NCBI GenBank assembly: GCA_036924285.1
Contig: JAYKYS010000001.1
Coordinates: forward strand, 41,849,501-41,913,500
Source of the DNA: Asterella californica
Taxonomy: Eukaryota > Streptophyta > Marchantiopsida > Marchantiales > Aytoniaceae
Direction: 5' to 3'
DNA length: 64,000 nt
The notes under the pieces are model-generated. The model saw nothing but the letters and a program-made list of their open reading frames with translations, made no database searches and was not told where the DNA came from. This document shows, piece by piece, positions 1 to 64,000 of this stretch. Position 1 is the first letter of the stretch; each line of letters opens with the position of its first letter. The translations under genes and the position numbers were made by a program.

Positions 1-2390
1 GTGCACGGTTCCGATCAACGTTCTGATAATTTTAGGCTTACGGAAAGTAGCGATTCTCGTAGGATAGTACCAGGTTTCTCTGAAAACTTTTGAGGTAACG
101 TTACGAGGATTACCGGAGCCTTCATTTTTCGAATTTTAGACGCCCTATTAGTACACAGGATGACGGCCAATCGACATGACAATTGTTGTCTTCGACCGTC
201 AAACGTAGACACTTCAGCGGGGTATGTTTGGGGTAGACCCGAGTGTGAAGTTTGTCCTAACCGATAAACTGTTCGACAGTTCAGCTTAACTAGCCTTAAA
301 GGTAACTTATCGGAGTTCCTTGAGGCCAACGGTTCCAGGGTTAGCGGGCTTTTCGGTAGTCATCTACCATTGTATTTTTTCTAACCGAGTCACGACTTAC
401 GAGGACTTAGATCTTGTTGTCACAAGGCGATGGAGACTCGTTGCCTCCAGCGAAACGTGGCAGGCAGCAGCCACACGTGTGGTACAATGACGGCTCTATA
501 AACATAGTACCACAGACTTGCATACGTAGACAGCTTAATAGTATGGGTTGGGACGGCGGAACAGTCCGAAACAATCATGAGACCTAGACGGTTGCCTGAA
601 CAGATGTCGTTCGAGAGGACACCGGCTCAGATGCTCGAATGCACAACTCTAGCAACTTACTAGCCGGCACGTGCGGAAGATATTCAGATTGTTTGGAGAA
701 ATATGTTCGCACATCTGCTTGATGGATGGCTTTGAAATGGACGTGATTCCTTCATTAGCTGCTATTTTGATTTTGATCATCAAGGAGAATCCAGACGTGA
801 ACGGGGAGTGGGTCTGGAGAAACTCTCAAGTTGTAACTCTTCTTGACACCTGGAGAATCTCATCTTCAGCTTCGCAGGGGACAGGTTGCCTGGAAAGGTT
901 TTAGGAGAAATTTCTTTTATCAGTCCGGAAAATATCTCAGAGGGTCGTTCCACCGTGGTTGCTCTTGATTTCTAACGACAGTTTGGACTTCACCCGCGCA
1001 TCCGTCTTAGGGATATCAACTTTGTGGTGACTAACGACGTGCCGCTGCTCGACGGCATAATTGTGTAAGTCCACAGTAGATGTATGGAAAGCTTTGGAAC
1101 CGAAATTATTGACTTTGACAGAGTTGGAACTCTTGTGGTTCTGCCGGAGCTAACACACACTCCACTGGATATATACAGCTTCAAAATATCTTTTCAGAAC
1201 AGATCATTCCCGTTAGAATGCAGACAAAAGCTACCCTGAATATTCTGGTAAAGGATCTTCACGTACACGCCAGATGTGGAGCAGGGAAAATGTATGACGA
1301 AAGTGCTGCATAAGTAAGTTTCAAATAAAAGGTTCGGGGCATCCTCTACCCCTAGGAAGGAACATCCTCCTGTTTCTGGCACAAGTTCCGGTTCTGCCAA
1401 AAGTTTGAAAATTTTCTCCGGTTACATGGTGGATATAACCCTCGAATTTAGAGCTCACAAAACTAAAAGGATGGTGATCATGAGGTTGCAACAGGAGAGC
1501 GCTCTCCGGTTGTAACCTACATGTATGTCCGGCTGACTGGCGTTGTAAACCTTCTATTACCACGATTGTGATTGTCTCTACAGCTGCCGTGTTGGTGTTA
1601 CTTTAGTTAGTGTTTACACTACGTCATACGAAGTTTGGTCTTAATTAGATACCGACCATACGTCCAAGCTTTTGAGATCTTACGTTCTGAGTGAGACTTC
1701 AGTTCTTGCTATGAACGCTGATAGTCATACCATAATTCCATGATGAAGTCTCACCTCACGTACCTTCAGCTGCTACCTGTCTTTCCCCAGACGAGCCAGT
1801 TATTGTCTGCCATCCAGCCCGAAAATTAGGTCTGTGAGGTTCCATCGGATGATTTCTAGTTTATGGTGTTCTCTAAAGATCACATCAATTGATAACTAAC
1901 CCTCAATTGAAAAGCTTCAAGCCTAAAACTATACAGTACTTGGATCTAATATGCCAATACATACTGTACTTCGATCTGAGATGAGCAAGAATACTGTTGA
2001 GCATACGGATGCTTCCCTACGAGGTCCAAAGCGTTGAGCTAGGCATAATTCATCATCCATGTACAGACTCTATAGTTGAGGATGGACGTCTAATGAATCT
2101 TTCTAATAGTGGACATGTATGTTCTTCATGACATTATAGCTAAACGATGGTTAGGTTAGGATTTCAGAACATTATATTGACTAGTCAATTGAAGGTCATA
2201 ACATTTTAATATATCTAATTTAGTTTATGTACTGTTAGTGTTGTATTCCAAATTTTGAGGGTAACGGAGCTTGAAGTAGCATATTTCATGTAATAGTGTA
2301 CCATGAAATATTTCATGTAATTGTGTTCAAGTATTTCCTGCATCTATGTTTAAACTCCAGTTTAAGTTAAAGTATATGGAAATGTGTTAA
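1..2390. other. No recognisable gene (left end of window)
   Basis: I see no conserved protein domain, RNA gene or transposon end here on either strand. Open frames are short (under about 105 codons) and none reads like a known family. Short local duplications occur, for example two copies of a 'atttcatgtaat' phrase near 2282-2325. The stretch could hold exons of a gene I do not recognise, since introns in this genome are long. Confidence 0.5.
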
Positions 2391-4280
2391 GATTATGCAG
2401 ATAATTGCTCCTCACGTTTCCTCTGGAAGCGCACCTCGGATGGATGTTCACTGTTCTGCTCTGTGGCCAGAAGCAGATCCTCCTAATTTTCCCTTCTTAA
2501 TACTGACTGAATTCTTTGTTTATTTGATTACGGTACACCCGAGAATGATATACTCTGCATACGCAGATTTGTTCGCACTGCATTTTTACGTATCTTCCAT
2601 ATTGCACTTCCATACCTGGGAGTACCGTCTCTGGCAATGTGCTCTGTGGTATACATTTCCGGTTACAGACATTCGCTGACTTGACGTTTGAACTTAACGT
2701 ACCTTCACAACCCTCTTGGGCACTCACTGTGTACTTCTCCGGGTTCACTGCGTTTTGGGGTTTTACCTTTAGTATGTGGGCGTGGTTCCTGATGCGAACT
2801 GCCATTACCATTTACTAACGAGATGTGTGTATGAAGTCAGGGACAATGTGGAGGTGCATGCAAGGATAGTGAGAATACCAGCATGCTCTGCGTGCATATA
2901 TGTTGTATTACGTTTTGAGTGTACGCCTACTCATTACCTACAGCTGTGTTATTGAGTTTTGAATCGAACACACGTCCAGATTTGCCCTTTCTACTGATAA
3001 CTTATGATGCTGGGGAGCACTCTCTCCTCCTTTCCTGATTTGTTCTGAAGGTTGTTTTATCATTTTCTCGTTCATTCATTCTAACTGCATGCTACTTAGG
3101 TTAAAGATTTCGCTCTTTGTGAACATATCAGAACATTAGAACGTCCAAAGACATAAATAGCTTGCACTCCATTTGATTGTTCAAATACGCCTTCTGGGAC
3201 GAGTACCTATGCTTGTTGATTGCCATGTTTACCGATCGTTTATGGACAGGTATGGATTCCGTTTTTCCGCTTCTTATATATCATTCGCTCATTTCATTCT
3301 CATTCATCTGAAATCATATAGAATTGCCTGTAACCTCTACCTTCTCCATGGGACAATCTGGTGTTGTAAGTGCTGGTTCAGTTATTCTCGGATGCCTCAT
3401 GTTTGCTTTTCCAGACGATGCATATTGTGTTTCTGTACCTTTATGTTTGTCATTATCTAGATAACTCGCCCTTCATGCACTCTGTTCTTATCGCTCTATG
3501 TTAGAGTGATAGCTGCTCTCTCGCTCATATCTTTAGGCATTGCATTTTGTACTTCCCTGTGTCATCTTTCCTGCACTTCCGTACCTGGCGGTACCATCTT
3601 GGAAATGTTGCTCCCTACACATTTCCCCTTGGTCCGACCTCGGTTACATCTCGGTTATATACATTCGCCAACTTCCCATACTTGGTTGAGGTGCATGCAA
3701 CGGGAGTGAGTTCTGCTGCATGCTCCGAGTGTATATTGTGGTAATTAGGTTCTTGAGTGTACACCTACTCAGTACCTAACTGCATCAGTGATGGACGGGC
3801 AAAAATACATTCTTCAGTGAATACCTCTGTCTGGCTCCTCCCTGTATTCACTCACTAAATCTGTCTTCACTCACTAACTTTGTGCTCCTCAACTCACTTC
3901 AACTAACTCTCTCCTGCGGAGGATTATTTGGCTATCTGTATCTACGTTTTGCCTTGATAGCCTTCGCTTCATTTCAAGATTCTATTATGCAAAGCTATAT
4001 TATGCAAAGCTAGTTTGTTTTCATTTCCGCATGGTGGTTAAATTTGGTTTTTACATTAGAAGCGATCAGACTGCAGCAGTACATATTGCAGTTGTTTTCT
4101 TGTCATTGCTCTGTCACATTCGACTTCATACCGAGGGGAACCTTTTCTGGAAATGTGCTTGCACTACACATTCCCATCGGCACACCCTCCGGTTATAAAA
4201 TAATTCGCTAACTCCAGTCGGCATGTTATCGCACATTCGGCCCCTAATTGATTCTCACTGTGTACTTGGCTTGGCTAATT

Positions 4281-4533
4281 GCGTGATACCCCTATACTAG
4301 AGAGTGGTCCTTGAGCATATCTGCCATTCTCGACGTATGAAGATAACAGTTGGCCCCTAATTGCTTCTTACTATGTACGGCTCCGTATTTACCTCTGTAC
4401 GAGAGAGTGATCCTTGATAAAATCCGCCATTCTCGACGTATGAATATATGCTTGGCCGGGCTAATTGCTTGATACCTCTATACTAGAGAGTGGTCCTCAA
4501 GCATATCTGCCATTCTTGACGTATGAATATAAC
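4281..4533. repeat. Three-copy diverged tandem repeat, ~90-100 bp
   Basis: Three successive units contain 'agagagtg(g/a)tcct' followed by 'ccattct(c/t)gacgtatga', ending near 4340, 4443 and 4527. Copies one and three are most alike. It lies inside the family B cluster and has no coding signature. Confidence 0.75.
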
Positions 4534-4792
4534 TTCTCATACCAAGTTAGCATACATGTTTACCACTCTTTGTGACTCACTTTGTACTTGCATCGGTTCA
4601 AAACTATTAGGGGGTTTACCCAAGTGTGCGGGCGAATTTACTGTCTTTACCCGTGTACCAGTATATCTAATTCGTCTCATTAGAACATCTACGGGTTAGA
4701 ATAGCTCGCCGTCCATCTAGTACAGGTACTATATATTGTTCTTTTACACTTGAGGGACTTGTCTTTACCGAAATGTGCTGTTTGTTACACAT

Positions 4793-4912
4793 TTCCACAC
4801 TCTTCCCACAGATTCTTCACTTATCCTGTAATACACATTATTCGTCCTTCATTCTCCTAGTTATGTATTTCCCAACACTCTTCCCTCATATTCTTCACTT
4901 ATCCGGTAATAC
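4793..4912. repeat. Two-copy tandem repeat, ~76 bp period
   Basis: The phrase 'ttcttcacttatcc(t/g)gtaata', preceded by 'cactcttccc', occurs twice, near 4797 and 4873. The copies differ by a few substitutions and one or two small indels. Confidence 0.7.
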
Positions 4913-5541
4913 AATTATTTTCCCTTTCAATACCCCCTATTCTCCTGGCTATGGATTTCCTCTCGGTTACAGATTCACGGGGTTACCTTCTAGTTGTATG
5001 TGGATGGATAGCTCTTGGATTTTGCATATATATGCATAGACCGTTATGTATGTAAGGTGCGCATAGGCCCGCTACTAGCGCCTAGCGTATTTGCGGTACT
5101 AGGCCTGACTAACACGGTGAAATTACAGTTTTTGGACCCCTATTCTTTTCTTGTTCCCGATAGCAATCCTATACCCTGGAGTGGTTGCCGCTGTTGATAA
5201 ATCGGGGTCCAGAATAAAATACTAGAAATCGCAAACTAAATCAACTAAGTTCTCTTTGTGGGTGCTTCAGTTGAGTACATTGGGGTGTTACTTCTGGGTT
5301 CCACCTTTGACCAGGCTCTCGCTCTCGCACAAGGGTTGTTGTCTTCCCACTGGCGGATAACTTGGCTCTCACAAGACGTTTCTTATTCCCAGATACTCGG
5401 TTGTCTAAGAGGTCAAGGAGCGTTAATGAGGTAGCAAATGTATTTTACCTATCAAAGGTCTGGCGGGTCTTACCAGACGTGTTCTTTTTCTGCAAACCGA
5501 CGGGAACTCTCTGGATGTTTTCAAAGGGATGAAGAAACTTT

Positions 5542-5684
5542 GAGGACCGTTAAGTGATAGACATCACATCTTCAATCTCCATCTTGAATTTCGATGGGCA
5601 GGAATGGCCCTCGAGGACAGTTAAAGGGATAGACATTACACCAGCAATCTCCATCTTGAATTTCGATGGGCAGGAATGGCCCTC
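5542..5684. repeat. Two-copy tandem repeat, 71 bp
   Basis: Two head-to-tail copies start at 5542 and 5613. The last 43 bases of each unit (from 'caatctccatcttgaattt' to 'gaatggccctc') are identical, while the first part has several substitutions, suggesting partial homogenisation. Confidence 0.85.
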
Positions 5685-5699
5685 GAATGCCTGCGCGGC

Positions 5700-8650
5700 A
5701 TGAGGATGCCTGTTGTTTGGTCTCTTGAGTGTAAAGCTAAACAGTTGGAGGATTAACTGAACAGCAGGTTCTCTTATGTTTATGCACAACAAGGCATCCA
5801 CACGAGAAACGTGGCTGTCAGCTGGATTCGAATACGAGCACGTTTGTCCCAGAGTTGCCTTAGGTTACCGCCTTGTTCTTTGTACGCCCAAGCTGTGGCA
5901 GGGTTTAGCTTCAGATAATTGTATCGTCGAGACTGAGCTCTGAAAGACACCGCTTACGGAGAAGCCGTGTAGCCAGATGTGTTGTGTCATGTTTCCCGGA
6001 AGGAGCTCCAGTATCGGTTGGAATTAATACAGGCAGCCTGGTCGACATTACCACCGTGCACCAAAAGAAGTTGCTTCCAACCTTATACCTCTTAGTGAGT
6101 TCACTTCCGTTGTAGTGAGCTTTAGCGCCTTTACCTGAGTGCACTCACGTGACAACCACGGAATGAATGAGAGTTTAATTCCTAATTTGATCCTTCGTTG
6201 GACCAACAACTTTTTACTGTCCAAATTAGCTAGCTTAAATGAATCTTGAATAAAATATAAATAATTTGTTCCAATAACCTTTCCTGTTAAAGTCTCTTTG
6301 CTCCAACTGTAAGCTCCTGGTTTGAAGCCCAAGGGCAGGCCCGAGATTGGATGCCGAGGCGGTGGAGGACTGACACCTGTATCTGATTACAGTGAACCTA
6401 GCGTAGTGAACCATTCCACCAACATCAGGAGGACAACTTAACGCCTAGATTCCATACGTCTATTCGTAATAGACACTTCGCTAAAAGCTGAATTCAGCTT
6501 TGAAACAATTAGGCAGTTCAACTGTGACACGGTTTAGCAAATATATGTACTTTTAGATGTTAAACTGAAATGGCTCAATTCAGGTTAATAGTACGTACCG
6601 TCTCTTTGTCAACGTTGTACTACGGTTGTAGGACGGTTCCATATACTAAGATACGCTATACACGGCTATACTCCGTGAGTCTGTCAATAGAATGGATATC
6701 CTGTATAAAATCGAATGCCGTAGCCTTCGACCATAAACCCCGCCTTGGTTGGACGGTGCTCTCCAGCAATAGTAGATAGACACGAAGTACGGTAGAGCCA
6801 TGTTCAGCAGAACCAACGAGTTGAGTGAAAGGAATTAATGTCTCACATAACTGCAGTTAGGATCTTGTCCAGATTTAGACAACGACTGGCGACAAAACGT
6901 TAATCGATCAATCGAGTCGCGGTGAGAACACAGAGTCCCTCACTACACACTGTCTTGGTAACTCAGTTCCATAGAATTTCCAGTGTCCTGTGCGCACACT
7001 GGATACTCGACAGCATCTGTGTCTCGACCGTCATAATTCTTTTTCTTTCTCTTTGTTGAAGCGAGAGGAGAGAAAATTTTATTCCAGCCACCGCCAAAGG
7101 GGAAGCAAAGGCCTCGCCAGAAACCCTATATTTTTTATTGCCAAGCAGAATTGTGGTACCGTGGTAGTAACAAGAGGGCCCGTGACATTGCCTGTAATAA
7201 TGGTAGTTTAGTCGAGCATACAAGCAGTTGTTGACCAGTGCCGTCTATATTGATGAAAATGATCTGAATTGGCATATCCCGCAAAGGAGCGGGGACTATA
7301 ATAATCACAGAAGGTGCAATATGTTAAGTAGTAGTAACGTTAACACAGGCTAGTCGAGCCGCGAGGACCTCTGTGGACCAGGTGAGAAGCTTCCCACGGT
7401 ATCCCACCGTGTCGTCCTATGGACACTCAAATGTAACTTTGTTGTTACATAACCGTCTGTCACGGGCTTAACCCGCTTCATGGTTTACATTTAGCCGGAT
7501 ATTCATGTATGTGTCAGGTGAGGTGGTGATTCCGGGGAAATCTTACAGGTTCCGTAGCCGAGGTTGAAAGGTTCGGATGAATTCTGGAGACATGATCATG
7601 TAGCCTCGGCGTTACTGTACCAGAGTTGGGCTTCCCACGTGTTCCGTAGGGGCAGATAAGTGCGTCTTTGGTAGGCCCAAACAGGCCCCGAGAAGGACAC
7701 TTCCCAACCCGTGGGGAAGTGAATATGACACCGGGAGAAGGGCTACTGTAATTTTAAGCCAGGGATTGCGGGGCTTAGGGTGTTGGGTGTTTGGCTCTTT
7801 GGGTCCCTTTTTCCCCTTGTTTGGCTTGATGGGGTCTTCCTATCCGTTTGATATTCATTGCATCGCTTCTCCTCCTTTTTGAGCCAGGAGGAGTCTTATG
7901 GTTTTCCCCAAAAGGCTCTGTACTACAAGTATGTATCAGTTGGAAGGTCGGTCATCGAGGAGTCAACCTCGAAGAGGCTGCGGGGTGGTGTTGTTGAAAC
8001 TCTTGTTTCGTTGGGGGTTGTATATAGATTTGCCAAGGAGTACAGGTTAGAATGAACATCATTTGTCGAATCCTGATACAGCTGAAGTTCCCTTCAGAAC
8101 TGCCTACGATGACCTGAATCCAGTGATTCATTGAGCAAAAGTTGCGCTTCAGGATTGCATTGTGGTACTGAGGTTGCAGAGTCTCTTCCACCGCATGCGA
8201 GGGCTGTCAGAGGAGTTCACGGGGTGCAAGAGTGTAGAGATGGAACCAACGTGTTTACGTCTCTGTATCCCTGAAGCTACAAGTTGCGAGATTTTTGATC
8301 AGTTCTCGAGTCCTAGGGAAACCAGGAAGGTCGGGCTTCCGAAGGGACTATGGCTTTTGTGTTAGTACGCTGCCTGCTGCCTGCTGCGTAGTGCTCGGCA
8401 GGCAAGGATCCCCGTACTTTTGACCGGACAGCAGCAATTGTAGTTGTAAAAGTTTATGGAAGTCCACTTACCCCCTGTTTGTGCTCATAATCGAAAAGGA
8501 TATGAGTGAAGCCGGTGTAAATAAGAACTCCATCCGTCGTTGGGTGCGGCGTGGGGATGTGATGTGACTGGTTGGATTGTGGAATGGCGGTGAATGGTCG
8601 AAGCTGTAACGACAGAAGATGATTCTTTTCTGTCGTCATTCCCGTATCCA
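5700..8650. other. No recognisable gene; one fragment of repeat family A
   Basis: No protein family is recognisable on either strand. Around 6713-6766 there is a short copy of repeat family A ('gccttcgacca' to 'tggacggtgct'), which also occurs at 12.3-12.6, 23.5-23.8 and 44.9 kb. The rest shows nothing I can name. Confidence 0.45.
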
Positions 8651-8668
8651 AATTTCAGATAGCTTTGC

Positions 8669-8698
8669 TCACATTTTCACGGTACCGTGAAAATGTGA
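8669..8698. repeat. Perfect 30-bp palindrome
   Basis: Fifteen bases (tcacattttcacggt) are followed immediately by their exact reverse complement, centred on the KpnI-like GGTACC at 8681-8686, with no loop. No transposase or repeat boundary is visible beside it. Confidence 0.9.
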
Positions 8699-9983
8699 TG
8701 CAGAAGTCCACTTGAGAATACAGAGAGAAAGGAGAAGAATAGCTCAGATGGAAAGCGACTTCGTGAGGACTACCAGCTACCGGAGAAGCTAAGGTCGTGG
8801 ACTCTTTCACCGTGCCTCCCTTGAGCAACTTTGTTACAGACATGAAAGCCATGCAACTTACTCCAAACAATACTCTTTTGTAAGTCTAGAGCAAGCTCGT
8901 GTCTCCAGCACTTCCCAATAGACAGTTTTAACAGCACTGGGATGAGGATTGATGTGTCCCTTGAGCTCGAGCGCTTGAAAAAGCACCTATACGAGAGGTT
9001 GCTTTATATGTACCGCTCTCTGAGTTGGAATTCCCATTTATGTCGTACTTCCATATTGTATCCACTCTTGGCACGTCCTTACAGTACAGAAGACTCAAGC
9101 AGGCGGTGGGCGGATATTTTCACCCCCACGTAGTTCTCCTGTTGTTTGTGGAAGCGTTCTGCTGCTTGGTGCGCTGACTGACGTTTCCTAAAGAACAGAT
9201 AATCTTACTCATACGGGGTTGAAGCGAGTGGGGGTATTTAGATTCCAGTCACAGCCTTGGAGAGACCTACACATACTGTGAGAGCGTGGGCGTGTTTAAA
9301 GTGAATGTTAACATGAAGTACTTCCAGCGTTCACAAGGAGTGAAATGCGAAAATCTTTCATTGTGAATATGTTATCCGTGAATGGCTCCTTCCAAGTAAA
9401 GAAAAGGAGTACGGCAAATTGCGGATCACTCGGGAGAGGGCCTAGCTGGTATTCGCTGAAGGTAAACCTATTAGAAGCGTACAGAGACCTATGTTGAGAA
9501 CAACCGTTGCCTGGTTAAGTTGTGTACTGATCTATCAATCGGGTAATGTTGGACTCTCAGTTCAAGAGGTTGAGTAAGTGCTGGAACTTGAAGAATTGGA
9601 GGCGGCAAGGAGACGCCCGAGTCGACGAGCTCTCGACGAGTATAGGTATATTTCCTATATAATTATGCTTCTTATATAATATATGGACGGATTTGCGGTC
9701 TAGGGGGAATTGGTTTTTCTGCGATCTTGAACGTCCGACGTGACCTTATGTTCCTTCAGATGAGAGGAGAATTTGGGGAGGTGTGGTTAATCTGCATAAG
9801 AAGATATGTCCAGCGACCTCAAATACAGAATACCCAGTTCGTTTCCAGGATCACCTCATAGCTGGATTCGTTTGTCAGTTTTGTCCGTTAAAGTAAGGTT
9901 CTGAAAAGCAGAAGAGGCTGTTCATGAGAACTGCAAAGCCTGATCAAAGGTCTTCTTGTATATAATTGCCGTGGACTTTTAGA

Positions 9984-10058
9984 AAGGTTCTCTAAAGACT
10001 GGCTCTTCTACATCTGATCTGCCGTCCACTGTAGAAGAACCAGTCTTTAGAGAACCTT
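9984..10058. repeat. Near-perfect 28-bp inverted repeat, 19-nt loop (hairpin)
   Basis: Left arm 9984-10011 and right arm 10031-10058 pair at 27 of 28 positions; the single mismatch becomes a G:U pair in RNA. The loop is 19 nt. Size and pairing resemble a small-RNA foldback or a tiny MITE. The flanks do not extend the pairing. No coding frame crosses it. Confidence 0.85.
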
Positions 10059-10059
10059 G

Positions 10060-11280
10060 CTACGCGAAAGTTAATGTTTATGTGTATGCGAAGGTGATAG
10101 GAATGTGAGATCTGTGTCAGCTGGGGTAAAAATTATCGACAGGAGTTTCAGTCTAATCTGCCTGTAGGATGCGAGTTTTTACTTTTGCTGCATAACATAA
10201 GGAACAAAGTAGGAATGCAGGTACAACAGAAGGGCCGACCGGAAGTAGTACAACTGAGTGTGCTATCAGTTCTTATGGCGAGCGCATATTCTCGGTCTAC
10301 GCTGTCATACCTACGACTTAAACTTTGGTTTAGAATAATTAGTAGCTTGTGTCACGAGTCTGAAGTTTATGTGCAGTGCAGTAAACATGCAACCGGAGCT
10401 GTCACATAACTTTGTCCGGCTACCGGTATTGTGCCATCACAAAGAAACTTGGTTAAGAAAGGTGGAGAGGTTATAATAGCCAGCATCCTGCACATCCCGA
10501 GGCTTGAACTGAACGAAAAACTTTTGCCAGCCTCTGCCCAGCTGAGGAATGGGGAGGAGATTACAGGTAGTCGATGAACTGGTGCTGTCCCCATGGTGCC
10601 GGGTGAATAGTAAAGACTTAATAAGTTCGTTAGAAGAGATTCAGCAATGGGATCTCGGTTGGAGCTAGTTCGGTTTTAAGTTTTGAATCCTACTTGCGTT
10701 TTCTGTTAGATTTGGATAAGATATTTTGGAAAACCAGTGTAACCAGATATATGCAGCAGCCCTCTTCTTGACCACCGAGCTTTCTCTGGATTCGGCTGTC
10801 CGGTAACGGCCCGGAAGTAACTGAGTTGAAATCTCCCGGAAGGTCTTTTACCCAGTCTCGGACCGAGGTCTAACTTTTTTTTGGCATTAACTAGACGAGG
10901 TCGTTAGCATACCGGGAACACTCGCTGCGGAACGTTGGAACAACATCAGAGGTATTCTCCCCAGGAATTACAAACGGGGTACTACACAACTCTAGTTCTT
11001 CCTTTGGTGCATTTTGCAGGCTTTTCCTTTTCATGGACCTAGGAAGCTGGAGATCGGATTCGTGCTACTGTGCCCCTTGTGTTTTACGAGTTGTCTAGTA
11101 GAGGAGAACAGCTCTCTGATTCCCAGTTGTGCAATCGCGGTTCATGTCTTTCTGGCTTGTGATTCAACGTTTGTTCCAGTTCTTTTGTTTACACGTTTCA
11201 CCGGTTAAGGGGATTAGCGTACATTTTTACCCGAGCATTTAGTTCAAAATTATTCCGCCTGTGATCCGCTGTCTCCAAGG
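10060..11280. other. No recognisable gene (upstream of DPP III)
   Basis: No protein domain or RNA gene is recognisable. The stretch just upstream of 11844 probably contains the promoter and 5' UTR of the DPP III gene, but I cannot point to a TATA box or start site with confidence. Confidence 0.4.
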
Positions 11281-11302
11281 GTACATCAGAATTAGACATC
11301 TC

Positions 11303-11528
11303 TAATTGCATGCCTGCAGTGGTATTACAGGCATCGGTATCACAGTTTTGACATATATGTTGCGTTCAGTTCTGAACTGTTGTCTCCGGAATATCTTTTA
11401 TGCACATTCTCCAGGGGTTTGCGTTATTGAAACTCGTGTTGCCATACAATGCTGTTACCACGGATTGCCCCAACGGTAGTTCGCAACATATTAGTCAAAA
11501 CTGTGATACCACTGCAGGCATGCAATTA
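11303..11528. mobile_element. MITE-like inverted-repeat element, ~226 bp
   Basis: The left arm (11303-11364) and right arm (11482-11528) are complementary over about 47 bases. The left arm has an extra ~15 bases (near 11325-11339) that look like a local duplication. The spacer is about 117 bp. Ends read taattgcatgcctgcag inward. There is no coding capacity. The structure fits a non-autonomous DNA transposon of foldback or MITE type; I did not find an unambiguous target-site duplication. Confidence 0.6.
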
Positions 11529-11843
11529 AGATATTGAATTCTAACGAAACCTTAGAACTAAATATTGTGCTAAGGCAGAATATTTGTGAACTAAATACTC
11601 CAATAAAGATTTATGGTAACCTTCTCCGGAAGATCCCCAGATGATAAGGATATCATCTTCGCATCTCTCGTTTGATCTCGTCCGCTCACATTATATAGTC
11701 AAGCTAGTCCATGGAACGTGTGTGTAGATCATCTAGGGGGCTTCAGATTTCGTTCAAATGTTTCCCTTTGGTCTGTAGAGTATTATGTATCCAAGATAGT
11801 CGGACTGGACTTATTTCGTTGTCGCACTTCTGCAGGTCACATC

Positions 11844-14800
11844 ATGGAACCCGGTGAATCTTCCCAGCTGACTGAACGTACCTCACAGAAGTCGGCTGAA
11901 GGGCAGACAGGTATCGAACAACAAGCGGGACAGCCGGCAGGACCGACAACTGGTGTTCAAACTGGATCCGACGATTGGCATATCAGAAGGATGCATGTTG
12001 TTCCGACGAATTTGCCCGTTTACCGGCTATCTTGTAGGGATGCTTGGAACGAGTTGACAGAATCTCAGAAGCATTTTGTTCACCATTTCTCCAGAGCTTC
12101 ATGGAATGGATCAAGAATATGTGCGCGTCAACTCTCACAGGTAGGGAGAATTTTCGTCGTCTTTACCTCACCAGACATGTTTATTGTTTTACCTTTATAA
12201 CATAGTATGCATTCTGGGTACTCTCTCGTGGATATGACCTTTCTTCTAACATCCCCGCCATCCACATTCACCCTACCAATGTACTTCTCTAGGTCTCATC
12301 TGTCTAGGTCTCTCGGTTGATGACTGAGTTAAATCCTTCCTGGCTGAAACTTGGAAGGTCAGGACCTATGTCGTTTACGGTTAGTCGTCTTCTTCTCCTT
12401 TGTTCAAGTAAGAAGCGGGTTAGGACCGCGACGCCATTGTTTAAGCCTCTTCCCTTCGTGGGGCTTTCAGCAGCCCGGTAAGTCTTCTTGCTACTTGGGG
12501 GAGTCCCTTTCCTCAGGTAGCTGTCTCTTCTGCTTTGTCTTAGTCTTCTCAACCATCCTTGTTTCTAGCACCGTCCAGCCAAGGCGCGGGGTCTAAGGTT
12601 GAAAGGCTACGGCATGCAAGTCTTAATGAATACATCTTCTCTAGGCTACCACTCTTTGTTACTCACTTTGTACTTGCATGGGTTTAAAACTATTTTGGGG
12701 GTTACGTAAGTGTGCGGGGGAAGTTACTGTTTTCTCAGAGAACTGCTTTACCCGTGTACCATTATACATCTTCTCAAGGTCTCAGACCGGAGGGTTACCT
12801 CTAGGGAATGCGGGTAGTTATTGCATTGCGCTATTAACCACATAGGCAGACCTACGCAGACCCTGTTTAGTGACCCTGTTTAGTGACATTCGAACGCTGC
12901 TACCATCGGACCTGTTCACAAGATTCAGTCTCTGGGCCTCGAACCCGAAGTAGCTTTTGTTGTACAACTCCTTTCGCGGTCAGCCTGACGAAGTCTCTTC
13001 GGTCGATGTCCAAATCCTTCCTGGCTGATACTCTATGGTAAGTCATCGTACTATCTGGGTAAGACTCCCCTTCCTCAGGTAGCTGTCTGGTAACTATTTG
13101 GGGGATATCTAGTGTGCGGGGAAGTTACTTTTCTTCTCCGGAAACTGTTTTACCCGTGTACCATTATATATCCGGTAGAGTCCTCAACTTCGCTCGACCA
13201 CTTTTCCTACTCATCTATAGCCTAACCCTCCCTCTTGGGTGCTGATGAAGTTAGAGAGCAGGTTGAGGTGCATGCGACAGGAGAGTGTTCTGTTGCATGC
13301 TCTACGTGTATGTTGTGGTAGTTAGCTTGTTAACATCTGATTTTGGTAAAGCCGTATCTATGGGGGTGCATCTAGTCAAGGCATACCATTCAGTTGATCC
13401 AGTCTTGAACGAGTGTGTGAAACCAGTCTCGTTTCCAGTCCGATCTAGCGTTTCAACGTACGTGACATCCTACTGCCGGTCTTGTTTGTGATTTGTGGTC
13501 TAACTCTTACCCCATTGTTGTGTCTTTCAGGAGAGTCCACATATTCTGAGTCTCTTGGTGACATTTTTCTCCTCTTCACGTCTTCCGGATTTGAAGCGAA
13601 GATGTCTTGTAGGTGGTGTAACCATACGGGAGTGGGACTTATTTTTGACATATGCAACTTGCTTTCTTACTAATATGGGTATGTTACCAAGCGCATATAT
13701 TTTCGTATAACAAGAAGCTTAGCGTGTGGGCGGAGATCTGTGTAGCTGTGAACTGACAGGTCATGACGAAGATTTTAAGTCGGGAAAGGTCATCCAGATT
13801 AGGAATATGAGTGGACACATGGATTGGTGGGAAGTAATTATTTGTTCCCCTTTTCAGGAAATTATCTTGCGTTCGGCGACATAAAAATTGTTCCAGGGAT
13901 TCCCGAGGATAGATTTGAAGCCATTTTGAGACTCTGTCCCTTACAGGTAAGTGCTTTCTAACCGAGCATTATGGCTTGCATAGGCGTTTACATTGGATGC
14001 GAATATAAGGACAATCTTATTCCCTGAGATTTTAAGTTTGAACTTTGCCTTCGAGCAGTCTTGTCCGCTTTTACCTCTTCTTGGCTAACACTTAGGATAA
14101 TTGGTTGCGTCATTTAGTTGTTATTGTAACCTACACAATCACGAAGTTGAGGTGTTATCTAATACTTGTGTTTCTATTTTGATACGATGACTTTCATCTA
14201 GACCTCAATGATGATGCCCGCAGGACGAGAAGAAAGAAAGACTGATGTCGCTGTGGAGGGTAACGCGGAAGCGTACTTACTCCTTGGCTCCGGGTATGTA
14301 TCCTCAAATATTATTGTGTTGCATTTATAGCAGTATCACATGAAAACAAAACTGTATGCAGAAGGTTTTCAGTAATCTCTTTCCAAGCTTAAAGGCCTGT
14401 CTTACGTCGGTCTTCGCCTTATCTGGCTTTTTGGCCAGCATTTACGTCTACATTCAAATCGTGGCCGCATTGGGTATTTCAGGTGAAAGACATCTTGGGA
14501 TGCCACCCTCTGGTACCTCGGCATATTATTCACCAGACATTACTCTTGAGGAAGTGAATCTCGTTTCGGTGAGCATTTTCGCTCTCCATGCACGAGCTTT
14601 GATTCCGTTTAAAATGAATAGCTCGAATTCAGTCGTGTAATACAAAAATTAAAGTGCAAGTCGGTTTTCTGGGATTCTGGTATCTGTTTCCAAGGGTATG
14701 ATTAAGCAAGAATCTTTGTTGCAGGAGTGGATGAGGCATGCGAATGTAGAGCCTTGGAATACAAGGATCTGCAAGAAGGAAAGATATGAAAATTCCAGTA

Positions 14801-17800
14801 ATCTCCCGGAGTACGATGTTCTAATAGCATCTTCGCTACAGTTTCCAGTAGAAACTCATAAATTTGAGGTGAGTTATATATCTATATCTGGATGTGTTCA
14901 AAACTATCTGGGGGTTACCTAAGTGTGCGGGCGAAGTTACTGTTTTCTCAGAAAGCTGCTTTACCCGTGTACCAATATATGTCTAGATGTGCCCTTTAGC
15001 CCTTTATCTTTCTCTCTACTCTCACTCTTCTCTGATTGGTGGGGAGCTATCACTTTAGCCTGCTTATTAAGTTGCGCTCATAACCTCTTCTTAACTCCGG
15101 CCTTTTTCCTTTTCCCTGATAGGTGGGGACTCTGATAGGTGGGGAGCTATTTCAGTTAGCCCGCATCATGTTTTACAACCTTTACCATTTTCCCTTCTGT
15201 GATTGGCCCTTCGTTTCCGAACTGACTCTATATTGGCAATTTCTATGTCTGTAAGGAACCATTCAGGGCAGACATTATACGAGGTTCTGCCTGTGTCTAT
15301 GAAATCCATGCGGTTCTTTCGATTTTTATGCTACACAGGCTCTGGTTTTACCTTCGTTATGCTTCGCCTCGGATCATCTCTTCTTGTCTTTACCTCCCTC
15401 ATTTCCTTGTGGTTTCTTTAATCAAGCTCACCGACCTACCGCTACACTAGGAACGGGAGTTTGCACTGAGATGTTCCCGGAACTGTCAGAATCTCCTGTC
15501 GGTCTTCCTGTCTGTACCTTCCTCATTTCCTTGTGGTTTCTCTCGCTTGACATACGACGTGTTTTACTTTCACTAATCCTTTGGCATTTCTCTTCACAAG
15601 CTCACGGACCTACCACTACACTATGCCCTCAAATGCTCACCCTGTACCGACAAGGCCCTGGTGAGTTGGAAAAGCCTCAACTTCGCGTGATTACTTTTCC
15701 TACTCATCTATTGCCTAACCGTCCATGTTGGGTGCTGATGAAGTCAGGGAGCCGGTTGAGGTGCATGTGGCAGGAGAGTGTTCTGTTGATGCTCTGTGTG
15801 TACCTTTATGGTAGTTAGGTGTTTAGTGTACACCTACTCGTTATCTACAGTTGTGTCCCTGACTTTTGTTGGGAGAATTGCTTCTAACCATTCTTCATGG
15901 TTGACACTCTGGTGTTGCGTTTGCTGGCTCGATTATTCCAGAATGCCGCGTGTATGCTTCTCCAGATGAGGTACCTTGTGTTATGTTCGTCATTTCTAGA
16001 TATCCTGCCCTTAATGTTCTCTGGTTTGAGACTTTGTCGCTCTATGTTTTAGTTATAGTTGTTTCCTCGCTCAGATCGTTACGCATCGTAGTTGTAATTG
16101 TATTTTGTCTTACAGCCACGGGGGTTACCATCTTGGAAATTTGCTCACCCTACACATTTCCTCTTGGCCCGACCTCGGTTATATACGTTCGCTGACTTCT
16201 TGAACCAAGTTAGCATACATGTTACCACTCTTTGTTATTCACTTTGTACTTGCATGGGTTCAACAATATTTGGGAGTTACCTAAGTGTGCGGGCGAAGTC
16301 ACTGCTTTCCTAGTGTACCAATATATATTGTTCCTATATGCCCTCAGATGTCCCGGAACTGAACAGAAACTCCTGGACCGATAAGGCCCTGATGAGTCGG
16401 TTAAGTCTTCATCTGATTGACCACTTTTCCAACTCATCTAAAACCTAACCCTCTCTGTTGGGTGCTGATGAAGTCAGAGAGCAATGCTCTTCGTGTACCA
16501 TGTGGTAGTTAGGTGTTTCAGTGCACACCTACTCAACACCTACAGCTGTGTCCGTGACCTTTGTTGAGAGATTTGCTTCTAACCTCTAATTTCTTCTGGG
16601 TTGACACTCTAGCTGTTGCGCTTGCTGGCTCAGTTAGTACCGATAATAGTTGTCTTCTCGCTCAGTTCGTTAGGCATCGCATTCATATTTTTATTCTGTC
16701 CTTCTGCCACCAGGGGGTTCCATCTTGGAAATGTGCTCACCCTACACATTTCCTCTTGGCCCAACCTCGGTTATATTCATTCGCTGACTTCTCAAACCAA
16801 GTCAGCATAAATGTTACCACTCTTCGTTACTCACCTTGTACTTACATGGGTTTGTAACTATTTTGGGGTTACCTTTAATGTGCGGGCGAAGTCACTGTTT
16901 TCTCTGAAAGCTGCTTTACCCGTGTATCAATATATATTGTTCCTATAACTGTCAGATGTTCCCGGAACTGAACAGAAACTCCTGTATCGACAAGTCCCTG
17001 CTGAGTTGGAAAAGTCCTCGAACTTCGTTTTGATCACTTTTCCTACTCATCTATAGCTTTAGCCCCCCCTGTTGGGTGCCGATGACGTCAGAGAGCTGGT
17101 CGAGGTGCATACGACAGGAGAGTACTCTGTTACATGCTCTGAGTGTATTTTGTGGTAGTTAAGTGTTTCCGGTGTACACCTACTCCTCACCTACAGCCGT
17201 GTCCGAGTGACTTTTGTTGAGGGAACTGCCACTAACCTCTTTTCCTTCTGTCCACTTCAGTGCTGCGGATTGTTAGTTCTACTTTTCCCGGTTGCAGCTG
17301 ATCACCTCTACATGCACTGTTCTTTTGCTATCAGCATCTTAATTCTCCCCCCTTGCTGCTTGCTCTTCGGTCTTGGAACCTACTTTACAGTTTAAAGCTG
17401 CCTTCCTGCATCGATAGTTAGGCATCGCGTATTGTACTGGATATCTAGCATGCATCTTTCATGCACCCACTTACCAGGGGGTACCAGCTGGGAATGTGCT
17501 CTTCCTACACATTTCTGATTGGACCATCCTCGGTTATACATAATTTTGCTAACTTCTTAAACCAAGTTACCATACATGTTCACTACTCTTGGTTACTCAC
17601 CTTGTACTTACACGGGTTCATAATTACTGAGGGTTAGCTTAAGTGTGCGGCGGAAGTCACTGTTTTCACTGAAAACTGTTTTAACCGTGTATCAGTATAA
17701 GCATGCGTTTGTGGGACTGTTAGAGTCATTGTGTAAGTCAAGTAAAGATCTTTGAAATTGCTTTCACGTGTTTGTCTCCTGAACCTCTTGTTTCCTTCTT

Positions 17801-20800
17801 CACTGTCATGTTTACTTCTTTTTCCGTGATAAACTAATGGTTGTTTAAAGTATGGAGCTGGGAACTCAGGATCTTTATCAAGGTTATGACGGAATCACCT
17901 TACGTTGTAATATGATAAATATTTTTTGCAGGACAAGTGTATCATAAACATTGTGCGTGGTGATGTCAAGGAGGAACTTCAAGACGTTGTGGGGCATTTA
18001 AAACAAGCACTAGTTTACGCAGACAATGAATGCCATCGTGAAATGGTCAAGTGGTAATATGAGAAGCTTCTGATACCCTTTTTGCTCCGTGAAATGTTCT
18101 GCCGTGCATTCCTACCGTCGGTAGAACACCAATCGCTCTTGGCGTAAATAGTGTGATGATTGTGTCTGTAATTGACCAGTTCCCTCTGCTTAAGTGCGAA
18201 ACTTAATACGAACTAGTATACAATTTCACGGCATCTCATTGCAGATTCCATGTGGACATCACCCTAACGTGTAAACAAGTAGCAGCAGCGTGATTATAAC
18301 ACTCGTCAACGGAAGCTGCTTAGCCTAAAGTTGCTACATACAACCTTCTGCTAAATTTTGATATAGGAGGCCTGACTACTTACTCCTGCAAGCTTATGGC
18401 TTACCCTACATAAATCATCCTGACATCAGACAGCTAAATTTTTATATAGGAGGCCTGACTACTTACTCCTGCAAGCTTATGGCTTACCCTACATAAATCA
18501 TCCTGACATCAGACAGCCATTTTTCCAAAGACTGTTTGTTTGTTAATGCATAACATACGAATCGTATAGAGCATGACGGTCCTAAGCTTGGGTCATTATT
18601 GTCTGATACCAATTTAGGCTCACAGTTAAGAGTGAACTTTTACAGACATCAATGGCAGCTTTGTAGCTGAAGGAATGTTGATGGTGGGTTCACGACCAGT
18701 CGGATTCTACGGACAAAGGTTCTCAGAGCCATCTCCGTGAGCAGAGAAAGCAGACCCGCTCTTCTGGACTTGAGTGAAGAACGCTGTAATGAGCCTTAAA
18801 TCTGCTCAACAGTCCAGTACACTTCCCTTTAGCGAAAAGTATGCTTTAAGAAATAACATATGTCACCAGGGCCTGAAATCGAGCCCTCATGAGTAACTGT
18901 GATCCACATATTACAAGATCTGACTTGTAATATGTGGATCACGTCACCTCTTACGGGCTTTGCTCATCCTTGAGATACTTTGTGATGTTCCAAGGTTGGA
19001 GAAGCCCATACCTAGCTGCTGCAGGTTGAAACCGTTGCAGACTATGAAACTGGGATGCGTCATACTAGACGGTAAAGCTAAAATGTGTTTTCTTGTGCCA
19101 TGTGATGCACGTGCAGCTTCATTGACTACTTAGAGACAGGATCGGTGGACTTCCACAAACGCAGTCAACTGCTCTGGTTGCATGGGAAGGATCTACCCCT
19201 TGAAATCAATATAGGGTGAGTTCGTGACCTTTGACGGCGTTTTGTAAATCGATCATACCATGAGCTTCTGTGCGTCTTCTCGCTCTGCAGGTTCACAATG
19301 TCTAGTGTTGAGTAAATCATTTAGTCCCGAAGATGCACTCTTAATGAATTGCATGCCGTAGCATTTCGAGGGTCTAGAAACAAGGATATGTTGAATTAGC
19401 ACTTGGATCTGAAGCACTCGTCTATTTGACTGGTTTTTTCTCTACTGAAAATAGCTTCATACTAACAGCATAGTAAGTAAACAAAGCTTGAGCAGTTACC
19501 ATCGTGTTACTGAAAGGAATTTGTTTTACATCAGCAGCTTTATGCGTCATAAACTTTATAATGCAGTAGATTCTGTAGTCTTTTGTCTGATCCAGTCAGA
19601 AGCGTCGTGGAGCTAATCCCTAGCAGTTTTTCTTAGGTCATATGAATACAGTTGCCAGACTTTCACCGATTCGGCCCGATCTTCGTTTCTTCCCATTGGC
19701 AGTCTCTTCCGTTCTGTGCAATGGCTGAAGAGCTGGACGGTTTATTTGAGAATGTTGTTCGTCAGAGATAAATGTTCCCGGTCTGCATGCTTCTTCTCAT
19801 ACTTTTCTTTCTCTGAGAGAAAGAAATTCGTGGATTTGTCGCTCCTTTTGAAACTAGATTTCACATAGGAGATGCATCTCTGTCGATTACACCGTCCGCT
19901 TTTAGTTCCTAGACATTGGGATAGTGACTGACGGCTATAGCGATGTGTTAAGAACTTCACGACTGTAATGCTGATATCAGTGACTTTTATAAGTATGTTG
20001 CGTTCAGTTATCATCTGCCTTTCCGCAAGGTCCTGGTTGACATAAGATTTAAAGGTAATGATAAGATATGAGAAGAAAACGCGATGTAGATACCTTCCTT
20101 GCAGATGTCAGCGACTGTATGGTACGTGGGCAACAAAAAACTTATTGCTTGGTAATGATAAGATATGAGAAGAAAACCGCGATGTAGATACCTTCCTTGC
20201 AGATGTCAGCGACTGTATGGTACGTCGGCAACAAAGAACTTATTGCTCTTCTAAGAAGTAAATGAAACGAAGACTGAAGATAAGATATGAGAAGAAAAGC
20301 CCGATGTAGATATCTTCCTTGCAGATGTCAGCGACTTTATGGTACGTGGGCAACAAAAAAGAACTTATTGCTCTTCTAAGAAGCAAACTGAACGAAGAGT
20401 GAAAATTGAAGCAACCCAAAAGTATGGACCTTCAGATCTGATCCATGTCTACCTTCATACCGCAGATTTATCGAGACATACCGCGATCCTATGGGTTCTC
20501 GCGCGGAGTTTGAAGGCTTTGTTGCACTTGTGAACAAGGTATGCAGACCTCCACTGAATATTCGTAACAAGTCTCGCCCGTTGTAGTTGTCGCCAGGTTC
20601 CAGAAGGGGAAGTTGATGTTAGATTCGTTTAGCACCTAGGCGACGTCTAGGGGTGACGGCTTTGATACGGTAATCTGATGTCAAATGATGATGATTTAGG
20701 ATCGCAGCAAGCAGTTCGGAGATTTGGTGAAGAAATCTGATTTTCTTCTGGCGACGTTGCCATGGCCGAAGGATTTCGGGGCTGATCAACTTCAGTGTCC

Positions 20801-23800
20801 CGCCTTCACTTGTATCGACGTACTGCCCTTCTCTTCCCCACACACTTGAAGTTCGTTGTTTCTAATGTCTAATTTTATAGAGATGGTTACTCCGATTGGA
20901 AAGTAATTATTTAGTGCATGGTGGGATATATGTAGGCGTTTTGTTATGCCAATGGCACAATTCCAACGGGAATCAACCTTCCGAACTATCAGGACGTCAG
21001 ACAAGTACGTAACCTTACACCAAAAGGATGAACGACGTTAAAGAACAAATGGGTCGTAGAGGGAAGTTCCCTTGACGTTGTGAGAAGCTAAGGGTTTAAT
21101 AGAGGCTACTTGCCCTTCGTCTTTCTATCACAACGACAACGTATATAACTACTTCAGGATTTCTTATTGAAAACTGCGAAGCGTACACTGAATACGATTG
21201 CAGCATTTGGTCTCGATGCTGGTGAAGTGTGCAAACATGAAGCAGTGTATGTGTTGCTCTTACCACGCGTTGCATGTTACTCCAGACATACGGGTGCAAA
21301 AATGTGTGTCTATCGAATGTTCTCGATGCTCAATATCCGGACACGAAGGTTCCCCTCAACTTTCTCTTTCATAGCGTTCTGTAATATGTTTCCGTCTTCC
21401 AGTCGGAGTTTCTCCTGTGCCAGTCATTAGTTTCGGGTTTAGAGTTACATAGTTTGAAACCAGCTATAGCTAGAAGAAAGAAATATCTGAATCAAACGTT
21501 TTTCTGCTTTGCGTGCAGACAACGTTTCTGAGGGATGACGACTTGGAGCTTCTGAAACAGACCAAGAGAGAGGTTTTTATTGTTCAGTTAGCGTGCCATG
21601 AACTTTTTGGACATGGGTCTGGGAAACTGTTTAGTCAAGACGTTGGAGGTGCTTACAATTTCCCATATGGGAAGGTACGGCTTTCGTCCACAATCTTTCA
21701 GCTTTGGAATAAAGTATACTGGGCTTAGCTGAAGTACTAACAGACAGCAAGATGTGCCGAATCAAGAAACTGTACTGTCAGGGAGCCGGCAATCATTTCC
21801 AATGCTGTTTCCACAATAATCAGAAGCCAGCACTGACACTTTTCGTCAGTGTCTTCTCGGTGCGAAAGATTGCTCTCATTGTCTCTCGTTCTAGCAGGTC
21901 AAACATCCTCTCACAGACCAAATGGTCGTGACGTGCTACGGGCCAGGCGAAACATGGAATTCAAAGTTCGGTGGCATCAGCGCAGCTTTCGAGGAATGCA
22001 GGGCAGAATGTGTGGGGATCTACCTTAGTACTAATGCACAGGTGAGTCTGCAAATTGGAAGGCAAGAATAACCATCGTGTCGCGGTGACGAAATCGATGT
22101 GTTGGGTGAAAATCAAGCTGGAAGTTCATTTGTCTTCAGCTCAGGATTGCAGGAAACAGAGGATCGAACTTCATTCAGTGAATCTGTGTTCCTACGAGAC
22201 TGTGTGCAGGCGATGGAAGTATTTGGCCATGTTGGCCCTCAGGCAGAGAATATAATGTACATAAACTGGCTGATGATGGTAAGTTTATCGGATAAAGAGG
22301 TATCGAAAATCCGTGGAATTAACTTGTAGCGTTGGGCGTGTGTCTTCTGCTTCCATTTTCATTGTCGGAAAATCAGTACAGCATTGGATTAAAGTGCCAC
22401 TCCACCTCTTCCAGTTGTACGTCTTGTTAAGTAAATGAAGAGATTGAACTTGTGTTGAAGGCAAGGGCCGGCTTCCTAGCTTTGGAGTTTTTTAGCCCAA
22501 CTACAGGTGACTGGAGGCAAGCACATATGCAGGTGATAATTCATTTCTAGTCGACTAATGCCGTCATGAAAACGTTTCTTCCGGTTCTGGATTTGGTGCT
22601 CTTTTGGAATTCATTGCGGGCATACGTATGGCCGTGTTCAACGTCATTCTGTTTTACCAAACTTTCGTGTGTAACGCACTGCGAGTAGGAATCTTGGTTG
22701 ATAGGATACTGTCGTGTGATTTGCAGGCTAGATTTGCGATTTTTCAGACTTTACTCAAAGCATCAACCAGGGAGGTGGAAGAAAATGCCGCCAAAGGTAC
22801 CATAACCGGTCCCGATCTTCTTCAAATTCGACCTCGTGGAGCAAACGATATTGTGCTGCTACTGAATCGGAAGAAAATCAGAACGGTCGGGCTACCTGCT
22901 ATCAGCAACTTGCTGCTAAAGTTGCAAGTTTACAAGTCTACTGCAGATGTGAAGGAAGGTCAGAAGTTTTTTCAAGAGGTACAGATCATTCAACACCCGT
23001 ACTTCCGGTCGTATAGCTGTTCCAACTGTGTGCGTTTTCTCTGTTGAGATGCATTGAAATCTGAGAGGGCTTTGTTCGGAGAGAAGCGGCCGACTGCGAC
23101 CCACTGACTCCGACGAACTAGAGCTTCTATTTTCTTGTATCAAGCTCCTGCCCGTTGCATGCTGAGTGCCGCAATTTCAAAATCTCTTTCCCGTTAACAG
23201 CCTTCTTCGTTCCGTAGCTGACAACTGTGCCACAAGACCTTATGAAGTATCGAAAAATTATTCGGGCTAATAAACGACCTCAGCCTATGTTTGTCCAGGT
23301 AAAGTTTTCTCCCTTCACTTTTCTGATTGACTGCTTCAGTTTACAGTAAAGTCCGCGGAATATTTGCCCCGCACTTAACGGCTTGAACCCGACAGTCCAT
23401 ATGGTTCATGATAAAGGACCTGCCACTGTTCTAAGGATCCTTCTTCAGTGAACGCTTCTCGTAACTCCCTTGTCCGAAAGTCTCCGTTGGACTTGCCATC
23501 CGGCGCTTTAGTCCAGGGAAGGTCAGTTACCGCAAGAACACACATTTTTCTGCAATATCGGGGAGAAGATGAATTTGCATGCCGATACCCTTCGACCACA
23601 GACCCCGGAACCTGGCTGGACGTTGGTGGAATCGAGGATGGGTTGAGAAGAAGACAGAGCCGAAGAGTAGCCTGTGGAAGAGGAGACTTAAAGTAGTGCG
23701 ACGACTTACCGTCAAGGACATTTGTCCTCACCTTCCAAGTTTCAGCCCCGAAGGATGTAACTAGATAATCAGTCGAAGCGACTTTGACAGGCGGACCCGA

Positions 23801-24857
23801 GTTCGACAACAAGGGAGCTGCTTCGGCTTCGACTCCAGGCTACTTAATCTTGTAAAAAGCTCCGATGGTATTAGCTTTCTTGTGTTCGAAGATTTCGGAG
23901 CCTGAACAGATATGATCGTTGTCCCCACCTTCACCTTGTCCCTTGCTCATCTTATCTTCCTGGTGTCGAAGGTATGTTACCTCGCCGAAACTTAAACTTT
24001 AACCTGCTACCTAGGGTAGCGTTTCCACAAAGGTAGGTCTTGAAGCCAGGCTCTCCCGGTAAACTCTCGTCAAGGAGAACAATGGGTTTTGTGGTGTCTC
24101 ATCGTACTCTTTTGTCGGGGAAGTCAGCCCATTGCCTCTTTCACAGGCTTATTCAGTTTGAGTTCAGACATGTTCCAGCTTCGCTGATAGGTCTGCTACC
24201 ATCAAAACATACAACTTGGGCACCTACTTTGTCCAAGTTTTCACGTGTTTAAACGGGTCTATCCTGCACCCACTGTGGATGCTAATTGCTCGAGTTGCCA
24301 TCTCCACTTGAGCTTCGCTATGACCTTTCGGTCTTCCAAAGTTTACCAAATTCCTAAGCAGTACTAAGGAATAGGGAAGTCAGCCATGACCAGAACCTAG
24401 TAACTTTTCTGCAGTAGAAGTTGGTTGTGTTCTTCGGGGCATCAAGATTATGAAGTGCGTGCTGGCTGCTATGTACTGCCACGGACCGCTCAGCCTGGTA
24501 GCTGAGTACCGTTTTCTGTAGTAGCTCCAAAGTACTCCGTAACAGTTGAGCTGAAAAGTGCGGAGGTTAGGCTGAAGGCAGTTCGGGATTTGAGCTGCCA
24601 AGCGTAACTTCGGTTTCTTCCATCTTTGCAGAAGCCGGAGGTAAAGAAGAATGAGTTATGGCGGTTCGAAGCGAATCCAAATGTTTGTAAGAAGGACTCT
24701 GAAACTGTACTTGTGTGCGAAATTTTGGCAGGTCAATACGAGGATCCATGAGGTAGATGGACGTTCTGAGGTGATACTCGAAGAATTTGAAGCAAGTCCT
24801 GATGGCATAATAGAGTCCTACTTAGCTCATTTGGAAGAGTGGATACGGCGGTGTTAA
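11844..24857 (+). CDS. DPP3: Dipeptidyl peptidase III (M49 zinc metallopeptidase), multi-exon
   Basis: Cytosolic exopeptidase that removes N-terminal dipeptides. Exons read with GT-AG borders and matching phases: 11844-12140, 13531-13678, 13858-13946, 14224-14293, 14483-14568, 14725-14868, 17932-18053, 19117-19215, 20466-20538, 20700-20819, 20936-21004, 21519-21674, 21898-22041, 22210-22278, 22461-22532, 22727-22978, 23218-23298, 24732-24857. Together they give about 738 residues, against 737 in human. The zinc motif HELFGH is at 21597-21614 (about residue 466) and the third ligand motif EECRAE at 21991-22008, 57 residues later as in human. Other landmarks are [31 protein letters not shown] and [11 protein letters not shown]. 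Compared with animal DPP III, about 23 residues are missing between the exons ending 21004 and starting 21519, so one small exon is probably unplaced. The N-terminus adds about 50 polar residues and no Nudix domain. The chosen ATG is the first in the exon. Confidence 0.93.
12304..12620 (-). repeat. Repeat family A copy (inverted) in DPP III intron 1
   Basis: Read on the minus strand this stretch matches the family A copy at 23.58-23.77 kb on the plus strand. Both contain 'accttccaagtttcagcc' and a shared translated phrase, L-P-S-F-S-x-E-G, preceded by R-R-L-T-V. A further partial copy lies at 13010-13085. This is probably debris of a transposon with coding content that I cannot name. Confidence 0.6.
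15600..17710. repeat. Tandem array of composite repeat family B in DPP III intron
   Basis: Within the intron between exons 14725-14868 and 17932-18053, three imperfect units follow one another. The phrase 'taccactctt' to 'ttgtactt(g/a)ca' recurs near 16219, 16813 and 17580, giving periods of roughly 590 and 765 bp. Each unit has the same order of blocks: the 'ccatcttggaaat' block, the 'gtgcgggcgaagt' to 'cccgtgta' block, the 'cctactcatct' to 'tgggtgc(t/c)gatga' block and the 'cacctactc' block. Isolated parts occur at 12.65-12.78, 13.09-13.33 and 14.89-14.98 kb and at 2.6-4.7 kb. No coding domain is visible. Confidence 0.75.
18350..18518. repeat. Two-copy tandem duplication, 83 bp, nearly identical
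   Basis: Units start at 18350 and 18433 and differ at only about one position in the region I compared ('attttgatat' versus 'atttttatat'). Near identity implies a recent duplication. It lies inside a DPP III intron, about 300 bp after the exon ending at 18053. Confidence 0.9.
18899..18942. repeat. Perfect 19-bp inverted repeat, 6-nt loop
   Basis: gtgatccacatattacaag (18899-18917) is followed by atctga and then its exact reverse complement (18924-18942). It lies in a DPP III intron upstream of the exon at 19117. In a transcript it would form a strong hairpin. Confidence 0.9.
20054..20400. repeat. Three-copy tandem repeat, ~97-123 bp, in DPP III intron
   Basis: Copies begin near 20054, 20151 and 20277. 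Each carries 'gataagatatgagaagaaaa', 'cgatgtagata(c/t)cttcc' and 'gcagatgtcagcgact'. Copies two and three share an extension ('cttctaagaag') that copy one lacks. The array ends about 65 bp before the exon at 20466 and includes many AG dinucleotides, so it may affect acceptor choice. Confidence 0.85.
23450..24330 (+). repeat. Repeat family A copy in DPP III intron
   Basis: Two blocks match other places in the window. 23579-23770 matches 12.3-12.6 kb (inverted) and 44.9-45.0 kb. 24040-24330 matches 45.0-45.34 kb through phrases such as 'taaactctcgtcaaggaga', 'gggttttgtg' and 'gagtgcagacatgttc'-like text. Translated peptides are partly conserved between copies, so the ancestor may have been coding. 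I do not recognise the protein. Confidence 0.6.
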
Positions 24858-25640
24858 GTCTTCTCTCAGAGACTTACCTTTTCAAGTTTTTTGGACCGAC
24901 GGCCCCTTTGGATTCAAAAGTTATGTACTTCGTTTCTCTCGTGAGGCGCATTTTGTAAGAGAGGACGTACGAAAGCGGAAAGGGACCACAATTTTGAAAT
25001 TGCTGTTCGCTTTGATCAGCTCTGTGTAGGTCAGAACTGTATATCCTTACGGTACGTAATTTTCGCGACCGCTTCCCTGTCACCGTCAGAGGACTCGGTG
25101 CACGACGAAGGCATGAACCATAAAGACACAGTACAGCGGGCTCGGAGTGCGAGTCAGTTTGGTGTGTCTCGCTGCATCGGGTAAGTTTTCTGTGTATTCC
25201 GGTCTTCATCATCTTTGCCTCAAGCGGAAGTTAGTAAGGTGACAGGCAAACTGTGAAGCTCAATTTGAAGTGAGGTTGGCGGGAGCTAGAGACTGTTATG
25301 TTGGATAGTAGAGATAGTCGACCCCATGTATGGGTTTGTCATATGAATGAACGGTACAGGTGCGAAATTCGTGTGGCAAGCTCGAGCATGGACCTATGGG
25401 TTTACGAAAATTTGTCTTCTGTATATGCTTGAATTCTGAACTCTTAACACCAGAAAAGGTTTTTGAGTTCCGTTGCGGTTGAAGTGATGAGATCGTTCAG
25501 ATCTAACTACTTTTTAGGTACATCCCATGGCCGTCTTCTTGTCGTTGTTCACCCATGGCATTCTTCGTGGATGTTTCTTGGCGCCACGTCTGACTTATCT
25601 ATCAGTCCTTCCTGCCAAGCACGGGAATACAAACATTCAA
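24858..25640. other. DPP III 3' flank, no further gene seen
   Basis: The stop codon of DPP III ends at 24857. Downstream I see no recognisable coding region or RNA gene. A run of antisense open frame at 24874-25212 has no identifiable domain. Confidence 0.4.
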
Positions 25641-27891
25641 AGACTTGAGTGAAATTTCAATAAGAGATCACCATGATCATATTGCTGGAGGCGAAAATGA
25701 CGAGCAATGCGAACAGGACAGAGCACACGGTGATGCTTTATGAATGCAATGAATTTATAACGATCGAATCCACAATGGAAGACAACTTGAAATTACTCTG
25801 ACTATTTGTCTATTGTCTCTTATCGATCAATGTGTGGTGACAAAGTAAAGATAAAACTGAAGCAGTGAATGAGAGAGGAGCTGAGTTTCATGCGACTAAG
25901 CACAATGTATCATGGAATTACCGGTGTTTGAAGTGAGACCCTCATCGCATCTTGAGTGGGTAGAACATAAGGATAAGGAGAGTGTCTTAGACGTTGAGTG
26001 TAGTTGCACTTTCTGTCTCTCGCAAGGAGTAACCTAGACACTGAAAATTGTGATTCATAGTGTAAATTTGTACAAAATTACATATAGGCATAATTCTTAC
26101 TCATTACTTATGTCCACTAGAAACTGTTTCTTCATAGTTCCATCTGGTCTTGGAACTATCTGCTGTGCAAGTTGACATTGTCAAGTTTTCTATACGTTGT
26201 CATGTCGACTTGCCCGTGATTAAAACGTTGGAAGTAAAAGTGTTTCAGTTTGTTGAGTATGCATATCTGAGGAAATTTGTGATTCTTTGTAAAGCTCGTC
26301 GTTAATAACAATAAGATACTCGCCACGACGAGTTTATTTTTACACATATTTCAAAAAGTATGGGAAATAAAAACAAAAAGTAATCTTCTCCTAAAACATT
26401 AAAGATTTGTCCAAGAGTAACAGGAACTTGAGGGTGACTCTAGAATTTCAAGAACTTACTTAACATACATTTGTGCATTTGGATCGGTGTAAATTCCACT
26501 AGAGGTCTCAGGAGCTTAATTATATTTTGATAGAAAATATGAACCCAATTATATGTGTACCATAAGTATGAATTATCCGAATTTAGACAGATCGTCACAT
26601 CTGATAAAATTTTACATATCTTGTTTGAATAAGCATCCCCAACGCGAAACGGCCAAGTTAAAGATGTTCGGGAAAACATGAATGGCTGCTGCATTTTTAG
26701 CCAAAGGTTTTAAAAACCTGCTAGCCAGACGGCGGGACTTTCGCCTACATCTAGTAATCTTTTATCTCGCGAACGTACGTCATTTTGCTTAGGTTATACG
26801 AAAGACGTAGCGAGGTCACTTATCATCGATGATGCGTTGTCTTTTTTCTGGCCAACGTTAGCGAATGTGCGTGATTTCGCTTAGGTTCTGTGTAGCACCG
26901 CCGCTTATCTTCGCTGCTGCATTGCTTTTGCCTTTCAACTTCATTGCCTTCATCGTTGCGACCTCGCTTCTCCTGACTACGTGATTTCACTTCGCGTTGA
27001 GGCCTTGTTTTTTGCAGTCGTTCGAGTGTGAGGACATCGGGACGGTTCTCGATGTTGCTTCATGACAGCCATCGGATGCATGTTTAAAGTCCGTTTTTGC
27101 TATTACGTTTAGGTTGCCGCTGTCGATGCTGCATCATGCTTGTGCTGTCTCGGTTGGAAAACAGGAGCGGGACTACTTTCGTCGTCAGATGCTGGTTTTG
27201 TTGCCGATGCTGGGAGCGGGAGCTTTCACTTATATTTGATATCCCTCACTATCCCCTACGGCTGTACGCAGCAGAAGTTGCACAGCGCATCACGGAGTTA
27301 TTACCGTTGAGATCGTCCACCTCTCTACTGCCCGGGTAGTATATGTATATACGACGTTGGCAATGTATGTATATCTCTATTGTCGTCTTCAAAAACTAGA
27401 TACAGGACTGTGGCAGACTACAACAGCCCCTACGATTGCTTTACAAAAACTATTGTCTATGAGGCGGTAAGCTATGTACATAGAAAGGCATCCACCTCTG
27501 TTTACCGCTGCAGTTCGCTGCCCTGCTGATACTAAACACAGACCTCAGAGCCCTTACGGCTGCTGTTCAATATGTGCTGTAGTAGATAGAGTGTTTCTAT
27601 TTTCTATGAGACGGTAAGGTATGTTTAAAGAGTTGCACCTCAACTTGACCGTTGTTGAAACACGCTTTTATTCCGCGTGAACGCGATTGACAATAAAGCA
27701 GATTTTCAGCAGACTGCTATACTTGTAATGGATCGTCTGTTTAAACACTTCGACCTCTGTCTGTTTCAACTTCACCGTTGTTGTTCGTTGCACTGCATAT
27801 ATGAAACATCTTTCGATTTTCGTGAGAGCGCGGCAATAAAGCAGTAACAGCAATTCGTAAACTGCTAAGATTTTCAGTAGAGTCGTCGAAA

Positions 27892-28125
27892 ATGGACCCA
27901 CTTTACTTCACTGCGGGTGAAGTGAAAAAAATAATACGAGCAGACGAGGACCTGTCAGGAATGGAACCGAGAAAACAGCGCACCGTCGAGAACTTTTTTT
28001 CTCGCTTTGGAGCAGAGGAACAGTTAAAATACAGAAACAACCATAGAAGAAGAGAGGAGAAAAAATTATGGACCAGAAGAACGCACGAAGAAAATCTTCC
28101 TGGGCTAAGCTGGCCCGGTAAATAA
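27892..28125 (+). CDS. Small ORF of unknown function (77 codons)
   Basis: This frame begins MDPLYFTAGEVKK and is rich in Arg, Lys and Glu. It follows a GC-richer stretch with repeated 'tctatgag(g/a)cggtaag' phrases (27457 and 27603) that may be a promoter or LTR fragment. I recognise no family. It might be the first part of a transposon ORF, or chance; confidence that it is expressed is low. Confidence 0.2.
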   Translation: MDPLYFTAGEVKKIIRADEDLSGMEPRKQRTVENFFSRFGAEEQLKYRNNHRRREEKKLWTRRTHEENLPGLSWPGK

Positions 28126-28173
28126 TCTGCCCCGACCTATTTCACGAATCCCTAGCGGAAGAGGTGAATAAGC

Positions 28174-28575
28174 ATGCATGAGAAAACAAGAACATCATCA
28201 ATGTATGAAGATAAAGACGTTAAATTGAATAATATGAAAAAACCAAGTTCAAACATGTATTGTACAGAAGACAAGAGAAAAGTAAGACAAAAATATTTTC
28301 CGAAGAGAGAAGACTATTATCAATCACTTAGTTTCTTGAGAACATTGAGAGAGTTAATATTATTAATATTCTTTGTAAACATATGTCTTGTACGAGTTAT
28401 ATTGAGACATACGTTCATGGGTCGCTCAGAGTCATATTTTGTAGAAATTAGCTTGAGCAAGAAAAATCATACACTGATCCGTTGGATAACTTTAAACACA
28501 TGGACATCAAACACAACTGAAAAAAATTTCAATAATCATTTTTTGAGCAAGTTCAACTACAAAGGAAGCTCGTGA
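28174..28575 (+). CDS. Hypothetical ORF, 133 codons, no recognised domain
   Basis: This basic, AT-rich frame has a hydrophobic stretch near residues 58-75 (LILLIFFVNICLVRVIL-like), which could be one membrane segment. It starts 48 bp after the small ORF at 27892-28125 ends. I cannot assign a family, and the base composition matches surrounding non-coding DNA, so it may be spurious. Confidence 0.2.
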   Translation: MHEKTRTSSMYEDKDVKLNNMKKPSSNMYCTEDKRKVRQKYFPKREDYYQSLSFLRTLRELILLIFFVNICLVRVILRHTFMGRSESYFVEISLSKKNHTLIRWITLNTWTSNTTEKNFNNHFLSKFNYKGSS

Positions 28576-31500
28576 AGTTCATGGAGTGATAAGATAAGAA
28601 CTAAAACCAAACAGTGGGACATGCTAAACTAGAGTCATGATTCATGTACAATGAAACTAAGACTCTGAAGAGGCATTGTCAGTGCATTCAATACTCCTCG
28701 AAATTTCATCATTTGACAATCTCGTGTTCATCTTGATCTTCAATGATATCTTCATCTTCTTTCTCGTCTTCTTCTTCTCCATGATCATCTATAGGTCGAA
28801 CATATGCTTCTATCTCTTGTTCTAGTTGGAACGACTGATTCTCTATCTAGACTGTGGTTGTCTTATGCAGTCGGTTACTCGTGGTCAGAATAAAATCAAA
28901 AGCTAAAATTCACACTTTAGAAATAACTCTTGCTTGTAGAGTGCAGGTCTTCCTCTTCTATCACGAACCTTACATCTCTCTAGATAGTACCTTTCGATCT
29001 AAAGATCAACCGACTCAGTAGCATACCATTAGATTTCTATCTTGCAAGGTTAGTCACTCTCATCACGAGACAAAACTCGTAACACCTTACACACTCATCA
29101 GGACTTGTCGTCCTTCGCAAAGATCGCAAGTAATTGATTCTCATCTAAATCTTTAACATCACCAATCTTGTACAGACGATCATATATAATACTTCATGGT
29201 CTAGCTTGTCGTGTACTTGTATACAATGATCTTCTTTCATCAAACATTTCGTTACTCCAGCTCATCAATAGTTATCACTACATTCGAGACAATTGTATAT
29301 GTATTATAAACATCGTATGAAGGAATTAAAGGTCAGATCAAGAATGTAGACCATGAAAATGGATGCCCATATAATATTTGTCTGGTCACTTCTTCTTGGT
29401 TGTAGAACCAATGATTACATCATGTTTTCTTAGTCTCATCCAAATACATGTACATATATTTTGAATATCTCGTTTGATGCTGAGTATGTTTTGTAATACA
29501 TTATATCTACTTTCTTCTCTCTCCACTGACTTGCCAATATAGTTTAAGCATGTTTTGCTTTTGAGTAAGACTTCAACGGTAGCATATGCAATGTATGCAT
29601 TTCTAGTCCGTTGGAGAAAATTTCTACTTGCCGCGTTCTGATTATCTTAATTAACTCATTCTATCGGGATCCAGTTGGCATCAGTCTAGAATTTCTTACA
29701 ACATATCTCAACCTCCCCACACTCGTCTTGTTTTATTTTGAATTGTTGATTGTAAGTAATATCATGAAGAGGCCGAACTAACGCTTGAAGTTGTGAGTTT
29801 CTTCAAGAAGAGTAACATGAGCTCGCGGAGTGTATGTTTGTCTGATGACATCAATGAGTTATGGTAAGATAAAAGCGTTCTTTGACTAGAGTGCTACGGA
29901 GAATCTACCAAATATTTGATCAACATGATAATGAGTATACCATACCGTGAGAAATCCACTTTTAGTTTCTTGAAAATGTGTTTATCTAGTAACATAGCAA
30001 GATAAGCAAAAAAAATATTGTTTTTGTTTTCTTTTATTGTGTTACTTAGCTATAAGAATAAAATATAGAATAGAGATAGTCAATTTCAAATCAAACTTAA
30101 TATTGTTATAGGTAAGGAAGACCCTAGTTTGGAATGTCCCATTAAAGATTAATGCACCGACAAGATGAACTTCTAACATGGAGGAACCGTCAACAACTTT
30201 CAAAACTTTAGAGAAATGCGAAATGCATGTCTTCGTCTGATCCATTTCATCTATGAAACAGTGCACGTAATCCATGGGTGAAGATAGAGCTTTCTATTTC
30301 TTTGTTGCGCTAGTACCACGTTCGTCGGCTTGTTGGCAGCGAGGAGTCTTTGAATCATTATGACAAACTCTATAAAACATAAAGTATGAACGAGTCAGAG
30401 AAGATCTCGACACGTTGTGCATCCATGGACCTCATGGACATGTCATGTAAACATATATATACTTGAGAGTAACACTATGCAATAATCAAGATTATATTTC
30501 AAAAAGAAATAAAAATTTGTCATGTTTTACTGGCCCTGCATGTGATCGATCTCGTGGATTTTTCATTTGCTCACAGAAGTCACTGCTTGAGAATCTATTG
30601 TGTCTTGGAATTCTCTCCAACGGATAGTATTGACCCCAATATCATGTTCAACGAGGAAAAATATCGTATCATTCAATCCTCGTCAACCGAGTAGTCTTGT
30701 CTATCTTGTAGTAATCATAAATCTCATTTTTTGACAAATTTTGGAGAAGATGATGACTAGTTGCATTAAGCTGTCTCTCAAAATACCACAAGAAAAATAA
30801 GTCCAACCATTCTTGTAACAAAAAAGCTTCTGCACTCTTCTACAATATGTAATTGTGTTTGGAGGCTAGATGACGATTGGGATCGCTCTAGATCTAAGAA
30901 GACGATCATTACCTACACAAAAATTAATCTTGAAAGCTTTACGTCATACATCATTTCCACTATAAAGAGTATACACTCTCTAGTTTGCAGAGAGTTGCGC
31001 TTTCTGAACATCGAGGATCAAGGAAAACATATCTTTCATTTTGTTTCAAACAGAAATAACATTCACGTTCTATCTTTAGATGATCAAAATTATTGTTCCA
31101 CAAGCATAATTTTTTACAACAACAATTCCTCTCATCTCTCCTTATAAATCAAGATGAATTTTATAGTGGATGAATTTTTCATCAATTTCTCTAGGGGGTG
31201 ACATTTGGATGATTGACCTAAACTTCTCTGAAAAATGAATTGCCCCGTAAAGTTTCTTTGAAGCGTTGCATCTCTTGATCTCTAATGAGCCACATGTCCA
31301 TTGTGAATCTCTTGAGTGACGTGTCTCTTCGTCTTCGAAAGACACTCCATCGACAAGATTTTCAATTCTATCTCTTGGAAGTATAAAGGATTCATTTGAT
31401 GCAAGTGAACGAGACAACGATTTCTCATAATTGTTGTACTTATCTCTTGTAGACAAAATCTTTTGTGCAACTAATGAAGGAGTTTCATGACACCTTGTGG

Positions 31501-31649
31501 GCTAAACATCGAGAGATTTGGACTACTTACATAATGTTGAAGGAGAGATACTGATGAAAAGATCTGTATCAAGATGTGATGAATAATGTCAGTTCGTGTT
31601 TGCATCGAATATGCGATATAAGGATGATCTTGTGTCAATTTACCCGTCA

Positions 31650-32640
31650 TGCATTCACTTTCAATGGGTTCTCGACTTGGTGATAATGCTTCCGGGATTA
31701 TGAGGTATGCGATATTTTGTTTTGACTCGTGAGGACCTCTCCAACTTTGTAGAAGTGCGAGCACTAAGGACGAAGACTACAGAAGATATATGTAGGTTTG
31801 TACTTGAAGACATTACTTTTAGATATGGATCTATAAAGAGACTACGGACAGACAGAGAAGAATTACGTGATGCAGAAGCGAAGGAGTTTTTTTGCTCGAT
31901 ATGGTGTGAAGCTCAAGCTTACTACTACGATGAACCATAAGGAATTATCAAGAGCGGATGTGGACATCCATCAATTGTTCAAGCTTTGGTGAAGGCAGGT
32001 GACGGTAGACATAGAGAGTGGTCTAAGTTACTCTCTTTGCTTTATGGGCTGACAAGACGACTCATTATACTACGTATTGGGTACATGCTTGTTGAATTAA
32101 TGTTGGGACAGAAGCCGATGATGTCAGCAGAAGAAGACTTTTCTACTTGGACTACCTTGTCATGGAAAGACAATATAGATCTCGTACAGCTTCTCTCACT
32201 ACGCATCAGACAGTCAGAACGCAGAGAAGAACGCTTTTGTTGTGCTTGCAAAAGCACAACAAAAGTTGAAAACGGCTCGACTTGAAAATAAAAAAAAGTT
32301 TGACAAGACCCATAGACTTCGTCGGAAACTAATACAAGTTGAGGACTAGGTGTTGATATACGATAGTACACATGAGAACCATCACTCTACGGTTCAAAAA
32401 TTTTCTAGGTGATGGTTTGGTCCATACATTGTCTCAGATGTGCATCAGAATGCTACTTATTTCTTACAAGAGCTAGATGATACGTCTTTAAGACTTTTTG
32501 TTGCAAGGAAACGAGTGAAGTTGTTAAAAAAGAAAGGAGGAACAGTGGAGCTAACCGAGTTCTTAAGGTCAGAATAGACCACAAGTGCAAATGAGGACCT
32601 TTTGTCTGAGGCAATTGAGGAGAACGAAGACGACTTGTAG
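31650..32640 (+). pseudogene. Ty3/gypsy integrase C-terminal half, decayed
   Basis: This plus-strand frame gives F-V-L-T-R-E-D-L-S-N-F-V-E, then TKTTE, a 'RYGSIKRLRTDRE' stretch corresponding to the second catalytic Asp region, 'GHPSIVQALVKA', 'LMLGQKP', 'IRQSERR' and further on 'WFGPYIV' with 'RKRVKLLKKK'. These match the order in integrase core plus GPY/F-type C-terminal region of gypsy elements common in plants and fungi. Several stops and shifts interrupt it. The coding end is near 32636. Reverse transcriptase and protease are not recognisable upstream, so the element is 5' truncated or too decayed. Confidence 0.75.
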
Positions 32641-32698
32641 AATAACGAGGATCATTGACGGATTGACACATGCCAGAGGATGTGCAGGTTTGAAGGGG

Positions 32699-33870
32699 GT
32701 GAATATCGTATTGCACGAGAGTCTGTATAGTGAAAGTTAGTAACAGAAGGATTTTTCTTTCATTGTGTACGTAGTTGTAAGAGAACCTGCCCAAAGCTTG
32801 TTAAGCTGGCCAGGTGCTAAGCTAGGGCCAAGCTAGACAAGCTGCCCCTTAGCTTATATTCCAAAGAATGACTAAAAAGCCACAAAGGTACAAGGTGAGC
32901 TCTTCTTGATTAGAGTAGGCACGTGTTTTCATTTATGCGGAATAAAGTTATATGTAGATATTTGCATCATTTCTAGATTAAGAAAGTGACAAAAGAGAAA
33001 ACTCTATCATTTTTCGCTGGTGACTCAAATTTATTATATGATGACATCATTGCATAGGTGCTCTTGAGTAGTATAGTTTTGGTTCTTTTGTTACTAGAAA
33101 CAGAGATGTATAGTGAAAATAACACCCAAAAAACTAGCAAAAGAGATAAAAGTGAGTTTGTAGGCTTATGTATAAGATTATTCACTTTATTAAACGAAAA
33201 TAGAAGCCACATCAGTGGAATGGGCGCCCACCTAGGAAGAAGAGGTCTTTTGATCAAATCCTCTTGGCTCATATTTCTTATCTCATCATGTTGGCCTCTT
33301 GGATGAGAGTCTATGTTGAATGTGTGACTACGTAAGACATATCTAAGGGAAGGGGATTAGTATCCTCCTTAAATGTGGGCTTCCTTGCCTAAGGCTTCGG
33401 GATTATGAGTTGAGAGATACCTGATATAACTATGGGAGGGTTGTAAGTCATGTGGGGTGATCCTGTAGCTGTGGCCAAGGTTCTAAAATCGTGGCTTGGC
33501 TCATAATCTGAGTTGCATCAAGATGACATCAAGGGTTGAGAAATTTTTATTTAACAATAGGTTAGCTTAGCTAAGGGGCTGTTTGATAAGGGAGTGTGCG
33601 TATAAGGACATAAAGACCTCAGCTTAGCTAGGGAGCTGCTTAGCATGTGGCTTGAGTTTTAGATAAATCGACGTGCGGCAGTAATTTGGAGGACATTACA
33701 GAAAACTGAATAGAGAGAGAAGGAGGCGCGCGTAGGAAAGAGAGGAGAAGATTTTGATCATGATGACCTTGATGATGAAATTTGAGACGTGAATAAAGTT
33801 TCTTAGTCTTGAAAGTTATTTTTCACAGATTTGGATGTCTGATTAACCTTGGTGGATACAAAAGATCGTA
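32699..33870 (+). repeat. Probable LTR (or LTR plus leader) between integrase and gag
   Basis: A purine-rich run 'gaagggggtg' at about 32691-32700 directly follows the integrase end, where a polypurine tract is expected; the following bases start 'tgaatatcg'. About 1.2 kb later a gag frame starts. The interval has no coding domain and contains recurrent 'agcttagcta' phrases. The exact LTR borders are not determined because no second copy lies in the window. Confidence 0.35.
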
Positions 33871-33879
33871 TTTGAGTTC

Positions 33880-35093
33880 TCATCATTGACATCGATCTGT
33901 TTTCTTTTGATCGCTCTGAGATTCGTGAGCGTGTGAAAGAGCTCAAGCAGTAACAAGGACAGAGTTGGGAGAGCTTTATGTGTGTCTTGAAGGAGGAGTA
34001 CTACACGGAAGATTCAGAGAGGGTGACCAAGAGAACATTCTTCGAGTGGGTGGTTAAGCCCAACAAAGGTTTGTCTGTAAATGAATTGTTAAGAGAGTTT
34101 GATCGTCAGTATGCTCAGCTTTCTAAGACAGATAAACTTACACTAGAGGTGGAGAAGATAGAGCTTTTCCTACAAGCAGCGGACGTGACTATTTAGGAGA
34201 AGCTTGAGTTGTTGTTGGAAGACAAGAGTGAGAAGAGATGATTGAAGACGGACTGGAAGGAAGTTGGAGAAGATGTCTCTTTGCTGATCAAGAGATAGAG
34301 AAGAAGGGACAAGATGGTGGTAAGTGAAGCGACACCTTTGATAATTCTTGTGAAGTTGCCTACTAAGCACGCCTTGGTAATTGCTAAAGAGGAAGACTCA
34401 CCGCTTGATTAGTTGATCAAGGGTATGAAAGAGCTTAAGCTTAAGCTCACTAGGTTAGAAGAGAAGGAATAGAATGTACAGCTTGCTATGCAGAGAGCTG
34501 AGATGAGAAAAGATTTTGTTCATCGTTGTATATGGTGCGATAGCCTATACCATGTAAGAAGAGACTGTGGAGAGTTTACAGATGCGTTGAGGAAGGATCT
34601 TATCTTCTTCAAAGATGGTAAGATCCATTTGAGAGAGACTGGGATGATGCTGGGAACCAACTTTGGCAAGGGTGGTATGAAAAGACTTGTAAATGAAATA
34701 TTTGCATCACATGATGTTTCTCTTGTATATGCTGCTACTTGTGGAGTGAAAGTGAAAATGGAGAGAGAAATAGATACTACTGAGTTGTGGTCTAATGTAG
34801 TGAGATCCGTAGCTAGAATAGAGCTAAACAATGATGTGCTACAGAGGGTTGACAACTCAATTCGAGAAGCTACAAGATGGGATGACCATGTAGATACTAT
34901 GTCAATGCATGCCTATGTTGCACGGAGTCATCATGAGACTGTGCTAGAAGAAAAATGCAGGAAGGAGGATGCAGGTGAAGCTTCTACAGCCAAACGGTTT
35001 GTCACGAGGAGCATGTTATATTTCCAAGCATACAAACCTGCTTTGAATTCAGAGAAAAAATTAATTTGTGACACTAATAGCCCCTTAGTGTAA
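33880..35093 (+). pseudogene. Ty3/gypsy gag with zinc knuckle, decayed
   Basis: The frame reads 'FDRSEIRERVKELK', 'SWESF' and 'ANKGL'-like text, then 'ELLREFDRQYAQLS' and 'ELFLQAAD', typical of a plant gypsy gag core. The last part (34488-35093, 201 codons open) contains a CCHC-like knuckle C-I-W-C-D-S-x-x-H-x-x-x-D-C followed by 'DGKIHLRETG' and 'NFGKGGMKRL', a signature I associate with this gag family. At least five in-frame stops lie upstream of 34488. It ends at a TAA at 35091-35093 with no protease or polymerase after it. Confidence 0.75.
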
Positions 35094-35099
35094 TGTTAA

Positions 35100-36710
35100 G
35101 GTCTTTCTGAACCTTTTGATGATGTTAGTTAGCCTTGCATTTTATGATCATGTAAGTTTGTTACTTTGTTACTTCTCATATTTATTTGCTACTTTTATGT
35201 GACGTTTTCAATAACTATTAATTACAATACATTAATGCAGTGGAAGGAGGTTCATCTTGAAAAACTGTAGTGCGAGATCTATGTATCATCTTCTTTCTTT
35301 TTTTTGAAATAATAAATTGTGTCATTTGGCTCGATTGAGACAAAAAAATAAGCATTATTGACACATAAGAGGATGATGCGGACAGACCCTCATCTATCAG
35401 CATCACATTTGTAATTTGTTTGCATCATATTGTGATATGTTTAGTATCATAAATGTGAAAAATTTAATTTAATTTAATTTAATTTAATGATCAATTTACT
35501 GTCTTCCACATAAAATTGATAATATGTGAAATTGTCAATATGTGATTATCTACGCATCGTAAAGTTTACGATGTATTTCATGTTGCAAACTTTACTATTC
35601 ACTTTGCATCACATTTACGACGCAGACTTAATCACAAATGTGGAACAAAAAACTTTGTGCATAAATGATGTTTGTGATGATCTATGAATCGCAAGTTGTA
35701 TGATGTGTATTATGTTTCAGACTTTGTGATGCGTTTCAAATCACAAGTGTGATGCACAATGCACCGTAATGTTTTTAAGGCTTTCTACATTCTAAGTTGT
35801 TCCTTAGTATTGTCTAAAATGTTTTTTTGTGATGTTTTTTATCTCTTTCATGGTATGTTTAATACTTTGAAGTGATTTCTTGAGCATGATGCCTCTCTCA
35901 TGGACATATATGACACTCTCTTTCCGTGTATAAATAATAATATGATATTTACACATCAATATCATTATTGTCTAGGACGTTGTTTACCATAACAACTGCT
36001 TTATCAGAATAATATGACGCTCTCGTGGTATCCATCGACCAACAAAGATCTCTAGTATATGGTGCATGGGAAAATTGCAGAATACAAAAGACTCTTCACT
36101 AGCTCTATCAAAACGTAATAACGTCCTTGTGTCTATACAAGACAATCCACATTGAGTTGTTACTACAGTAGCTCGAATGCCTCGAAGCTGAGTCTTATAC
36201 CATCTAGACAAAGACTACTTGTGTAAAATCCAAGAAGTCAAACTTAATATATCCTCTATCACTCCAAAATAAGACAGTGATGCACACTCAAGATTGAAGT
36301 CATGTCCACTAGCTCGAGTGGAATGTGCTCAAGGTTCCACAAACTTGGGATACATGTTGTGAAAAGAACCATGGTATAAGTTTTATGTGACAATCACTAT
36401 TTTACTTTTATTGTAACAAAAGTCAACAATAATATGACATATGTCAATGTAAAATAAACTATTTTTCAAAATAAATCATTTTTTGTATTTAATTTTTACT
36501 TCAAAAATCAATAAATAATATAACACGTGTCCGTATAGAAACAAAACAACTCCAAAAAAACCTTAAGTGCTGCGTCCGCCATAGACCTAGAAGCTGTTCT
36601 AAAGAAAAAGAACCTCAAGGAATCAATTAATTATAAAAACATTATTTATTTTAATAATGAGAAACCAATAAACTAATATTTGCGAATGCTGGTTTTATAA
36701 AAAACTGTGC
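35100..36710. other. AT-rich, motif-repetitive non-coding stretch, possibly DNA-transposon end
   Basis: Between about 35400 and 35800 the motifs 'gtgatg', 'catcgtaaa', 'tttacgatg' and 'cacattt' recur many times in both orientations, a texture like the subterminal repeats of CACTA/En-Spm-type elements. I did not find matching terminal repeats or a transposase, so this is suggestive only. The remainder to 36.7 kb shows nothing I can name. Confidence 0.3.
35461..35487. repeat. (AATTT)n microsatellite
   Basis: Five and a half uninterrupted AATTT units within AT-rich transposon debris. Confidence 0.95.
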
Positions 36711-37918
36711 GAAAAAGACCATGTGCGGCTGGCCCCTAACTGAGGCTTCCCGGCAGGAGGGTTTGAAACCCCACGAGTCACCACCTGGGATGGTTAGGAA
36801 TGAGGTTTCACTAAACCTCTGTTACTGACGCGTAGTAGTAAAAAAGTAAAGTTACCCAGATTCGCCTCGGGAACTTGACTCTAATGGGGTTCTTTCCCGC
36901 CACTTTAAATGGTTCCCGCCATTGTATCCCGGGAATTCCACCCAATCATTCGGACTTGGAAGGAACTGAAATTGGCGTTGCTTCTTCTCTTCGTGCTCCA
37001 TGCTCGTCGCCCTCCGTGCTGGCAGCCTGGCGGGTAGGGAGCGAAGATTGCGTGGGTTCCATCTGTATCGCTACTGCGTTGGCCTCTCGTACAAATGCTC
37101 TTTGAAGATCTGCTTGAGGGAGCACTAGTCGCTTCCTCGGTTCTCGCTGATCGCCAAATTCAGTTGGAGTCGATGATTTCGCTGTTGACAGTCTCTTCTT
37201 CGACTGAAGTGGAAGTAGTTTTGGAGTACCGGATGAGGTGTCCGTTGTTCCAACGCGAATGTAAGTCTTTGTCCCAGGCACCTTGGGTTCCTGCAATTCT
37301 GTGAACGGCACAAGTTTCAGTGCGCCCGTCGATGATTCCTGCTGTCCCTCATGGGGGACTCGTAGGTTTTGGCCTTCTTGGTTCGGCCTTTGGAAGAGAA
37401 GTCATTAGGGTCTTTGTGATATATGGATATTCTTCCTCCTACTCTGTTATTTCCTGCTGTGCTTAGGAGCCTTCCTCTGTTACCCTGGGGCGTTCCCTGT
37501 CGATAAAATCATCCGAGTTAGCATCAGAGGTATTTTCTGTTGAACCCGTTTTTGCAGTCTTCAGTCGTAGATGTGAATTTTCTTCCCGTTAGGTTTCTGC
37601 CGCTTCTTCGGCGGTCTCGTGTTGTCCTCCTGATTATCGGACTCGATATTCTACAGCGATGAGCAGATTTTCGAGGACCTTTCCGGTGCGTCTGTTCCGG
37701 TTGTCCAGCGCGCGTTATACTTCGTGCGTCTTCTTGTGAGGTCGGTTATATTCGGACTTCAAGTAGGACGCGAGTTCGACCACTGAATGACGATGAGGTT
37801 CGAGTACATCATTGCGAAATTCGTCCGTTGGATCCAGGCTTTCTTGATTCGCTAAGGAATTGTGAACCATCTCGCCGGATATTATCTTTTGCGCTGATCT
37901 GGTGACCTCTGGACGAAG
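36711..37918. other. ATXR5/6-like upstream region
   Basis: The GC content rises sharply here. The stretch should contain promoter and 5' UTR of the gene starting at 37919. Antisense frames of about 100-120 codons (36946-37311 and 37715-38029) are open but resemble no family, and the second overlaps the real gene, so I do not call them genes. No clear core promoter element was identified. Confidence 0.4.
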
Positions 37919-40078
37919 ATGGGCGCGGACTCTGGAGGCAAAAAGCGGAAAAGAGAAGTGTCCGCTCCTGAGACCTGCCGAGATCAGGATTGCAATCGGG
38001 GAACTGACGAGCAGCAACGCCGGAAGCAAAGTCGGTACTCGAAGCTTACAAGAAGACAGAGAGACCAGATCACAGCTGGGGAAAATGGGGACGAATCCCT
38101 AACAGTTGGGGAGATCCATGAACATTCTGTTGCTGGTGAGGCAGTCGATAAGTATGCTGAATACCGTTGCCAGAATTGCGGGAAAGATGACAATGATGAA
38201 GAAATGATTTTGTGTGATAAGTGTGATTCGGGATTTCACATTTACTGTCTCCGCCCTATAGTCGTCTCTGTGCCAGCTGAAGAGTGGTTCTGTCGGTCGT
38301 GCATCACTCCTCGCAAAATTCTTGGTAATTCCGTTTCCTTCCTCCTTCCTACAGTCTGCGAGATGAGACTCTTTGTTTAACCGGATTTTCGCCCATCTAA
38401 ATCTGTTTGTTGTGTCTGCAGAATTTCCTAGAATTCAAACAAAGATTGTTGATTTTTTCCGAATCGAGAAGTTTCTGGAGGCACCAGAAGTTAGAAAGCG
38501 CAAGAGACACAGTGGAGCTTTGACAATTAGCAAGCGGAGTAGGAAGTTAGTGGTTCACACTCCGTCGAATGATCCGGACAGACTTCTTGAACAGATGAGA
38601 TCACTTGCCACGGCTTTGACCACGTTTAGTATCGCTTACAGCGATGAATTGACGTATCCACCAGGCTGTGCGTCTAGAGATTGCAACGATCCGTCGTTGG
38701 AAATGGGGGGCATGCAGGTCAGATTGGGATCCCTCTAGCCATGCACAGCTGATGAGAACTTATGACAGAAGTTGCAGGCCAGTAATTGCCCCTGCTAGGG
38801 AGTTTGTCATGCCACAACCAGTTCCAAACCGGATTGATATTCTTCTAGCTCAGTCGTCCGCATTTCTAGCTTTGTATCGTCCGGATTTTCGTGAATCTGT
38901 TGGGATAAGCTAATGGAAGGTTGGCGTCTGCTTCAGGAGATAAGCAAAGATGATAAGGCTGCTTATGGACTATGTAAGCAAATGTGGAGGGATGGTCATG
39001 TCGCACCTCTGATGGTGAAACATGATCCTCAACAAGGGTCAGTTCTTAATCTTGCACTTTCTCTTTCTCTCCCCGGAATGCCCTTGCAGTTGTTTTCAGT
39101 AGGTGTGCAAGTCCAAGTGCGCAAGATGGGCGATCGTGTATGAAAAAAATCTGTTTGACTGAAAGTAGTCGTGAGGCGTGCTTAAGTGAGTTGTATGGTC
39201 ATCAGTTCTTTCATCTCACCCTGTAGTCTAACGACTCTTCGGTGCCATTACTAGTGATATAAAGTAAGCCAAGCAGATCGAGTAATGGATATGGTTCTTA
39301 TGAGAGTCGTTTGAGCACTGCAGATTTGTGGTGGAAGCAGACAGTCCTATCAAAGATATGACAATTGTTGCGGAGTACACAGGGGATGTGGACTTTATGA
39401 AGAATCGGACGAATGATGACGGTAATAGCATCATGGGTCTCCTGTTCACACACGATCCGTCAAAAGAATTGGTGATCTGCCCCGAAAAGCGAGGAAACAT
39501 TGCCCGTTTCATCTCCGGCATTAACAATCATACCAGGTACGAAGTTTGCCATGTTTCCCTTAGCTTGACTCGTCTCCACTTCGTCGTAGACCGAGTCTCA
39601 TCGCGCGCGTTGTGATACCTACCTGAACCTTACGCACGGCCTGCACAGTTGGGGACCCCACCCACACTGAATGTGAATGCTTACTGGTCACATGAACCTG
39701 TGTGCTACTACTGTTAAGACAGTGTTTTCACTACCATTTGAATCTTTTTGCATTTACCATAAGAATTTACCGTCCATATCATGCAGTACAAGTTTAGTGG
39801 TTTATACTCATACTTCCATTTGTGGTCTTACTGTGGCCATGTTTGTTGAAGCATGAGCTGATTACATGAGACAGTAGAAATGTGAACTGATTACACTTCT
39901 GATTTTATCGTCTTGCAGAGAGGGGAAGAAAAAGCAAAACTTGAGGTGCGTCCGATTCAACGTAGACGGAGAGGCACGAGCGCTGTTGATAGCCATCCGA
40001 GATATCCCCAAGGGTGAACAGTTGTACTATGATTACAACGCCTATTTTTCAGACTATCCAACAAGGCACTTCGTATAA
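37919..40078 (+). CDS. ATXR6: ATXR5/6-type histone H3K27 monomethyltransferase (PHD-PIP-SET)
   Basis: Nuclear SET-domain enzyme of the plant ATXR5/6 family, which in Arabidopsis deposits H3K27me1 during replication and restrains heterochromatin re-replication. Five exons: 37919-38324, 38422-38717, 38937-39037, 39324-39536 and 39919-40078, all with GT-AG borders and consistent phases, giving about 391 residues (Arabidopsis members are about 350-380). A basic N-terminus is followed by a PHD finger at about residues 83-127 (CQNCG, MILCDKCDSGFH, EEWFCRSC). A PIP box QTKIVDFF at about 141-148 would bind PCNA. Then come the family block 'RLLEQMRSLATALT', 'MQEISKDDKAAYGLC' and a SET domain from about residue 268, with RFISGINNH and a C-terminal LYYDYN. 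All hallmark residues are present, so it looks functional. ATXR5 and ATXR6 cannot be separated by eye; the symbol is a family guess. Confidence 0.93.
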
Positions 40079-41156
40079 CAGAAGAAGAATTTGTACTGAG
40101 CACGACAGAGATTGGAGAATTGATTGAGGATCAGAGAGATGAGCATAGTGCCCCGGTCTGCCTTAACACTTGAGGATTATTGCAGTTCTCGACGGTTTGT
40201 AGAGGGGACCCGGTTTTGCATCTTCCCCATGGATTAAAAGATGGAACTTGAAAATCTGTCGTTGAGTGGAGAGTGCTTGCACCGGGAAGAGATCAGATCA
40301 AAACAACATTGTACACTAACAACATCACCCGGATGTACCAAGTCCAGTCGCAATCAAAAGGGACCAGGTAGTGACAAATCGACATTTCTTTGTCACAAGC
40401 GCACAGTTATAAAAGAAAATCAGATTGAAAACATCTCCGTGCCCTAATGTCTTAACTCTCATTATGCTACTGTAGTGATTACATTTTCAGTACCCCTCAA
40501 ACAAAACCAAACTCTGAATCTCAAGTGAAATAAAAAGCGTGCCCGAACAGGCAAGAAACAAAATTAAAGCAAGAGCCCAAAATCATTCAATATCGTCAAA
40601 AATGTTATAAATGACACATTTAAAGAAACTGTTACAAGCATCTACTGCCAGAAACATATGAAAACTATTATTCCTCCACATCTCGTATCAACCACATAAT
40701 TTGTGCAACTAACCCTCCACCGAGCTAATATGTATGTTATCTCTACAGCATCCTCAGTTGCAATGATCTTTCAGTGTCGGACCCACACAAACAGTTTATT
40801 GCTGCCAACAGAATTGAGGCAACTTCAATCTTCCATTCGACTTCTGGAGATCCTGTGTGACGTTGGCCCGCTTTGTGAGGAAAGACACTACTTCCTTGGT
40901 TGACGATACCGTTTACAGGGCACAAATCTTGACTGTACGTGGGATCGACCAAATGGTAACAAGGTGGAGTAGACCGACGGAGAAGCTACCTTTTTCTCTA
41001 TCTACATCTATATATACACAGAAATGACCATTAAAGCAAGAAAGAACCATTCAAAGAGGGTGCAAGTCACGAGCATCTACCACACTGAACTTACCAGTAG
41101 CTTCATTCCCATGATTGATCGTCTCGAGTTGGCCAACTCACAAACCAATTTCAGCT
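40079..41156. other. Convergent intergenic region
   Basis: This lies between the 3' ends of the ATXR5/6-like gene (plus) and the C2 gene (minus) and should hold both 3' UTRs. I see no coding domain; short frames at 40241-40447 and 40703-40903 are not recognisable. Confidence 0.4.
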
Positions 41157-42014
41157 TCACATAAGAATATCCCCGAGAATAAGTCCGCCTATAGCACCCC
41201 CTAGAAGCCCTAGGAGTAAGCCCCCTCCGCTGGATCGTTGTGGTTGAGGAGGCTGTACATACGAATATGGCACTTGTGGATAATAAACTGGAGGGGGAGC
41301 AGGATATGTGTAGCCCCGTGGGTAGCCGTCATATGTTGGAGGATACGCATATGGAATGATCCCGGAAGTACCAGAACTCGAACTGGAACTAGAATGCGTA
41401 GAATCAGCCGACAGAGAAGGATACCCAGTGGCTGTTGTACCATGACCATGACCATGATTTTCATAGTAATTTCGGACCGCAGAGTACGGACCAGCCACAG
41501 GAATGCCCATCACTGGAATTCCTTCCACGACTTCTTGGCTCTTGTCGACAGAACTGGTATTATCGTTGTATCGTGGTGCTGATGGTGTTGCCTGGAATGA
41601 ATCTCCCTTTAATCTCATTGCGAGCGTAACGACACCCTTGGCCCTTCCCGATGATGGCCTTTGCAACTGCAACGCTACCACGGCAGGCTCCTCCTGTGCG
41701 GTTGGACACAATCTGTATACCTCATGGAGATTAAGCCACGCAGTCCCGACCACCTTGTTACCCAAATTTGATTCGGCAAGGATCTCTACAGTCAGGTAAG
41801 AATTGGGATAACGCTGAGTTACATTTCCCAGAGTAAGCGTGACAGTGTCGTTCCAGATGGGGTTTCGACCAACTTTACGAAGCACTCTCGTCGAAACTTT
41901 CATGGCTGGGTCGACATACACCACAGCCAAAAGATCCATCTTCCCGCCGAAAGTGTTGACATTCTTCAGATCATCCGCACCCATAATCGTCAGTTCCAAT
42001 TGAGAAGGCGCCAT
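41157..42014 (-). CDS. C2-domain protein, SRC2-like, single exon
   Basis: 285 residues from an ATG at 42012-42014. Residues about 5-125 form one C2 domain: it opens LELTIMGADDLKNVN, continues FGGKMDLLAVVYVDP and includes NPIWNDTVTL, the usual beta-strand order of plant SRC2/BAP-like C2 proteins that bind calcium and membrane lipids. A linker with Ser, Tyr, Pro and Gly runs to about residue 255 (SSSSSSSGTSG; YPPTYDGYPRGYTYPAPPP). The C-terminus is a glycine-rich hydrophobic tail, GGGLLLGLLGGAIGGLILG, likely a membrane anchor, as in SRC2 proteins tied to ER and vacuole traffic or cold signalling. There is no intron, unlike its neighbours. The family call is confident; the precise role is inferred. 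Confidence 0.9.
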   Translation of the reverse strand: MAPSQLELTIMGADDLKNVNTFGGKMDLLAVVYVDPAMKVSTRVLRKVGRNPIWNDTVTLTLGNVTQRYPNSYLTVEILAESNLGNKVVGTAWLNLHEVYRLCPTAQEEPAVVALQLQRPSSGRAKGVVTLAMRLKGDSFQATPSAPRYNDNTSSVDKSQEVVEGIPVMGIPVAGPYSAVRNYYENHGHGHGTTATGYPSLSADSTHSSSSSSSGTSGIIPYAYPPTYDGYPRGYTYPAPPPVYYPQVPYSYVQPPQPQRSSGGGLLLGLLGGAIGGLILGDILM

Positions 42015-44870
42015 TTTTTCTCGCCGACCTACAACCTAGAGATCAAATTCCTCGCTCGCCCACAAGCAGCAGGTCGCACAAACAAAGGAAAACCTGTTCA
42101 GCAACCTAACTCTTTGAGAGCCCACAATACTTCCTTCGATCCAGCAATCTCCACTCAGTTCTATACCGCGGGCTTCATTTCGTCCGTCGCTCGAGAAAGC
42201 TGTGGGAATGAATGAGTTCGTACAGTGCCCACTGTCCTCCCTGCTCACGACCAAGTCGGGCGAAGCTCCTAGCTCTTTACTGTAGTTCGATCCCAACGGC
42301 CCTTACCACGGTCAAGAAAGCACAAAATTCCGCGAAAATCCCTCGTCTGAGTCTCAGCGCAGTTTCCGCAACCCACCCGCGGACGAACCCACCCCACTCA
42401 TTCCCATCACTCATTGCTCGCTCGAAGTGCACTCTGTCCAACATATTGCCAGTTCGCCTCCTCCTCCTGTGTTCGAAGGGTACAGTACTGTCACAGTTTC
42501 GCAAACTAATGCGCATTTACTTCAGGCCGAGCGTGTGACGGGATCTGCCAGCGCGTCCGACGGGTAGCTGCCCGCTATTTTCTAAACCTCGAGGGAGGAA
42601 GTTTCTTTTTAAGGCATTAACCCTAAGCCTGCGGCCAAACTCGAGGTCTCATCACCACGCTACCACGAGGTGATGCTCTAATCTTCTCCCGCACAGTAAT
42701 AAACAGATCTTACTCGATCTTCACATCTTCTGCCCGAATTTCAGTCTTACTTACCCGGATTCAAGCGTGCCGTAATTAAGTTTACACGAGGGTCACTGCA
42801 TTAGTTGGCTAATCAGTGACACTACTGTACCATCCCTGTGTTCGGCTTGACATTACGCGGACGTCCGACAGGGGCTATGTGGAAGAAGGGACTGCCCCGG
42901 TATACGACGTCGCCACGTTCGCTATGGGATATATGGATCCACCGGAGACGTCTCCTTTCTTACAGTTAACGGTCTACTCCATTGTATCAAGGATTATGGG
43001 TGTCAAAGTTTAGCGGAAATATTCTTCTGAACGTCTGAAACGGTTGAGCAAACCGAATAAGTTCTAAACTTCTCAGCGACTATGTAGTAAATTAAATTTA
43101 GATTTTTATTTTATTTTATCACTATATTGAGTACAATGACAAAATAAATCCCAATCTTTTATGCAGTGTTGCAATGTTTACTTGTTACAAAAACTTTTAT
43201 TTTTTCAACAAAATATTTTTCTCAAAATATTCATGTATATTACCAGCTTTTTCCTCTCTCTCTGTGCACTTCTCGCTATATCCTTGTCAAGAATTTCTCT
43301 TCCTCGAAATGTAAACTTATTTTTTACCGATAATTTCCCAAAACCATCTTTTGCATGCATGTTAGGACTCGAGATTGAATCAGAATTCTATGACATTTGT
43401 GCAAGATGTAAGAGGTTTGATGTTTCTTACGAGAAGCATTAGAAAAGTAAGAAATAAGGAACATATGAAAAATCCAATCTCATAGCAAAGTCAGTGATCT
43501 CCTTTTTTAAGCCCAGTGTTCTTATCAATAATGGAGTCAGAATTCAAAATTAACATTCATTTCCCAAATGATAACAGGTAAATATAGGCTCACTTCGCTA
43601 GTCCATCTTGGATCATTCCAAACATGCATAACCTTACTAGTACAGCAGATAATTTTCAGCTTGAACATTAACTCTTTCTTGAATAGTGTTTGTTTTCTAA
43701 AAAGTTCTGGGGATATTGTGGGGAGTCAAACACAAAGATTCTTGGACGTCCGGAAGGAAAAATGCCGTAATAAATATTCGTTCAACTTTGTTTACAAGCC
43801 CAGTTAATAAGGAAATGACTTTTTGAATGGTCAGAATCGTACCGAAAAGAAAACTGCCGTAATAACAATCCGTCTAACATTGATTACGAAACGCGATTCA
43901 TAGAGAAATGATCTTTTTGGATTTCCAGAACCGTATCGTAATAAATTATTTGTTGCCTCTGAGAGTTAAAATTCATAGGCTTGGAATTTAGTTTGGAATT
44001 TAGTTTTTCATTGCAACAACTCACATTCAAAACAAGTGAAAGACGAATAATAGAAAACCGCGAGCGTTTTCCTGCGGAGCTTTCCGCAGATATCATCCGT
44101 GAATGTCAAATGAATGAAATCGTTACTCCACCTCGCGGAGGAAAAATATACAGAAAAGGTTACAACTTTGACTCTCCCTATTATTATCTCTTACCTCGGC
44201 CTGCATCCAAGAAACTTCCATGTATTCAACTCTTGGACCACCACGACGCTTTACTGATCCTATCATTGACACTAACATGACTAACACTGGGGTAAGCAGT
44301 ATTGCCTATCAGTGATCCGAATCTACTTATTCAGCCAACCAAGCAGAAACTCAATCTAGTCTCTGAGATAATTAACAGTGATTTTAGAAACATTTCTTTA
44401 CATTGACAGGGTTCATGACTCTTCGACTGTTTGCGTTACTTGTTTACCATAAGAACACTGCAGCGATCGAGGTTATCATCTTCTACCCCTAGGTTAGCTC
44501 ACCACGAGCTTGTCCTGAGCTGTTCTAGAGGTCGACACACCGTCCGTAAATAAACGGGCACTGGGAGTTCAATTAGCTTCCTTACTCGTTCGAACTCGCA
44601 GCAGTTTAGGTGCAAAAATACCGCTCCCGTTCTGTACACAGAACACAGCTCTCTCATACTTAATGACGCGTAGTTGAGTCGTGTCAAACTGGGTAACTGC
44701 GGTCAATCAAGGCATCGGTTTTTGGTTTGTTTGCGCCGTTTCATTGGATGTCTGACGGTCCACCAAACAAAGTTTAACTTGCCTGTGAGCACTGGGGGTT
44801 CAAATGGACACTTAAATAGAGGGATGAGCAAGTTTGAACCACAGACGCAACGTTCACGCTGAATGGGTTC
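42015..44870. other. C2 gene upstream region and intergenic DNA
   Basis: The first few hundred bases upstream of 42014 should be promoter and 5' UTR of the C2 gene. From about 43.0 kb the DNA becomes AT-rich. A 99-codon frame at 43981-44280 has no recognised domain and I do not call it a gene. Confidence 0.4.
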
Positions 44871-44879
44871 CGGAGTGCA

Positions 44880-45440
44880 AGGAGATAATACTCATTAAGA
44901 ATTCCATGCTCCAGTCTTTCGACCATAGACCCAGGAGGGTGCTAGACACAAGGAACGGTTGAGACCAAGACAAAGCACAAGAGACAGCTACTGAGGTACC
45001 CGAAGGAACGGGAGACTTATGGGTAAACTCTCGTCAAGGAGAAAGATGGGTTTTGTGATGCCTCCATCTTTGTCTTCTATCGGGAAAGCCTGCTCACTGC
45101 CTCCTGCATAACCTTGTGCATTTCGAGTGCAGACATGTTCTAGTGCTTCTCTGGTAGGTCTCCTACTGCTCAGAATTTCTGTCCTCTCCTTTGTCCAGGT
45201 CTTGGCTTGTTTAACGGGCTGATCCTGCATCGAATTGGTGTAGAATACCTTCTTTCGGTATCTGCTGGATTCTAATTGTTCCAGTTGCCATCACCACTCG
45301 AGCTTCGCTATGTCCCTTCGCTCTTCCACTGGTTCTACACCAAATTCCTCCCGCACAGCTACTCGTGCAGTAGTAGAAATGATTCCGATCAAGCCGAAGG
45401 GCTTTCATCTGGATAGCCTCCAGCCGAGATCTTTGCTTGG
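44880..45440 (+). repeat. Repeat family A copy
   Basis: Matches the copy at 23.58-24.33 kb in the same block order: 'tttcgaccatagaccc', 'aacggttgaga', 'agacagctac', then 'taaactctcgtcaaggaga' and 'cttcgctatg(t/a)c'. It lies just downstream of the SDR gene's stop codon. Confidence 0.6.
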
Positions 45441-45599
45441 TATTAGGATCCCCAACAGCAGTTCCAATTCGAAAATAGGGCGTGTGGTGTGCAGGAATAC
45501 AGTTGGTTTAGCTATGGATGTCATGAACTAAGACGGAAAGATCCTGACCATTCTTCTGCACCTACTCCAGAATCAGGAATGTACGGCAAATAACAAAAG

Positions 45600-48500
45600 T
45601 TAATGCTGGAGATGATACGAACGTCCGTCCTTCACACTCTCAAAACCTGCTAACACAGCCGCTTGATTCCACAAGCTTGACGTCAATTCTGTGTCATAAG
45701 CTTGCTCATGTGCTGGTACTTCCTTCACTTCCGACCAAAAAGCACCTCCTGATAGCCTTCTTACGGGCCAGTCGATTAGCGAGCCAACAATCATTGCAAG
45801 CTTTTGTGGTATATCTAGCACTCCTGAGGAAGTAGTGGTTATCTGGTGACGGACAGAACATCAGTATCATCAAAGTACTTCCACCACAGTTAGTATATCC
45901 CGTTTATGAAGCAGCAATCACGGTAGAAAGTGCGCGTAATCTGCGTCCTTCCAAGCTACTTGGCTAGCACATCTACAAACCGAAAGCTCATCACAATGTT
46001 ATATTCATATGTTCACATCACATACGAAAGCTCATCACAAAGTTAACTAAGATTTTTTTCTAAGCAGAAAACCCGTATTGTACGTACAAACTGGAAGTAA
46101 GTTCTCGACACAGCGACAAAGTGAACATGAGCTGTGAAGTCGATGCAGAGAAAATCTTACCACGGGCGAAGCAAAAGCCCCTCTAGCAAAGAACCGGAAA
46201 GGCATGTTGTCTTTCTTGTGTGGGCCATACCGTGCAGTCGCCGCATGAATGACAGGCTTCGCACCATCCCAAGTTGGCGCGTATAAGGCCTGTTGGTACC
46301 GTCTTCAGGTTAGCACCTTGCACATCGCTACCATTGTCACTCTAGATGACGAGACAACCCAGGTCCATCACGATCTCGAATGCAACAATCCGTGGAATCT
46401 TTAGTTCACCATTCTCAACTCTACAATGACGGTAACTATCTAGTAAGACTCTTTTCGAGATGTCAATACTCACAACCTGTTCTTCAGCAATTCTTCAACT
46501 TTACATTCTCGACATTATGGACAAACAACAAAAGCTCACGCACTTTCAACATCCAAGAAACTGGTGGACGATCGAAAACTGATTTTCTCCAGATGTCACT
46601 CGCGACTGCACCTGCTCAGTGCAAAGTTGCAAATATAGACCTTGAGATTTTGGTACAGGCCTGAACGTCTTAGTCACAATCTATGGGATGGCACTGAAGG
46701 CAAGCTCACCAATGACACGAAACAGCTGGGTTCAGAGCAATGACGTTTCTTTAGTCGAAGAAAAAAGTCAACTGTTCGCAACAGTATAACTGTAAAGCAC
46801 ATCTAAGGGAAGAGGCAAAATTATATCTCCACCTGGATCCACGGCAGATGACTCTATCCCCTGTCCTGCAGACAAAAAGCTGCACCAAACATCAGTAGCA
46901 ATTCGGAGGACTGCTCGTGATGAAACTGATGAGGACCGAACTGCGAGAACAACTCTAAACAGGAGACATCTCCTGTTTACAGTTCTTTTCCTTGCCCTGA
47001 TAATCTATTTAGAAGGTCATGGAGATTCAAGCTTCTATCAAAGTTGTCTTAGTCTCAAGTAGATCATAGACTATGATAAGCAAGTAGAGGGAAGTTATCG
47101 GCTGGGCTTTGCAATCACACGTAGACAATACGGTAGCAAACAGCTTTTCGAACCCTCTGCTTGGACATGCCAGTATTTGCCACATACTACTGAACACTCC
47201 ATGATGAAACAGCATCAAGAATATTGCATGGTTTTGACTGAAATGCAGGGATTTCTGTTACACGCAAGTTCAATTTCATACAATTGAGTGCCTCTATGAC
47301 CTCTACGGTAATCCACTTTCTTGGGTAAGCACTCTCTGTGCCTCAGATAAATATGGGAATAGAACTTTTAGACCCATAATATCCAGAAAGAACTCATAAA
47401 ACTTCGGCCCTAGGGAAGTTGGAGCAATTTACCTTGCCAACGCACTTGAGCCTCATGTGTAAACATAACATTTGCAAGCTTGCAATTCGCATATCGACCG
47501 TACTTGTGCTTCTTAAGAAAGTCCGCCTGCTCAGCATCAAGCCAAGTGCATCGTTAGGTACGTGAGACAAAAGTAAGACCAACTGCTATGCTATAAAGCT
47601 AAACTTAGCAGGTACAGCCCCCACTGAACTTGACTCCTCAGAAACCATCCCGACACTGATGTAATTGCGTACTTTCCAAGGTGTACACCAACTTACAGGA
47701 TTAAATTTCTCTGCGATTCGGTGCGTGATCGAAGACACATTCACCACCTAAAATATCAGTTGTGGTGTGTCACTGTTAGCCTGAATAAACTTAGACCATA
47801 CTATTTCAGGATAAGGCATCCATATTGTACTGATGCACTGGGCATTCTTCCAGCTGACGCATATATGTGAAACGAAAAACCTGGTGAACACCTATGATTG
47901 TAGACTTGAATCAACTTCGGATTTTTAATAACAAGCAGCTACTAGGTTTATGAAAAACCGCACCCTCGACGGTGCTCCCAAAGTTAACTCCTCCTCCAGT
48001 AGCCGAGTGAAGGTATACGGGCCCAAAAAGTTCACCTGGTTTTAAGCAAAAAATTGGGACAAAGTAAATCCATTGTTTATTACCACGCCACAATGAGCTG
48101 ATCCTTCTCAGTCCAGGAACTGAAAGTACTGATCAGTTATATAGATTTGAGACATACAGTGTATCCAGCGTCTCAGCCCGTTATTTCAGATACGTAAATC
48201 TTGTTCTTCAAATCCGATCAAGAACATGACGATAATAATTACAGGAAGAAGGTGTTAACAGACTGGTCTAGGAATAACACATACAACAGATGAGCAATAA
48301 CAAGCAGGTACCTGAAGAACGACCGAGAAGTTTGAACGAACGAAGAAACATGCATAGGTTCAAAGTAAGCAAATCATTTAAAGTACGAGTAGTCAACAAT
48401 AAGCGGCAGAAAAGAATTTGGGTAATCTGGGTCTAAAAGTTTGAAGGCTTCATCATCGTGCCAGAAATACGAATGAACATTCATAATGTAAGACTTCCCA

Positions 48501-50543
48501 ATTCATGGCACCATGGAGCGAGTACAGCACAGTGCAGTTCTTGGACTGAAAGTATGTTTGCAGGTCGATCTAGGAACGGTTCCATTGACAGTAAAGCATA
48601 GTGCTAACCATTCAACACCAAAATCTTCTTTGGTGGCAGCAAACCTGCCAAGCATTCGTAAAGATAACCCTCACTAAGCGTTGTTTGTGGAGAACCCATG
48701 GCCCCTGTAAACAGCCTGATAGTTGATCATTTGACTTGTTTCCAGGCAATTCTCTCACATCCATTGAATCATACCTGTGGACAAAGGTCAATGCCTTCTG
48801 GTGTAAACGACGGCTTCCCATAGTTTATTCCCGCATTATTGACCTACATAAACATGCATTTTCATTCAGATTTCTAAGTAACAGGGCTCAGGCCAGATCT
48901 TCACGTGGTTACTACCGACCTATACCCCAAGAACACATTCGTTTCTCGAAGTGCCAAGCAATTTCTTCACGATCTTTTAACTCAGCTCTTAACTGGTTCA
49001 ACCACCACGAGTTACCAACTATCCAAAATGAACATAGATCAAACGAAAGGTGAAATCATGCTTGGACTAGAGCTTGACGAATTCAAGACTCACAAGAATG
49101 TTGAGGGGTAGCTTTCTTGACTTGAACTCAGAAGCACACTTGCGGATTGAGTCCATGTATTTCAAATCAAGATGGAGTAGCTCCAGATCTGCACCTGGAC
49201 AAGCCTGCAGGAAACCCCGCTACCTATTTCACGTTACATCAACGAATTCCAACGAATGCATAAAACTAGCAGCATAAACTTCACCTAGCTCTATCTTGTA
49301 CTCTTCATTTGACCTAAGATAATGGGTTACTATAGCCTGACAATAGTAAATAAATATTGTGACGTCATATTTCACAGCGAGAACTACATACAGCAATATT
49401 GTGATGACAAACAATCTTGATGCCATAATCACACACTTGAGATCAGCGGATAAGAAGCTCGAGCGCACAACTTAGGTATTGCATTTCTAGAGGATACTCT
49501 GAATAAGTCATCTTCCAAGCCATAGATCATGCTCTGGCGATCAGACTGATTATACCAATAAATGTTGTACTTCTCGAGTTTTCTCTCAAGGTCATTCATT
49601 GCTTCCTGCGCCTCATCCGCGGATTAGTCTACCCTGCTGTCAAAAGCAATGGGGAAGTTTACCTCGGAGTCTCTCAATGGTAGTATGGTGAAGCCGTAAC
49701 TTACATCTTGAATATGGGCTAATGCTTCGCGGCCCTTGTCCATGTCACGGCAAGCCAAAAACACCTTGATGTCCTGTTTCGCAAGAGCAACCACTGTCTC
49801 TCTGACAATGGAGAAGCAAAACCAGCACAAAGGGTCAGTTTCAGTGACTCAAGCTCTTCGACAGCATTGGCAGGGACTCGAGTGCTTACACCTGGGAATG
49901 CACTCCTGATAAAGTTCATGTTAGTTTTCAACGTGATGTTTCAAAATGGTGTCAAAACTCTACCGCGAGAACCGAGTGGTTGTGAAATCACGTCAAAACT
50001 TGGTATGTGTTGACTGTGTTCCGGAAACTCCGTGATGAAACTCATAGATTTCCGCCGGCAGAAGAAAACGTGGTTCCGAAATCGTATTTTTGCCTTTGAG
50101 AAAGTAATGATTTTGGGTCGGATAATTCCTACGAAGGTCAGCCCAAATAGCACGAATTTGTCGGTACACTCTAGTGTCAATACCGGAGGTCCCCGAGCAT
50201 TAAACTCCTGAGACCGTCGCAAACACCACACAGATGAATTCCTATGAAACTCGGACACCGTACGCCGATCCAAAGTTTAGCTACTTGTGTACTATTCGAA
50301 CTATTCGCAGGTTCGATGATAGACCATGTAGTCCTATCATACTTGCAGAGCAAATCCATGGATGGTAAACGGACTCTGACATTGCGATTACAAGCATTTG
50401 TGGGATGATTTTGCACGTAAACTTACAGGATGAACATATGCAGAGCCACACTAACTGCAGGTTACAGTACATTAGTAATAATGAGTGTACCTGCCAATTC
50501 CTGTATTGGCGCCTGTCACCAACGCTACTTTCTTTGGCGACAT
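45600..50543 (-). CDS. Short-chain dehydrogenase/reductase (retinol dehydrogenase-like)
   Basis: NAD(P)-dependent classical SDR, similar to plant retinol-dehydrogenase/TIC32-like proteins. Exons on the minus strand: 50543-50491, 49801-49705, 49204-49094, 48843-48775, 48035-47964, 47747-47697, 47526-47433, one around 47225-47125, then 46289-46161, and a final one ending at stop 45602-45600. Cofactor motif TGANTGIG is at residues 10-17, ACRD follows the second strand, NNAG is at about 89-92, Ser motif VVNVSS at about 135-140, and catalytic YANCK (YxxxK) at about 163-167. The C-terminal part reads YAPTWDGAKPVIHAAT, then RFFARGAFASP and DWPVRRLSGG, which matches membrane-associated plant members. 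Start ATG at 50543 is immediately before SPKKVALVTG. Splice phase around the eighth exon (frame with GVFSSMWQ) and before the last exon is unresolved, so those borders are approximate. All catalytic residues are present. Confidence 0.85.
46956..46979. repeat. Short palindrome, 11-bp arms, 2-nt centre
   Basis: taaacaggaga, then ca, then the exact reverse complement. It lies in an SDR intron. Confidence 0.85.
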
Positions 50544-51652
50544 CTTGACGAGTAAAGAATCGCACGACCCTGAGCAGGTCGTGGAACTCCAAGCGTGCGA
50601 ATACTTCGGGACCTTGAACTTCAACCTTGAAGTGCAGTAGTCGGGAACCAAATTCAAGTTAAGGAAAAATCGGATCAAGCCTCTGCTAGAATCGAAACTT
50701 TATTTGACGACCAGTCTCAGAGGCAGTCAAAAGTATGGTCAGTGGTCCCTGCTGCTACATTTCCTCGCCCACTCGACTGATTACCACGAAACGAATTTTC
50801 CCCGCGTCTGAGAGATGCGGTCGTCGCCTTGTCATAAGCTCGGCTGAAGCTGGGCGTGCGTTGAGCCTGCAGTTTGTTTTGTCTTTTCAAACGGATTTCC
50901 CAGAGTCCATGCACACAAATTTCCGTCCGTGCAGTCATGATTTTCGCGATTTAAAACCCCCAGTGCGGGTAGATAAACTCCTGCGGCATGTTTCACGTGT
51001 GTTGACAGCGAACGTGAGACGTAGAATGATCAGAAAATGCGGCATTCGATAACTTTGTTACCAGGAAGTAATTTCCGTCACACGGGAGAATCCGTCTGTC
51101 GAATGCACCTATTTTGACTCGAGGTTTTAACTCTAAGAGTTGCTGAAAGTAATCGTAGTAACAACCCAATCCGCGCAGCTTTTTCTCGTGTAAGTTATTC
51201 TCAAACCTCTCTCCGTAAAGAAAATTGCAGGAATAAGAAAAGAAGAAGTTAGTCTGCATGTCAGGGAATGCAAAAGATCACGTTTGCGGACATAGACTAT
51301 AAATCTTTAACTGACTCAAATATTCACGTACTCAGAGGTGGTATGTAAATTTTATGATACAAACCACTAAACAGTTTTATGAGAATCCTTTACTTCTTGG
51401 GATTAAGTGTCCATTGTGTCGTCTTACTGTGTTCCTGACGAGAATATTTTTCAAATTTACAATCTTTCACTGGAATCTGGAGCAAAAAAAGCTTGAAATT
51501 TAACAAACTGGTTTCTGATAATGCTTAGATGAAAAATAATTTTGAATTGAGAAAAATATGGCGCTTCTAATTGCTTGCCATTGCTGTTTACACGTCAAAA
51601 ACGGCAATAAAACTCAGACGGTATGAAAAGGTGCAGTTTGCTCTGGGTAACC
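50544..51652. other. SDR promoter side and left flank of the retrotransposon
   Basis: The upstream region of the minus-strand SDR gene, ending where the retrotransposon's 5' LTR begins. Open frames at 50735-51052 (plus) and 50717-50938 (minus) overlap each other and match nothing known. Confidence 0.4.
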
Positions 51653-51940
51653 TGTCACGTCAGTTTGGCACCTCGGCTAGGTTGACCGAGTGCGAAGTGA
51701 CGCATCTCGGTAAGGCCGTTAGTGCCGTTAGGTCGAGTTGGTGGGAGGGCTCACTAGGGGTATACTTCGCAGGTAGGGCTTGGAGGCCTTAGTTCTTCGA
51801 GTTTAGTCTTCAAGCTCCAGGCTATGGTGGATAGTCTAGTTGAGTGTAACCCGGATTCTCTTTGTGCTTAGAGTGGGTTTGGCTTGACCGTTTGTGAGTA
51901 ATCTTTGTTGTAGTGTTGGAGATGATAATTTCTCTGTTCA
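51653..51940 (+). repeat. 5' LTR (TG...CA)
   Basis: Begins TGTCACGTC and ends CTCTGTTCA. Aligned by eye with 61187-61474 it has the same length and about 10 differences, 7 of them transitions. Confidence 0.88.
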
Positions 51941-53770
51941 GATTACTCGAAGAACTGAGTGCAGGTCGAGATGGAGTTCAGTAAGAACCCGCTGATCTGA
52001 AATCGTCCGCTGGTATCTTTGGGCGTGGTCGTTCGTGCTTGATTAGTTGGACCTGTGATCGAGGTGTGTGTGGGCGCATGGTACCTTGCTGATCGCAGAT
52101 CGATTTGCTGTTGTTGGGGTCGAGTGGAAATTTTTCTGTCATGCGGAAGCGCTGCAGAAATTTTGCAGAATGTTCTTGAATTGACTTGTTGGAGCCGGAG
52201 TGCGCGTTTGGACGTGGCAGACGGAGTACTTGTCAATGTCAGACCGGAGTGGGCTCTTTGGAAGCGCATTGGAGAGACGATTCTAGTGCACTAAGTTTCG
52301 TGGAGTTTGACCAAAGATCGAAGAAGTTATGGCATGTCGAAGTTCGCTGTCGTGTCACCCGAAAGTGCAAAAAGGCTAGTTACGTCAAATTTTTGTTTAA
52401 TTTCATGTGGAAACTCGAGTTTAAGAGTTCTTGTGTGTGGTGTACATTTGCGAAGTGTGTATGGTGCATTTGTGAATCTGTTGTAGTGGTGTTGGGGTTG
52501 GCTTTGGGTGATCTTGTTGATTTACGTCAGATTTTTGGATACCTGTGTGCACCCACGAGCCGTTTTGCTGTTTTCGAGTCTCTTTTGGTGCAATTTGGTG
52601 CAATTCGAGATGTAGTCGAGTCTCTTTTGGTGTGCTCTACTTGTTCTACTCTACTCCAAGCGGAGCGGAGCGGAGAGTGAGCGGGAGTGTCGAGGTGTGG
52701 AGTGCGTGTTAGGAGGCGTTGAGAGGCTTCGAGGAGCAGAGGTGCGTGAGTTCGGAGGCGTGAGAGCGGAGTGCGGAGGCGGAGCGGAGCCTGAGCCTGA
52801 GCCTGAGCCCGAGTCCGCGTCCGTCGCAAGCCAGCTTGCGGGCGTGCGTGAGAGAGGTATCCAAGTTCCAGTTGTGTGGGAAGTGTAAAACCAGCTGGTC
52901 ACCCATCCCAACACTATTTCTGGACCTGGACTCTTAACTCTGTAGTCTTAGCTTTGGCTTTACCACTAGACCAATAGCTCTTGGTGTCCTACAAGGATGC
53001 GTGCAAGTGCTTATGGACTTGTATAAGGTAATAGGAGACCTTCTCGCATGTCCCTAGAGGAGTGATAGGGCGACCCTATAGTATTAGGGATAAGCTATAG
53101 TTGTGGTAGTGTTTGTCTATATCGCAGAGACGTGTATGAAAACAGTTGGTGGCAGTTGTCTTGGGTGAGCTAGTAGAGCTACCACGTGGATACTTTTGGA
53201 GCTACTAGAGGTGTAGACATCTAGTTAGTGATCTCAAGTATCAGTTACGACAGTTGGTGATCATATATTGTGCATGTGATCACCGACGAGGAGTCGTCAG
53301 TCCGGGTGGGACTGGGTTTCTCTTTATGTGAATGTTTGAGTGTGGAGGGTTATCGTTTGGACTTCTTGTGGTTGGAACCCCTCCATATTCTGCTTCCTGT
53401 TTGTGCGCCGCGTTTTCTTGTGTTGGCGCTTGATTTCCGGAGTGGGTTCACTCCAGTGTGTTGTCGGTAGTGAGGCTGGAGTTGCGGACCAGTCAGACTA
53501 TCTTTGTCTCTCTCACGGTGCGGTTGGAGTGACGACCAACAGACTGTGAGAGGCTGCCTGTGGTGATGGCAGGTACAGGTTGCCCTTACCTTGACCGTCC
53601 TAATAGGGGATAGGTGAGCTCAGTAGGAGCGGGGTTAGGCAAGTGGTGATTACGGTGGTGACGGAGATTGCGACATTCCGGTTGAGGAGTGTGTTAGCGG
53701 GATTCTCTCATCATAGAGTTCTCGGGAGGTTCTGGAGGGGACTTCTCGAACAGTGGGTATACACGAAGTG
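51941..53770 (+). other. Retrotransposon leader, non-coding
   Basis: Between the 5' LTR and gag. It contains a hexamer run (gagcct, about four units, 52787-52815), a repeated 'gagtctcttttggtg' phrase (near 52577 and 52618) and the 5S/tRNA-like block at 52890-52986. A frame of 164 codons at 52186-52680 is open but matches nothing. Confidence 0.5.
52890..52986 (-). ncRNA. 5S rRNA/tRNA-like Pol III promoter block (pseudogene or SINE-like)
   Basis: On the minus strand, 52908-52897 reads ggatgggtgacc, identical to the C box of plant 5S rRNA, preceded by 'tagtgttg' (5S has 'tagtacta' there). 52940-52933 reads gagttaag, matching the 5S 'gcagttaag' region at the right distance. Further upstream, 52973-52963 reads tggtctagtgg, a perfect tRNA A-box. 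The order A-box, 5S A region, C box suggests a tRNA/5S-derived element rather than a true gene. It lies antisense inside the retrotransposon leader. Confidence 0.5.
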
Positions 53771-53772
53771 GG

Positions 53773-55721
53773 ATGAGGTACCGACTACCTACACCATTGT
53801 CATCAGTTGTTCCAGAGGACGAGTCAGATGCAGACAACGCATTTCTGGTGGTGAGTCTAGTGTCGCCAGACCGTTGTTGTGGGACATGGACGAGATCTGT
53901 GGGGCCACGAAGAGACCTCGACGTTACTTGGGTACGGTGGGTACCATTGAGCTGGATGACTTCATCCAGGAGTTCGACAGTTGGTGCGACCTGCAGCAGA
54001 TGCGGAACCCACAACTGTTTACATCTTTCATGGCGTGGAAGAGTTTGTTTCAGCACTTGGAGGGACCGTCGATGGATGATTACCACGAGTTCAGACGAGA
54101 CTACGGTGTTGAGATCGAGTTGTGGAGACAACATTGATCTCCCAACTACGTTTCTATCACTACTGGCGTAGTTTCGGGAGACGTAGCACCTATGAGTTCG
54201 GGTGCCAGTAGTAGTGGTACATCCACAGATGACGGAGTACCTACTACCAACGGTGCGTCCACAAGTAGTGGAACAGGTGGTAGTGTGAGAGGGATACCAC
54301 CAGGGTTTAATCATGTGGTTCAGTTCTTCCAATGTTTGAGGAAGAACTATCATGGTGTGCGGACCGACAAGTTGAGTAGTCTGCAGGAGTTCCAGCGGAA
54401 GACTGGAGAGAGCCTACGTGAGGCGTTTACTCGCATGAGGCGGTTGATCAGCGTTATCCAAGGGATGACGGAAGCACAAGTAGTCCAGTTCTGGTATAGG
54501 ATACTAGATCGGGAGCTGCGTAGGAGAGTTAGAGATGCTATTCTCCTTAGAGATATCGCTCCGACGTTGGCGGTTGTCTTTGGTCTGGCTGAGCGGATTG
54601 AGCTCAACATGGTGGAGGAGAGGGTGGTGGTTGTCGGGTTCGGCAAGGAGACACCACATGGAGCGACCACCTCTTCTCGAGGATCATAGGCTACGCAACA
54701 GCGTGGTGGTGGTGGTGGTAAAGATCGTGCAGAGCAATCACGATCTCAAGGAGGTGTTGGATGATCTAGTGGACAGAAGCCCATGCCGTCTTTCTCTAGC
54801 CAGCAGCAAGCGGGTCATTGCTGGACGTGTGATGGTCCTCATCAGCAGAAGGACTGTCCACAGAGGAGAGGTTATGAGACATCGAGGACGTCTCAAGCAG
54901 TACCTAAGCAATGTGAGCATTGCGGACGACTTGGTCACAGTAGTGACCGTTATTTTGATCTCCATCCCGAGTTACGGCAAGGGAAGGCTGATCGTGGACG
55001 AGGCGGAGGAGCTCAAGGAGGCCGTGGTGGTCGAGTTGGAAGTAGAGGTCCAGCACCTGGGAGAGGACTGGTCGGTCCACCATTTGCTACGATGTCAGAA
55101 GCCGGTATGGCTGCTCAGATTGAGCAGTTGGAGCAGAGGATAGCTAGTATGGCTATGGCTCAACGGAGATCAGGTGGAACAGAGGCTTCCACGTCTTACA
55201 AAGGAGAAGGAGGTGACTTCGACTTCATGACTGACGTGGCGTAGATTGAGACATCTGCGGTAGTGACTAGAGGTGCAGTACGTGCTTCCGAGCCACGAGG
55301 TGCGTCAGTGGAGTTGGATCCACAACGCGGAGAGGCTGGTAGACAGGCCAGGCTTCCTCAGTCATTCACTTTATCGGAGGCGTTGAGGATCACATCTATG
55401 ATTCCTAAACGGCCTACCGATGGTGCAGTAGAGTTGGAGACATCGACATCCAAGAGTGGGTGTGATGTGAGTCCACCCTCGACATCGGTGGATGCGACAT
55501 CGAACCCGATGTTGGGGGCGGCTACAGCAGTTTTGCGAGCCCCACTATTTTCAGCCACGGATATGAAAGCACTGGGAGTCAGATTAGCTCCAGTGTTCCA
55601 ACTGACGGCCACGCTCAGTGAGAGCGAGGATGTAGTTACCTCTAGTGCTGAAGTAGTTCAGCGAGAGGCGGTAGACGTGTCCATGGAGTCGAGGATCAGG
55701 ACAGCTACCAGTGGTACTTGA
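53773..55721 (+). pseudogene. Retrotransposon gag (capsid and zinc knuckles), broken
   Basis: The N-terminus is best read from ATG 53773 (MRYRLPTPLSSVVPEDESD) with a shift near 53.86 kb into the frame that gives ELDDFIQEFDSWCDLQQM and the typical gag helix block GESLREAFTRMRRLI...VVQFWYRIL at about 54.40-54.52 kb. A nucleocapsid follows: first knuckle C-W-T-C-D-G-P-H-Q-Q-K-D-C at 54819-54857, second knuckle C-E-H-C-G-R-L-G-H near 54912, whose last Cys position reads Tyr (TAT). Then comes a coiled-coil-like segment (AAQIEQLEQRIASMA) at about 55.11 kb. Stops interrupt at 54135, 54687, 54762, 55242 and 55719. Confidence 0.82.
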
Positions 55722-55862
55722 CAAGCGGTGACTACTAAGTTAGATGAGTTACCAGCTAGGCCGGCGATCGACCGTGCTGGTTTGGCACCAGATGTGGTGT
55801 TGTTGGACAACAGAAGTGGTATCTTCTGTTTGGTGGCACCTTCAGGGAAAGTGTATCGACCC

Positions 55863-56560
55863 TAGAAGGTCTTGTTAGACTCTGGAGCCCAACCGTTGAT
55901 GTTGGAAAAGACGGCATGTATTGGTTTGGGTCTAAAGAAGTCGGAGGTGGAGAGATGTCCATTCCAATTGCAGACATTTCTAGAGGGATCAGGAGGTACG
56001 GCTCTACACATGGCACGTGAGATGTTGACGGTGAGAGTTCGGCCAGATCATCCCACAGATGGCTCTATGGTGAGGACCAAGGCCATCGTTACAGCCGCAG
56101 AGTCTTATGATGTATTGGTTGGAGATGTTGTGTTGTATCCTATGGGGTTTGTGATCGACCATTGGGCAGAGACAGCATCTTATAGATCAGGTTGGCAGTC
56201 CGGTGAGAGACGAGTGAGCCGCTTACCAATGCGGTTCAGTGCTAGAATTGAGACGACGGAGCCTACACCAGGGACGATGGCATCCGCTGTAGGGTTCAGT
56301 TCGGTCATCACTTGGCCGGACGAGTTGTTGGAGGGTAATGCCCATGCGGAAGATACTCCGGTCTTTGAGGAGGTGGAGGACATGCCTAGCATGTCTACGT
56401 TAGTACCATCTGCCTTGGATGTTTCACTTTGGAGTTCGAGTGGAGAGTTGCAGCAGTATGCTGATCAGTTGGTGCAGCAGGCTTGGAGTGAAGCCTTTGT
56501 ATCACTAGTAGAGGAACAAAGGGTTGTTCTTGCTACTGGCCCTGTGACCTTATCATCGTT
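55863..56560 (+). pseudogene. Retropepsin-like aspartic protease domain
   Basis: The active-site motif L-L-D-S-G-A is at 55872-55889, just after an in-frame TAG (55863-55865). Downstream segments 'LTVRVRPDHP', 'KAIVTAAESYDVLVGDVVLYPMGF' and 'DHWAETASYRSGW' correspond to the strands and C-terminal part of gypsy proteases. A polar linker then runs to the methyltransferase. The catalytic Asp is intact, so this part is broken only by the stop at its start. Confidence 0.75.
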
Positions 56561-56589
56561 AGATACGACTCTCATTGTGTGGCAGTATC

Positions 56590-57549
56590 CAGAGGAGGGT
56601 GTATGTGTGCTGGAGTTGTTTGGAGGGATCAGCACAAGTTTGGCTGTGGTATTGCACGTAGGTATATAAGTACAGCGATACTTATATGTGGAGAGAGATG
56701 AGATTACGAGACGCATCTCATTGCGACATGTGGTATGTTTGGTGCATAGATATCCTGAGTTGTTGTCCATATCAGCTGTTATAGAATATCAGCAAGCATT
56801 ACCGTCAGATATTTTGTTGCTGGGGGCGCAGGATCTTACGTTTGTTGACATCATTCACTTGGTGATAGCCGGATGGCCATGTCAAGGTCACACGCGTGTT
56901 GAGAGAGGTCAGGGTTTACATGACCAGCGATCTATGATGTTCTGAGAGATGATACGGATCTTACGACATCTCCAGATGCATCAGATGGATTCTCCAGCGT
57001 ACATCTTGGAGAACGTTCCTTTGTTGGGTGATGCTCGTACATGGATGATGACGAGTGTGCACCAAGTGCGGTCTTGGGTGGGACCAGCAGTGTTGTTGGA
57101 TGCAGCGAGAGTAGGATCTCGTGCACAACGTCCACGATTGTGGTGGACGAACTTGTTACCGAGAGAAGTGCTTAAGCGCACACATGATGGAGTGAGACAG
57201 TCAGTGCATCTCACGGTTGATAGCATCTTGGATGCAAGACGACGATCGCAAGTAGTGAGTCGTCGATAGGTCACCCATGGCAGTGATGAACCTAGTGAGA
57301 CAGCCCATGGTAGCATTACTCACTTTGGTAAGCTTTCCAGCGTCACATGCTTACAGAGATGGATGACCTAGGCTTGTGTGGGATGCTCAATTACGGCAGT
57401 TGGTGGAGCTCAATGCCGATGAGAGAGAGCGAGCGATGGGTTTCGCTACGGATACGACGGCAGTAGCTTTGGTGTCGGAGGCTTCACGTCATCAAGTAAT
57501 GGGTCAAGCAATGGATTTGAATTGCTTGACATGAATTGTTAGCCTTGGA
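56590..57549 (+). pseudogene. DNA cytosine-5 methyltransferase domain (Dnmt3-like) inside the retrotransposon
   Basis: Would transfer a methyl group from AdoMet to cytosine C5. Motif I (SAM binding) VLELFGGIST is at 56607-56636; the following 'RYLYVERDE' matches motif II. Motif IV IAGWPCQGH has the catalytic Cys codon at 56880-56882. 'GLHDQRSMMF' then corresponds to the Dnmt3 GLYEGTGRLF region. Motif VI YILENVP is at 57000-57020 (Glu at 57009-57011). Motif VIII AQRPRLWWTN is at 57123-57152. After a one-base shift near 57.26 kb come 'GLVWD'-like text, motif IX-like NADERERAMGF and motif X GQAMDLNCLT, ending near 57549. No long target-recognition domain lies between VIII and IX, as in Dnmt3. 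Stops at 56667, 56943, 57267, 57364 and 57532 inactivate this copy. Motif order is canonical, not rearranged as in plant DRM. Confidence 0.88.
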
Positions 57550-57959
57550 TTGGCTAAGCAGCGTTGGATGCGATCGACAAGAGTTACTGCTCGAGCACTC
57601 TTGAGCTCTTTGTCTATCGGGTCGGTGGAGGTAAAGGCTAGGGGCGAGGCACGTGGAGTTCGTCATCCTTGGACATCATGGGATGTCGTAGGAGAGAGTG
57701 TGGAGCTTGCATCTAGAACATTTCGCACAGTAGCGGTGGAGGTTGTTGGTGGTGAGCAGAAGGAAACTGCTCCAGAGGCTGCAAGATAGCAGTCGACGAC
57801 TTCGTCTTCTACCTCTAACATGGTAACAGAGGATACTTGGGAGCCAGAGATTGGACCCAAGCTTATAGGAGAGGAGACGAAGAGTTCAAAGATTCTTGAA
57901 GAGCTACATGAATTGTTTTACTTTCAGTATGAAGGATTTGGGTACCTTGAAAGGACCTG

Positions 57960-58740
57960 ATATACGGATTGATTTGGCTCGCCAATCTTTCGACGTCCTT
58001 ACAGGTACAGTGACATGGAGAGAGCCTTGATCCAGAGTAGGACTCAAGACTTGTTGGAGGCTGGGTTGGTGGAGATGTCGCATGGAGAGTATGCATCTGT
58101 CACAGTTATGCCAGCCAAGAAGGATATGTATGGCAACTACACGGATAGACGGATGTGTGGAGACTATCGTCTTATCAATCGGCAGACGAAGTCCGATAAG
58201 TATGCCATGCTGACACCTGAGGAGATCTTTGATGCAGTGGGGCATGTGAAGGTCTTCAGTACTTTGGATCTTCGAGCAGAGTATCATCAGTTGCCAGTGA
58301 GAGAAGAAGATAAGTCCAAGACAGCATTCTGAGGAATTGACTCTCACGGCAAGGATTATTTGTATCACTGGCGGTTCTTATCATTTGGGTTGAAGAACGC
58401 CCCTACTGAGTTCCAAAGGATGATGGACAGAATCCTAGCAGGATTGGATTTTGTCAGATGTTATATTGACGACATCTTAGTCTATAGTGCTACAGTGGAG
58501 GAGCACGAGAGACACTTACGGGATGTGTTCGAGCGATTGAGAGCTCATGGGTTGAAGTTACACCCTGGGAAGTGTAAATTCTTCCAGGAGTTGGTAGAGT
58601 ATCTGGGCCACACCATCTATCCAGGTGGGTTGGGTGTTCAACAGACGAAAGTTGAGGCTATTGCACGTATCCCACGTCCCACAGATGTGAGTCGAGTTCG
58701 AGCATTTGTTGGTTTTGGCGAACTTCTATCGTCGATACGT
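57960..58740 (+). pseudogene. Reverse transcriptase domain
   Basis: The RT starts with 'FRRPYRYSDMERALIQ' and continues LLEAGLVEMSHGEYASV, VMPAKKD, MCGDYRLINRQT, FSTLDLRAEYHQLPV (first catalytic Asp), FLSFGLKNAPTEFQRMMD and the catalytic YIDD at 58462-58473, then KCKFF and LGHTI. These are the RT motifs 1-7 of Ty3/gypsy in order. Stops lie at 57958, 57970 and 58330. A single extra T in a T-run near 58712-58715 shifts the frame at the RT connection motif. Confidence 0.9.
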
Positions 58741-59290
58741 GAAGGAGTTTAGTGCAATTGCGAAGCCGTTGACCAAGCTGATGAAGGTGGACCAGGAGTG
58801 GCAGTGGGAAGATGAGCAAGAGCGAGCTTTCGTAGAGCTCAAAGATAGGTTGACATCTGCTCCCATCTTGAGGAGACTCGTTAGAGGGTGTCCTTTCCAA
58901 CTGCACATCGAGTGGAGTATGTTGGGACTTGGAGCAGTGCTGACTCAGCATGATGATGAGAAAAAGGAGTTCGTGGTGGCGTATGCCAATCGTTTCAACA
59001 ATTCAGCGGAGGCGAGGTATAGTTTGTATGAAGGAGAGTGTTCAGCGGTAGTGTGGGCTGTTGCACGCTTTCGATGTTATTTGTTTGAGAACCCTTTTAC
59101 TCTCATCACTGATCATCCACCGCTCAAGTGATTGATGAAGTCCGACAAGCTTACAGGGAAGCTTACACGATGGGCTCTGATCTTACAGGAGTATGACTTC
59201 CATGTAATTCATAGACCTGGAGTTGCAAACCTAGATGCCAATGGGTTGAGTCGCAACCCGTGCACGAGTCAGCAAGATCAGACTGGGACT
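58706..59290 (+). pseudogene. RNase H domain
   Basis: The frame resumes at LANFYRRYVKEFS and enters the RNase H region: 'LGAVLTQHDD' (the first Asp of the fold is replaced or shifted in this copy), 'YSLYEGECSAVVWAV' with the conserved Glu, and 'LITDHPPLK' with the conserved Asp, interrupted by a TGA at 59129. The tail reads YDFHVIHRPGVANLDANGLSR, the usual end of gypsy RNase H. Confidence 0.82.
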
Positions 59291-59479
59291 CGATGGCATG
59301 ACGAGGTTGATGAGGAGATAGTGCCAGGGTGGCATGCATCTGTCTTTCTTTGTGTGTTGGCCATGAACTCTAGTATGGAGGGTCAAGTCGTATCTTTCTT
59401 TGGTCAGAGAGTAGATGATGAGTCTCCAGATCCTGAGGGTGGAGATGGTGTTCCAGACTAGCGAGATATCCATGATGAT

Positions 59480-60650
59480 GTGACCGTGATGGAGTATCTA
59501 CGTACTGGTGTGATAGTAGGCACAGTAAGTGCCAAGGAGCGAGATCGTGTCCTTCAACGAGCGAAGAGATTTCAACAAGAAGGACGACATGTACTTCTAG
59601 TGTGGGGTGATGAGAGGGTACGGATAGTGCCACATCCATCCAAGAGAGCACAGTTAGTACGACATACCCATGAGGAGTTGGGACATTTTGGAGTGAAACG
59701 TACGCATAGCTTACTCCAAGGACAGTATTGGTGGCGTAGTATGCACGTCGATGTGCAACAGTTTGTCGCACGATGTGTGGTTTGTGAACGAGTACGAGCA
59801 TTGTTTAATGCTCCTACTCCACAGTTACACGCCTTATCGATTATGGGGTTGGATTATCGTTGGAGTTTGGATTTTGCGGGACCCTTATCATTGACCGTAC
59901 GTCACCACCGGTATGTGTTGGTGATGATCGAGCACTTCTCCAAGTGGATTGAGTTGGTGGCATTATCAGACAAGGCGAGTGAAGAGACGGCGTACGCGTT
60001 CTTAGATCGAGTGACGAGTCGTTTTGGAGCACCAGCTGAAGTGTTGACAGACCAAGATACAGAGTTCCTTGGTGAGTTTCAAGTCTTGTGTGATCAGGCG
60101 CTGATTGATCATCGGACTACATCTCGAGATCATCTTGAGGCGGATGGTTTGACGGAGAGGGTAGTTCAGACGGTGAAGAGAAGATTGCGCAAGTATGGCT
60201 TGCAGAAGGGCCACTTGGGAGATTGGGATGTGCAGTTACTATAGTTGACTATGGACTACCGTTTCAGCCGACAAGCGTCTTTGGTTTCCTTCTCACCGTA
60301 TTTCTTATTGTATGAACGAGATCCAGATCTTCCTTCGGTCATTCGTCGTGATTCTGCTGAGGTGCTGGACAATGATGACTCGGATATGTGGGTGAGAGCA
60401 TGTTCTCAACGAGCAGAGACATTTCAGAGAGTTATGCCTATGACTTGAGAACCTAGCAATTGCTCAACATAGAGACACGTTGCGATATGCGACTATCCGA
60501 GGAGGAGGTTATCGGTCGTCGATTCGCAGGTTTCATCCTGACGATTATATCTATCTACAGCAGACTGCACCGATGACGTTGGACGTGATCGCAGGGCGCA
60601 CTATTTTACGAGTGCGTGAGGTGTTACCTTCTGGAGTACTCATGTTAGAG
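59480..60650 (+). pseudogene. Integrase domain
   Basis: An HHCC zinc region is read as H-T-H-E-E-L-G-H-F-G near 59660-59695 and C-V-V-C near 59769-59783. The catalytic core has W-S-L-D-F-A-G near 59862-59882, L-T-D-Q-D-T-E-F near 60045-60068 and an E in A-D-G-L-T-E-R near 60140-60165, the DDE set. The C-terminal part follows after stops at 60242 and 60446 and a shift near 60.45 kb: 'FHPDDYIYLQQ', then 'RTILRVREVL', a GPY/F-like barrel. Catalytic residues are intact. Confidence 0.87.
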
Positions 60651-60758
60651 GGCCGTGATGGTGTTGTGTGGAAGGACCATGTGCGTAATTGCGCGCCATG
60701 TCATCTTCCCAACATTGATGGTACCATTGACCCAAGCTTAGCAGTTGTACGCGCGGGC

Positions 60759-60905
60759 TTGAGGTGTATGTTGTGTGGGTCTGCTGGTGGAGCAGTCCGT
60801 ATGTTGATGTGTGATGGTTGTTCGAGAGGTTGGCACATGTCATGTTTGACTCCACCTCTCCGTGTCGTTCCTACTGGACGGTGGGTTTGTCCTCGATGTA
60901 TATAG
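60759..60905 (+). pseudogene. PHD finger fused to the integrase C-terminus
   Basis: Cys4-His-Cys3 pattern: C-M-L-C from 60765, then M-L-M-C-D-G-C, S-R-G-W-H-M-S-C, and G-R-W-V-C-P-R-C with the last Cys at 60897-60899; the TAG at 60903-60905 ends the ORF. All eight metal ligands and the conserved Trp before the last Cys pair are present. In PHD proteins this module reads histone H3 tails; here it takes the place of the chromodomain of chromoviruses, so it may steer integration. The segment itself is undamaged, although the upstream ORF is broken. Confidence 0.88.
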
Positions 60906-61076
60906 CAAGGATAGCCGATTAGATCTTTACGTGGTATGGATTGCAGACAGGCGACTAACGATGGGACGATGTAGCACCCGGCCTCTTGATCCTTGCATCC
61001 ATGAAGGTGTATATCACGTAGTTGAGATATGGAGCTATCTGGAGTGAGAGGGACCTAACCGCCAGTTAGAGGAGCG

Positions 61077-61184
61077 ATTGTGATACACTTGTGTATGTGT
61101 ATGACATCGTCCATGTGTTATGTGTATGTGTGGTGTACCTCTGACAGCGATGTATGTTGTGTAACGATGTGTATGCGCACGACA
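61077..61184 (+). repeat. ~106-bp repeat T, copy 1 (immediately left of the 3' LTR)
   Basis: From 'attgtgatacacttg' to 'gtatgcgcacgaca'. It is repeated at 61478-61584 on the other side of the LTR with about five differences. A purine-rich 'agaggagcga' precedes it. Confidence 0.88.
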
Positions 61185-61186
61185 GC

Positions 61187-61474
61187 TGTCACGTCTGTTT
61201 GGCACCTCGGCTAGGTTGACCGAGTGCGAAGTGACGCATCCCGGTAAGGCCGTTAATGCCGTTAGGACAAGTTGGTGGGAGAGCTCACTAGGGGTATACT
61301 TCGCAGGTAGGGCTTGGAGGCCTTAGTTCTTCGAGTTGAGCCTTCAAGCTCCAAGCTATGGTGGATAGTCTAGTTGAGTGTAACCCGGATTCTCTTTGTG
61401 CTTAGAGTGGGTTTGGCTTGACCGTTTGTGAGTAATCTTTGTTGTAGTGTTGGAGATGGTAATTTCTCTGTTCA
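61187..61474 (+). repeat. 3' LTR (TG...CA)
   Basis: Same ends and length as 51653-51940, about 96.5 % identical by hand count. No polypurine tract directly precedes it, because the T repeat intervenes. Confidence 0.88.
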
Positions 61475-61477
61475 CAT

Positions 61478-61584
61478 TATTGTGATACACTTGTGTATGT
61501 GTATGACATCGTCCATGTGTTATGTGTATGTGTGGTGTATCTCTGACAGCGATGTATGTTATGTAGCGATGTGTATGCGCACGA
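61478..61584 (+). repeat. ~106-bp repeat T, copy 2 (immediately right of the 3' LTR)
   Basis: Same sequence as 61077-61184 but ending 'gcgcacgata' instead of 'gcgcacgaca'. It is followed by unrelated flank ('aacatagcgatc'). Confidence 0.88.
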
Positions 61585-64000
61585 TAAACATAGCGATCTT
61601 TCTTTCACGTCCACGCACGTCAAAAAGCGAGGTAAGTATCAAGAGCGGAGATTTAACCTCACCAGCTAAGGGCATCTCCACCCGAACACTGGAAATGGCT
61701 CAGGAAGTACCAGTTCTCAATCTTCTCAAAACTTGACATGGTATTCAAGTTTAGCATGGACGTTTACAGAAACGGGACTCGAGATAAATTAAGAATGAAA
61801 ACTTGTCATTTACTGTCTTTTCTCATCCATCCCGCCAAGAAGGCGACTGGTTACCGGGTCTGTTTACAGTGCGGAGACATTTACAGTGCTCCCGTGGAGG
61901 TGCTCTAACATGTTTACAATCATTTTCATTTCTGTACAAGATTTTACCAAAATTTACTTCCTCAATCCCCTGTAGCAACCGTTGATATTCTTTTATCCCT
62001 CTTTGATTCGAAATATTATCCTCGGTTCTTTATCGACTGGTGGGCAGGTTACGACTGTGGTATCATCTACCGCGATGTGTAATACGGACTAATCATATGC
62101 AATATAGCTCCAACGAACTGCAATTATGCAATTGTGAGTCCTAAGTCTCTATAGACTTGTGAAATAAATTCGACAATCTAGAACACGTAGGAATATGAAC
62201 GTTGTCATACAATGCGTACTGGTTTAATCCCACTTGAATTTCATAACTTTCGTCTGTCTTACATGTGGATAGTCTATAGATCATTTTGATGATGGTCCAT
62301 TACAGAATGCTTCTTGCATAGCTTTGTTGTGGATTATCTTCGAAGAAAATGTCTTTGTTTATGTGCGGATTCTGCGACTGTCTCACGGTGTAAAATGCGT
62401 GGATGTATGGTTCTTTGGTCCATTAAGTCCTCTCAGTCAATATACCTTTTACTTGTAGCTGGAAAATCCTAAATAAAGTTTATCCATCTGTCATTGCACA
62501 GTTGGGACGTCAGAAGGACTTCCACAAGCTAGAGGTGTCATATAATGTTTTGTTGTAGGTTGAGTTCTTTCTGCTTATACACATAAGTGGTGGTCTTTTT
62601 GTTTACTTGGCGTTAGATGAGTGTTTCAGGGTAGAAAGTTGCTAAGTTGTTGCTGCTATTTGTGGCTTAGATTGGCATGTGAACATGAAAGGTTGGTGTA
62701 CGAAGGTTGGATCATGTATGATACAAGGCACAAAGAGGAGACTATGATGAAGATCAAAGAATCAATCATTATTCAACGGTCATTCGAGGCTTTCTTCTTC
62801 AAAGTTTATGCTTATAAAAAATACGACTTGGATCAGAGGTAGAATGTAGAGTAAATTTGTGATCCGTTGTTTCGTTACATGATGCTGAAGAGTGTTCAAA
62901 GGCCAATTGGGTTGTTTTTCCAAATTTACACGTTTGGATAAATTTGTAGAGTAAAATTTTGATCCATTGTTTCTCAACGTGATGCCAAAGAGTGTTCTTC
63001 CGTTGCTGCAGGCATCGGACAACTCTAGATAGCGTATATGAGACTACCGTGAGTTGAAGCTCGCTGCTAATCACTACGTGAGTGCCCTCAAAATCCGTCA
63101 CACCCGAGCGCATAAAGGTTGACAAGAGTGCATCTTTGCAACGAGATAAAAAGCCTGTCAACAAAGAGATGACAACCTCATAGACAAGGTCAAGAATGCA
63201 TCTGTCAATGAGAAGAGATCAGAATATCTACAGCTCAGCAGCTCGAAAAGTCCTTTCCGCTCTTGCTCAGTCTCTCATCCGCTCCCAGTCTATGATTTGG
63301 ATGATCCGTGCCCTCGTAGTACCTCTTAAACAGCTTCATCGATGGTCATCAAGGAAGCCGAGAACCAAACGATCGCTACCAGGTCAAAGTGACTAAAGCA
63401 GACATTTCGAACATTGGTAGACCAAGGAAAATTGACTGTTACTACTAAGGAAGTAAATTCCTGAAGGGTTTTATGTAGTTTTGGATGTAAACAGAATGAT
63501 TCCTTGTCATTATTAATTATGTTGTTGAAATAAAGTTAATAAATAATGGAATATAAAGCTCAAACAAAGCGTTGAAATGGATCTTCATTTGTGAGATTTA
63601 TTTATATGATGATAAAACACATTATCAAGATGACAGTCACTTTTTTGTGCCCAATTACCATTAATGCGTACAAAGAGGAACGCTGAAGAGAGCAAAACCC
63701 TTATACTAGTACTTTTGCTTTTAATGGTTATATCTGCATTTTTCTCATACGTCTTTATTTTGTTGAATTGTCTGCTACAAGAGAGTTCAATAGAGAATTC
63801 AAATAGTGTATGATTTGACTAATGCACGACCAACAAAAAAGCAGGTATGCTTGACCTGTGTTTGTTATGACTTCACTTTCATTTTTCCAATATATTTAAA
63901 TAGATGTTTAGACAAAATCTATATAGTCAATAAAGTCATTGCTGTTTATTTTCAAGAGATGGATCTGGCATTAAAATTAAGTATCTCAGATTTGGACAAA
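61585..64000. other. Right flank, AT-rich, no recognisable gene
   Basis: I see no protein domain or RNA gene. Open frames are short; those at 62780-63164 on the minus strand result from the direct repeat at 62842-62998. Confidence 0.45.
62842..62998. repeat. Two-copy diverged direct repeat, ~58 bp at ~97 bp spacing
   Basis: 'tgtagagtaaa' to 'gatgc(t/c)(g/a)aagagtgttc' occurs at about 62842-62898 and 62945-62998. Confidence 0.7.

What the first reader, a model, noticed from the sequence alone, without database searches (positions are those of the whole stretch)
56590..57549. A DNA cytosine methyltransferase captured between protease and RT of a Ty3/gypsy element
Motifs I (ELFGG), IV (WPCQ), VI (ENV), VIII (QRPR), IX (ERERAMGF) and X (GQAMDL) follow each other in canonical order in the same reading direction as gag, PR and RT, with no gap that would mark a nested insertion. 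Plant and animal gypsy elements normally have nothing between PR and RT. A retrotransposon that methylates CG sites could mark its own cDNA or host DNA, turning a host defence into a property of the parasite. I recall reports of DNMT-bearing retrotransposons in dinoflagellates and in a charophyte alga; whether this family is the same capture, and whether the PR-DNMT-RT layout is known, cannot be decided here.
Basis: partly seen in the sequence, partly recalled or inferred. Interest (0 to 1): 0.96.

Follow-up and report, generated by a model that had tools for sequence, protein, structure and literature searches.

The report
Jumping gene carrying a DNA methyltransferase
This stretch is a broken copy of a retrotransposon, present in at least 150 places in its likely plant genome, that carries a gene for a DNA-methylating enzyme between its protease and reverse transcriptase; the enzyme gene changes as slowly as the element's other enzymes, is predicted to be made together with the particle protein, and would likely methylate the element's own new DNA.

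Summary
A C5 cytosine methyltransferase domain lies between protease and reverse transcriptase of a Ty3/gypsy element. This copy is dead: 10 stop codons and one frame change in Gag-PR-DNMT. In its 517-Mb genome the 150 scored matches to the domain are 88-100% identical at protein level, and 32 of 150 have an open frame of at least 1,300 aa. Among open copies the DNMT is under purifying selection (pooled dN/dS 0.20; RNase H 0.19). The predicted fold matches DNMT3A/3B best. The kind is known: KnitGypsy-Dnmt3 of Klebsormidium (PMC5890265). A K. nitens protein here has the same PR-DNMT-RT order, and the repeats have the same unusual A-coding-B-A-B plan. Not found in print by my searches: the family in liverworts, Sphagnum, Closterium and many metagenomes; a Gag-PR-DNMT frame closed by UAG-CARYYA, a leaky-stop context, with RT-RH-INT-PHD opening in the same frame; a PHD finger on the integrase; 4-bp target-site duplications; and a second lineage with the DNMT between RNase H and integrase, the position changing once on both DNMT and Pol trees. 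Readthrough, packaging and methylation of the element's own cDNA are inferred.

The parts
51649..51652 (.). left target-site duplication candidate (AACC); right candidate AACA at 61587-61590, 3 of 4 letters
   Evidence: flanks printed; 7 of 9 other copies have a perfect 4-bp duplication at the same borders
51653..51945 (+). A1 terminal repeat, begins TGTCACG
   Evidence: 294-nt direct repeat, 96% to A2
53886..57786 (+). ORF1 region Gag-zinc knuckles-PR-DNMT-tail, broken in this copy (10 stops, one frame change)
   Evidence: tblastn of Marchantia P0141
54765..55244 (+). stretch with CCHC zinc-knuckle motifs
   Evidence: sequence; PF00098 E 0.037, below cut-off
55866..56300 (+). retroviral-type aspartic protease region (LLDSGAQP)
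   Evidence: sequence and colinearity with P0141; in relative L007 PF13650 E 7.8e-4, below cut-off
56601..57560 (+). DNMT3-like C5 cytosine methyltransferase domain, motifs I-X
   Evidence: fold of relative P0001
57787..57795 (+). TAG stop after DNMT plus six bases; TAG-CARYYA in 37 of 38 distinct places found, this window being the exception (TAGCAGTCG)
57832..58722 (+). reverse transcriptase, same frame as the DNMT tail and the TAG
   Evidence: tblastn of L007 ORF2, frame 1; PF00078 E 8.1e-24
58706..59260 (+). RNase H
   Evidence: PF17919 E 7.3e-27, PF17917 E 1e-22
59462..60508 (+). integrase with H2C2 and DDE core (rve)
   Evidence: PF17921 E 5.9e-17, PF00665 E 5.8e-13
60765..60905 (+). PHD finger ending the integrase ORF
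   Evidence: PF00628 E 8.6e-12; PDB matches CHD4, MLL3, KDM5B
61077..61182 (+). B1 repeat
   Evidence: 106 nt, 97% to B2
61186..61479 (+). A2 repeat
61479..61586 (+). B2 repeat, right end of the element

Best explanation
The window holds a dead copy of a high-copy, likely recently active Ty3/gypsy retrotransposon that carries a DNMT3-like cytosine methyltransferase between protease and reverse transcriptase, and this enzyme is predicted to be made at Gag level, likely packaged into the particle, where it would methylate the element's own newly made DNA before integration. Shown by sequence in this family: the domain order Gag-PR-DNMT, then UAG, then RT-RNaseH-integrase-PHD in the same frame; TG..CA ends with 4-bp target-site duplications; split repeats A-coding-B-A-B; and DNMT purifying selection like that on the other enzymes. 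Inferred: occasional reading through the UAG makes the Gag-PR-DNMT-Pol fusion, so DNMT would be made with every Gag and Pol only sometimes; the protease frees DNMT in the particle; DNMT adds 5-methylcytosine to the new double-stranded cDNA; the PHD finger would steer the integrase to a histone H3 tail state. The DNMT is probably an old capture of a host Dnmt3-type enzyme shared with the Klebsormidium element.
Against: No activity, particle or methylome data here. The stop is not general in the PR-DNMT-RT branch: 15 of 272 proteins run from DNMT into RT in one frame, among them P0083 and P0143, whose plant gene models may splice over a stop, and K. nitens P0206; so the Gag-level argument covers the window's and L007's groups only. 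The K. nitens DNMT gave no methylation in yeast, which its authors call inconclusive. CpG observed/expected is 0.79 in the element and 0.79 in the 51.6 kb before it, so no CG mark peculiar to the element shows. Changes private to the window copy are mostly C>T/G>A (204 of 277) but commonest at CHG (9.2%), then CG (6.5%) and CHH (5.2%), against 1.0% for A>G/T>C: this looks like ordinary plant silencing. In the genome's own copies the RNA fold after the stop is unremarkable (one copy folded: z -1.35, 19 of 200 shuffles as good). An in-frame ATG is the 11th codon after the stop in the window, so reinitiation is possible there. Motif IV is altered in 5 of 51 rows and not covered in 1.
Confidence: 0.53

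Rival explanations
1. The DNMT acts on host chromatin or on other copies rather than on the element's cDNA, for example to silence relatives or to ease the burden on the host.
For: High copy number with many similar copies; the PHD finger suggests work on chromatin. PMC5890265 discusses host-side effects.
Against: Position upstream of the leaky-type stop suggests synthesis with Gag, hence in the particle; Pfam found no domain besides the methylase in ORF1 of one open copy at E<=1e-3.
Confidence: 0.2
2. The DNMT methylates RNA (the genomic RNA or its tRNA primer) rather than DNA.
For: PMC5890265 raises RNA methylation for the LINE type.
Against: Sequence and fold are nearest DNMT3A/3B; the tRNA type appears once among 32 PDB hits, at E 0.078.
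Confidence: 0.07
3. Pol is made by reinitiation after the UAG or from another transcript, not by readthrough; DNMT then still ends ORF1.
For: In-frame ATG as 11th codon after the stop in the window; relative P0153 has a predicted start near the place of the stop.
Against: TAG-CARYYA in two lineages (by my arithmetic about 1/512 by chance for the six bases in each, with equal base frequencies); L007 has no ATG before the RT core.
Confidence: 0.25
4. The domain is a private insertion of a host gene in this copy.
For: None found.
Against: 150 scored genome matches, 47 spaced DNMT-RT pairs, and proteins with the domain beside PR or RT from Marchantia, Calypogeia, Riccia, Klebsormidium and Closterium.
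Confidence: 0.01

Closest known systems
KnitGypsy-Dnmt3 of Klebsormidium nitens (de Mendoza et al. 2018, PMC5890265; abstract, sections 9-11 and passages seen)
   Same: Ty3/gypsy Pol with a Dnmt3-type DNMT in the coding region; repeat structure 'the same as that of a DIRS retrotransposon' (legend of their Fig. 4), which another legend gives as A-coding region-B-A-B; purifying selection on the DNMT; a K. nitens protein (P0206) has PR-DNMT-RT-RH-INT order and its DNMT lies on the same side of the tree. That P0206 belongs to the published element is my inference.
   Different: Here Gag, PR and DNMT form one frame closed by a leaky-type UAG, whereas P0206 is one frame from PR through INT (a partial gene model). 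The integrase ends in a PHD finger; 'PHD' does not occur in the main text of that paper. Host is likely a bryophyte; the paper calls the K. nitens copies fewer than in Symbiodinium.
SymbioDIRS-Dnmt3 of Symbiodinium (same paper)
   Same: Dnmt3-type DNMT in a retrotransposon with A-coding-B-A-B repeats; two domain orders coexist there too.
   Different: Integrates by a tyrosine recombinase; here a DDE integrase with 4-bp duplications.
Chromoviruses (Ty3/gypsy with an integrase chromodomain; recalled)
   Same: A chromatin-reading domain at the C-end of the integrase.
   Different: PHD finger instead of chromodomain; DNMT added.
Gammaretrovirus gag-UAG-pol readthrough (PMC4178896 and PMC5778647, abstract starts in the listing) and the TMV-type UAG-CARYYA leaky stop (recalled)
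   Same: UAG between an upstream frame and an in-phase pol frame.
   Different: The stop here lies after PR and DNMT, not after Gag.

Membership tests
KnitGypsy-Dnmt3-type retrotransposon | Ty3/gypsy RT, RNase H and DDE integrase | tested here: met
   Pfam on window pieces and on an open copy
KnitGypsy-Dnmt3-type retrotransposon | DNMT in the coding region, same order as K. nitens | tested here: met
   P0206 PR:58-174 DNMT:305-569 RT:722-958; window order
KnitGypsy-Dnmt3-type retrotransposon | A-coding-B-A-B repeats | tested here: met
   window and 11 of 20 fetched copies show both A1/A2 and B1/B2; 1 shows only B, 1 only A, 7 neither within the 10-kb cut
KnitGypsy-Dnmt3-type retrotransposon | DNMT in one clade with the K. 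nitens element's | tested here: met
   same side of a branch with UFBoot 100 / SH-aLRT 97; unrooted, and the closest relation inside that side is not resolved
KnitGypsy-Dnmt3-type retrotransposon | purifying selection on DNMT | tested here: met
   pooled dN/dS 0.20, 15 copies picked for open frames
DNMT3 methyltransferase family | DNMT3 catalytic fold | tested here: met
DNMT3 methyltransferase family | place in the DNMT3 clade of a tree with host DNMTs | not tested
   no host DNMT3, DRM, CMT or MET1 sequences were in hand
DNMT3 methyltransferase family | methylates DNA de novo | not testable with these tools
   needs an assay
DIRS/PAT elements | tyrosine recombinase | tested here: not met
   the two frames of an open copy carry rve and no phage-integrase match at E<=1e-3
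Canonical LTR retrotransposon | same full LTR at both ends | tested here: not met
   B absent after A1, present twice at the right end
Canonical LTR retrotransposon | TG..CA ends and short target-site duplication | tested here: met
   7 of 9 copies
Chromovirus | chromodomain at integrase C-end | tested here: not met
   PHD is the only such domain at E<=1e-3 in the Pol frame of one open copy

The most novel reading that the evidence does not exclude
An ancient lineage of green-alga and bryophyte gypsy elements carries both a chromatin reader (PHD) and a DNA methylation writer (DNMT). The writer was captured once and moved once within pol. In the group of the window and L007 it is made with every Gag by ending ORF1 at a leaky UAG, so each particle is loaded with methyltransferase and the element inserts DNA that is already methylated.
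Probability: 0.38. Interest if true: 0.86.

Novelty: new variant of a known kind. Interest (0 to 1): 0.72.

Why it matters
Retrotransposons are a main target of DNA methylation, so one that keeps its own methyltransferase under selection turns the usual arms race round. PMC5890265 describes cytosine-methylase retrotransposons from Symbiodinium and Klebsormidium. A review (PMC6338049, passages) names adenine- and cytosine-methylase elements together from several protist and algal groups and says methylase transposons are not present in land plants such as tracheophytes. Finding the cytosine type in bryophytes, with many similar and open copies in a well-joined assembly, makes the question testable: is the cDNA methylated, is the insertion born silent, and what does the element gain? 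The leaky-type stop gives a concrete prediction of dose, and the two DNMT positions give a natural comparison.

Tried and rejected
Private insertion of a host gene: rejected. Normal LTR element with a damaged 3' LTR: rejected, because the B-A-B right end recurs in other copies. Bacterial or phage methylase: the six viral-contig loci match only 34-100 query residues at 31-53% identity. In the solved-structure search of the window domain no bacterial enzyme was listed at E<=0.1; for L007 HaeIII and HhaI follow the DNMT3 entries.

DNMT-free copies of the family in this genome: not decided. In the wider family four rows without a DNMT match (P0201, P0209, P0215, P0234) nest within the RH-DNMT-INT clade, so losses probably occur. 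Many RT-first proteins may have no DNMT because it is in ORF1, so their 'none' label says little (53 of 96 rows).

One capture or two: not decided, no host DNMTs in the tree. Chlorophyte presence is thin: one named protein (Tetrabaena P0255) with a partial DNMT match of 62 residues, and Haematococcus P0234 in that Pol clade with none. Sphagnum rests on DNMT pieces (P0006, P0096) with no RT beside them. DNMT tree rows dropped: 114 rows of at least 230 residues existed, 24 unplaced ones left out; 25 more dropped for long branches or near-identity. Protein searches were capped lists: 120 of 166, 32 (only 7,996 candidates scored), 120 of 971 (993 scored). A plasmid search found nothing. Host species: not identified; likely bryophyte from the nearest Pol relative, Calypogeia 86%. 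Not in print: rests on the searches, 99 of the held open-access library only. Papers: PMC5890265 abstract, sections 9, 10, 11 and passages; PMC12344493, PMC6338049, PMC2836005, PMC9998398, PMC6453930 passages only; others listing or start of abstract only. The CARYYA rule and the chromovirus and PAT plans are recalled. Correction made on checking: the stop is not general in the PR-DNMT-RT branch, so I lowered two odds slightly.

Full report
What is there. The stretch 51653-61586 is one retroelement. A 294-nt repeat A stands at both ends; a 106-nt repeat B stands twice at the right end, on either side of the second A. Between them lie Gag, zinc knuckles, an aspartic protease, a C5 methyltransferase, RT, RNase H, a DDE integrase and a PHD finger. 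The finding's six methyltransferase motifs are all present. This copy is dead: against Marchantia protein P0141, ORF1 has 10 stops and one frame change.

The family in its own genome. The window lies in a 516.7-Mb assembly of 773 contigs. The first look found 2,500 candidates for a 107-aa DNMT piece; 150 were scored, the window's own among them, and match at 88-100% identity, 32 with an open frame of at least 1,300 aa. An RT piece gave 10,297 candidates, 150 scored, 95-100%. Between the two lists 47 pairs lie on one strand 1,371-1,479 bp apart, 42 of them 1,406 or 1,407 bp. These lists hold the best matches only, so counts are lower bounds and the sample is not random.

Anatomy of 20 copies. 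I chose them from the 150, most for a long open frame. ORF1 ends in the same or nearly the same residues and a TAG in 18; in two the frame is broken earlier. The six bases after the TAG read CAGTCA in all 18. In 12 of 20 the RT-RH-INT-PHD frame opens at once and in phase. Both frames are uninterrupted in 5 of 20. Taking the 30 short loci with them (9 are cuts of the same places), the pattern search found 38 distinct places with TAG after the DNMT tail; 37 fit CARYYA and the window is the exception. The pattern required 12 set bases upstream, so places changed there were not counted.

A distant relative. L007 is a 9,285-bp contig filed in a cyanobacterial MAG; its ends overlap by 127 bp, so it assembled as a circle. 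It has an uninterrupted Gag-PR-DNMT frame, TAG CAA TCA, and RT-RH-INT-PHD in phase. Its DNMT is 50% identical to P0001, which is 64% identical to the window's. That the same leaky-type context recurs at this distance, with a strong RNA fold just downstream in L007, is the best evidence for programmed readthrough. In the one copy of this genome that was folded the structure is unremarkable, and reinitiation is not excluded. The stop is not general: 15 of 272 proteins run from DNMT into RT in one frame, some of them plant gene models that may splice over a stop.

Borders. With flanks on both sides, 7 of 9 copies show a perfect 4-bp duplication around TGTCACG...GCACGACA; one shows none, and one runs on into another A. 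The window shows 3 of 4 letters. So the element appears to integrate like an LTR element, with a DDE integrase, in spite of its DIRS-like repeats. A1-A2 identity is 98.3-100% in the 12 copies where both were in the cut, 96.3% in the window: the family looks young.

Selection. Pooled over all pairs, DNMT dN/dS is 0.20, below Gag (0.34) and PR (0.29), while the tail after it is 1.84 (15 copies). RT is 0.13, RNase H 0.19, integrase 0.15 and PHD 0.16 (9 copies). Pairs are not independent; seven disjoint pairs gave 0.18 for DNMT. Motif VI is intact in 51 of 51 rows; motif IV reads WPCQ in 45, keeps its cysteine with a change beside it in 5, and is not covered in 1.

Spread and history. Of 272 retrieved proteins, 34 have the DNMT between RNase H and integrase and 46 have it after PR or Gag, or before RT; 113 are DNMT alone. 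Named hosts of the second kind: Marchantia, Calypogeia, Riccia, Klebsormidium nitens and Closterium; Sphagnum gave DNMT pieces. On the DNMT tree the position changes once (90 rows, SH-aLRT 97; 65 rows, UFBoot 100 / SH-aLRT 97). On the Pol tree, built from RT, RNase H and integrase, it also changes once (96 rows, SH-aLRT 100). Enzyme and element have therefore travelled together for a long time; one capture with one move is the simplest reading, two captures are not excluded.

Compared with the known. De Mendoza et al. (PMC5890265) described KnitGypsy-Dnmt3 in one alga, with Gypsy domains and the repeat plan of DIRS elements. The window family is of that kind and shares the PR-DNMT-RT order of a K. 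nitens protein. What I did not find in print (searches listed under Tried and rejected) is its presence in bryophytes, the Gag-PR-DNMT frame with a leaky-type stop, the integrase PHD finger in such elements, and the second position of the DNMT in gypsy elements.

What this copy records. Of 6,581 columns in which 13 copies agree, the window differs at 277; 204 are C>T or G>A, at the highest rate in CHG sites. This fits cytosine methylation of the plant type and does not tell whose enzyme did it. CpG content gives no sign of a CG mark peculiar to the element.

Mechanism. Most likely the element makes Gag-PR-DNMT, sometimes reads through the UAG to make Pol, packs both, and DNMT methylates the new DNA. 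Readthrough, packaging, cleavage, activity and benefit are inferred.

Noticed in passing
L043 right end; B1-A2 junction in the window, L038 and L056: B1 and A2 meet as CA-GC-TG, which looks like two element ends joined; one copy runs from B2 straight into a further A. It may be the template of a joined-end circle, as proposed for split-repeat elements (recalled).
   Followed up: partly
L007 1-9285: A eukaryotic retroelement contig is filed in a cyanobacterial MAG (Synechococcales AVDCRST_MAG81).
   Followed up: yes
P0150 and P0151, residues after the PHD finger: These two proteins, with DNMT between RNase H and integrase, have a further C-terminal part of about 300 aa with DPWA and PPV-type motifs, perhaps a second methyltransferase-like fold; Pfam gives no name for it in P0150.
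   Followed up: no
window 57560-57786: The tail between DNMT and the stop evolves fast among copies (dN/dS 1.84), unlike its neighbours.
   Followed up: no
window 37898-38377 (+): Host-like exon with a PHD finger (PF00628 E 4.4e-12), reminiscent of plant ATXR5/6 (recalled).
   Followed up: partly
window 41157-42032 (-): Open frame with a C2 domain (PF00168 E 2.4e-11).
   Followed up: partly
window 2800-17700: Dense set of diverged direct repeats, mostly about 70-90% alike.
   Followed up: no
P0155: A transcriptome ORF (EukProt) 66% identical to the L007 Pol frame suggests that a relative is expressed.
   Followed up: partly
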